A DNA stretch of 39,984 bases from Anaerolineaceae bacterium (GTDB taxonomy: Bacteria > Chloroflexota > Anaerolineae > Anaerolineales > Anaerolineaceae), in assembly GCA_011620555.1 (NCBI GenBank), contig WOYY01000060.1, positions 1 to 39,984 on the forward strand, written 5' to 3'. Of this stretch, positions 1 through 39,984 are shown piece by piece. The notes beneath the pieces are model-generated. The model was not told the origin of the DNA, made no database searches, and saw nothing but the letters and a program-made list of their open reading frames with translations. Position 1 is the stretch's first letter. Every line of letters starts with the position of its first letter. The position numbers and the translations under genes are program-made.

Positions 1-1429
1 AGTAGAGAAAACGGCGGGCATTGATGCGGTGCGCTTCAGGCGCTTTCACTTCATCTGCCGCCAGAAAAGCCTCCAACTGGGCGAGATAAGCCTCGCGCGT
101 CCTGGGGAAATAGACTGTCTCCAACTGGGTGAAACGGGCTTTGCCCGCACTGAGCACCGGCGCACCCATGATCGCGGCTTCCATCCCAATTGTGGAATTG
201 TAGATCATCACAAACTTCGAGCGCTGAATCATCTCATACGAACTGAAATAGGCATCCGGCGGGACAAAGTCCACATTCGGCCGGTCCGCCACCCGATTCC
301 TCGCCGCCCATTCCGCCACGCTTTCGCGGCTGGCCTTGCCGGGGCGGGATTCGTCCGGATGCGCCCGAATGACGAACAGGGTCTCAGGGTGCTTCTCGGC
401 AACCCTCAAAACCTCATCCAGCCAGACAAACATATCCTCAAAGACCACATTGGCATGCGGCTGGCTGGTGTCAAAGATCACGTTGGTAAAAACAGGCACG
501 ACCTGTTCAAAATCCTCCAGCTTTTCAATGAAATCCTGATCCAGCCCGCTCATCTCCGGCCAGAACTGGACCCCCGCCATGCTGAAATTGCCTTTGAAAC
601 GCTTGGAAAGATAGGCATCCAGCTTTCGGTCCATTTCGGGGGTCAGTTGAAAGTCCTCCGGGATCTCCACCGGATAGGCCGTCGCTTCCCCGGGCGTGAA
701 GAAAGCCGAAGCGGGCGCCAGGCCCACCTCATGCGAATAGACCGGGATGCCCCGCTGCCAGGCCACCCAGCGGGCCGTGGCTTCCGGGAACTGCATCCCG
801 TTGAAAACCATCACGGCCAGGGGGTTCACGTCCCGCAGCAGCTGCTCAAATTCCTGAGCAATACTCCAGGCAGAGAGAATGTAATTGCGATAAAGATGGG
901 TGGCCGGCTCGTCATCCACCAGGTGGTGACGTCGCAGGATCCAGCGCACCGAAGGGAGACAAAGCGCTCCCAGGGGGATCTCTTGGTAAGTGAAGCTCTG
1001 CAATTCCGCCAAGGAAAGCGCGCTGACCTGGGCTGCCAGATCGGCATCCGGGCGATAATCCAGCTCCACCCCTTCGGACTGAGCATAGATCACCTCGGAC
1101 TGCTTCAGACATTGTTTGCAGGGCGGCTCCCGCAGGACGTCATCCGTCCGGGTGCCCAGAACGCATTGGGCCATCCCCCGCCGGCAGACAACATTGACCA
1201 CCCGCGCGCCTTGCAGCCGCAGCGACCAGCCGGTCAGCAGCGCAAAGGCCGCGTTCAGGCTCAACCCGGTGATCCGGGTGGAGGCGTTGAAGGAAATGAT
1301 AACTTTCCCGTCGTCAGGATCTGGCGCGGCCTGCGCCACCTGCGCGGCCATCTGCCGGATCTGGCGATTGATGGCCTGCCGGGCAGGGCGAATCTGCAGG
1401 AGGTCTTTGGCTCTCTCCGCTAAGGTCAT
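1..1429 (-). CDS. Capsule-type polysaccharide biosynthesis glycosyltransferase (partial, runs off window start)
   Basis: The minus-strand frame stays open from an ATG at 1429 to base 1, so the C-terminus lies outside the window; 476 codons are visible. The C-terminal half has a GT-B-like pattern seen in KpsC/KpsS-type capsule proteins: a VIRAHPDESRPG segment followed by an MIYNSTIGMEAAIMGAPV segment, the usual nucleotide-sugar-binding half. The protein at 18506-20092 has the matching pair (VIRVHPGE and YTTTVGLEMALQG), so the two look like distant paralogues. The start lies 13 bases after the neuB stop, so it is the visible last gene of the operon. It probably acts in the cytoplasm, transferring a sugar to the surface glycan. 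Use of a CMP-nonulosonate donor is only inferred from the adjacent neuB/neuA. The family call is fairly secure; donor and acceptor are unknown. Confidence 0.7.
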   Translation of the reverse strand, partial: MTLAERAKDLLQIRPARQAINRQIRQMAAQVAQAAPDPDDGKVIISFNASTRITGLSLNAAFALLTGWSLRLQGARVVNVVCRRGMAQCVLGTRTDDVLREPPCKQCLKQSEVIYAQSEGVELDYRPDADLAAQVSALSLAELQSFTYQEIPLGALCLPSVRWILRRHHLVDDEPATHLYRNYILSAWSIAQEFEQLLRDVNPLAVMVFNGMQFPEATARWVAWQRGIPVYSHEVGLAPASAFFTPGEATAYPVEIPEDFQLTPEMDRKLDAYLSKRFKGNFSMAGVQFWPEMSGLDQDFIEKLEDFEQVVPVFTNVIFDTSQPHANVVFEDMFVWLDEVLRVAEKHPETLFVIRAHPDESRPGKASRESVAEWAARNRVADRPNVDFVPPDAYFSSYEMIQRSKFVMIYNSTIGMEAAIMGAPVLSAGKARFTQLETVYFPRTREAYLAQLEAFLAADEVKAPEAHRINARRFLY

Positions 1430-1442
1430 TTCGTGATCTATC

Positions 1443-2318
1443 CTAGGTACTATAGCGGCGCAGTTTGCTCAGCGAAGATTGTTCGCTTTCGTAGACCTTT
1501 TTCTCGCCATCGCCGACGGCTTTTTCCGTCACCCGGATATATTTCACCAGGGTGCGGATGCCCTGCGGCTCCACGGAAGCGGCCTGATCGGAACCCCACA
1601 TGGCCCGGTCCAGGGTAACATGCCGTTCAATCAGGCAGGCGCCCATCGCCACGGCAACCGCCGAGGTGACCAGCCCCACCTCGTGTCCGGAGTAGCCAAT
1701 CGGGCAGTCAAAGCGTTCACGCAGGGTCTGGATCATTTTCAGGTTCAATTCTTCCGGCGGGCAGGGGTAGCTGCTGGTGGAGTGGCAGATCAGCAGATTA
1801 TCCATCCCGAGGATCTCAACCGCGGCGTTAATCTCTTCCAGAGTGGACATACCCGTGGAGAGGATCACCGGGCGGCCGGTCTTTTTGAGCGCTCGCAGCA
1901 GTTCATGGTCCGTCAGCAGGGCGGAAGGCACTTTGTGCGCCGGCGGGTTGAAGGCATCAATGAATTCCAACGAAGGAATATCCCAGGCGCTGGCCAGCCA
2001 ATCAATCCCCAGAGACTTGGCATACGCATCAATTTCAGCATACTCTTCCTGGCCGAATTCCACCTTATAGCGATAATCCAGGTAAGAAATATAGCCCCAG
2101 GGGGTGTCCCGCATCTGACCTTTTTGATGGTCAGGCACGCAGACCTCAGGGGTCCGTTTTTGGAATTTGACCGCATCCACCCCGGCCTCATGGGCCGCTT
2201 TGATCAGGTCTTTGGCAACCTGCACATCGCCATTGTGGTTGATCCCAATTTCAGCAATAATATAAGTGGGATGTCCTGCCCCCACCCAGCGGTTACCAAT
2301 TTGTATTTCTCGTGTCAT
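1443..2318 (-). CDS. neuB: NeuB-family nonulosonic acid synthase lacking the SAF domain
   Basis: This 291-residue protein has the NeuB TIM-barrel landmarks: AEIGINHNG near residues 22-30, AVKFQKRTPE near 49-58, a STGMSTLEEI segment, a CHSTSSYP segment and GYSGHE near 208-213. Members of the family condense PEP with an N-acylmannosamine-type or related sugar to make a nine-carbon nonulosonic acid. Ordinary bacterial NeuB proteins are about 340-350 residues and end in a SAF (antifreeze-like) domain that closes the active site of the partner subunit. This protein ends right after the barrel (…LSKLRRYST), with a clean stop followed 13 bases later by the next gene, so the domain is absent, not split off. 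It lies downstream of the radical SAM gene and the neuA-HAD fusion. The exact product (Neu, Kdn, legionaminic or other) cannot be read from sequence. Confidence 0.87.
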   Translation of the reverse strand: MTREIQIGNRWVGAGHPTYIIAEIGINHNGDVQVAKDLIKAAHEAGVDAVKFQKRTPEVCVPDHQKGQMRDTPWGYISYLDYRYKVEFGQEEYAEIDAYAKSLGIDWLASAWDIPSLEFIDAFNPPAHKVPSALLTDHELLRALKKTGRPVILSTGMSTLEEINAAVEILGMDNLLICHSTSSYPCPPEELNLKMIQTLRERFDCPIGYSGHEVGLVTSAVAVAMGACLIERHVTLDRAMWGSDQAASVEPQGIRTLVKYIRVTEKAVGDGEKKVYESEQSSLSKLRRYST

Positions 2319-2369
2319 CTCTGGCTCCTTTGGATCTCAGGCACTTTTCCGCCTGAGCGTAATACCATG

Positions 2370-3446
2370 TTAATTGGAGAGGAAACTCCCAATCAAATTC
2401 ATATCGCATTGTTCTGTGCACTTGATGCCAGGCTTCAGGTCAAAATGCGCATTTCGGAAATCGGCATACTTCTCACCATTCCAGATATCATAGAGCGATT
2501 CCGTGCGGGTATCGCCCAAGATGATCTCGTTGTTGAAGTCCTCCACACATTCTGCGCATTCACCATTGGACTTAATCGTCATGGAAGTCCAAGGGAATTG
2601 ACAAAATTCGATCCAGTGAATGGATTTAGTTTGCTGCTGATTATCCTCGTACCACATTTGGTCCTGGCTCTTCAGGTAGATATACACATCGCAGCCATCA
2701 AAAGCCTCTTTCAGGCGTTCAAATTCATCTTCCTGCCAGGGCTTATTGAGGTTAATCATCGTGATCACGATCTGCGTCTTGTAATTTCGCTGCGCTTTGA
2801 GGTCCAGCAGTTTGAGGATGTTCTTGTAGGATTCGGAGAAATTCGAAGCCTGGCCCCGGACTTCCTTATGTCGCAGGTCATCCACGCTCTCGATCGAATA
2901 CTTGACATAGCCCAGCCCATTTTCAAAGGTCTCAATGGTCCGTTCCATGTTGATGTTGGCAGGGTTACATGAGAAATAACTTTCCAGCCCTTTCTCCGTC
3001 ATCCATTTAACATATTGGGGCATGTTCCGGTCCAGAAGCGGATCGCCATAGCCATGCAAAACGATCACCCTGGGGATGACATACAGGAAATAATGATTCT
3101 CGCTCATCTCATCCTTGCGGATCCCGTAATTTTCAAAGACAAACTTCTCCCACCGATCCAATTGTTCGGGGGTAAAGGGTTTGAGCTGATCGATGACCTT
3201 TTTGAACAATTCAGGCGCCATCGTCTCGACCGGCCGGGTCATCATGGTCGTGCGCGGGCACATCTCACAGCGCATGTTGCAGGCATTCGTGGTTTCAATA
3301 TTGTAGACAACCGGGTCTTTGCTGCGGAAGCTCTCATATTGCTGCTCCAGGACCTCCCGCGGCAACCGCTCCCCGTTCATCAAGCGGTATTTCAAATTGA
3401 ATGCCTTCATATAGAATTCAATATCAATCATCAGGTCTCCATCCAA
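2370..3446 (-). CDS. Radical SAM/SPASM-like enzyme embedded in nonulosonate genes
   Basis: 358 residues. The radical SAM cluster motif is CNMRCEMC (CX3CX2C, near residues 56-63), which binds the SAM-cleaving 4Fe-4S cluster. A later segment with HGYGDPLLD fills the role of the SAM-contacting GGEP strand. The C-terminal third has several cysteines (FCQFPWTS, GECAECVED, KCTEQCD) in a SPASM/twitch-like pattern that would bind auxiliary clusters. About 30 charged and aromatic residues (near 90-125) separate the motif region from the next strand. It sits between neuA-HAD and neuB, in the same direction with short gaps, so its substrate may be the nonulosonate, its precursor or the CMP-sugar. That is inference: no radical SAM step is part of the classical sialic, legionaminic or pseudaminic acid pathways. 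An alternative ATG lies at 3431. Confidence 0.85.
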   Translation of the reverse strand: MDGDLMIDIEFYMKAFNLKYRLMNGERLPREVLEQQYESFRSKDPVVYNIETTNACNMRCEMCPRTTMMTRPVETMAPELFKKVIDQLKPFTPEQLDRWEKFVFENYGIRKDEMSENHYFLYVIPRVIVLHGYGDPLLDRNMPQYVKWMTEKGLESYFSCNPANINMERTIETFENGLGYVKYSIESVDDLRHKEVRGQASNFSESYKNILKLLDLKAQRNYKTQIVITMINLNKPWQEDEFERLKEAFDGCDVYIYLKSQDQMWYEDNQQQTKSIHWIEFCQFPWTSMTIKSNGECAECVEDFNNEIILGDTRTESLYDIWNGEKYADFRNAHFDLKPGIKCTEQCDMNLIGSFLSN

Positions 3447-3472
3447 AACAGAATAAGAGAATAGTCGCCAAA

Positions 3473-4711
3473 CTACCCAGCCGATTTGTAACGAGCCAAT
3501 ATCATATCACAAAGTTCACGGACCGCGCCCTTACCGCCTTTCTTCGAAAGGACAAGGTCTGCGCCCTGAACAACCTCTTCATGCGCATCCGCCGGGGCAA
3601 CTGCAAACCCAACTTCCGGGAAAACCACCAGGTCGGTGATGTCGTTCCCCACGAAAATGACTTCCGCAGCGGGAATCTGCTTTTCCGCCAAAACCTGCCG
3701 GATCGCTGCGGGTTTATCAAGGACCGCCTGCAAGACAGGCAGGTTGAGCTTCTCACAGCGGGCCTTCACCACCCGATCCGTCTCCCGTGAAAGGACCATC
3801 ACCTCAATATCCGTTTCATGCCGCAGCCGTTCCAGGCCTAAGCCATCCGACCGGCTGGCAGCAACCATCTCCTCCCCTTTCGCATTCACCCACACCCGGT
3901 CATCGGTCAATACGCCATCAAAATCAAGGACGATCAAGCTGATTTTTGCAGGCATCTTGCGCCGCAAGGTCCCCGGCGTCACCATTTCCAGGTCGTCAGC
4001 ATTCAGCATGCGCTCGGCATGATCCCAGTCGGCGAGAATGTCAATATCAACGGTATAACGCGGGTCAATCATCAGAGGCAGGATCACCTGCCCGGTCATC
4101 GAGTGTTTTTCGAGGATTGTTTTCGTCCAAATCGCGTCAATGTGGCCCGTCTGCCAGTACGCATCGGGCAGGATCTGCCGCGGGGCGTTATAGGGTTCCG
4201 CCACGCCTTCCACCTTCAGCAGAGGGCTCAGCGCGCCGGAGTCGGCATCCACCGTCCACATTTTGAAGGGATTCTGCCCCGCGGGGATCACGCCGCGGAC
4301 ACTATCCGCCCCGGGGTGGTCCAGCAAGAGTTGGATCGCATCGTCCACGCAATGCATCGGGCGAATGGGAGAAGTCGGCCGCAGCCAAACTACCATCTCA
4401 GGGTGATAATCTTCATTTTCCGCAAGCCAATCCAAACCATGCTGCATCACCGGCAGGTCAAGCGTGTCATCTCGGGCCAATGCTGCAGGCCGCAAAAAAG
4501 GCGTTTCCGCCCCCCACCGCCTGGCAATTTCAGCAATTTCTTCATCATCGGTGGAGACGATCACCCGGGTTACCAACTTGGACTGCTGGGCCGCGGCGAT
4601 GCTATAGGCAATCAAAGGGAAACCAGCGAAGTCTTTAATATTCTTCCGGGGAATGCCTTTGGAGCCGCCGCGGGCCGGGATCACAGCTAAAATTTCCGGT
4701 TTATTTACCAT
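3473..4711 (-). CDS. neuA: CMP-nonulosonate cytidylyltransferase fused to a KdsC-like HAD phosphatase
   Basis: The N-terminal half is a NeuA-type cytidylyltransferase: AVIPARGGSKGIPRKN at the start, VSTDDEEIAEIA, LRPTSPIR and the DIDILADWDHAE end motif, expected to form CMP-nonulosonic acid from CTP. The C-terminal half (about 155 residues) is a KdsC-type HAD phosphatase with all four motifs: DFDGVLTD with both aspartates, VLSRETD, the lysine in LDKPAAI, and GNDITD. The HAD part therefore looks catalytically competent and may remove a 9-phosphate before activation. The layout matches animal CMAS enzymes, which also carry a KdsC-like C-terminal domain. ATGs at 4729, 4720 and 4711 are all in frame. 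I chose 4711 because it follows the SDR stop by two bases and gives the usual short lead before AVIPARGG; the 4729 start would overlap the SDR by 16 bases. Confidence 0.88.
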   Translation of the reverse strand: MVNKPEILAVIPARGGSKGIPRKNIKDFAGFPLIAYSIAAAQQSKLVTRVIVSTDDEEIAEIARRWGAETPFLRPAALARDDTLDLPVMQHGLDWLAENEDYHPEMVVWLRPTSPIRPMHCVDDAIQLLLDHPGADSVRGVIPAGQNPFKMWTVDADSGALSPLLKVEGVAEPYNAPRQILPDAYWQTGHIDAIWTKTILEKHSMTGQVILPLMIDPRYTVDIDILADWDHAERMLNADDLEMVTPGTLRRKMPAKISLIVLDFDGVLTDDRVWVNAKGEEMVAASRSDGLGLERLRHETDIEVMVLSRETDRVVKARCEKLNLPVLQAVLDKPAAIRQVLAEKQIPAAEVIFVGNDITDLVVFPEVGFAVAPADAHEEVVQGADLVLSKKGGKGAVRELCDMILARYKSAG

Positions 4712-4713
4712 GC

Positions 4714-5538
4714 CTACCATGCCGTCCATCCGCCATCTACCACCAGGTTTGCCCCGGTCATATAGGCTGAAGCTTCGGAGGCCAGAAACACAACCGCCCC
4801 GCTCATCTCATCCTGCTCCGCCATCCGGCCGATCACCGTGCGGGAGGAATACGCCTTGAGGAAGGTTTCATCATGCTGGTTATAAACTCCGCCCGGCGTC
4901 AGGGCATTCACCCGGATATTCGTCCCGGCGTAATAGGTCGCCAGGTACTTGGTCAATCCCAGCACGCCCGCCTTGCTGACGGTGTAGTAGACAGGTTTGT
5001 ATTGGCGCGGGCCATCCGGCCGCTCGTAGATCCGCTGGTCCGGCCCCACCAACCCATAGGTCGAACAAATATTGATAATCTTGCCATACTCCTGGGCGAC
5101 CATCTGGCGGGCCGCGGCCTGACAGACAAGGAACATCCCGGTCAGATTGACATCCATCGCCGCCTTCCAGGCCTCCAGCGGGTAAGTTTCAAAGGCATTG
5201 CCCGATTGGGCATCCTGGTTATCGGGGTCAAATTTGGGGTCCAGGGCCGCACCGTTGACGATCACATCCAGGCTGCCAAAATGCTCCACCGCGCGCGCAA
5301 CCAGCGCCTCAACGGAAACGGGGTCCGTGACATCCACCTGCACGGGGAGCGCTGCCAGCCCGGCGTGGGTCAAGGTCTCCGCCTGGGCTTCCGCCTGGGC
5401 CAGGTTCAGGTCCGCCACGACCACCTTGGCGCCCGCCTCCCCCAGAGCCTGGGTGAACTGCCGCCCCAGCAGCCCCGCCCCCCCGGTCACCAGGGCCGTC
5501 CGGCCAGCCAAGGAGAATTTATCCATGATCGTTGTCAT
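4714..5538 (-). CDS. SDR-family NAD(P)-dependent oxidoreductase
   Basis: 274 residues of a classical short-chain dehydrogenase: the TGGAGLLG nucleotide-binding loop near residue 18, DVNLTGMF, ICSTYG with the catalytic serine, a YTVSK motif carrying catalytic Tyr and Lys, a PGGVYN loop and the terminal VVDGGW strand. The ATG at 5538 has a good ribosome binding site (GAAGGAAG, 4 bases upstream). It opens the neuA-HAD/radical SAM/neuB set and an extended -10 lies just upstream, so it probably starts a sub-operon. SDRs of this kind (for example PtmA of Campylobacter) occur in flagellin legionaminic acid loci, which would fit oxidation or reduction of a sugar precursor. The substrate is not determined. 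Confidence 0.85.
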   Translation of the reverse strand: MTTIMDKFSLAGRTALVTGGAGLLGRQFTQALGEAGAKVVVADLNLAQAEAQAETLTHAGLAALPVQVDVTDPVSVEALVARAVEHFGSLDVIVNGAALDPKFDPDNQDAQSGNAFETYPLEAWKAAMDVNLTGMFLVCQAAARQMVAQEYGKIINICSTYGLVGPDQRIYERPDGPRQYKPVYYTVSKAGVLGLTKYLATYYAGTNIRVNALTPGGVYNQHDETFLKAYSSRTVIGRMAEQDEMSGAVVFLASEASAYMTGANLVVDGGWTAW

Positions 5539-5576
5539 GTAGCTTCCTTCGCAAATTGAATTTATTTCAGATTGAT

Positions 5577-5585
5577 ATTATACCA
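5577..5585 (-). promoter_or_regulatory. Putative extended -10 promoter for the SDR-neuA-radical SAM-neuB set
   Basis: On the minus strand the sequence TGGTATAAT gives a perfect -10 hexamer with the TGn extension. It lies about 40 bases upstream of the SDR ATG, in the 99-base gap after the Gfo/Idh gene, one of the larger gaps in the array. No good -35 hexamer is visible. Confidence 0.5.
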
Positions 5586-5648
5586 GCGGAGCCTGCCCCG
5601 GCGGATCCCAGGCGGGTTTCAAACTTCTGTTAAAAAGAGATTTATAAA

Positions 5649-6638
5649 TTAGAAATTGGTTTTTTGGCCGGTCCTGGAAGACCGGCGAATCGCTTCAGTG
5701 AGTTCCAAAGCCCGGATGCCATCGGCCAAATCACAGCGGGAGCTGGCCCCGCCCCGCAGCACCTCCAGAAAATGCGCCGTCTCACTGAGGAACAGCTGGT
5801 TTCGTTCAAAGCCCTCAGGGGGAAAGAGCGTTTCCCAGCTTGTGCTATCCGCCGCGTAAATCTTCGCCTCGCCACTCGCATTATCCCAGCGGATCAGGCC
5901 GCGCTCAAAAATGATCGCCAGGGTATGCTCAGGGGGGCGCTGAATATAATCTAGATGAACACTGCCAACCACGCCGTTCTCGAAGCCCAGGGTGATCTCA
6001 GCCAGGTCTTCCACGTCCAGCGCCAGACCGGAGACCTGAGCGGTCGTGCCCGTCAGCGAGCGCACCTCGCCAAACAGCCAGCGGACGTAATCCAGCGGGT
6101 GGCTGAGAGTGTTCACCACGCCGCCCCCCAGATCCCGCCGGGCGGCATAGGACTGGCGATAATCTTCCCAGGGATGCCAGTCGGGCAGGTATTCCCCCCA
6201 ATGCACCCGGAAGGAAAGCGGCCGGCCCAACGCGCCTGCAAGGATGATTTCCCGGATGCGCGCCAGGGTGGGGTGGAAGCGGTTCTGGAACCCCACCAGC
6301 ACCTGGAGGTCTTTCGTCGTCACGATCCTTTGCAGCTCGGAGACCCGCTCATCCAACCGGCCCGAGATCGGCTTTTCCAGCAGCAGATGACATCCGGCTT
6401 TCGCCGCCGGCAGAGCAATATCCAAATGGTAAGCGGTCGGGTTGGCCACGATCACGGCATCCGGCTTCTGCGCCAGGGCTTGGCCCAGGTCCGTTTCAAC
6501 GGGGAAATCCGCCAATTCCTGATCCGGCAGGGTGCTTTGGTGGGTGCGATAAAGCAGGATATCGCGCTCGCCCAGCGCAACCAGGTTGCGCAGGTGCCGC
6601 CTGCCGATCGAACCCAGACCTGCAATCATGAATTTCAT
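5649..6638 (-). CDS. Gfo/Idh/MocA-family sugar oxidoreductase
   Basis: About 329 residues. The Rossmann loop GLGSIGRRHLRN comes first, followed by VIVANPTAYH and LLLEKPIS, the EKP segment whose lysine is catalytic in this family. The C-terminal half has a GGGVVNTLSHPLDY segment like those lining the substrate site of Gfo/Idh proteins. Such enzymes oxidise or reduce a hydroxyl of a sugar or nucleotide sugar with NAD(P). The frame extends to a GTG at 6653, but the ATG at 6638 has GGAAG five bases upstream and places the Rossmann strand directly at the N-terminus, so I chose it. Its place between the small membrane protein and the SDR-neuA set suggests modification of the same sugar; the substrate is unknown. 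Confidence 0.83.
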   Translation of the reverse strand: MKFMIAGLGSIGRRHLRNLVALGERDILLYRTHQSTLPDQELADFPVETDLGQALAQKPDAVIVANPTAYHLDIALPAAKAGCHLLLEKPISGRLDERVSELQRIVTTKDLQVLVGFQNRFHPTLARIREIILAGALGRPLSFRVHWGEYLPDWHPWEDYRQSYAARRDLGGGVVNTLSHPLDYVRWLFGEVRSLTGTTAQVSGLALDVEDLAEITLGFENGVVGSVHLDYIQRPPEHTLAIIFERGLIRWDNASGEAKIYAADSTSWETLFPPEGFERNQLFLSETAHFLEVLRGGASSRCDLADGIRALELTEAIRRSSRTGQKTNF

Positions 6639-6663
6639 AGCCGCTTCCGGCACGCTCGATTAA

Positions 6664-6903
6664 CTATTCTTCGTCCTGGTCGATGGATGAGGCATCGTCC
6701 TTGCCGCCATATTCATCCATCTCATCCAGTTCATCCTGCACGCCGGCGCCTTTGCCGCGGCGGAAAAAGGCGACAATCTTCTTCCAATAGATCCGGATGC
6801 CAACCGCGATCCCCAAAAGGCCGGCCAGCAGCATCTGGATAATAAAGCTGCCGGTGCTCGGATCCAAATAAGCCAGTGGTTTCAATAAAATAATGATATG
6901 CAT
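6664..6903 (-). CDS. Small membrane protein with YLDPSTGS motif and acidic tail
   Basis: 79 residues with a strong ribosome binding site (GGAAGGTGAGAG before ATG). A YLDPSTGSFIIQ motif near residues 12-23 leads into one hydrophobic segment (MLLAGLLGIAVGIRIYW), then a short basic stretch and a strongly acidic, disordered-looking tail (DELDEMDEYGG to DQDEE). Small one-helix proteins with a YLDPGTGS-like start recur in bacterial exopolysaccharide and glycan clusters, and their function is not established. It sits between the NoeA-like methyltransferase and the Gfo/Idh gene in tight array. A role as a membrane adaptor for glycan enzymes is only a guess. Confidence 0.75.
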   Translation of the reverse strand: MHIIILLKPLAYLDPSTGSFIIQMLLAGLLGIAVGIRIYWKKIVAFFRRGKGAGVQDELDEMDEYGGKDDASSIDQDEE

Positions 6904-6935
6904 CTCTCACCTTCCTTCAAGGTCTTCCGAACTCG

Positions 6936-8327
6936 TTATGATTGCTTCACTTTCATCAGGTAAAGGGTCCGCTCCGATTCCGGCACGGGCGCCTTCTGCA
7001 GAATTTCAAATTGAGTTTTGAAGGCTGCCTCAAAACCTGCCTCGGTGTAGTCATCAAAGATATCCAGCCGGGAAGCCAGCAGGCGTTTGACCTGCGAATC
7101 AGACTTGGGAACAAATTCTATCACCAGATGCTCGCAAACTTCGCTGAAAAATTGCGCCAGCTTGGGCAGCGGGACATTGTTCGAAATGGCGAGGTGATGG
7201 ACCAAGGCTAAAGCAAACGCCATAGAAACAGGGCCGCGGTCGATCAGCGACTGCCGTTCCTTATGCGCCCAACCCAACCCCGGCGAAGGGTTGGTCAGGT
7301 CCATGACCAGGGGGAGCAGGTTGGTCTCTCTGTCCTTGCGCGCCTGGATATAAGCTTTGGAAATGGCATTGGGGTCAATATCAAAGGCCACCGTAAAGAT
7401 TCCCCGGTCGCTGGCGATCCGGCTGAACTCGCCGTTGTTGGCGCCCAGGTCCCAGACCTCCGCCGGCTGGATCTGATCCACAAACCGGCTGATGAGCGCC
7501 TTCTTCTCCTCAAAGGCTGTTTCAGAATAATTGGTGGCGTCGTAATAATCCGCCCACTCGGTGCCGCTGATGCGCACGCCCAGCCCCTTGACGGTGTTGC
7601 GGAGGCTATCCAGCAGTCCCATAAGGGACTTTTCGCTGATCTTGCCCTCGACCTCTTCCCGCCTGACTTCCTTGCCGGCATATTTCGCCTGCGTGCGGGC
7701 ATGCAGGTGAATGTGGGTCAGCAGGCCGAGATTGAGTTTTGTGCGTAAGGGCAGCAGCTTTGAAGCAACATCCAGCGGAATGCCGTCAATAAACAGGCGG
7801 CTCATTAGGTTCAGGCGTAAATCTTTAGAGGCCATCAAAGCCAGGGGGGCCAGGAAATGCTGGCAGAACTGCTTATAGGCCACCCAGGGTTCACCCTCTT
7901 CATAAATTTCAAAGGAAAGCGTGTCAATCAGTTTCCAGGCGCCATCGACAAACTGGAGGTTATAGGCGCTGGCGTCTTTGAGGATCATCCCATGCTCCAA
8001 AGCCAGCCGCGCCAGGCGCAGAGTTATCAGCGCCGCGCTGCGCAGCTCATGGAAGCACCACTCATAAGGATAGGAAATAAAACGGACCATTTCCGGCTGG
8101 ATGACCTTATAGGCCAAATCCGGTTGAGGCGTGGAAATTCCTTCAACCTCCTCATGCGCCACCATCAAGCCCTGTTCGATCAAGGCCTGATAAAGGCCGG
8201 AATCCATTAGCCGGTCATAGTGAGGCTGGTAGGCCTGGTTCACCTGGCGGTAAAGCACCTCATCCTGGTAAAACAGGAACCCACTGGGATCGCGAAAAGA
8301 GGCAAATTCTTTTTCTGGCTGGGTCAT
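6936..8327 (-). CDS. NoeA-like SAM-dependent methyltransferase with kinase-like N-terminal region
   Basis: 463 residues. The C-terminal half is a class I methyltransferase: VWDLGANNGEFSR (motif I), VAFDIDPNAI (acidic end of strand 2), and a LALVHHLA segment at motif IV. The N-terminal half contains MILKDASAYNLQFVDG followed by WKLIDTLSFE. The D…N…D spacing resembles the catalytic and metal-binding loops of kinase-like phosphotransferases, but no Gly-rich loop is evident. The overall arrangement resembles NoeA-type proteins of nodulation and glycan loci. The ATG at 8327 has AAGGAAGG four bases upstream. A role in methylating a surface sugar is inferred from context. Confidence 0.75.
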   Translation of the reverse strand: MTQPEKEFASFRDPSGFLFYQDEVLYRQVNQAYQPHYDRLMDSGLYQALIEQGLMVAHEEVEGISTPQPDLAYKVIQPEMVRFISYPYEWCFHELRSAALITLRLARLALEHGMILKDASAYNLQFVDGAWKLIDTLSFEIYEEGEPWVAYKQFCQHFLAPLALMASKDLRLNLMSRLFIDGIPLDVASKLLPLRTKLNLGLLTHIHLHARTQAKYAGKEVRREEVEGKISEKSLMGLLDSLRNTVKGLGVRISGTEWADYYDATNYSETAFEEKKALISRFVDQIQPAEVWDLGANNGEFSRIASDRGIFTVAFDIDPNAISKAYIQARKDRETNLLPLVMDLTNPSPGLGWAHKERQSLIDRGPVSMAFALALVHHLAISNNVPLPKLAQFFSEVCEHLVIEFVPKSDSQVKRLLASRLDIFDDYTEAGFEAAFKTQFEILQKAPVPESERTLYLMKVKQS

Positions 8328-8337
8328 TTAGCCTTCC

Positions 8338-8638
8338 TTACGGGTAAGGGTCCCGACAATAAACCTGGGGATCCTGGACTTCTTCCAAATGATAGCGGTT
8401 TTGCTTCTCACTATAATAACTTTTATCTTCCAGAAGGTCAAAGTCCAGATCAAAAAAATAAAATAGGCCGCCCCAAAAAGTACCAGTCCAAGAAGCGCTG
8501 AAAATAACACCGGCCGCCAAGGTGAGGCTGGGGTGACTTCACCCAGGTGTTGGCCTAAAGGAGCAGCGGCGCGGTAACACTGATGAGCAATAGATATCAA
8601 GGCATTTTTACGGGTTCGCTTTTTTGCTTAAAAGCCAT
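8338..8638 (-). pseudogene. Frameshifted small one-helix membrane protein (two homopolymer shifts)
   Basis: An ATG at 8638 with an excellent ribosome binding site (AGAGGAGAGA) begins MAFKQKSEPVKMP and then stops. Adding one base to the six-base homopolymer at 8620-8625 opens the next frame (…ALISIAHQCYRAAAPLGQ), which carries one membrane helix (VLFSALLGLVLFGAAYFIF). Adding one base to the seven-base homopolymer at 8452-8458 moves to a third frame with an acidic, tyrosine-rich tail (DLDFDLLEDKSYYSEK, then QDPQVYCRDPYP) and a stop at 8338, ten bases before the next ATG. The repaired product would have about 100 residues. Either the gene is broken, or both shifts are sequencing errors, or it is phase variable. 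I do not recognise the family. Confidence 0.6.
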
Positions 8639-8747
8639 TCTCTCCTCTGTTCTTGAGCCGAGGCTATCCAATTAATGAACTGAGATTAACCTTGCTGGAT
8701 TTCCTACCCATTAGTCATCGCCAGGTTAAAAGTTATACCCCAAACTT

Positions 8748-9746
8748 TTAGCCATTCAACCAGCGGTAAAGCCGGTTGACAATGCCCTGAACAATACGAC
8801 GGAACCAGCCCACCTTCATCAAGCGGTTTACGATGCCCCCCGCTTTCTTCACCGGCTGCGCCGCCTGAACTTCCAAACCGGACTGGCGCGCCAGCTCGGC
8901 AACTTCCTCGGAGATCGCGTTCCCCATCAGGCGCACCGTCTGCTGGCGGGTGCAGAACCGCAGGTAGCCCTTGGCGTCCATCCGGTCATCCATCTCCACC
9001 ATCCGGCCCATCACAGCCCCACTCCAGCCCTCGGGCAGCATCTCTGCCAACACGTCCTGCACCACATCCTTCGGGCAGACCATCTGAAAGTGGTGGGCGG
9101 AGACCCAGGCTTGCAGACCCTGATAACTGACGATAACATCCTCGATCCCGGCGACCTCTTCCGCATACCGCTCCCAGGTGCGGCCGCTGTTCACCAGGTA
9201 TTCCTCTTCCCATTTGCGCGGCATCAACAGGCCGCGCTCCGTCTCAACCCCCGGCTGGTTGACAAAAGCCAGCGTGCTATTGGAACTCATCGCCACCCGC
9301 TGGCGGATATAGAAGCCGGTCACAGCGCCAACATTTGGAAAGGTGTCAATGATCTTCAGATGCTCCCCCAGCCAACCCGGCAGGTGGAAAACATCGTCAT
9401 CCGTATAGGCCACGATCTCGCCGGGCGCGGCGTTAAAAATGATCTTCAGCGCATTGAGCTTGCCAATGTTCCGCTTTGAGAGGATCAGGTAGTCAATCTT
9501 GCCATCCGCCTGCAGGGAGGTGAGATAGCCCACCATCTCCGGGCAGCTGCCGTTATCGAAAACCAGCAGATCAAAAGGCTCCTGGGTGTTCGCCAGGATG
9601 CTCTCAATCGTCATCCGGGTCACATCTAGACGGTTCTGGAAATAGCCCGCCTGATGGGGCGCATAAACCAGCACCGCCACCGTCGTGCGCGCGGGTTTGA
9701 AATCCAGGGTCTGACCGCGCGAAGGGTTATATCCAATCCGGGGCAT
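8748..9746 (-). CDS. Family 2 glycosyltransferase
   Basis: 332 residues with GT-A/GT2 landmarks: VAVLVYAP at the first strand, LLVFDNGS near residue 60, LSKRNIGKLNAL, and IVAYTDDDVFHLPGW, where TDDD supplies the metal-binding DxD. The C-terminal 50 residues are basic with amphipathic helices (VNRLMKVGWFRRIVQ), possibly lying on the membrane face. It would add a sugar to the growing glycan in the cytoplasm. The stop of the upstream gene lies three bases before this ATG. The 109 bases between this gene's stop and the next gene's start show no clear promoter. Donor sugar unknown. Confidence 0.82.
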   Translation of the reverse strand: MPRIGYNPSRGQTLDFKPARTTVAVLVYAPHQAGYFQNRLDVTRMTIESILANTQEPFDLLVFDNGSCPEMVGYLTSLQADGKIDYLILSKRNIGKLNALKIIFNAAPGEIVAYTDDDVFHLPGWLGEHLKIIDTFPNVGAVTGFYIRQRVAMSSNSTLAFVNQPGVETERGLLMPRKWEEEYLVNSGRTWERYAEEVAGIEDVIVSYQGLQAWVSAHHFQMVCPKDVVQDVLAEMLPEGWSGAVMGRMVEMDDRMDAKGYLRFCTRQQTVRLMGNAISEEVAELARQSGLEVQAAQPVKKAGGIVNRLMKVGWFRRIVQGIVNRLYRWLNG

Positions 9747-9749
9747 CGC

Positions 9750-10688
9750 TCAACCTGCCTTATCCGCTTTAAATTTATACGCCAGCCAACCCCGGATTTC
9801 CCTGAAGGCTACGATCGGGTGGAAGATCGCAAAACTGATCGAACCCAAAAGCCGGGAATGGAGCTTGATGAGCGGGAAGATCTCGACCTCCCGCCAAAAA
9901 CCCTTCCAACCCAGGGGTTTGCGCGCCAGGCCAGCATTGGTCAGGAGATAGCGCGAATCGGTCGCAATGAAGATCGACCGCCTGCCGCCGGCGAGTTTGA
10001 CATTTTCATGGGATTCCGGTTGGCGGAAATGGATCACGCCCCCTGGCAGGTGGGCGTAATCGTGGTTTTGGTGAATCGCTGTGATGGAGGGCGTGGCGTC
10101 CACCAGCTTCCAGCCCTGATAGCGCGCCTCGTAGATCATCCAGTTATCCCATCCTGCCCGGCCGACGGCAAAGTCGGGAATATCCCTGAAACAGGCCCGC
10201 GGGTAAATGAAATAGTCGCTGCCGGTCTGGCCATGCAGCCGGCCTTTTTCCGCCGCCAACCGGCGCAGCTGGGCGGGCCAATCGCCGGTGAAATCGAGCG
10301 ACTCGGTGATATCCGTGTCATAACGCTGACCGATCGCCAGAAATGGCGCAGGCTCATCCGCCAGCCGCCGAACGGCATCCACCAGGTCTGGCAAGAAGAG
10401 GATGTCCGCATTGGCATAAGCCAGAAAAGGCGACTTGTTCAGGTTGCGTCCCAGCTCGAAGATCGAACTGATCAGGGGCGTCCCCTGCGCGTTGGTCCGG
10501 ACCTGCGGCAGATGCCGGATCCCATACTCCCGGCAGACTTCGGCCACGCCGGGGTCATCCCCGATGACGGCCACAGCGACCTCTTCCCCCAGGGCCAGCC
10601 AGTTTCGCAGCATATTGCGCTGGATGGTATTGATATGAGGGTCCGCAAAGGATTTGGGGGCCGTAAACAGCGTCAGCAAGGGGGCCAT
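9750..10688 (-). CDS. Probable glycosyltransferase (GT-A-like)
   Basis: 312 residues. The N-terminus LLTLFTAPKSFADPH and an FLAYANADILFLPDL segment resemble the first strand and the DxD-equivalent region of GT-A glycosyltransferases. A GWDNWMIYEARYQGWKLVDATP segment is typical of proteins annotated as hypothetical glycosyltransferases in polysaccharide loci. The C-terminal region is basic and partly hydrophobic. It overlaps the upstream methyltransferase by one base (TGATG), indicating translational coupling. The fold assignment is moderately sure; substrate and product are unknown. Confidence 0.62.
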   Translation of the reverse strand: MAPLLTLFTAPKSFADPHINTIQRNMLRNWLALGEEVAVAVIGDDPGVAEVCREYGIRHLPQVRTNAQGTPLISSIFELGRNLNKSPFLAYANADILFLPDLVDAVRRLADEPAPFLAIGQRYDTDITESLDFTGDWPAQLRRLAAEKGRLHGQTGSDYFIYPRACFRDIPDFAVGRAGWDNWMIYEARYQGWKLVDATPSITAIHQNHDYAHLPGGVIHFRQPESHENVKLAGGRRSIFIATDSRYLLTNAGLARKPLGWKGFWREVEIFPLIKLHSRLLGSISFAIFHPIVAFREIRGWLAYKFKADKAG

Positions 10689-11566
10689 CAGCGATCTTCC
10701 CCTTCCGGCAGCGCCAACCAGGCCCGGTGCGGGAAGAGCTTCTGCACCAGCCGGCGGTAGAGCATCGCCAGATTTCGTTTAACGCTGACATTTCTTTCCG
10801 GCCGGACAGACCCTGGGGCCGCCTGCCCGAGCGGCCTAGCCAAAACGGTCAGATACAAATTCAAGATGCCAGAGCGGGGGACCCCATGCCGCTCAAAATG
10901 GACCGGATCATAGCCGGCCTGGCGCAGGGCTTCCCTGAGCGTATGCGGCGTGTAGCAGGCGAGATGTGCCAATTCATAACTGTCATGCGCATAAAAATTC
11001 GGCACTTCCAGGAGCAGCAGCCCATCTTCCGAGAGCAGCTCCGCCCGGATCTGGCGCAGCATCCCGACCGGGTCCGGTAGATGCTCGAGGACGTGGCTCA
11101 GGCTCACCAGGTCAAAACGCTCCGGGCCGGCCGCGATCAGAGCCTCCACGCTGGGGAACATCGGGATGCCTTTTTGTTCAGCAAAGGCCCGATAAGCATC
11201 GCCCGGCTCCACCCCCGTCATCTGGCAGGCAAAGGCCTGGTGGAAGGCTTGCAGCAGCACGCCGGCCGAAGCGCCGATATCCAGCATGGTATGGATCTCC
11301 CGAACGCCGAGGGACTCCAGAATTTTAATCAGATGCTGGGCGCGCTGAGATTGCACCCAGAGGTCTTTCGCCGTCGGCTCTTCATGGGCCTGGTAGATCC
11401 GGCGGTAGGTGGTCGCATAAAATTCGGGGTCAGCCGCCTGGCTCTCCGCCTGCGATTGAAAGACCAATCCACAGTTCTCACACTGGTCATAGACCAGGGG
11501 ATAGCCAAAGGATTCGGCTTTGGCAAACAAATGGTGATGGTCTGAACCGCAGAGTAAACAGGTCAT
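10688..11566 (-). CDS. Class I SAM-dependent methyltransferase with N-terminal zinc-ribbon-like motif
   Basis: 292 residues from the ATG at 11566, chosen because it has AAAGGA at good spacing and because the protein then begins with a CLLCGS…CENCG cysteine pair, a zinc-ribbon-like start common in sugar methyltransferases of polysaccharide loci. The longer frame to 11734 overlaps spsF and has no family features. Motif I is TMLDIGASAGVLL, then VTGVEPGD (strand 2), DLVSLSHVLEHLPDP (motif IV) and LLLLEVPN. It probably methylates a glycan sugar or terminates a chain; the position methylated is not predictable. Confidence 0.82.
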   Translation of the reverse strand: MTCLLCGSDHHHLFAKAESFGYPLVYDQCENCGLVFQSQAESQAADPEFYATTYRRIYQAHEEPTAKDLWVQSQRAQHLIKILESLGVREIHTMLDIGASAGVLLQAFHQAFACQMTGVEPGDAYRAFAEQKGIPMFPSVEALIAAGPERFDLVSLSHVLEHLPDPVGMLRQIRAELLSEDGLLLLEVPNFYAHDSYELAHLACYTPHTLREALRQAGYDPVHFERHGVPRSGILNLYLTVLARPLGQAAPGSVRPERNVSVKRNLAMLYRRLVQKLFPHRAWLALPEGEDR

Positions 11567-11593
11567 AAAATCCTTTTCAAAATGGGTGGCGCA

Positions 11594-11602
11594 ATTATAA
11601 CA
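11594..11602 (-). promoter_or_regulatory. Putative extended -10 promoter before the methyltransferase gene
   Basis: TGTTATAAT on the minus strand is a perfect -10 hexamer with TGn extension, in the 43-base gap between spsF and the methyltransferase start at 11566. A TTGACA is present upstream, but at 21 bases, which is too far to count as a -35. Confidence 0.45.
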
Positions 11603-11609
11603 CCGGGAA

Positions 11610-12389
11610 TCAGCCCCGGCTGTCAATGTCCTTAAATGATTTGTGTTGCACCCCGGCGTTGAGCGCGCCCAATTCCGGGTGGCGCTGGAGGTAATCCACC
11701 ACCTCCGCCATGCCGAAGTCATTGCCGCCGCCAAAGTGGGCCGTGATCCTACGAATCAGCTCGAGGTCCTCGGCCGTGTCCACCGTCAGGCGCAGCGCGC
11801 CCCAATCCGGCTCATGGTCCACCAGCAAGGTCTTGAACCGGCCGGGTTCCTCATAGAGATAGGGCATCACATGCTCGCGGGCATATTGGGCCTCCGCCTC
11901 CTGCCAGGCGCGGGTGAGCGCGGCTATCCTGACTACCTCGGTATCCATCCCGATCGGGGTGGTACGCTTCCAGGGAGGCGGCAGCCGATTGGCGGCAAAA
12001 TCCGCCTGGGCCGTCTGGAACGCTCGGACCGTCCGGTCAACCTCGGCCGGGTCCAGCAGGGGGCAATCCGCCGTCAGGCGGACCACCGTCTCGGCCTGAA
12101 AGGTCCGGGCCGCCTGGTAGTAACGGTCCAGCACGTCATAGGGGTCCCCCCGGAAGACCGGGAACCCCATGCGCTCGCAGTAAGCCTCGACCGGGTCGTC
12201 CCCGGCCTCCGTCGTGGTCGCCACCACAACGCGCCCGATGGTCTGGGCATGCCGGGCGCGGATCACCACGCGGGAGAGCATCGGCTGGCCCTCAATCTCC
12301 CGCAGGACCTTGCCGGGCAGACGGCTGGACCCCATCCGGGCCTGGATGATCGCAACCACACCGGCGTTCCTGATCTTGTCTTTAGCCAT
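11610..12389 (-). CDS. spsF: SpsF-type cytidylyltransferase (CMP-sugar activation)
   Basis: 259 residues from the ATG at 12389, seven bases after the GT4 stop and preceded by AAGGATAAG. The frame continues far upstream but there it only shadows the GT4 gene. Landmarks: VVAIIQARMGSSRLPGKVL, VVVATTTEAGDD, FRGDPYDVLDRYYQA, VVRLTADCPLLDP. This is the SpsF/cytidylyltransferase family (PF02348) found beside neuB-like spsE in spore-coat and flagellar glycan loci. It probably forms the CMP-derivative of the product of the NeuB at 13571-14641. A second, unrelated CMP-transferase (NeuA-HAD) exists at 3473-4711, which argues for two activated acids. Confidence 0.86.
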   Translation of the reverse strand: MAKDKIRNAGVVAIIQARMGSSRLPGKVLREIEGQPMLSRVVIRARHAQTIGRVVVATTTEAGDDPVEAYCERMGFPVFRGDPYDVLDRYYQAARTFQAETVVRLTADCPLLDPAEVDRTVRAFQTAQADFAANRLPPPWKRTTPIGMDTEVVRIAALTRAWQEAEAQYAREHVMPYLYEEPGRFKTLLVDHEPDWGALRLTVDTAEDLELIRRITAHFGGGNDFGMAEVVDYLQRHPELGALNAGVQHKSFKDIDSRG

Positions 12390-12396
12390 CTTATCC

Positions 12397-13533
12397 TTAT
12401 TCTCCCAGGCTCTGGCCGGGCAGCACGGACCTGGCAGGGGAATCCCCTGCCAGGCGGTACGCAGCCAGGCATTTCTGAAAATTGTCCTGCCAGTTCGCCC
12501 GCGCTTCAGCCAGCGACCTCCCCGCGATCCCATAGCTCGGGGTTTCCGGGGAATCCGCCAGGGCCACCAGCGAGTCCCGGAGGTCTGCAACTGACCCCGC
12601 CCTGAACGTGTGCCCATTGACGCCCGGCTCCACCCATTCCCGATTGCCGGGAATATCGGAGGCCAGCACCGGCCGCCCGCAGGCCAGCGCCTCCAGCAAG
12701 GAGATCGAAGAACCGTCGCTGTGTGAAGGGCTGACATAAAGGTCGGCCGCCTGATAAAACGCGGGCAGGTCTGCCTGCGCCACCCGGCCGGCAAAATGCA
12801 CTTTCCCGCCCAGCGGGTCGAGAATCTGGTGAATCAACTCCGCCTGGGGGCCAGATCCCACCAGCAGCAGCCGCAAGCGCGGGTCCAGCTGGACCGCCTC
12901 CGCAAAGGCCTGGGCCAGGTCGCTCACCCCGTAGAGCGGCGCCCAGGTCCGGCTGCAAAAGATGACGAATTGATCCTCCCAGCCCAGCGCCGATCGCAAA
13001 GCCAGCCCCGCCTCCCGGCCACTTTCCGGCGAGAAATGCGCCAGGTCCACCCCCCAGGGAAAAAGCACCATCCGACCCCGCGGGAAGCCAAAGCTCGCCG
13101 CGGCCTCTGCCACCGTCTGGCAGTCGCCGAGGAAAACATCCGTCCGGTCGAGGGTGCAGCGGGTCGCCGCCCGCATCCAGGGGCTGCGCTGGGCGGTGAG
13201 CAAGAGGTCGGAACCCCAGGACATGGTCACCAGCGGGTGAAAGCCCGCCAGGGCGGTCACCAAAGCTGGCCCCTGCACTGGGCCGGCATGGATCAGATCC
13301 GGCCGAGTTTCCGCCAGGTATTTTACAAACCGGCCTACCCCGGCCTGCCATCCGGCCCAGCCAGACCAATCCGGCTGACCCGCAGGCCATCTAAGTTCGG
13401 TGACGCCTGCCGGCGTCTGGGGCTGGCATTCAAACTGCCGAAGCGCAAAAACCTGGTGCGCCGTTCCCGCCAGGGCGGTCAGAAAACGCCGGTCATGCGG
13501 CGTATCTCGCTCGGTGAAATAGAGGACTCGCAT
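12397..13533 (-). CDS. Family 4 glycosyltransferase
   Basis: 378 residues, GT-B fold. The N-terminal domain starts RVLYFTERDTPHDRRFL and holds LIHAGPVQGPAL. The C-terminal domain has VIFCSRTWAPLYGVSDL, LLLVGSGPQ, VHFAGRVAQADLP and YVSPSHSDGSSISLLEALACG, the EX7E-type donor-site motif of GT4 retaining enzymes. It sits between the SAF-containing neuB and spsF, so it may act on the sugar of that module, although GT4 enzymes more often use UDP or GDP sugars. Family assignment is firm; specificity is unknown. Confidence 0.87.
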   Translation of the reverse strand: MRVLYFTERDTPHDRRFLTALAGTAHQVFALRQFECQPQTPAGVTELRWPAGQPDWSGWAGWQAGVGRFVKYLAETRPDLIHAGPVQGPALVTALAGFHPLVTMSWGSDLLLTAQRSPWMRAATRCTLDRTDVFLGDCQTVAEAAASFGFPRGRMVLFPWGVDLAHFSPESGREAGLALRSALGWEDQFVIFCSRTWAPLYGVSDLAQAFAEAVQLDPRLRLLLVGSGPQAELIHQILDPLGGKVHFAGRVAQADLPAFYQAADLYVSPSHSDGSSISLLEALACGRPVLASDIPGNREWVEPGVNGHTFRAGSVADLRDSLVALADSPETPSYGIAGRSLAEARANWQDNFQKCLAAYRLAGDSPARSVLPGQSLGE

Positions 13534-13570
13534 CAGGTCTCGCTTAGGGGGTTCCTGTGATGAAGGGGGC

Positions 13571-14641
13571 CTAGGGGTTGCCGAATTGCGACCAGCGCAA
13601 TTCCTGCCCGGTGGAGATCCGCTCCAGCACTTTCAGACCGATCAGGTCATCAAGCTTATAGGGCTGGATTGCGCCCGGGGTTGCCGGCCGCAGCACGTCG
13701 ATCATCTCCCGGGAGATGATCTCGCCAGGCTGCAGGTCTCGGGCCGCCCGCAGGCAGCGCCGTTGGATCACAACGGTCTCGCGTTCGTTATCCGCCACGA
13801 ACTTATCGCCGGACCCCAGCGCGCGTTCCAGCTGGCGGGTGGCCCTGACCATCTCCGCCCAGGTCTGGGGGTTCATCGCAAAGGGATGATCGGGGCCGAC
13901 CCGGCCGTTATCGTCGGTGAAGTGCTTTTCCACCACCCTTGCGCCCAGCGTCACCGCGCCCAGCACGGTCGCATGGCCGTGGGTGTGGTCCGAGAGACCC
14001 AGGGGCAGCTCGGGGTACATGGATTGGTAGGTCCTCAGCACATTCAGATGGATATGATCAAAATTGCCGTCCGCGGCGGTGTAGTTCGTGTTGCACTGCA
14101 TCAGCACCAGCTGAGGGTTGATCGCCAGAATCGCTTCCACCGCCCGCTGGACATCGCCAATGGTTGAAGCGCCCGTCGCCAGGAGCACCGGCTTGCCTTT
14201 GCTGGCGATTCGCTCGCAGGCCTCAATCCAGGTGATGTCGCCCGAGCCGATCTTATAGGCCGGGACGTAATCATCCAGCATGTCAATCGCTTCAAAGTCA
14301 TAGGGCGAGGAGAAATAGTCGATCCCCACCTCGTCGCAAGTTGCTTTGAGGATCGGCGTCCAGTCGAAAGGCAGGGAGGCGGAGGCATAAACTTCCGTGA
14401 CGGATTTCTCCCATTTCGCCTGGTGGGAGACCCGGGCGTTCATGTGGGTGAAGCCATAGTCCGAAACAATCTTGGGCGCCTGAAAATTCTGGAACTTGGC
14501 GGCGTCCGCGCCGGCTTCCTTGGCCAGGCGGATCAGGAGCTTGGCGCGTTCCAGGCTGCCGTCATGGTTGGCGGCGATATCCGCAATGAAATACGTGGGA
14601 TGGTCTTTCCCTATCGGGTGATTGCCAATCTTCAAATCCAT
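13571..14641 (-). CDS. neuB: NeuB-family nonulosonic acid synthase with SAF domain
   Basis: 356 residues. Barrel motifs: YFIADIAANHDGS, DAAKFQNFQAPK, DYFSSPYDFEAID, KIGSGDITWIEA, LLATGASTIGDV, LGLSDHTHGHAT and VVEKHFTDD. The C-terminal ~65 residues (RRCLRAARDLQPGEII to the end) form the SAF domain. The start at 14641 has GGAGG six bases upstream; the in-frame ATG at 14647 directly abuts that site and is unlikely. The barrel sequence differs clearly from the SAF-less NeuB at 1443-2318 (ADIAANHDGS against AEIGINHNGD), so this is not a recent duplicate. It probably condenses PEP with a six-carbon amino sugar. Its natural partners here are spsF downstream and the RmlD/PseB-like pair upstream. Confidence 0.88.
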   Translation of the reverse strand: MDLKIGNHPIGKDHPTYFIADIAANHDGSLERAKLLIRLAKEAGADAAKFQNFQAPKIVSDYGFTHMNARVSHQAKWEKSVTEVYASASLPFDWTPILKATCDEVGIDYFSSPYDFEAIDMLDDYVPAYKIGSGDITWIEACERIASKGKPVLLATGASTIGDVQRAVEAILAINPQLVLMQCNTNYTAADGNFDHIHLNVLRTYQSMYPELPLGLSDHTHGHATVLGAVTLGARVVEKHFTDDNGRVGPDHPFAMNPQTWAEMVRATRQLERALGSGDKFVADNERETVVIQRRCLRAARDLQPGEIISREMIDVLRPATPGAIQPYKLDDLIGLKVLERISTGQELRWSQFGNP

Positions 14642-14673
14642 TTTCATCCTCCACCAATGGTCACAAAATCAAT

Positions 14674-15591
14674 TCAGGCCTGAAAGCCCTGCAAAATCTG
14701 CGGGTAACCCGCTTCCCAGCGCCCGTGGAACCGCTCCAGACCCTCATCCACACCGGGCAAGGCCTGCCCCAATGCCTGCTGCAGTTTCGAGGTGTCCAAA
14801 GTCAGGTTCAGTGAACGGGCCGCACCCCGGTCCAGACTGCCTGCCCGGACGGGGGCGATCAGGCCGGCATCCAGCCCGAACCTGCGGGCAATCCGCACGC
14901 CAAAGTCATATTTGCTCAGGTGCTCCGGCGCGGCAACGTGATAAACGCCGGAGAGTTCATGCGCAATCATTTTCAGCAAGAGTTCCGCCAGGTCTTCCAC
15001 GTAGAGCGGGCAGAACAGGGTATCGGTGAAGCCCTTCAAAGGCTCCCCCGCCCTGAGCTGATTGAAAAAGAATTCCGCCAGGCTGCGCCTGCCGGAAAGG
15101 CTCCAGCCGTAGAATACCGTGCGGGCGATGACGGCCTCCGGGTTGGCGGCCTGAACCGCCTGCTCCCCGGCCAGTTTGGTGCGGGCGTAAACGCTCAGGG
15201 GGTCCGTGGCGTCCTCTTCGCGGTAGCCGCCTGCCTCCCCATTGAAGACCGCATCGGTCGAGACCTGCACAAAGGGCAGGCCCCGCTGCTTGGCCGCGGC
15301 CGCCAGCCACCCGGGCACTTCGGCGTTCATCCGCCAGGCCAGGTCGGGCTGCTGTTCCGCCGCGTTGATGCTGGCGAGCGCCGCGCAATGGACAATTGCT
15401 TCCGGCCGGGCCGCGTCAATGGCCGCCAGCGCCGAGTCCCGGTCCAGCAGGTCCACCTGCCGCACCTCAAAGGGCGCCCCGCTCAGTGACCGGGAATGCG
15501 CCAGCCCCGTGACCTGAAAGCCCTGGCGGGCGGCCAGGAGGCTGAGGTTCAGGCCCAGCAAGCCTGTGGCGCCGGTCACCAAGAGGCGCAT
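14674..15591 (-). CDS. RmlD-like NAD(P)-dependent sugar-nucleotide reductase
   Basis: 305 residues of an extended SDR: LLVTGATGLLGLNL at the N-terminus, IVHCAALASINAAEQ, VSTDAVFNGEAGGYREED and YARTKLAGE, the catalytic YxxxK. This is the pattern of dTDP-4-dehydrorhamnose reductase (RmlD) and CapF/WbjC-like 4-ketoreductases. It overlaps the dehydratase gene by one base at 15591, so the two are translationally coupled and the dehydratase product (a 4-keto-6-deoxy sugar) is the likely substrate. No RmlA, B or C is visible, so rhamnose is less likely than an N-acetylated 6-deoxyhexose. Confidence 0.82.
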   Translation of the reverse strand: MRLLVTGATGLLGLNLSLLAARQGFQVTGLAHSRSLSGAPFEVRQVDLLDRDSALAAIDAARPEAIVHCAALASINAAEQQPDLAWRMNAEVPGWLAAAAKQRGLPFVQVSTDAVFNGEAGGYREEDATDPLSVYARTKLAGEQAVQAANPEAVIARTVFYGWSLSGRRSLAEFFFNQLRAGEPLKGFTDTLFCPLYVEDLAELLLKMIAHELSGVYHVAAPEHLSKYDFGVRIARRFGLDAGLIAPVRAGSLDRGAARSLNLTLDTSKLQQALGQALPGVDEGLERFHGRWEAGYPQILQGFQA

Positions 15592-16598
15592 CAGTCGGAA
15601 AGCCCTTTCTCGACATCAGCCTCGAAGGGAGCGACGAGTTCTTTGATGCCCTCCAGCGAGAGCCACTCGGTGTTGTTGTCGCTGGCGTAGTGGTATTCAG
15701 CGGGCAGCGGCTGGCCGAGGTCCTGCCAATGGTGGCCGAACCAGAGCGCCGCGGCCGGCTGGACCACATACATATCATCCAGTTCCACCGTGGTGCGGGC
15801 TTCGTCTTCCGAGATCAGGGCTTCATGCAGTTTCTCGCCGGGGCGAATGCCGATCACTCTGATCTCAGCATTGGGGGCGATCGCCTGCGCCAGGTCCACC
15901 ATCTTCATGCTGGGGATCTTCGGCACAAAGACCTCGCCGCCGTCCATCTGCCCGATGCATCGGATCACGAAGCGCACGCCCTGATCCAAAGAGATCCAGA
16001 AGCGGGTCATGCGGTCGTCGGTCAGGGTCACCTGGCCGCTCTCGCGCTGTTTGATAAAGAGCGGAACCACGCTGCCGCGCGAGCCAACCACGTTGCCATA
16101 GCGCACACAGCTAAAGCGGGTGTTGGTGCCGCCGGCATAAGCGTTGCTCTGCACCATCAGCTTCTCGGCGGCCAGCTTGGTAGCGCCATAGAGGTTCACG
16201 GGGTTGACAGCCTTATCCGTGCTCAGGGCCAAGACCTTCTCCACGCCCGTATCCAGCGCGGCATCCACCACGTTGCTGCTGCCGAGGATATTGGTCTTGA
16301 TCGCTTCCATCGGGTTATATTCGCAGGCCGGCACCTGTTTGAGCGCTGCGGCATGCACCACAATATCCACTCCGTGGAAAGCGCGTGTCAGCCGGGGCAG
16401 GTCGCGGATGTCGCCGATGAAGTAGCGCAGATTGGGGTGGTCAAAGCCGGCCATCCGCATCTCGTGCTGTTTCAATTCGTCGCGGCTGTAGACGATCAGG
16501 CGGGCCGGGTGATATTCCTTCAACATCACTTCCACAAATTTCTTGCCGAAAGACCCCGTCCCCCCGGTCACCAGCACATTTTTGTTCGTCCAATCCAT
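15591..16598 (-). CDS. pseB: PseB-type UDP-N-acetylglucosamine 4,6-dehydratase (inverting)
   Basis: 335 residues. Motifs: VLVTGGTGSFGKKF, YSRDELKQHEMR, GDIRDLPRL, HAAALKQVPACEYNP, TNILGSSNVVDAA, LSTDKAVNPVNLYGATKL (with the YxxxK-type pair) and GIRPGEKLHE. These define the PseB/FlaA1/CapE group, which turns UDP-GlcNAc into a 4-keto-6-deoxy product with C5 inversion. The frame opens at 16622, but AGGAGA lies six bases before the ATG at 16598 and immediately before another ATG, so 16598 is the better start. In pseudaminic acid loci PseC (aminotransferase) follows; here an RmlD-like reductase follows instead, as in the FucNAc (CapE-CapF) type of pathway. Confidence 0.87.
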   Translation of the reverse strand: MDWTNKNVLVTGGTGSFGKKFVEVMLKEYHPARLIVYSRDELKQHEMRMAGFDHPNLRYFIGDIRDLPRLTRAFHGVDIVVHAAALKQVPACEYNPMEAIKTNILGSSNVVDAALDTGVEKVLALSTDKAVNPVNLYGATKLAAEKLMVQSNAYAGGTNTRFSCVRYGNVVGSRGSVVPLFIKQRESGQVTLTDDRMTRFWISLDQGVRFVIRCIGQMDGGEVFVPKIPSMKMVDLAQAIAPNAEIRVIGIRPGEKLHEALISEDEARTTVELDDMYVVQPAAALWFGHHWQDLGQPLPAEYHYASDNNTEWLSLEGIKELVAPFEADVEKGLSD

Positions 16599-16624
16599 TT
16601 TCATTCTCCTGGGATTTTTCAAAA

Positions 16625-17536
16625 TTATAACGTAGCGGCTGGCTCTTCGGCTGCCGGTTTGGCAACGACCACCAATGGGTATTGACCGATCCGGCCCAGC
16701 CAGCGGGGGAAGACCTCTTCCAGCGCGTAGATCACCTTCAGCCAGAACCGGCCGCCCCAGCCGGGGTAAATCACGGAACGCAGGAAGGCCACGCTCACGC
16801 TGCGCCAGACCAAAATTTCAAAAGGAACCTTGCCGGTCAGGTTTTCGGTCAGCCATTCGGCGGTCAGCTTCTGAACGAACGTGCCCTTAGGCTCATTCTT
16901 TTTCTCTTCGGTTTCAGCCGGCAGTTCTTCAACGGATTCTGCGACCTTCGGTTCAGGATGCTGCTTTTGCACCTGGCGCAGCCGCCAGTTATGAAAGCGA
17001 GCCACAGATTTCATAAACGGGGTGAGCCACTCCATCAAGGGGGCTTCGGTCCACCCGTTGACAATCGCCATCTTCCGGCCGGGCCGCAGCACCCGGTAAA
17101 GGCCCTCATAGGCCGGAAGTTGATCCTCCATCGGGACGTGATGAATCGTGTGCAGGGAGACAATCCCATCAAAGGCCTCGGCCTTGAAAGGCAGATGGAC
17201 AATATCGGCCACCACATAGCGGCCCTTCTCACCCAAACGCTTGCGAGCCTCCCGCAGGGCGACAATCGAAATATCCATGCAGACCCGGGCCTGATAGCCC
17301 TCGGAATAGGTCAGATATTCAGGGTACTGCACGGGGCCGGAACCGGCATCCAGCAGAAATTCGCCGGTGGGGGCCAGATGGCGGTTGATCCGCAGGTGGC
17401 ATTTGTGGATGTAATCACGCGAGACCGGCCGCAGATCTTCATACCTCGCGTTCTGGTAGATTTCATCCCCAACCCTCTGCCAGCCCACGCGGTTATAAAA
17501 CTCACGCACGTCTTTCTTAATGCTCTGATCACTCAT
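16625..17536 (-). CDS. Class I SAM-dependent methyltransferase (type 11)
   Basis: 303 residues. FLLDAGSGPVQYPEYL is motif I, CMDISIVALREA covers strand 2, YVVADIVHLPFKAEAFDGIVS is motif IV, and LRPGRKMAIVNG lies further on. A charged, Pro/Glu-rich linker (EPKVAESVEELPAETEEK) near residues 195-215 separates the catalytic core from a hydrophobic/aromatic C-terminal part (FLRSVIYPGWGGRFWLKV). The tail may associate with membrane or partner proteins. It lies between the radical SAM gene and pseB with short gaps. Probably modifies a glycan sugar or lipid carrier; the substrate is unknown. Confidence 0.8.
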   Translation of the reverse strand: MSDQSIKKDVREFYNRVGWQRVGDEIYQNARYEDLRPVSRDYIHKCHLRINRHLAPTGEFLLDAGSGPVQYPEYLTYSEGYQARVCMDISIVALREARKRLGEKGRYVVADIVHLPFKAEAFDGIVSLHTIHHVPMEDQLPAYEGLYRVLRPGRKMAIVNGWTEAPLMEWLTPFMKSVARFHNWRLRQVQKQHPEPKVAESVEELPAETEEKKNEPKGTFVQKLTAEWLTENLTGKVPFEILVWRSVSVAFLRSVIYPGWGGRFWLKVIYALEEVFPRWLGRIGQYPLVVVAKPAAEEPAATL

Positions 17537-17555
17537 AAATTCGTACTTCCAAACT

Positions 17556-18494
17556 TCATTTCAAATTTGCAGGTGCGACCGGCGATGGAATCGCTTTGAT
17601 CGCTTGCCGGGCGAGACAACCGCCCTGGCACCAACCGGACTGGTGATCCCTGCAGGAATCACAAGCCGGGGCCAAATACCTGTCACGCCTCCTGAACCCA
17701 TCCCGGGCCTGTTCAAGGGACCCAAACTGCCGCAGGTCCACCCCGGGGCCGGCTGAAAAAGCGTAACAGCGCCAGACCAAGAGGCCCGGCCCCACATCCA
17801 ATGATGGCGCGCAGAAAAACCGCAGGGCCGCGCCCGCCCGCACCAGCTGCTCGATCTGCCCGTCCGTGAAGTGGCAGCGCCTAAAACCGCAGTCAAAGTT
17901 CAGGCGGATCCCATCGGCCGCCAGGCGGGTGGCCCAGTCCGCTACCGCCCGATGGGCAGCCGCCAGATCCGCATCGGCCAGATAAACATTCCTGCCGCCA
18001 ATCACCGGTTGGGCCAGGCCCAGCCGGATCACCGGCTTCAGGCCGTGCGCCAGAATCAGCTTCCGGTGGGTCGAGAGGTCAAAATCGGGCCGGGTCACCG
18101 TATAGCCCAGGCTCAGCCGCTGGCCCAGGGCGGATAAATTGTTAAGAATTTCGGCCTTCTGATCGGCCGAATACGCCGGCCAGTCGTTCAGGTTCAGCAA
18201 AACCCGGTCCGGCAGGTTCGGCGCGGCTTGGCGCAGGGCCGGGCGGGTGCCGTTGGTGAAGACCGTCGCGATGAAATCGCGGGATTTCACGATCCGCATC
18301 ACTTCCGCATAGCGGGAATGCAGGGTCGGCTCCCCACCCATCAGCCGGACTTCATCAACGTCCGGGTCCAGCTGCGAAAGGAGCCACTCCAGGTCCCGCA
18401 GCGTCATCTCCCGCTGGCCCGCCCTGCCCCGCAGGGACTGCGCGAAGCAATAGTCGCAATCCAGATTGCAGGCTGTGGTCAGCAGGATATTCAT
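17556..18494 (-). CDS. Radical SAM protein with C-terminal cysteine-rich (SPASM-like) region
   Basis: 312 residues. CNLDCDYC near residues 9-16 (CX3CX2C) binds the radical SAM cluster, and VRLMGGEPTLHS is the SAM-contacting GGE strand. The C-terminus has DCGFRRCHF, FFCAPS, WRCYAFS and a terminal ACDSCRDHQSGWCQGGCLA cluster, consistent with one or two auxiliary Fe-S clusters. The N-terminus begins almost directly at the first strand. Genes on both sides (capsule-type glycosyltransferase, methyltransferase) are glycan genes. It could modify a sugar or a peptide; no precursor-peptide gene is visible next to it. It is not closely similar to the radical SAM protein at 2370-3446. Confidence 0.82.
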   Translation of the reverse strand: MNILLTTACNLDCDYCFAQSLRGRAGQREMTLRDLEWLLSQLDPDVDEVRLMGGEPTLHSRYAEVMRIVKSRDFIATVFTNGTRPALRQAAPNLPDRVLLNLNDWPAYSADQKAEILNNLSALGQRLSLGYTVTRPDFDLSTHRKLILAHGLKPVIRLGLAQPVIGGRNVYLADADLAAAHRAVADWATRLAADGIRLNFDCGFRRCHFTDGQIEQLVRAGAALRFFCAPSLDVGPGLLVWRCYAFSAGPGVDLRQFGSLEQARDGFRRRDRYLAPACDSCRDHQSGWCQGGCLARQAIKAIPSPVAPANLK

Positions 18495-18505
18495 CGCGGC
18501 TTACC

Positions 18506-20092
18506 TCACCAGCTGAGCGGTTTTCCGGTCAGGAACTCGAAGGTCTCGCCGTAACGCCGGGTTCCTTCCACCCCCAGCACGAAGGCTAACGGCCGCTCCT
18601 GAAGATCCGCATGGAGATCCAGCAGATGCCAGGGGAAGGGCTTGGGGAAAGCGAAGAAGAACAAGTAAGCATAGCGCCAGGCCAGCTCAACCTGCTCCTG
18701 CGTCAGGCGGGCGGAATCGAGGTCCGCCAGCAGGGCATTCAAAGTCTCAAAATAGGCATCCCACGAGGCCGGGTCCTGCGTAAAGCCCCGGTTGCGGTAG
18801 TGGGTCTGCCCCGCGACCACCACAGGAATCCCCTGCAGGGCCATTTCCAGCCCAACTGTGGTGGTATAAACCAGCCCCAGGTCGGTGATATCGGTGATGT
18901 CGTAAGTGTTGATCTTCTCTTCCGGCCCCACCAGGTGGATCTGTGGTGGGATCGCCTCGCCCAGGGCTGCCCTGACCACGTCCATCATCGAGGTGCCGTG
19001 CGTCAGCTGCTCGCCGGGGTGCACCCGGATCACCAGCTGCACGTCCTCCCGCCCGGCGAAGAACTTCACCGTCCGCTCGATCCATTCCGCCATCGTCCTG
19101 CTGAAGACCTGGCGGCCCAGGGTCAGGCTGTCACCCAGCACATTGGTCGCCAGCAGCACGACCGGCCGGTCATCCAGGCCCAATTTCCTGCGGACGGCGG
19201 CGCCGCCTTCCGTGGGCAGATCCTGCCATTGGCGGGCGAAGTTCTGCCAGGTTTTGGCGTCCTGCCGGGCGGAGAAAAGCTCCTGCAGCTTCTGCAGGTC
19301 CTCCTTTTTGAGCGGCTCATGGCCCAGCGCTGCCCAGAGCGCATCGGTTTCGTGCCGCATGATCTCGGCGTCCTGCGCAATCCAGATCCGCTCACGCTGG
19401 TCGCCGAATTCAAAGGTCACCACGGGGATTCCGAGATGCTTCGCCACCTGATAGACCATGCCCATTTCCAGGATCGTCCCATTGGGCACGATCACCACAT
19501 CGGGTTTATGCGCTAAAAGCCAGGCCCGCGCGTTCTGGGCCGCCTCCAGGTTACGCTCATAGCGCAGCTGGTAGATCGGCTCCTCGCGGGTGATATCCTC
19601 CACCTGGAGCGTGTACTGGGCATCAAAGACGCTGACATCCTCGACAGCCCGGCGCAGGTCTTCGGGCAATTCACGGGAAAGGGGATGAACATCCAGCAGC
19701 GACTGCACATGCATCACCGGATGAACGGCGCTCAGGATATCGCGGGTGTACAAATTTTGCTTGCGCAGGTCAAATTTCTGGATCGGCTTGTCCCAGTTGG
19801 CATAGGGCAGAAAGGACAGCGTCACATCGTGCCCCTGGCCGGCCAGCGCCAGGCCCAGATAGGTTGAAAAATCGATCCAGTAGTGCAGGGAGGCGAAGAT
19901 GAAAACTTTTTTACCGGGTTTGGCCGAAGGCGCAAAGAGCGCCGTCTGCCGCACAGCCTCGGGCAACCCGGCTTCGAGGTTATCCAAATTGTAATGGGCC
20001 GCCCAGGGTTTATGCCGCTGGACCAGCTGCCAGTAAAGTTCAACCGTGTAGGGCAAACGCCCCAGAATGTTCTTAAGCGCTTTTTTATTCAT
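18506..20092 (-). CDS. Capsule-type polysaccharide biosynthesis protein (KpsC/KpsS-like GT-B)
   Basis: 528 residues. The N-terminal half starts with a basic helix (KKALKNILGRLPYTVELYWQ), then KVFIFASLHYWIDFSTYLGL. The centre has DVVIVPNGTILEMGMVYQVA and GIPVVTFEFGDQRERIW. The C-terminal half carries VVLLATNVLGDS, LVIRVHPGEQL, DITDLGLVYTTTVGLEMA and GIPVVVAG, the last two parallel to the partial gene at 1-1429. Members of the capsule-synthesis group transfer sugars such as Kdo from CMP-Kdo, so a CMP-nonulosonate transferase is a reasonable hypothesis here. The ATG follows the wzt stop by one base. Confidence 0.72.
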   Translation of the reverse strand: MNKKALKNILGRLPYTVELYWQLVQRHKPWAAHYNLDNLEAGLPEAVRQTALFAPSAKPGKKVFIFASLHYWIDFSTYLGLALAGQGHDVTLSFLPYANWDKPIQKFDLRKQNLYTRDILSAVHPVMHVQSLLDVHPLSRELPEDLRRAVEDVSVFDAQYTLQVEDITREEPIYQLRYERNLEAAQNARAWLLAHKPDVVIVPNGTILEMGMVYQVAKHLGIPVVTFEFGDQRERIWIAQDAEIMRHETDALWAALGHEPLKKEDLQKLQELFSARQDAKTWQNFARQWQDLPTEGGAAVRRKLGLDDRPVVLLATNVLGDSLTLGRQVFSRTMAEWIERTVKFFAGREDVQLVIRVHPGEQLTHGTSMMDVVRAALGEAIPPQIHLVGPEEKINTYDITDITDLGLVYTTTVGLEMALQGIPVVVAGQTHYRNRGFTQDPASWDAYFETLNALLADLDSARLTQEQVELAWRYAYLFFFAFPKPFPWHLLDLHADLQERPLAFVLGVEGTRRYGETFEFLTGKPLSW

Positions 20093-20093
20093 T

Positions 20094-21377
<1,284 letters not shown>

Positions 21378-21383
21378 AAGTTC

Positions 21384-22247
21384 CTACACAATATCAGCGA
21401 AGGTCTTTTCCATTCGCCGGAAATAATACAAACCGCTCACCAACAGGATCAGAACCATTGCAATTGAGATCACAAGGGTCAGGTCCGGCGGCGCGCCGCC
21501 CAGCAAGGCCCAGCGGAAACCCTGGATCACACCGACCATCGGGTTCAGGCCGTAAAGCCAGCGCCAGATCCCGGCCGGGATGGTGTCAATCGGGTAAACG
21601 ATGGGGGAAGCATACATCCAAACCTGCACCAGGAAGGGGACGAGTTGCTGGACGTCCCGATATTGGACATTGAGCGCCGAGAGCCAAAGCCCAACGGCCA
21701 GGGCCGTCATCAGGGCCAGCAGCACCAGCGGGGGCAGCCAGAGCACATTCCAGGTCGGCCAATACTGGTAATAGATCATCACCCCGATCAGGACTACAAA
21801 GGAAATCGCGAAATCCACCAAAGCGGCAAAGATCGAAGCCAGGGGAATCGCCAGGCGGGGGAAGTAGATCTTGGTCAGCAGGTTGGCATTGCCCACCAGG
21901 CTGACGCTTGAACGCTGCAAAGCCGAAGCAAACAGCTGCCAGGGCAGCAGCGCGGTCAGCGAAAACAGGGGATAGGGAATGCCCTGCGAGGGGGTATGCA
22001 GCAGGTTGCCAAAAATGATGGTGAAGATCACCATGGTCATCAGGGGCTGCAGGAGCGCCCAGGCCACCCCCAACACCGCCTGCTTGTAGCGGACTTTAAT
22101 ATCGCGCCAGGTCAGGAAGTAGATCAATTCCCGATAGTGCCAAAGTTCCTTGAAGTCGATCGAGAGCCAGCCCTTCGCCGGTTTGAGATAGACGACCAGT
22201 TCTTCAGCAGCCTCGGTTTTTGCATTGTTTTGTTTCAATTCAGCCAC
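21384..22247 (-). CDS. wzm: Polysaccharide ABC-2 exporter permease
   Basis: 287 residues, about six membrane helices. The cytoplasmic N-terminus (ELWHYRELIYFLTWRDIKVRYKQ) followed by GVAWALLQPLMTMVIF is the signature of Wzm/TagG-type permeases. Helices include PWQLFASALQ, ASIFAALVDFAISFVVLIGV, PLVLLALMTALAVGLWL and ISIAMVLILLVSGLYYF, and the protein ends RRMEKTFADIV. It moves an undecaprenyl-linked glycan across the membrane with the ATPase that follows six bases downstream. The start codon is GTG at 22247, immediately after the TAA of the upstream gene. Confidence 0.92.
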   Translation of the reverse strand: MAELKQNNAKTEAAEELVVYLKPAKGWLSIDFKELWHYRELIYFLTWRDIKVRYKQAVLGVAWALLQPLMTMVIFTIIFGNLLHTPSQGIPYPLFSLTALLPWQLFASALQRSSVSLVGNANLLTKIYFPRLAIPLASIFAALVDFAISFVVLIGVMIYYQYWPTWNVLWLPPLVLLALMTALAVGLWLSALNVQYRDVQQLVPFLVQVWMYASPIVYPIDTIPAGIWRWLYGLNPMVGVIQGFRWALLGGAPPDLTLVISIAMVLILLVSGLYYFRRMEKTFADIV

Positions 22248-23698
<1,451 letters not shown>

Positions 23699-23701
23699 AA
23701 T

Positions 23702-23714
23702 TTCAATGATTGAA
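23702..23714. promoter_or_regulatory. Palindromic operator candidate TTCAAT-N-ATTGAA
   Basis: A perfect 6+1+6 inverted repeat lies between the -10 hexamer and the start codon of the regulator, covering the predicted transcription start. Its location and symmetry fit a binding site for the adjacent winged-helix protein (autorepression), which is an inference. Confidence 0.5.
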
Positions 23715-23741
23715 TTATAGCTTTGAGCATCACAATGTCAA
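23714..23741 (-). promoter_or_regulatory. Consensus sigma-70 promoter of the glycan operon
   Basis: On the minus strand TTGACA (23741-23736), a 16-base spacer and TATAAT (23719-23714) match the housekeeping consensus at all twelve positions. The start site would be near 23707, leaving a leader of only about 9 bases before the regulator ATG at 23698. Confidence 0.8.
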
Positions 23742-23793
23742 GGCCGAGTCAATCATCCACCCTACCCCCTGCGCGGGCAACGCCCCTGATCGG

Positions 23794-25770
23794 TCAATCA
23801 TTGGGGACCAGAACGATAAACCCTTCCGCGGAAAAGTCCAGGGCGATATGATAATGCTCCAATATCGGCAGAGAAACCGCTTCGGTCCAGGCATTGTTCT
23901 CTTCTGCGAAGAGATGCGATTCGGGCGTCTGGAAAGACGCAGAGATTGGCTCCATCACGATGATCTTAAAGCGGTGATCGGCCAAATCCTGATGAAATTT
24001 ATCAAGGTAAGCCGTGTTATGCGACATCGCCATTTCCATCAGGAAAACCTTGTCATATTCAGGAACGAGGTCCACAAGATTGATCAGTTTTTGAGAAAGC
24101 AAATGACGATTTTGAATAAACAAGATCTCACCCCCTTGCGGGCCGGCCTGGTCGAGATAGGCCTGCAGCTCTGTGACTTTTTCCACCGCGTCCAGCGAAT
24201 CCGAGGGAGTCACTGGCTGCATCCCCGCCAGGAGGATAAAAAATGGAACCAGCGCTGTGAAAGTCAGGAGGGAGAACCCAAATTGGGGATGCAAAGAAGC
24301 CGCAGGTTCATCCATCTGATAGCGGTCAAAAACAATGTAGACCGTGATCATTGCGAGGGAAACGAGATACAAGTCCAGATTATGCAAATTATTCCCGCCG
24401 CCGATCTTCATGCTGACGATCAAGCCGGCCAACATCAGGACAAACAAAATGCTCACCAAAGCCAGATGGCGAACGGCCCACCATTTCTTCAGGTTTTTCC
24501 CCAGGGATAAGAGGATAACAAGCCATAAGGGCAGGCTGGCGATCAGCATTTGGGCGATGACGCCCAGGCCGTAGACCTCGCTGGGGAACAGGCGATAGGA
24601 ATACAGGGGCGAATTAAAACTTGTGGCGAAGGCCTCAGGGGGATTGCCGCTGAGCAGCGCATAAACCGCCTGGGACCCAAAGGCCACCGCCAGCCCGCCG
24701 AAAACGAAAAGCAATGGCCAGGACCAATAAGCCCAGAACCGCTTCTCCCCTTTGGGCACCTCCAGGATATACAAGATCGCGGCCAGGACGCCCGCCGCCG
24801 GGAACCAATTCACCCGGCTGATCCCCGCCCAGATGGAACCCAAAACGACAAAAAGGGCGGATCGCCAAAGACGGTCCTTATCAAAGCCCGCCAGAATAAT
24901 CAGCGGGATGACCATCAGATGAAAATAGACCGGGCAGAGGAAAGTGTACACAACAAACCAGAGGGTGAGGCCAAGCGAAACGCGCTTATCCTGCAATTTG
25001 AGCCGCTTCGCCAAAAAGAAGCCGGCGGAAGAGGGCATGCCGATCCACAAAAAGGTCCGCCAGAGGCGGTGCGCCCAAATCGGCAGGGAAGGGAGCAAAT
25101 AGGGGAACGATTGCAACAGGGCCCGGCTCGGGTCAAGGACGGGGAGGGGCACCTTCTTGCCATAGATCAGGCGGGCAAAGAACAGGGAGGCATCATAAAA
25201 CCTGCTGGATTCGGACCAGTCATAAGCAAGCGGGTTGGAGTTGATCTCGGGAATGAATTTCAGCAGGATAAACCCAAAACCCATCAGCGAGAAACTGAGC
25301 AGCAAGGCCTGGATCGGTTGAAAACGCCTGCTCTGGCTCAGAAAAACCGCCCCAAAAATCCCCAGGGTCCCAAACAGCCAGAATTCAGAAAACCGCCATA
25401 AAAAGGGCACTTGGATGCCCATCAGCCGGGTGAAACCCAAAGCAAAATAAGCCAGGGCCACAAAAACCAGGCCGGGGAGCCAGATTTTAGCTAGCCAGGC
25501 CACATTTCGCTTGACAAACGAAACCACCCGGTCCCGATAGGGCGTCCGCAGCAAAACCAGGCCCATCAGCGCTAAAACCCCAGTGATCAAAACAGGTAAA
25601 AGGGGCAGGAGCATACTGCCCGAATAACCAAAAACGGACCCAAGGCCGTGAGCACGGTTGAGTCCTATACCCATTGATGCGCTGGCGATCAAAAGGACGG
25701 CGCAAAAATAACTGATTAAAATGGATGCGCTTGGTGTTTCACCCCGATCTGAATTTTTCTTCTCTTCCAT
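23794..25770 (-). CDS. Polytopic membrane protein, glycosyltransferase-like (unassigned)
   Basis: 658 residues with a short charged N-terminus and about a dozen hydrophobic helices up to residue ~510 (e.g. ILISYFCAVLLIASASMGIG, LLPLLPVLITGVLALMGLVLL, LWLVILLSLG, ALVSILFVLMLAGLIVS), followed by a soluble C-terminal domain of ~150 residues (TELQAYLDQAGPQGGEILFI, YDKVFLMEMAMSH, FKIIVMEPISAS). A KIGGGNNLHNLDLY motif lies in a late loop. The shape resembles PMT/ArnT-like (GT39/GT-C) enzymes with a periplasmic-type tail, but I do not see a clear catalytic acidic pair in the first loop. Probably related to envelope glycosylation because of its neighbours; function unknown. Confidence 0.65.
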   Translation of the reverse strand: MEEKKNSDRGETPSASILISYFCAVLLIASASMGIGLNRAHGLGSVFGYSGSMLLPLLPVLITGVLALMGLVLLRTPYRDRVVSFVKRNVAWLAKIWLPGLVFVALAYFALGFTRLMGIQVPFLWRFSEFWLFGTLGIFGAVFLSQSRRFQPIQALLLSFSLMGFGFILLKFIPEINSNPLAYDWSESSRFYDASLFFARLIYGKKVPLPVLDPSRALLQSFPYLLPSLPIWAHRLWRTFLWIGMPSSAGFFLAKRLKLQDKRVSLGLTLWFVVYTFLCPVYFHLMVIPLIILAGFDKDRLWRSALFVVLGSIWAGISRVNWFPAAGVLAAILYILEVPKGEKRFWAYWSWPLLFVFGGLAVAFGSQAVYALLSGNPPEAFATSFNSPLYSYRLFPSEVYGLGVIAQMLIASLPLWLVILLSLGKNLKKWWAVRHLALVSILFVLMLAGLIVSMKIGGGNNLHNLDLYLVSLAMITVYIVFDRYQMDEPAASLHPQFGFSLLTFTALVPFFILLAGMQPVTPSDSLDAVEKVTELQAYLDQAGPQGGEILFIQNRHLLSQKLINLVDLVPEYDKVFLMEMAMSHNTAYLDKFHQDLADHRFKIIVMEPISASFQTPESHLFAEENNAWTEAVSLPILEHYHIALDFSAEGFIVLVPND

Positions 25771-25810
25771 TAACGATCAATGCCTCGCTTATTTTAATAA
25801 GAATCCAATT

Positions 25811-27361
25811 TCAGGGTTTTGAGCCTTTTTTATGGACGAGATCCCAGATCCCGCCGCCCGCCAGGATCAACACGCTGGCGCCGACGATCAGCCCAACGAT
25901 GACCTCAAATTCCAGTATCGGACCAAATTGCAGGTAACGGCTGAAATACCATTCGGTGAACACCAACAGGAAAACGCCTTCCACCAACAGGATCCGGCGG
26001 AACCAACGATCCTTCTGCCGGGCCGCGTAATCCAGGCTCCAGCCCGCCAAAATGGCCATCCAGGGCAGGAAGATCGTCCGGTAGCGGGGGTTATCCCACT
26101 GATCCCCGCCCGCCCGAGCGGAGGCAATCAGCACCCAGGCCAGGGCCACGACCAGGAAAACGGCCAGCCAGCGGCGTTTGGATCGGGAATCCACCTTCCA
26201 AATACGAACGGCGGCATAAATCAGCAGCGGCGCCAGAGCATACCATCCCACCGCGCGGAAAATGGCAATCCCCTTCCAGATCGCCGGGGCAGGCGTCACC
26301 AAGGCGGCGGGCAGCACCGGCTGGAGCAATCCATAGATCAGGACAAAAGGAAAAGTCAAATTTTTCGGCAGCCGATCAAGGAGGAGGGTGAGCATCCCGG
26401 AATTCAAAACCGTCAAATGTGCATCCCAACGCAGAACCTGGTCTAGCCAGGGCTTGAAGAAAGCCAGGATGGCAAGGCCGCCCAGGGCAATCGCCACCCA
26501 GCCGGCAAGCTTCGGCCAAAGTTCGTTAATCCGGCTGCTCTCAACCACCCAAACCCAAAGCACGATCGCGCCCAGACTGGGAATGGCAACCCGGTAGGAA
26601 AGGGTCAGAAATGCCAGCAAGTCCAGGCCAAAGACCGCCAGCGCGAGCTTCACCCGGTCCCGATCCAGCCAATGGGCGGCGGCCCAGATCAGCACGGTGA
26701 TCAGGAAGATCAGCAGCGGTTCCCGCATCTGGGAAGCCCCCAGGAGGACCCCATCGGGATAGAGCGCCATGATCCAGCCTGCCCAAAGGGCCGTCCTGCG
26801 GTTGAATTTCCTCTGGACCGTCACCATCAGGATCGGGATGCTGAGGCTCATAACTGTGGCGGTAAGGATTGAGATCAGGCCGGGGCGGAAAGCATCCGGA
26901 CTGAGAGTTCGATAGACCAGCGCGCTCAGCGCCAGCATACCGCCATATTGATCGGAACCCAGTTCATCATCAAAAGCGGAAAGCAGGGGGGCATCCGATT
27001 GCGCCAACGCCCAGGCCGTGCCCTCCCGGCGGTAGGCATCGTTGAAGACAAACCCAGCCTGCTGCTCGCTGTTTTCATACCCAAACCGGGGCAAGCCCCA
27101 GATCAGGAAAACGGACAGGATGATCCTCAGCCCAAAGGCAGCCAGCATCATCCAGGCCAGCACTTTCTCGCCGCCCGCCCTGTCCCAGACCAGGAGCATC
27201 ACGAACAAGCCCACAAAGGTCAGCAGAGTCGCTGCCACAAACCCCGGCAGGAAACGTCCCACGCCGAGGATGCCCTGCATGGCAGCGCCGACAGCGAGGC
27301 TGATCCCCAGGACCAGAGCTAGATAGTATTCAAAATTCCACTTCTTAGTCTGTTTCATCAT
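25811..27361 (-). CDS. Polytopic membrane protein, GT-C-like (unassigned)
   Basis: 516 residues with about eleven hydrophobic helices (YYLALVLGISLAVGAAMQGIL, TLLTFVGLFVMLLVW, WMMLAAFGLRIILSVFLIWG, PLLIFLITVLIWAAAHWL, LAVFLVVALAWVLIASARAG and others). The loop after the third helix (RFGYENSEQQAGFVFNDAYRREG) contains acidic residues in the place where GT-C mannosyltransferases keep catalytic Asp/Glu. A GGDQWDNPRYRTIFLPWMA segment near the end resembles the RY/R-rich loops of such enzymes. It is separated from the neighbouring membrane protein by 40 bases and the two are probably co-transcribed. A lipid-linked sugar transferase is the likeliest role, not proven. Confidence 0.62.
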   Translation of the reverse strand: MMKQTKKWNFEYYLALVLGISLAVGAAMQGILGVGRFLPGFVAATLLTFVGLFVMLLVWDRAGGEKVLAWMMLAAFGLRIILSVFLIWGLPRFGYENSEQQAGFVFNDAYRREGTAWALAQSDAPLLSAFDDELGSDQYGGMLALSALVYRTLSPDAFRPGLISILTATVMSLSIPILMVTVQRKFNRRTALWAGWIMALYPDGVLLGASQMREPLLIFLITVLIWAAAHWLDRDRVKLALAVFGLDLLAFLTLSYRVAIPSLGAIVLWVWVVESSRINELWPKLAGWVAIALGGLAILAFFKPWLDQVLRWDAHLTVLNSGMLTLLLDRLPKNLTFPFVLIYGLLQPVLPAALVTPAPAIWKGIAIFRAVGWYALAPLLIYAAVRIWKVDSRSKRRWLAVFLVVALAWVLIASARAGGDQWDNPRYRTIFLPWMAILAGWSLDYAARQKDRWFRRILLVEGVFLLVFTEWYFSRYLQFGPILEFEVIVGLIVGASVLILAGGGIWDLVHKKGSKP

Positions 27362-27374
27362 TCACTCAGTACAC

Positions 27375-28514
27375 TCATTGATCGGACGGGTCCACAAACC
27401 CATCCAGCGCACGCTCCGCCCGCGCCGTCCAGGTGTAGGCCGTGATAGCTGCCTTGGCCGCGGCGCCCAGCGCCTCCCGGTGGACGGGGTCCGCCTCAAG
27501 GCTCGTCAGGGCCGCCTGCCAGGCCCGAAGGTCCTCCGGTGGGCAGAAAAGGGCCATTCCTTCATTTAACACCTCATGGATCACCGGCAGGTCGCTGGTG
27601 ATGATCGGCCGGCCGGCGGCCATGTATTCAAACATTTTCATCGGGCTGGCAATCTCTGCGGAATTTCCCCCGCCACTGCCGGCGATCCGGGGGCCATACG
27701 GCATCAGCAGGACATCGGCCGCCGCCTGGTACTGCGGCAGGATGGCGTTATCCACAAAGCCCGTCAAGGTGACATTGGCCGCGCCCTCATCCTGCAGGCG
27801 CTGCCGCCAGAGGTTCACGTCATCCGGCTGGCCGCCCACCCAAAGGAAATGGAAGCGGGGAAGATTTTTCGCCAGGGCCAGCATCAATGCCATGCCTCGC
27901 CCGGCATAGAAATGGCCGGTGTAACCGACCGTGAAACCCTCCGAGAGGCCCAGGGCTTTCCGGGCTTCTGCTGGGGTGGGCAGGTCGGCAAAGCGCTCCA
28001 GTTCAACGCCATTGGGGCCAACCCGAACCTGATTCGTCTGCGAAGGCAAATCAAAGGACTCGATCAGGACCTGGCGCAGGGCTTCCGTATTCGTGAGCAC
28101 CCGCTTTGGCGTCCGAGACCGCCAGAAACGTCTGAATAGCCGGGGTCCGAAGCGCCCCGTCACCCGGTCGTGGAGTTCCAAAAGGGTCGGGATGCCGCGC
28201 CCCAGGGAAAGTACCGCCGCCTGCAAAACCCAGGTATAGACCAGATCAGGGGCCAGCTGGCGCGCCCGGCGAAGCGCCTTTAGGGCATAGTCATACCGCC
28301 GGAAGGCCAGGTTTTCCGGCAGCCATTCCACAGCAAAAGGCACGCGCAGGCCGTAATGCCCGCGCAGCTCTTCCCAGGAAGTCCCGCCGACCCCAGGTAC
28401 CAGCAAAGTGACCTCATGTCCCAGTTCGGCCAGGGCGTGGGTCGCTTTCAGCACTTGGATGCTGTTGGCGCTATTCGATGGGACAAATGATGCAGCGATA
28501 CAGACGATTCTCAT
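27375..28514 (-). CDS. Family 4 glycosyltransferase
   Basis: 379 residues from the ATG at 28514, where the protein begins RIVCIAASFVPSNSANSIQ, a normal GT4 first strand; the longer frame to 28550 adds only unrelated residues. Features: HEVTLLVPG, LVYTWVLQAAVLSLG, VRVGPNGVELERF, FTVGYTGHFYAGRGMALM, FLWVGGQPDD and a donor-site segment with SPMKMFEYMAAGRPIITSDLP, where the usual EX7E first acid is replaced by the GGGNSAEIASPMKMFEYM run. It would act in the cytoplasm on an undecaprenyl- or phosphatidylinositol-linked acceptor. It diverges from the acyltransferase/CDP-alcohol pair, so a PimA-like role is possible but speculative. Confidence 0.83.
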   Translation of the reverse strand: MRIVCIAASFVPSNSANSIQVLKATHALAELGHEVTLLVPGVGGTSWEELRGHYGLRVPFAVEWLPENLAFRRYDYALKALRRARQLAPDLVYTWVLQAAVLSLGRGIPTLLELHDRVTGRFGPRLFRRFWRSRTPKRVLTNTEALRQVLIESFDLPSQTNQVRVGPNGVELERFADLPTPAEARKALGLSEGFTVGYTGHFYAGRGMALMLALAKNLPRFHFLWVGGQPDDVNLWRQRLQDEGAANVTLTGFVDNAILPQYQAAADVLLMPYGPRIAGSGGGNSAEIASPMKMFEYMAAGRPIITSDLPVIHEVLNEGMALFCPPEDLRAWQAALTSLEADPVHREALGAAAKAAITAYTWTARAERALDGFVDPSDQ

Positions 28515-28592
28515 CAGGCGATTCCAGGATGATCCGGCACCTAAAAACAACTTTCCTCAGAATTGGGGGTTATAAAGTCTTTGACGATTGCA

Positions 28593-28601
28593 TTTATACC
28601 A
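28593..28601 (-). promoter_or_regulatory. Putative extended -10 promoter for the GT4-membrane protein genes
   Basis: TGGTATAAA on the minus strand, about 80 bases upstream of the GT4 ATG at 28514, is a near-perfect -10 with TGn extension. No strong -35 is visible. Confidence 0.4.
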
Positions 28602-28997
28602 CAGGACACCTGCCGCGGGATGAATGTTCACATCCGCTTCCTTTACCGTCCGCACCCAGAGGGTGCGGGTCCGGCCATAGCACCTTGAAATGAGCATAAG
28701 GAATGTCGACGCAACCGAGGTCGGGCGGCCCTGGTGGGATGCAGACCTCCGGATAGGCCGGGTTGCATTTTTGCCAGCGATCGGCCAGCGTAAATGTCTG
28801 GGGAAGAGCCTGGCTCAACCCCACGAAAACCAGCCGCACCAGGAAGAGCCGCCCAGGGACAGGCCATAAAAGGCGCCCAGGACCGCCTTTACGCCTTTCG
28901 GCTAGAGGGTATGACGGCGCAGTAATGAATAGAAAAGCCAGGTAACCCATCCGCCAGGCGCGACCACCAGCAATAACCAATAAGCGGACAGGACCAT
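28594..28997 (-). pseudogene. Broken small membrane protein with C-terminal CxxxxYPxVCIP-type domain
   Basis: An ATG at 28997 starts a membrane-like sequence (MVLSAYWLLLVVAPGGWV, then TWLFYSLLRRHTL) that hits TAG at 28904-28902 after 31 codons. The same frame continues beyond it with PKGVKAVLGAFYGLSLGG until a second stop. A different frame, open to 28594, holds a recognisable small Cys-rich domain: CNPAYPEVCIPPGPPDLGC, then FKVLWPDPHPLGADGKG and GCE. In intact relatives known to me this domain reads CDPSYPDVCIP…DLDC…PDPHxFDxDxDGxGCE, so the acidic calcium-like loop is also eroded. At least one nonsense and one frameshift change are needed, so it is a decaying gene. An open frame of 149 codons from 29043 includes the domain but not the membrane start. 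Confidence 0.6.
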
Positions 28998-29044
28998 TCT
29001 TTCTATCTGAATAAACGTTTGTACTTATTCTATCGTTAATCATT

Positions 29045-29074
29045 TTTACATTTTGTTTACATTCATGTTATAAA
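29045..29074 (+). promoter_or_regulatory. Putative sigma-70 promoter for the acyltransferase/phosphatidyltransferase genes
   Basis: TTTACA (29045-29050), an 18-base spacer and TATAAA (29069-29074) lie in an AT-rich stretch about 50 bases upstream of the acyltransferase ATG. The 28998-29124 interval holds no gene. Confidence 0.55.
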
Positions 29075-29124
29075 ATAGTTAATCCTATTGGAAATGGTCA
29101 TATAAATTAAAGAAAACAAGAGCA

Positions 29125-30048
29125 ATGCAGCGACAACATCAAAAAACGCCTAAAAAGAAGCTATCCTTAATTCCTCTATTGATTCACCTGGCCGTCTTTC
29201 TGGGTTGGCTTCTTCCGCGAAGGTTTGGGCGCTGGGTCGCAACCGGCCTTGGAAAACTGCTGGGAAGCCTGAAGCGTAATAAGATGGTTAAAGCTATCCG
29301 AGCCAATCAATATGTGATCCAGGGAGAAAAAATGTCTGCTGAAGCGCTGGACGAAATTCCCCAAAAGGTTTTTGTGTCAGCTGCGCGGTGCATCTTTGAT
29401 TATTTTCATTTCCTGGCCCGCCCGTGGAGGCTGCAAAAGATCGTCAGTTTCAGCCCCGAAGCTCAGGCGACCATTGACCGCTTCAAAAATGGACAAGCGA
29501 CTGTGGTCGTCGTCCCGCATCTCAGCAATTTTGACCTGGTGGGCTATGCCCTGGCCCTGAACAATATAAAAATCCAGGTGCTCTCCTTTCCCAATCCAGA
29601 TGCCACTTACAAGGTTCAAAACCACCTGCGAGAACGGACGGGCCTCAATGTCACCCCTCTGGACTTTTCAGCCTTCAGAAAGGCGCAAAAGCGCCTCAGA
29701 GAAGGCGGCACCGTCCTCACCGGACTGGACCGGCCTCTGGATGATGCCAGCGACAATAAATACAGACCGCGTTTCTTTGGATACGAAACGAATTTGCCCG
29801 TTGTTTATATCCGAATGGCCCTCGAAGCTCATGTGCCAGTGGTTGTGCTGGCCGTGCTCACCCAGCCAGATGGCAGCTATCAACTCGTGGGATCAGACCC
29901 GATCCAAATGATTCCCAGCGACGATCTGGCGACCACAATATTGACCAATGCAGAAAGGGTCCTGAAGGCTGCTGAACCCTTTATCCTCCAAAATGCCCAG
30001 CAATGGGCGATGTACTACCCGATCTGGCCTCAATTTCTGGGAGTCTGA
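29125..30048 (+). CDS. LpxL/PatA-type lysophospholipid acyltransferase family protein
   Basis: 307 residues. The basic N-terminus is followed by a membrane segment (LIPLLIHLAVFLGWLL). The acyltransferase motif HLSNFD (HX4D, His132 and Asp137) lies in VVVVPHLSNFDLVGYALA, and GGTVLTGLDRPLDD matches the second conserved block (Gly…Asp) of the LpxL/HtrB/PatA family. Such enzymes move a fatty acyl chain from acyl-CoA or ACP to a glycolipid at the inner face of the membrane. There are no lipid A genes around. The next gene is a CDP-alcohol phosphatidyltransferase, the same pairing seen in actinobacterial phosphatidylinositol mannoside loci, so a PatA-like role fits best. Confidence 0.8.
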   Translation: MQRQHQKTPKKKLSLIPLLIHLAVFLGWLLPRRFGRWVATGLGKLLGSLKRNKMVKAIRANQYVIQGEKMSAEALDEIPQKVFVSAARCIFDYFHFLARPWRLQKIVSFSPEAQATIDRFKNGQATVVVVPHLSNFDLVGYALALNNIKIQVLSFPNPDATYKVQNHLRERTGLNVTPLDFSAFRKAQKRLREGGTVLTGLDRPLDDASDNKYRPRFFGYETNLPVVYIRMALEAHVPVVVLAVLTQPDGSYQLVGSDPIQMIPSDDLATTILTNAERVLKAAEPFILQNAQQWAMYYPIWPQFLGV

Positions 30049-30071
30049 TCTTGTCGAAAGAAAGGTAATCA

Positions 30072-30830
30072 ATGCCTAATGTAGAAAAACACAAAAGAGA
30101 AAATGACATTCTGCTAGGATTTCTGGAACGTCCTGCCCTGCAATGGCTGGCCGAACACGCCCCCGCCTGGGTCACGCCGGATGGTCTGACTTCCCTTGGG
30201 ATGGGTGCTTCCGTGCTGATCTTCATCAGCTATGCCCTCACCAACATCAATCCCAACTTCCTCTGGCTGGCCAGCCTGGGCTTCATCCTGAACTGGCTGG
30301 GCGACAGCCTGGATGGGACACTGGCCCGCCACCGTCACATCGAGCGCCCGCGCTATGGCTACATGGTTGACCATTGGATTGATGCCATGAGCACCGTCCT
30401 GATCTTTGTCGGCCTCGGCCTTTCGCCTTATGTCGATCTCGTTGTGGCCTGCTTTGGCGCCATCATGTACCTGCTGCTCTCGATCATGGTCTACCTGATC
30501 ACCTATGTGACGGGCGTTTTTAGGATCACCAGCGCCAAGATCGGCCCCACTGAAATCCGAACGTTGGCCGTGGTCTTAAACACCGTGATCTTCTTCGTCG
30601 GCAACCCTCTGATAACCCTGCCCTACTTTGGCCCAACCAGTTTATACTCCTTGGCTGTTGCCCTAGTCGTCGTGGCCATGGGGATCTATTTCCTGGTGAA
30701 CGGCGCTGTTCAGTCCCGGCGATTGATGCTGCTCGATGAAAAACGCCTGGAGCGCAAACTTTCCAAGGAAAAAGAAGAAGCGAAAGAGAAGCAGTCCCCG
30801 GCCGCCCAACCCGCAGCCAGAGAAAGCTGA
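30072..30830 (+). CDS. CDP-alcohol phosphatidyltransferase
   Basis: 252 residues with about six membrane helices and the family signature D-xx-DG-xx-AR…G-xxx-D-xxx-D: Asp78, Asp81, Gly82, Arg86, Gly96, Asp100 and Asp104 (GDSLDGTLARHR, then RYGYMVDHWID). The final Asp is the usual catalytic base; all four aspartates bind metal and CDP-diacylglycerol. The C-terminal 30 residues are a charged Lys/Glu tail. The likely product is a phospholipid such as phosphatidylinositol phosphate, but the acceptor alcohol cannot be read from sequence. It lies 23 bases after the acyltransferase with AAAGAAAGG as ribosome binding site. Confidence 0.87.
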   Translation: MPNVEKHKRENDILLGFLERPALQWLAEHAPAWVTPDGLTSLGMGASVLIFISYALTNINPNFLWLASLGFILNWLGDSLDGTLARHRHIERPRYGYMVDHWIDAMSTVLIFVGLGLSPYVDLVVACFGAIMYLLLSIMVYLITYVTGVFRITSAKIGPTEIRTLAVVLNTVIFFVGNPLITLPYFGPTSLYSLAVALVVVAMGIYFLVNGAVQSRRLMLLDEKRLERKLSKEKEEAKEKQSPAAQPAARES

Positions 30831-30861
30831 CATCAGGCGGCCCTTCCAGGCAGGCCCGGAA

Positions 30862-30870
30862 TGATATAAT
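30862..30870 (+). promoter_or_regulatory. Extended -10 promoter giving a probable leaderless sbcD transcript
   Basis: TGATATAAT is a perfect -10 with the TGn extension. It ends six bases before the ATG at 30877, so transcription would start at or next to the A of the start codon. No ribosome binding site lies in between. Confidence 0.6.
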
Positions 30871-30876
30871 CACCGC

Positions 30877-32112
30877 ATGATCAAACTGCTCCACTTTGCC
30901 GACGCGCATATTGACATGGCCAATTTCGGCCGGCATGACCCGGAAACCGGGCTGCCGATGCGCGTGATGGATTTCCTGCGCTCCCTGGATGAGATCGTGG
31001 AGACAGCGATCGCGGAGCAAGTGGACCTGGTGATCTTTGCGGGCGATGCCTATAAGGACCGCGCCCCCGCGCCGACCTTTCAGCGGGAATGGGACCAGCG
31101 CATCATGCGCCTCTCCGATGCGGGGATCATGACCCTCCTGCTGACCGGCAACCACGACATCTCCCCTTCCACCGGCCGCGCCCACGCCATCCATGAGTTT
31201 GAAACGCTGAATGTGCCGCATGTCCGAGTGGCCAGCAAACCCATCCTGCTGCTGCCCAAAGACCTGGACGGCCTGCCCGTTCAGGTGCTCTGCGTGCCCT
31301 GGCTCTCCCATGTGGATTTCTTCGATTTTGAGGATTCGGACAACAACGCGCCCACCGCGGTCAATGAGGCCATTCAGGAGACTCTCAACCTTAAGATTGA
31401 AAATATCAATACAAGGATCGACCCGGAACTCCCCCTGATCCTGGCCGCCCATGCCTCCGTGGAAGGCGCGCAGTACGGCTATGAAAGACTGGCCAACATT
31501 TCCAAAGACTTTGTCCTGGATCGCAACTTCGTGACCGATCCAATCTTCGATTACGTCGCCCTGGGACACATCCATAAATCCCAGGACCTGAACGAGGGCC
31601 ATCATCCTCCGGCGATCTACCCCGGCTCCATCGAGCGGGTGGACTTCGGCGAGGAAAAGGAAAAGAAATACTTCATCCGGGCGGATATCACCAAAGGCCA
31701 GGCAAAAGTGGACTGGCGCGAACTGCGCCACATCCGCCCCTTCCTCACCCGCACAGTTGAGCTGACCGACCCGGAAGACGTCAACGCGCAGATCAAGAGC
31801 GCCTTTCCGCCGCAGGACAGGATCAAAGACGCCATCCTGCGCGTCATCGTTCACTATCCGGAAGAATTTGAACCGCTGATCAACGATGGTGAGATCCGCG
31901 CTTTGGGCGAACCGGCCTTTGAATTCCAGTTGATCAAACGGCCCCAGCGGCAATCCCGCGCCAGGCTGCCCGAAGGGGATTACGCCACCGAAAAGTCGAT
32001 GACCGAACTCCTGGAGATCTACCTGAGAGCCACCCACAAAGAGATCACAGCAGAAAAAATCGCGAGGCTGCAGAGCCTTGCCCGGTCGACCCTCGAGTCT
32101 GCTGATGATTAG
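30877..32112 (+). CDS. sbcD: SbcD/Mre11-type DNA repair exonuclease subunit
   Basis: 411 residues. All metallophosphoesterase motifs of Mre11/SbcD are present: FADAHID (Asp9, His11), FAGDAYKD (Asp57), GNHD (91-94), AAHASVEG (His192) and GHIHKSQ (231-236). The typical nuclease opening would read FSDxHxG or FADxHxG. The region after ~260 holds the capping domain, and the C-terminus (TELLEIYLRATH…) corresponds to the helical part that docks on the SbcC/Rad50 coiled coil. In a complex with SbcC it resects ends and cleaves hairpins. The usual downstream sbcC is absent: a tRNA and the zur operon follow, so the ATPase must be encoded elsewhere. Confidence 0.87.
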   Translation: MIKLLHFADAHIDMANFGRHDPETGLPMRVMDFLRSLDEIVETAIAEQVDLVIFAGDAYKDRAPAPTFQREWDQRIMRLSDAGIMTLLLTGNHDISPSTGRAHAIHEFETLNVPHVRVASKPILLLPKDLDGLPVQVLCVPWLSHVDFFDFEDSDNNAPTAVNEAIQETLNLKIENINTRIDPELPLILAAHASVEGAQYGYERLANISKDFVLDRNFVTDPIFDYVALGHIHKSQDLNEGHHPPAIYPGSIERVDFGEEKEKKYFIRADITKGQAKVDWRELRHIRPFLTRTVELTDPEDVNAQIKSAFPPQDRIKDAILRVIVHYPEEFEPLINDGEIRALGEPAFEFQLIKRPQRQSRARLPEGDYATEKSMTELLEIYLRATHKEITAEKIARLQSLARSTLESADD

Positions 32113-32143
32113 AGCCGGGGGTCAAAATGAGCCTTTATTCTGC

Positions 32144-32172
32144 TTGACACCCCCCCCGATTCTCCGTATAAT
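32144..32172 (+). promoter_or_regulatory. Consensus sigma-70 promoter of tRNA-Asn
   Basis: TTGACA (32144-32149), a 17-base spacer and TATAAT (32167-32172) match the consensus perfectly. The start site would be near 32179, five bases before the tRNA. Confidence 0.85.
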
Positions 32173-32183
32173 ATCCTACGCAT

Positions 32184-32256
32184 TCCTCGATAGCTCAATT
32201 GGCAGAGCGAGCGGCTGTTAACCGTTAGGTTCCAGGTTCGAGTCCTGGTCGAGGAG
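32184..32256 (+). tRNA. tRNA-Asn (anticodon GTT)
   Basis: The 73-base cloverleaf has acceptor stem TCCTCGA/TCGAGGA, D arm GCTC…GAGC with AATTGGCA loop, anticodon stem AGCGG/CCGTT with loop CTGTTAA, and T arm CCAGG/CCTGG with loop TTCGAGT. The anticodon GTT reads AAC and AAU. The discriminator is G and CCA is not encoded. Six T residues follow at 32258-32263 and may end transcription. Confidence 0.95.
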
Positions 32257-32579
32257 CTTTTTTATTTAAATCCGCGCCGGCGATCAAGGTGGAACGCCAG
32301 CCCTGACGCCCAACCCAAGGCGCACCAGGTGCAATAATTATGGCGCAAAAATTATTTCAAGATGAGCAATAGGTGTTATAATTTTTGCCAGGTTGCACAG
32401 ATAACGTCGTCCAAATTGCATTTGCCTTGCCCCTGGTTTACGCCGGCCGGGGGTTTCTTTTTTTAAAGGCCTTCCCGCTCATTTTCGACTCGGTTAACCC
32501 AGTTTTCAAGCTAGCCTTGACTTTCATTTTCCGATGGACTAGACTCCTTACTGATAAATATTTTCAATAAGGATACGCT
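32257..32579. other. Intergenic region between tRNA-Asn and zur
   Basis: No credible gene is seen in these 323 bases. The short open frame at 32385-32570 begins with TTG, lacks a ribosome binding site and looks random. The region holds a tRNA-distal T run, the zur promoter and inverted repeat at 32345-32388, and then about 190 bases of apparent leader before the zur ATG. Confidence 0.6.
32345..32388 (+). promoter_or_regulatory. zur-znuACB promoter inside a perfect 11-bp inverted repeat
   Basis: GCAAAAATTAT at 32345-32355 is perfectly repeated in inverted orientation at 32378-32388. Between and within the arms lie TTTCAA (32355-32360), a 16-base spacer and TATAAT (32377-32382), so the right arm covers the -10. 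This fits a zinc-responsive Zur operator controlling its own operon; binding is inferred from position only. Confidence 0.5.
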
Positions 32580-33017
32580 ATGGATTTACAGACGAAATTA
32601 AACAACGCAGGCCTGCGTATGACCCGCCCCCGCCAGGTGGTGCTCTCGATCCTGGAAGAGGCCCCGGTACCCCTCTCGCCGCAGAGCATCCACCAACACT
32701 CCATCGAGGCCGGTCAGGAGATCGGGCTGGTCTCCGTCTACCGGACGCTGGAAGTCCTGATGGAACTGGCCCTGGTCCGCAAGGTTCATGGCGCTGATGG
32801 TTGTCATGGCTATGTCATCGCCTCCCCCGGGCATCATCATCACCTCGTCTGCCATGAGTGTGACCGGGCGATCGAATTCAGCGGCAAAGAAGACCTCGCC
32901 AACCTGATGGCCCGAATTCAAAAGGAGACCGGTTACATTGTGGATGGGCACATGCTGCAGCTCTATGGCCTCTGCCCGGAATGTCAATCCAAAATGAAAG
33001 CGAGAGTCAATGAATAA
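32580..33017 (+). CDS. zur: Fur-family zinc uptake regulator (Zur-like)
   Basis: 145 residues. The N-terminal winged helix includes GLRMTRPRQVVLSILE and the recognition region IGLVSVYRTLEVL. The C-terminal dimer domain has the HHHH run (85-88) and two structural zinc pairs CHEC (91-94) and CPEC (132-135). These are Fur-family hallmarks. Assignment as Zur, as opposed to Fur or PerR, rests on the direct linkage to znuA (8-base overlap), znuC and znuB. The ribosome binding site AAGGA lies seven to eight bases before the ATG. It should repress the operon when zinc is sufficient. Confidence 0.87.
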   Translation: MDLQTKLNNAGLRMTRPRQVVLSILEEAPVPLSPQSIHQHSIEAGQEIGLVSVYRTLEVLMELALVRKVHGADGCHGYVIASPGHHHHLVCHECDRAIEFSGKEDLANLMARIQKETGYIVDGHMLQLYGLCPECQSKMKARVNE

Positions 33018-33963
33018 ACCGTTTACAGCGGTCAAACCCCTGGTCCTCTTGGCCCTCATGGCATGGGTGGTCGCGCCCGTTCTGAGCGCCTGCCAATCCG
33101 CCGCGGCCCCCACCGCGGACCGTGCCAGCCAGACCAACCTGACCGTCAGCGTCCTGCCCCTGGCCTATTTCGCCGAGCGGGTTGGCGGCGACTGGGTCAG
33201 CGTAAACGTCATGGTCGGCCCCGGCGAAGAACCGCATACCTATGAACCCACGCCGGAACAGATGAAAGCCATCTCCGATTCCGCGGCTTTTTTCAGCATC
33301 GGCGTGGAATATGAGGATGTTTGGCTGCCTAGGCTGGCAGAGACCAACCCCGATATGGTCATCATCGACGCATCCAACGGCATCGAGCGGATCCCCGTCC
33401 CCACTGCCGTGGCCGAAGTTGGCGTACAGCCAGAAGGCAAAGAAGATGCCAACTACGACCATGAAGAAGAAGGCGGACTGGACCCGCACGTCTGGCTTTC
33501 ACCTGAAAATGGTAAAATCATTGCAGAGAACATCCTCAATGGATTGATTGGAATTGACCCCGGGCACGAGACGGCATTCCGCAGCAATTACGAGGCCCTG
33601 ATAGCGGATATTGACGCCCTGGATGCCCAAATCAGAGAAACCCTGGCCGGCGATGCAAATCGGTCGTTCATGGTGTTTCATCCCGCCTGGGGCTATTTCG
33701 CCCAGCAGTACGACCTGCAGCAAATCGCAGTCCAGGTCGGGGGGCAGGACCCCAGCGCGAGCGAATTAGCGCAGCTTGTGGATCTCGCCCGTGAAAAAGG
33801 GATATCCGCCATATTCGTCTCACCTGCCATCAATGCAGCCAGCGCAGAAGCGGTCGCCCAGGAAATCGGCGGCAGTGTGGTAATGGTTGACCCATTAGCC
33901 GAAGACTGGCTGGAGAACCTGAACGAAGCCGCCACAGCCTTCTCAAAATCCTTTGGCGAATAA
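33010..33963 (+). CDS. znuA: Zinc ABC transporter substrate-binding lipoprotein
   Basis: 317 residues. A signal peptide ends in the lipobox LSAC (Cys28), so the protein is membrane-anchored on the outer face. Cluster 9 metal-binding residues are in place: His76 (EEPHTYEP), His160 (DPHVWLSP), His224 (FHPAWGYF) and Asp294 (VMVDPLAED). The usual His-rich loop of ZnuA is replaced by a short acidic loop (GKEDANYDHEEEGG, residues 143-156) with a single histidine. It hands zinc to ZnuB/ZnuC; manganese transport is less likely given the Zur neighbour. The start overlaps the zur end by eight bases. Confidence 0.9.
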   Translation: MNKPFTAVKPLVLLALMAWVVAPVLSACQSAAAPTADRASQTNLTVSVLPLAYFAERVGGDWVSVNVMVGPGEEPHTYEPTPEQMKAISDSAAFFSIGVEYEDVWLPRLAETNPDMVIIDASNGIERIPVPTAVAEVGVQPEGKEDANYDHEEEGGLDPHVWLSPENGKIIAENILNGLIGIDPGHETAFRSNYEALIADIDALDAQIRETLAGDANRSFMVFHPAWGYFAQQYDLQQIAVQVGGQDPSASELAQLVDLAREKGISAIFVSPAINAASAEAVAQEIGGSVVMVDPLAEDWLENLNEAATAFSKSFGE

Positions 33964-34018
33964 GTACACCCAACGACCCAAAAAAATGCTCAGATTAGCG
34001 AGAAACGAGTAGCGACTT

Positions 34019-34804
34019 ATGACACCTACAGCTCCCAATGCGACACCCCTGGTCGAGATCAAGGACCTATCCGCAGGCTACAACAACGAAATGGTCCTGC
34101 GGGACATCAACCTGACCGTCGAGCCTGACAATTTTATCGGCCTGATCGGCCCGAACGGAGGCGGCAAGACAACACTGTTCAAGGTGATCCTCGGCCTGCT
34201 CCAACCCCATAAAGGTACGATCAAGGTGATGGGGATGGCCCCGGAAAAGGGCCGCCAGCATATCGGTTATGTTCCCCAATTCACCTACTATGATTCCGAC
34301 TTTCCCATTCGGGCCCGCGACGTGGTCCGGATGGGAAGGCTGGGGCCCAAGCACCTCTTCAAGCCCTACACCGCCGAAGATGATCGAGTGGTCGAAGAAT
34401 GCCTGGAAAGGGTTCATCTGACCGACAAAGGCAATGCTCCCCTGCGCGAGCTTTCCGGCGGCCAGCGCCAGCGGATCTATATCGCCCGCGCTCTGGCGAG
34501 CGAACCGGAGCTGCTCCTGCTGGATGAACCGACGAACAGCGTGGATGTGGAAGCGTCCGCCCAGATCTACGAACTGCTGCACGAGATCAACCTGCAGGGC
34601 GTCACGATCCTGCTCATCTCCCATGACCTGAACGTGATCTCGAGCTATGTCAAAACCATCGGCTGCCTCAACCGGACGCTCCACTATCACGGCGAGAAAG
34701 AGATCACCGAAGATATGATCCAGGCAGGCTACAACTGTCCAGTAGAGCTGATCGCCCATGGCCTGCCCCACCGAGTCCTGGCCAAACACGAGGAGCAGGG
34801 TTAA
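34019..34804 (+). CDS. znuC: Zinc ABC transporter ATP-binding protein
   Basis: 261 residues. Walker A GPNGGGKT (44-51), Q-loop VPQFTYYD, the ABC signature LSGGQRQRIYIARALA (145-160), Walker B LLLLDEPTNSVD and H-loop LISHDLN. The PQ…DFPI segment after the Q-loop is typical of the metal-type (ZnuC/MntB) ATPases. It powers zinc uptake with ZnuB, whose ATG overlaps the stop by one base (TAATG). The 55 bases before it contain no strong ribosome binding site. Confidence 0.92.
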   Translation: MTPTAPNATPLVEIKDLSAGYNNEMVLRDINLTVEPDNFIGLIGPNGGGKTTLFKVILGLLQPHKGTIKVMGMAPEKGRQHIGYVPQFTYYDSDFPIRARDVVRMGRLGPKHLFKPYTAEDDRVVEECLERVHLTDKGNAPLRELSGGQRQRIYIARALASEPELLLLDEPTNSVDVEASAQIYELLHEINLQGVTILLISHDLNVISSYVKTIGCLNRTLHYHGEKEITEDMIQAGYNCPVELIAHGLPHRVLAKHEEQG

Positions 34805-35622
34805 TGAGCGGCATTCTAAGTTACGGCTTCATGCAGAACGCCCTCGCGGCGGGCGTCTTGGTCAGCCTGGCCTGCGGCGTGATCGGCACCTTGGTGGTGC
34901 TCAAACGGATGGTCTTCATCTCCAGCGGCGTGGCCCACACGGCCTACGGCGGCATCGGGATGGCTTTCTATTTTGGAGTCAACCCCATGCTGGGCGCGCT
35001 GACTTTCAGCCTGGGCGCTTCTCTGTTGATGGGCTACACCCAACGCAAGACCCGCCAACGCCCGGACACCCTGATCGGCGTCATGTGGGCGATCGGGATG
35101 GCAATCGGCATCATCTTCACCGACCTGACCCCCGGCTATAAACCCGACCTGATGAGTTACCTCTTCGGCAGCATCCTGGCTGTCACCCGCGCCGACCTCT
35201 GGATGATGCTCGTTGTGGACCTGATCGTGATCGGGATCACCATCCTGTTCTTCAAGGAGTTCCAGGCGACGGCCTTTGATGAGGCCTTCGCCCGAACCCG
35301 CAACGTGCCTGTGGACCTGCTCTATGTGATCCTTGTCACCATGATCGGCCTGGCCGTGGTGATGCTGATGCGGGTCGTGGGGCTGATTATGATCATCGCC
35401 CTGCTGACCATCCCGGCAGCCATCGGCGCGCTCTTCCTCAAAAGCATGGGCAAGATTATGTGGCTGGCCACAGGGCTGAGCCTGGTTTTCACTATTGGCG
35501 GTCTGCTGCTCTCCTATGCCTTCAACCTAACCTCGGGCGCAACGATCATCCTGGTGGCAGGAGCCGCCTACCTGATCGCCCTCCTGGCTCAGAAGCTCTG
35601 CAAGCGCTGCCCAGACGAATAA
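34804..35622 (+). CDS. znuB: Zinc ABC transporter permease
   Basis: 272 residues with about eight helices of the ABC-3 family: YGFMQNALAAGVLVSLACGVIG at the start, MVFISSGVAHTAYGGIGMAF, the SYLFGSILAVTRADLW segment characteristic of ZnuB/MntC-type permeases, VVMLMRVVGLIMIIALLTIPAA, and a C-terminal Cys-containing tail (KLCKRCPDE). It forms the zinc channel with ZnuC. Confidence 0.92.
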   Translation: MSGILSYGFMQNALAAGVLVSLACGVIGTLVVLKRMVFISSGVAHTAYGGIGMAFYFGVNPMLGALTFSLGASLLMGYTQRKTRQRPDTLIGVMWAIGMAIGIIFTDLTPGYKPDLMSYLFGSILAVTRADLWMMLVVDLIVIGITILFFKEFQATAFDEAFARTRNVPVDLLYVILVTMIGLAVVMLMRVVGLIMIIALLTIPAAIGALFLKSMGKIMWLATGLSLVFTIGGLLLSYAFNLTSGATIILVAGAAYLIALLAQKLCKRCPDE

Positions 35623-35659
35623 ATTTTCAGGCTTTTCTTCACGCCACCGCAATCTCCAC

Positions 35660-35665
35660 TATAAT
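35660..35665 (+). promoter_or_regulatory. Putative -10 element for the cytochrome lipoprotein gene
   Basis: A perfect TATAAT lies 50 bases before the ATG at 35716, in the gap after znuB. The -35 region is poor, so the call is tentative. Confidence 0.35.
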
Positions 35666-35715
35666 TAAATCCGTGAATGCTGGAACGATCTGCACCAAAC
35701 TAATTGGAGACCCTC

Positions 35716-36015
35716 ATGAAGAAAAAATCTGGATTAATGACCATCCTGCTGCTGACAGTCGTCGTCCTATGGGTTTCAGCCTGCTCGAATGCGGCAAGCC
35801 CAGCCGGCGCCAGCGCATCTTCCAACGGGAATGACGAGGTCAAAGCGCTGATTGATGAACGGTGCAGTGTTTGCCACTCCGCCAGCCAGGTCTATCGGGC
35901 TCATTATGATGAAGCCCGCTGGTCAGATGTGATTGACACCATGATTGAACGAGGCGCTGTCGTTTCCGAAGAAGAAAAAGCCCGGATGATCGAATGGCTG
36001 CTGACCCAGCCCTAA
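35716..36015 (+). CDS. Small c-type cytochrome lipoprotein
   Basis: 99 residues from the ATG at 35716, with TGGAGA upstream; the frame from 35704 begins at TTG and is less likely. A hydrophobic signal (LMTILLLTVVVLWV) ends in the lipobox VSAC, followed by a low-complexity linker (SNAASPAGASASSNGND). The single haem motif is CSVCH, and a downstream methionine (DTMIERGA) may be the distal ligand. The MIEWLLTQP end is typical of small cytochrome c domains. It would be exported, lipidated and carry one haem c, requiring a cytochrome maturation system not seen here. It sits alone between znuB and frr. Confidence 0.82.
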   Translation: MKKKSGLMTILLLTVVVLWVSACSNAASPAGASASSNGNDEVKALIDERCSVCHSASQVYRAHYDEARWSDVIDTMIERGAVVSEEEKARMIEWLLTQP

Positions 36016-36074
36016 ACAAACCCTGCAATGAGAAAACAAAGGAGCTGGCTACTCAGGGCGTTTTGCTGAGCTTC

Positions 36075-36109
36075 TCCACCACGGCAAAGGTGGACGAGAT
36101 TAATTTTTT
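36075..36109 (+). terminator. Possible Rho-independent terminator before frr
   Basis: TCCACC (36075-36080) and GGTGGA (36089-36094) form a six-base-pair stem with an eight-base loop, followed after nine bases by TTTTTT (36104-36109). The distance to the T run is longer than usual, so confidence is low. Confidence 0.35.
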
Positions 36110-36162
36110 GTTGTATGCTTAATACCCACCATCATAGGAAAATAATACTTAGGAGGCATCTG

Positions 36163-36720
36163 ATGATTAAAGATATCTTGCGCGAAGCCGCCGAAAGAAT
36201 GCAATCCGCCCTGGATACTCTCGAAGAGGACCTTTCCGGGATCCGCACCGGCCGCGCCTCACCAGCCTTGGTTGAGCGCCTGCCTGTGGACTACTACGGC
36301 TCCAGCACTCCTCTGATCCAATTGGCATCCATCAGCGTCCCTGAGCCGCGGATGTTGCTGGTCCGTCCCTTTGACCCTGCCTCATTAAAAGATATCGAAA
36401 AAGCGCTCATGGCCTCCGATCTGGGGCTGACCCCCAACAATGACGGCAAAGTGATCCGCCTCTTGCTTCCCCAGCTCACCGAAGACCGGCGCAAGGATTT
36501 GGTGCGCGTCCTTCACAACCGGATGGAAGAAACCCGGGTGAAGATCCGCAATATCCGCCGAGACCTGATCCGCGATCTGCGAGAATTTGAAAAGGAAGGC
36601 CTGATCTCAGAAGATGACCTGGAGCGGGGCGAAAAGGAACTTCAGGAATTGACCGACAAGCTCAGCGAAAAAGTGGAATTGATCGGTGAAGCCAAAGAAA
36701 AAGAGATCCTGGAAGTCTGA
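36163..36720 (+). CDS. frr: Ribosome recycling factor
   Basis: 185 residues, the normal length. The ATG at 36163 has a perfect AGGAGG six bases upstream. Features: LEEDLSGIRTGRASPALVERLPVDYYG, QLASISVPEPRMLLVRPFD, GLTPNNDGKVIRLLLPQLTEDRRKDLV and a helical KIRNIRRDLIRDLREFEKEG end, together the RRF fold. With EF-G it splits post-termination ribosomes. It begins the frr-uppS-cdsA group, a common bacterial core order. Confidence 0.97.
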   Translation: MIKDILREAAERMQSALDTLEEDLSGIRTGRASPALVERLPVDYYGSSTPLIQLASISVPEPRMLLVRPFDPASLKDIEKALMASDLGLTPNNDGKVIRLLLPQLTEDRRKDLVRVLHNRMEETRVKIRNIRRDLIRDLREFEKEGLISEDDLERGEKELQELTDKLSEKVELIGEAKEKEILEV

Positions 36721-36724
36721 TTCC

Positions 36725-37450
36725 ATGACCATTCAAGAAGAAACTCAATCCTTTATTAAAGTACCGCAACACATTGCCATCATCATGGATGGCAACGGCC
36801 GTTGGGCGACAGCGCGCGGTCTGCACCGGCTGGCCGGGCACAATGCAGGGGCAGAGAACCTACGCACAATCATCCAGGCCGGGGTTGATTTCGGCATCCA
36901 ATATCTGACCTTCTATGCCTTTTCAACGGAGAACTGGTCCCGGCCAAAAGGCGAAGTGGAAGGCTTGATGCAGATCTTAACCGATGTCATTGACCAGGAA
37001 GCCGCCGAACTGCACCAGCAAGGCGCCCGGCTGATCCACATCGGGAAATTGGAGGGTTTGCCCCCCACCCTTCAGGAAAAAATCCGCAACGCCGTGGAGC
37101 TGACCAAAGGCAATGGCCGCATCACCATCGTTCTGGCCCTCAACTATGGCGGGCGGGATGAGATCGTCCACGCCGTCCAACGGATGCTCAAAGACCAGAT
37201 TGATCCCGAAAAAGTGGATCAGGCTCTGCTGAGCGACTATATGTTCACCGCCGGGATCCCCGACCCCGACCTGGTGATCCGCACCTCCGGCGAACAGCGC
37301 ACCAGCAATTTCCTGACCTGGCAGACCGTTTATTCCGAATGGTATTTCCCAACGGTGTACTGGCCCGATTTCAACAAGGAAGAACTGGCAAAGGCCATCG
37401 AGGAATTCGGCAACCGCAACCGCCGCTTTGGGGGGTTGAGCGAGGCCTGA
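36725..37450 (+). CDS. uppS: Isoprenyl (undecaprenyl) diphosphate synthase
   Basis: 241 residues from the ATG at 36725, four bases after frr. Cis-prenyltransferase motifs: IAIIMDGNGRWATARG (catalytic Asp in DGNGRW), GHNAGAENLR, YLTFYAFSTENWSRP, and RTSGEQRTSNFLTWQTVYSEWYF near the end, where E. coli has RTGGEHRISNFLLWQ. It makes the C55 (or similar) lipid carrier used by peptidoglycan and by the surface glycans of the neighbouring cluster. Confidence 0.95.
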   Translation: MTIQEETQSFIKVPQHIAIIMDGNGRWATARGLHRLAGHNAGAENLRTIIQAGVDFGIQYLTFYAFSTENWSRPKGEVEGLMQILTDVIDQEAAELHQQGARLIHIGKLEGLPPTLQEKIRNAVELTKGNGRITIVLALNYGGRDEIVHAVQRMLKDQIDPEKVDQALLSDYMFTAGIPDPDLVIRTSGEQRTSNFLTWQTVYSEWYFPTVYWPDFNKEELAKAIEEFGNRNRRFGGLSEA

Positions 37451-37468
37451 GCATCAGAAGGATATCCC

Positions 37469-38284
37469 ATGCTTTCACAACGAGTTAAAGCGGCACTGAT
37501 TTTTGTGCCGCTTGTTTTAATCGCAATTTATCTGGGCGGGTGGGTTTACAAGCTCTTCTTCGCCGTGGTCCTGCTGGCGGCGACTTATGAATATTGGCGG
37601 CTTTTCCAAAAGATTGACACCCATCCTTCCCTGCCCCTGATGCTGGCTGGCGTCGGCCTGATCATCCTGACCCGCGGGTTTCTGCCGCTCCATTTCCAGG
37701 GTTTCCTTCTCCCCATCCTGATCTTCAGCGCCGCCCTGGTTGCAATCATCCAGTACGAGCGGGGAGATGACCACGCGGCGCTCAACTTCAGCATCGCCCT
37801 CAGCGGAATTCTCTACCTCGGCTGGATTGGCAGTTACTTATTTGACCTCCGGTCGCTGCCCGCTGGGCGCGGCTGGATGCTGACAGCCCTGCCAACTGTC
37901 TGGCTGGCCGATTCCGGCGCGTATTTTATTGGGAGCTGGCTGGGAAAAGCCAAGTTGTGCCCACGGCTCAGCCCCAAGAAATCCTGGGCCGGGCTGGGCG
38001 GTGCGGTGCTTTTCGGCGGGGTCAGCGGCTCCCTGCTGGTCCTGCTTTGGCGGTCCGTGGGCTGGCTCCCGGTGGGCGTCCCGCTCTGGTTCGGCCTTGT
38101 CCTTGGCCTGGCCATCGCGCTGCTCACCCCGGTGGGCGACCTGCTGATCAGCCTCTTCAAACGCACCGCAGGGGTCAAAGATACCGGCAAACTGATCCCA
38201 GGCCACGGGGGAATCTTGGACCGGATCGACACCTGGATCTGGGCCGCACTGCTGGGATATTATTTCGTTTTCTTTTTCAACTGA
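37469..38284 (+). CDS. cdsA: Phosphatidate cytidylyltransferase (CDP-diacylglycerol synthase)
   Basis: 271 residues with about seven or eight membrane helices and the complete CdsA signature near the C-terminus: SLFKRTAGVKDTG followed by KLIPGHGGILDRID. WLADSGAYFIGSWLG with its Asp and the KKSWAGLGGA segment are also conserved. It forms CDP-diacylglycerol, the donor for the CDP-alcohol phosphatidyltransferase at 30072-30830. Ribosome binding site AAGGA. It converges with the DUF3048 gene, 15 bases away. Confidence 0.95.
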   Translation: MLSQRVKAALIFVPLVLIAIYLGGWVYKLFFAVVLLAATYEYWRLFQKIDTHPSLPLMLAGVGLIILTRGFLPLHFQGFLLPILIFSAALVAIIQYERGDDHAALNFSIALSGILYLGWIGSYLFDLRSLPAGRGWMLTALPTVWLADSGAYFIGSWLGKAKLCPRLSPKKSWAGLGGAVLFGGVSGSLLVLLWRSVGWLPVGVPLWFGLVLGLAIALLTPVGDLLISLFKRTAGVKDTGKLIPGHGGILDRIDTWIWAALLGYYFVFFFN

Positions 38285-38299
38285 TCCAACGGGATTCAA

Positions 38300-39508
38300 T
38301 CACAAGCCAAAATAGAGCGTCCACTCGCCGGAGGCGGGGATCTCGATCTGCGAGCTGTTGCCGACGATCACAATCCAGGTCTGCCCCGGTTTGAGCGGCA
38401 CAGAAACGCCCGGTTCGGTCTCGAAGATAATCGGGCGGTCCGGCTCCGGCACCCGCCAGGTGCCTTCGATTTTCACCCCATCGCGGAAAAACCAGGCCCG
38501 CTGGGGGGTTGGCGCGTTCTCGATTTCGATATCATGCAGCGAAGGCGCATACGCCATATAATCCGCAAACATCACCACCAGGTTGTCAAAGGCCAGAGCC
38601 TGCCCGGTGTTGCGGTCCGTGGCAGGGGCCAGGATCAGGCCATCGGCGGTCTCGGCCTCCTGCCAGAGGCGATAGTCCGCCGCAGCGGGGTCATAGCGCC
38701 ATTCCATGATGCTGAAATTGGCATATTCCACCCGCAGGATCGAGCCGGCATCGCCGCCTTCCGGCGGGGCCGCATCAAAGCGGAAGCCGCGCAGGTCCTG
38801 AGACGTGTTATCCACCCCAAGCCCCTCGGCATAGGCGCTCAGCGCGGCCGAATCCAGATAGACTCCCGTGGCTGAATGGGTCAGATAGCCGCACATTGGC
38901 GGACAAGGCAGGTTCTTATAGGCCAGCGCCCGGTCGCCCAGCCGCTCGATCAGCACCTCGTCCACTTGCGGGTCGGCATTGCCATACGCCAGGATGCCCT
39001 GGTAGAGGTTCGTCAGTTGCGCATCCACCAGGCGGCCTGAGCGGATCGGCCCGATCTGGCCGCTGTTGTCGCCGTAATAGATCGCCAGGAAACGGTTCAT
39101 CTGGTAACCGATATAGTATTCAAAAACGACATCGGCCGCTGAAAGCCCCGCATGCGGCCGCCCCTCCCGCGGCCAGTTGGAGACCTTGGCCAGCACCGGC
39201 CGCCGGTCCAGGTTGGCGGGGTCCGGCGCGGGCAAGCCCGTGAGAGGGTCAATCCCGGGTTCAAAGGAATAGTAAGTGGCCGGCACGGGCGTGATCGGAG
39301 GAGTCGGCGTCACACGGGGGTCTTCCGTGCGGGCCGTTTCCGCGGTTTGGGTGAGGGCTTCCCCCGCCAGAAAGGACTCGATCTGCGAAGTCGCCGTCCC
39401 GTTCGGGGTTTTTAGGTAGGGGTTCGGCTCGCCCGTTCCCAACGCGGTGCAGGCGGTCAGGAAGATCCATAGCAAAATCAGGAAAAATGGTTTGGGTGTT
39501 TTGAACAT
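38300..39508 (-). CDS. DUF3048 (YerB-like) lipoprotein
   Basis: 402 residues from the ATG at 39508, chosen because the protein then starts with a clean lipoprotein signal (MFKTPKPFFLILLWIF, LTAC lipobox, Cys20). The frame from 39550 adds 14 residues before it. A Thr/Pro-rich linker (RVTPTPPITPVP) precedes the DUF3048 domain: DPLTGLPAPDP, RRPVLAKVSNWPREGRPHAGLSAADVVFE, GQIGPIRSGRLVDA, then a C-terminal DUF3048_C part (LVVMFADYMAY, WRVPEPDRPIIFETEPG, LKPGQTWIVIV). The protein is expected on the outer face of the membrane. Homologues such as Bacillus YerB are uncharacterised. Confidence 0.88.
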   Translation of the reverse strand: MFKTPKPFFLILLWIFLTACTALGTGEPNPYLKTPNGTATSQIESFLAGEALTQTAETARTEDPRVTPTPPITPVPATYYSFEPGIDPLTGLPAPDPANLDRRPVLAKVSNWPREGRPHAGLSAADVVFEYYIGYQMNRFLAIYYGDNSGQIGPIRSGRLVDAQLTNLYQGILAYGNADPQVDEVLIERLGDRALAYKNLPCPPMCGYLTHSATGVYLDSAALSAYAEGLGVDNTSQDLRGFRFDAAPPEGGDAGSILRVEYANFSIMEWRYDPAAADYRLWQEAETADGLILAPATDRNTGQALAFDNLVVMFADYMAYAPSLHDIEIENAPTPQRAWFFRDGVKIEGTWRVPEPDRPIIFETEPGVSVPLKPGQTWIVIVGNSSQIEIPASGEWTLYFGL

Positions 39509-39795
39509 AGGGATGACCCTGAGTAGTGGACTAAGGTGCAACCCCTCCATCTTACTCTATTCCGGTCAAAGGGACGAATCTCAGCCTTGCGGAAAATCCC
39601 CTGAAACCCCACCACGGCCAGCACGGCGCCAAAGGCAATCGTCCCGAGCGGAAACGCCACGCCGGTGAAGAGCGCCGCCAACAAAACCCATCCCAAATGG
39701 GGCAGCCGATGCCGGCCGAACACCACCTGCCCAAAATCTACAGCGCCACCAAGACGCCCATCCCGGCGGCGAAGATCTGGCGGACCGGAGCACAG
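39478..39795 (-). pseudogene. Degenerate fragment of a small membrane protein
   Basis: On the minus strand two frames carry adjoining membrane-like sequence. Upstream, APVRQIFAAGMGVLVAL ends in TAG near 39737. In the next frame the sequence continues as VDFGQVVFGRHRLPHLGW and then LLAALFTGVAFPLGTIAFGAVLAVVGFQGIFRK. Joined by a one-base shift they give a coherent two- to three-helix protein, so this looks like a decayed gene. The second frame runs on to 39478 and overlaps the DUF3048 start. I do not recognise the family. Confidence 0.45.
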
Positions 39796-39984
39796 ATTTG
39801 GAGGCGAAGGGCGTGTGGGGAGATGCTGGAGGGAATTAAAGAAGATACGAGAGCAATTATATGCAAATAATTCAGATATGCTCTTTAGTTAACCAACCAA
39901 CTCTTGAAACAAGCCATTATTTGGCACATTTCGATTATTAAAAGAAGTGAACAATGACAAATTATTATTCATTATTAATTATTC
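39796..39984. other. AT-rich end of window without a recognised gene
   Basis: About 190 bases, increasingly AT-rich towards the right edge, with no open frame that resembles a protein and no clear RNA gene. Confidence 0.5.

Follow-up and report, generated by a model that had tools for sequence, protein, structure and literature searches.

A radical SAM/Twitch enzyme as an optional member of a neuA-HAD/neuB operon in Anaerolineaceae: a candidate tailoring step for a KDN-like CMP-nonulosonate

The operon and its radical SAM protein

The window that we analysed, a stretch of 39,984 nucleotides, corresponds to bases 1-39984 of one contig in a 2.3-Mb assembly of an Anaerolineaceae bacterium. It contains a minus-strand run of six genes in the order Gfo/Idh, SDR, neuA-HAD, radical SAM, short neuB and a probable capsule-type glycosyltransferase (Table 1). 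A first reading of this DNA, made from the sequence alone (hereafter the sequence-only reading), had placed an open reading frame at 2370-3446 between neuA-HAD and neuB; we confirm this arrangement, with all three genes on the minus strand; the radical SAM gene stands 41 bp from neuA-HAD and 51 bp from neuB. The frame indeed runs from an upstream TTG, but the gene probably starts at the ATG at 3431 (residue 6 of that frame), because a GGAG at 3440-3437 precedes this ATG (3431-3429) and most rows of our alignment A1 begin at the corresponding Met. Alignment A1 comprises the window and 15 of the 31 loci of the collection described below; L012 and L030 were left out (stop upstream of the start), as were L037 (Ns in the gene) and the remaining loci, some of which are cut by contig ends.

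Table 1. Features of the nonulosonate operon, in window coordinates.
Feature	Coordinates	Strand	Evidence
Radical SAM/Twitch enzyme, 353 aa	2370..3431	-	PF04055 (5e-11), PF13186 (1.5e-12)
CX3CX2C motif, C56/C60/C63 (counted from TTG), radical SAM cluster ligands	3258..3281	-	kept in 31/31 covering rows
Twitch domain, C282/C300/C343/C347, one predicted auxiliary cluster	2406..2603	-	invariant in 35/35 rows
C160 in FSCNPANI, end of barrel strand, possible H-atom donor	2967..2969	-	33/33 covering rows; modelled strand 156-160
Short NeuB, 291 aa, no SAF match	1443..2318	-	PF03102 E=2.9e-79
CMP-nonulosonate synthetase fused to KdsC/KDN9P-type HAD phosphatase	3473..4729	-	PF02348 + KdsC-type HAD
SDR oxidoreductase, adh_short_C2, gluconate-5-dehydrogenase-like	4714..5538	-	domain matches
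Gfo/Idh/MocA oxidoreductase	5649..6653	-	domain matches
Probable capsule-type glycosyltransferase (Capsule_synth), cut by window start	2..1429	-	PF05159 E=9.9e-5

The PF05159 match of the transferase at 2-1429 recurs in two of its homologues (2.2e-6 and 2e-5). This protein also has a weak BFO_1060 glycosyltransferase domain, and several of its relatives are 534-557 aa long. The best match of the SDR (4714-5538) in the phage collection is found in Marine virus AG-345-L05 (39.8% identity), and no phage match was found for the radical SAM gene. The nearest named relative of the latter, 94% identical, lies in an Anaerolineaceae MAG.

The protein belongs to the radical SAM superfamily, as it combines the CX3CX2C motif, the PF04055 domain and, in our structure model, a partial TIM barrel fold. 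The motif had been described as intact in the sequence-only reading, and C56-C60-C63 is conserved in every row that covers it. That reading had further proposed extra C-terminal cysteines for auxiliary clusters. The cysteines are indeed present, but they fit one auxiliary cluster (Twitch) and not several (SPASM). According to the excerpted text of PMC6231123, the SPASM motif consists of seven cysteines. Here only four (C282, C300, C343 and C347) are invariant among the 35 aligned rows, that is the window, 31 loci with the gene, and L038, L039 and L137; at a fifth position, C297, the residue is C, A, S or V. We therefore assign the enzyme to the Twitch type, with ligands for a single auxiliary cluster, and the PF13186 match probably reflects coverage of the Twitch part of that model. 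K259 and H277 are likewise kept in all 34 covering rows. No NCBIfam model reaches its own cut-off for this protein (the top score is 62.8 bits, with a cut-off of 380). About 25-30 residues around positions 93-127, present in the family of the enzyme, are missing from two relatives of 24-25% identity. Pfam gave no match to a B12-binding domain in the radical SAM protein, so that a class B (B12-dependent) C-methylation is unlikely and we rejected it.

Neighbours, distribution and operons lacking the gene

One scan of a genome-contig collection yielded 31 relatives of the radical SAM gene. The sequence-only reading had asked whether the neighbours always include neuB and neuA-HAD. The neuB part of this expectation largely stands, with neuB nearby in 30 of the 31 loci, the sole exception being L039, where the contig is cut at the gene. 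Fused neuA-HAD was found in 24/31. Homologues are thus mostly linked to nonulosonate genes, and this across phyla. NeuB is also encoded in L062 and L063, two further loci from the phylum of L036; chance placement can be excluded because 30/31 relatives keep neuB nearby. In 27 of the 30 loci with neuB it is the next downstream gene (within about 260 bp), while it lies some 3-4 kb upstream of the radical SAM gene in L036 and L037, and after neuA-HAD in L040. Three loci (L035-L037) have the HAD part alone, and neither neuA nor HAD was seen in L025, L038, L039 and L041, whose contigs are cut at the upstream side of the gene. The order in L062 is Gfo/Idh, radical SAM, neuA-HAD, neuB.

The remaining company of the gene differs between lineages. 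In L036 and L037, the radical SAM gene is accompanied by methyltransferases and by TPP enzymes resembling acetolactate synthase. The two TPP enzymes (L036:6672-8480 and L037:1519-3357) share 53% identity. In the PDB, the L036 enzyme matches 8rph best (E 3.7e-117), ahead of the best acetolactate synthase (1.5e-84). L036 also encodes a 499-aa protein (8509-10008) in which a Gfo/Idh domain is fused to a KdsC/KDN-type HAD phosphatase. In L035 and L063, an aminotransferase adjoins the radical SAM gene, the cytidylyltransferase is separate and the NeuB bears a SAF domain. The aminotransferase of L063 comes closest to the LegC/PseC models without reaching their cut-offs, and its role could be in an ordinary step. 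Both loci further contain B12-binding radical SAM proteins near the gene (L035:6390-7829 and L063:13736-15124, 35% identical to each other), and in the 751-aa NeuB of L063 (11409-13664), SAF is combined with a CBS match at the N-terminus and a xylose-isomerase-like domain at the C-terminus. The archaeal locus L137 (1-3518), with frames assigned by eye, reads sugar-phosphate-isomerase-like, HAD-like, a 34%-identical radical SAM protein, SDR-like and neuA-like (34% by BLAST for the last). No NeuB match was found in the L137 assembly, which may be incomplete.

Most of the 31 relatives (25; L011-L034 and L038) come from Chloroflexota records annotated as Anaerolineaceae, Brevefilum, Pelolinea, Anaerolineales, Anaerolineae or Chloroflexi. 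The other six belong to Nanoarchaeota (L035), Deltaproteobacteria (L036), Myxococcales (L037 and L039), Proteobacteria (L040) and Propionibacteriaceae (L041). Whole-genome searches of 101 related genomes, the centre genome included, found the gene in 10 (E<=1e-20). Draws from single phyla, again with the centre genomes included and counted at E<=1e-40 with weaker matches outside the counts, gave 1/350 genomes for the phylum of the window (its own genome) and 3/297 for that of L036 (4/297 in an overlapping further draw); the numbers were 1/235, 1/198 and 2/237 for the phyla of L037, L041 and L035, respectively. Full-length matches in these draws had E values of 1e-169 or less, except that of the archaeal L137 (1e-76, 34% identical). 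As most of these genomes are MAGs, single absences carry little weight. The family is small and patchy and it crosses domains, a spread that suggests transfer. The radical SAM enzyme of L035 is 64% identical to that of the window and its NeuB 41%. On plasmids, distant relatives of 20-25% identity represent other radical SAM genes, and no annotated neuB was seen in the five of their 18 regions that were opened, for which the gene table is incomplete.

Operons without the gene were compared as well. A short NeuB is present in 79 of the 101 related genomes (E<=1e-60), eight of which also have the radical SAM gene, and we sampled 40 loci from the 71 others. There, neuA-HAD precedes neuB on the same strand in 38/40, with a gap (measured between aligned ends) of 5-376 bp in 37; no neuA-HAD was seen in L109 and L117. 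No replacement gene was found in this slot in any of the 38 loci where it could be measured. An insert of 1658 bp in L122 holds a membrane-type reading frame that by eye is unrelated, and the gaps of L102 (200 bp) and L108 (376 bp) yielded nothing that convincingly looks like a leftover of the radical SAM gene (tblastn E 0.13 at best). The enzyme had been regarded as part of the operon; it does sit in it, but as an optional insertion, since the operon exists without the gene. The radical SAM enzyme is thus an optional module of the neuA-HAD/neuB operon. Because the core pathway stands without it, the enzyme must add to or edit the product of that pathway.

Trees of the neighbouring genes were also compared. 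In the NeuB tree, the window is closest to the non-carrier L094 (88% identical; L011, whose NeuB is cut, was outside the tree). The genus is a single NeuB clade (support 98) that unites carriers with non-carriers, so the substrate of NeuB need not change when the gene is present. For neuA-HAD, the genus carriers form one clade with the non-carriers L101 and L102 (support 99). Changes of carrier label on the trees numbered 7 for the NeuA part, 8 for the HAD part (borders between the two sliced by proportion) and 11 for NeuB, against about 20 for shuffled labels. We also considered a co-adaptation of neuA-HAD with the gene and rejected it. The mean column excess with gene presence, a statistic confounded by kinship, was 0.049 for neuA-HAD, 0.043 for the SDR, 0.023 for NeuB, 0.022 for the transferase and 0.016 for Gfo/Idh; four neuA-HAD columns were not significant in kinship-paired tests, and an AU test on the full genus set did not require neuA-HAD exchange (p 0.42).

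The two upstream oxidoreductases were counted in carriers and non-carriers, leaving out loci with less than 2600 bp upstream and seven distant loci. Gfo/Idh was found in 16/16 carriers vs 17/34 non-carriers, a bias with a Fisher p of 3e-4 that ignores kinship and is not significant in a kinship-paired test (5 independent pairs). The SDR shows no bias towards carriers (13/16 vs 32/34). Since both occur in operons without the gene, neither is a dedicated partner of the radical SAM enzyme.

Core pathway and candidate reactions

The HAD domain gives an indication of the core pathway. Its residues E316 and K327 are present in 66/66 homologues, with and without the radical SAM gene, while E. coli KdsC has Arg and Thr at these positions. 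We take this Glu/Lys pair, which corresponds to E56/K67 in the Bacteroides enzyme, to be a mark of 9-phosphate (KDN-type) phosphatases; our literature searches found no paper on the pair as such a mark. By profile, the domain stays below the KDN-9-P phosphatase model NF058599 (92.4 bits vs a cut-off of 180), below the KdsC model (119 bits, cut-off 208) and below the YrbI family (104.7, cut-off 106.95). The KDN-9-P pathway of Bacteroides thetaiotaomicron consists of a synthase, a HAD phosphatase and a CMP-KDN synthetase, the same three activities that we predict here, and the HAD domain of the window is related to 3e81/3e8m. That pathway is not known to involve radical SAM, SDR or Gfo/Idh enzymes. 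The Glu/Lys pair together with the SAF-less NeuB suggests a core route from a hexose 6-phosphate over a KDN-like 9-phosphate and the free acid to the CMP-sugar. In such a route, the short NeuB would condense a six-carbon sugar phosphate with PEP, after which the HAD domain would strip the 9-phosphate, the NeuA domain would then make the CMP-sugar and the capsule-type transferase downstream would use it.

Given its constant neuB company (30/31 loci plus L062 and L063, though not L137), the radical SAM enzyme very probably tailors a nonulosonate or its direct precursor. As for the net reaction, a dehydrogenation turning a hydroxyl into a ketone is our tentative first choice, by analogy with BtrN, the 2-deoxy-scyllo-inosamine dehydrogenase of butirosin. 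Such a plain dehydrogenation was missing among the reactions proposed in the sequence-only reading (epimerisation, dehydration, deoxygenation or C-methylation). The BtrN entries 4m7t/4m7s were the only PDB sequence matches at E<=1e-4 in a profile search (8.8e-11, about 1e-10). Both proteins combine a radical SAM barrel with a Twitch domain, both space the first two auxiliary cysteines 18 residues apart, and an EDFN stretch follows the second of these in each. There are also differences: BtrN has about 250 residues against about 353 here, the window enzyme is extended at the N-terminus and by about 30 residues between CX3CX2C and GDPLL, the matched stretches are short, and BtrN acts in an aminocyclitol context and not next to nonulosonate genes. 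In the excerpts of PMC9012708 and PMC6231123, the Twitch cluster of BtrN has four cysteine ligands and its reaction is a two-electron oxidation; an oxidation of this kind fits the Twitch cluster (PMC9012708, in part). The 5'-deoxyadenosyl radical would take a hydrogen from a hydroxyl-bearing carbon of the substrate, and the substrate radical would give an electron to the single auxiliary cluster, yielding the ketone as in BtrN.

A ketone product would explain why the gene has reductase, TPP carboligase or aminotransferase partners in different lineages. In relatives of the window, Gfo/Idh (with or without the SDR) could reduce the ketone to an epimer; in L036 and L037, the TPP carboligase could place a two-carbon branch on it; in L035 and L063, the PLP aminotransferase could convert it to an amine. 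The aminotransferases may, however, have other roles in these loci. Taken together, our reading is that a KDN-like CMP-nonulosonate pathway can be supplemented with this tailoring enzyme, which forms a ketone in BtrN fashion, a proposal that falls somewhat short of probable. With more reserve, we raise the possibility that nonulosonate pathways have exchanged a radical SAM-based ketone module across the divide of bacteria and archaea and across both NeuB classes. Such a module would open one carbon of the nine-carbon chain to different finishing enzymes (reductase, aminotransferase or TPP carboligase), giving several sialic-acid-like sugars not yet described, be they epimeric, amino-bearing or carbon-branched.

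We favour a radical step that follows NeuB and takes place no later than NeuA, as NeuB seems unaffected by whether the gene is present. The enzyme might instead act on a hexose or hexose phosphate, with NeuB condensing the altered sugar. The gene does occur beside two types of NeuB, the short one and the SAF-bearing one of L035/L063, and in L137 it adjoins the sugar-phosphate-isomerase-like frame in an assembly without a NeuB match. We nevertheless find such early action rather unlikely, as identity between the NeuBs of carriers and non-carriers reaches 88% and the column excess is lower for NeuB than for neuA-HAD, bearing in mind that kinship confounds that statistic.

The structure model (mean pLDDT 81.5, pTM 0.86, from a 16-row alignment) places the protein near several radical SAM enzymes. 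VIA-align ranked DesII first (Z 19.7, 3.3 Å, 282 residues, 14% identity), followed by SuiB (Z 17.1, 3.7 Å, 255 residues) and BtrN (Z 16.8, 3.7 Å, 220 residues), with MoaA, anSME and SkfB close to BtrN at Z 16.5-16.1, and the EpeE epimerase further down (Z 13.6, 5.2 Å, 250 residues), about 6 Z units below DesII. Foldseek placed BtrN first (2.2e-9) and DesII second (5.5e-9). In fold score, the peptide enzymes SuiB, anSME and SkfB (Z 16-17) are about equal to BtrN.

The strongest rival to the dehydrogenation is an epimerisation, in which hydrogen would be abstracted at a carbinol carbon and returned from the other face by C160, as in NeoN. C160 is the kind of residue that an epimerase would need: it is invariant in 33/33 covering rows and lies at the end of a barrel strand in the model. 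In the excerpted text of PMC10991966, Cys249 is the hydrogen donor of NeoN, the neomycin C epimerase, a carbohydrate radical SAM enzyme from a different context. NeoN is missing from the VIA-align list, which carries no weight either way, and EpeE is included. On the other side, C160 is also found in a distant Roseibium relative (24% identity) whose region has no annotated neuB, and the position is Leu in a distant Azospirillum relative (25%). BtrN alone matches by PDB sequence, and EpeE scores well below DesII. The described C8-epimerisation of pseudaminic acid, as presented in part of PMC12053666, uses an SDR and a cytidylyltransferase-AKR fusion (EpaA/EpaB, with EpaA as the fusion). That system, which leads to 8-epipseudaminic acid, tailors a nonulosonate, and its SDR is of the same Pfam type (adh_short_C2) as that of the window; it differs from the operon of the window in having no radical SAM protein. 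We therefore regard radical epimerisation as unlikely, though it is the alternative that deserves most attention.

DesII is a radical SAM enzyme acting on a nucleotide sugar. As TDP-4-amino-4,6-dideoxyglucose deaminase (PDB 8hzv/8hzy), it has the highest fold score and spans nearly the whole model; this fold rank and its action on a nucleotide sugar are what speaks for a DesII/AprD4-like lyase, whose deoxygenation, dehydration or deamination would lead to a deoxy- or keto-deoxy nonulosonate. Yet the fold does not give the reaction, DesII is longer and shares 14% identity, and it is no sequence match at E<=1e-4; such a lyase is improbable in our view. A hitch-hiking peptide or cofactor maturase unrelated to nonulosonates is very improbable, and we rejected peptide maturation on gene context: many SPASM proteins do act in peptide pathways (PMC9012708, in the excerpted part) and SuiB, anSME and SkfB stand high in the fold list, but neuB is near in almost all loci, only BtrN matches by PDB sequence and, judged on the two immediate flanks in the window, a precursor gene beside the enzyme is excluded because these flanks measure just 41 and 51 bp.

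Significance and further nonulosonate genes in the window

Flagella, capsules and sludge matrices bear coats of nonulosonates, and the pathways described for these sugars use NAD-, PLP- and acyl-transfer chemistry. The sequence-only reading had stated that no radical SAM step belongs to these pathways, and our literature searches, which had most subscription journals outside their scope, found none either. The operon probably makes a sialic-acid-like surface sugar, and the enzyme, whose relatives keep the same gene company, probably alters that sugar in a way absent from the described pathways. If true, a radical SAM step would be a new way to edit the carbon chain and would define a new branch of the nonulosonate family.

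The question is directly testable, because the gene is present in some close relatives and absent from others, and because Pelolinea submarina MO-CFX1 (L027), a named strain that is in culture and has a complete genome, carries it (L027:10001-11062). As its mass would be unchanged, an epimer would escape detection by mass alone. Anaerolineaceae are common in granular sludge. Nonulosonates including KDN have been reported from granular sludges, anaerobic ones among them, in the excerpted text of PMC10483923. Our literature searches found no paper joining Anaerolineaceae with nonulosonic acids.

The window contains a second nonulosonate-type set at 11610-16622. It comprises a cytidylyltransferase (within 11610-12794), a full-length NeuB with SAF (13571-14647), an RmlD-like reductase (14674-15591) and a confident PseB (15591-16622, 496 bits vs a cut-off of 408). 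No aminotransferase was found among the ten genes scanned near this set, from 12397 to 23198. A second radical SAM protein (17556-18494, 312 aa), with no significant similarity to the first, adjoins the PseB/NeuB set and a large glycosyltransferase-like protein.
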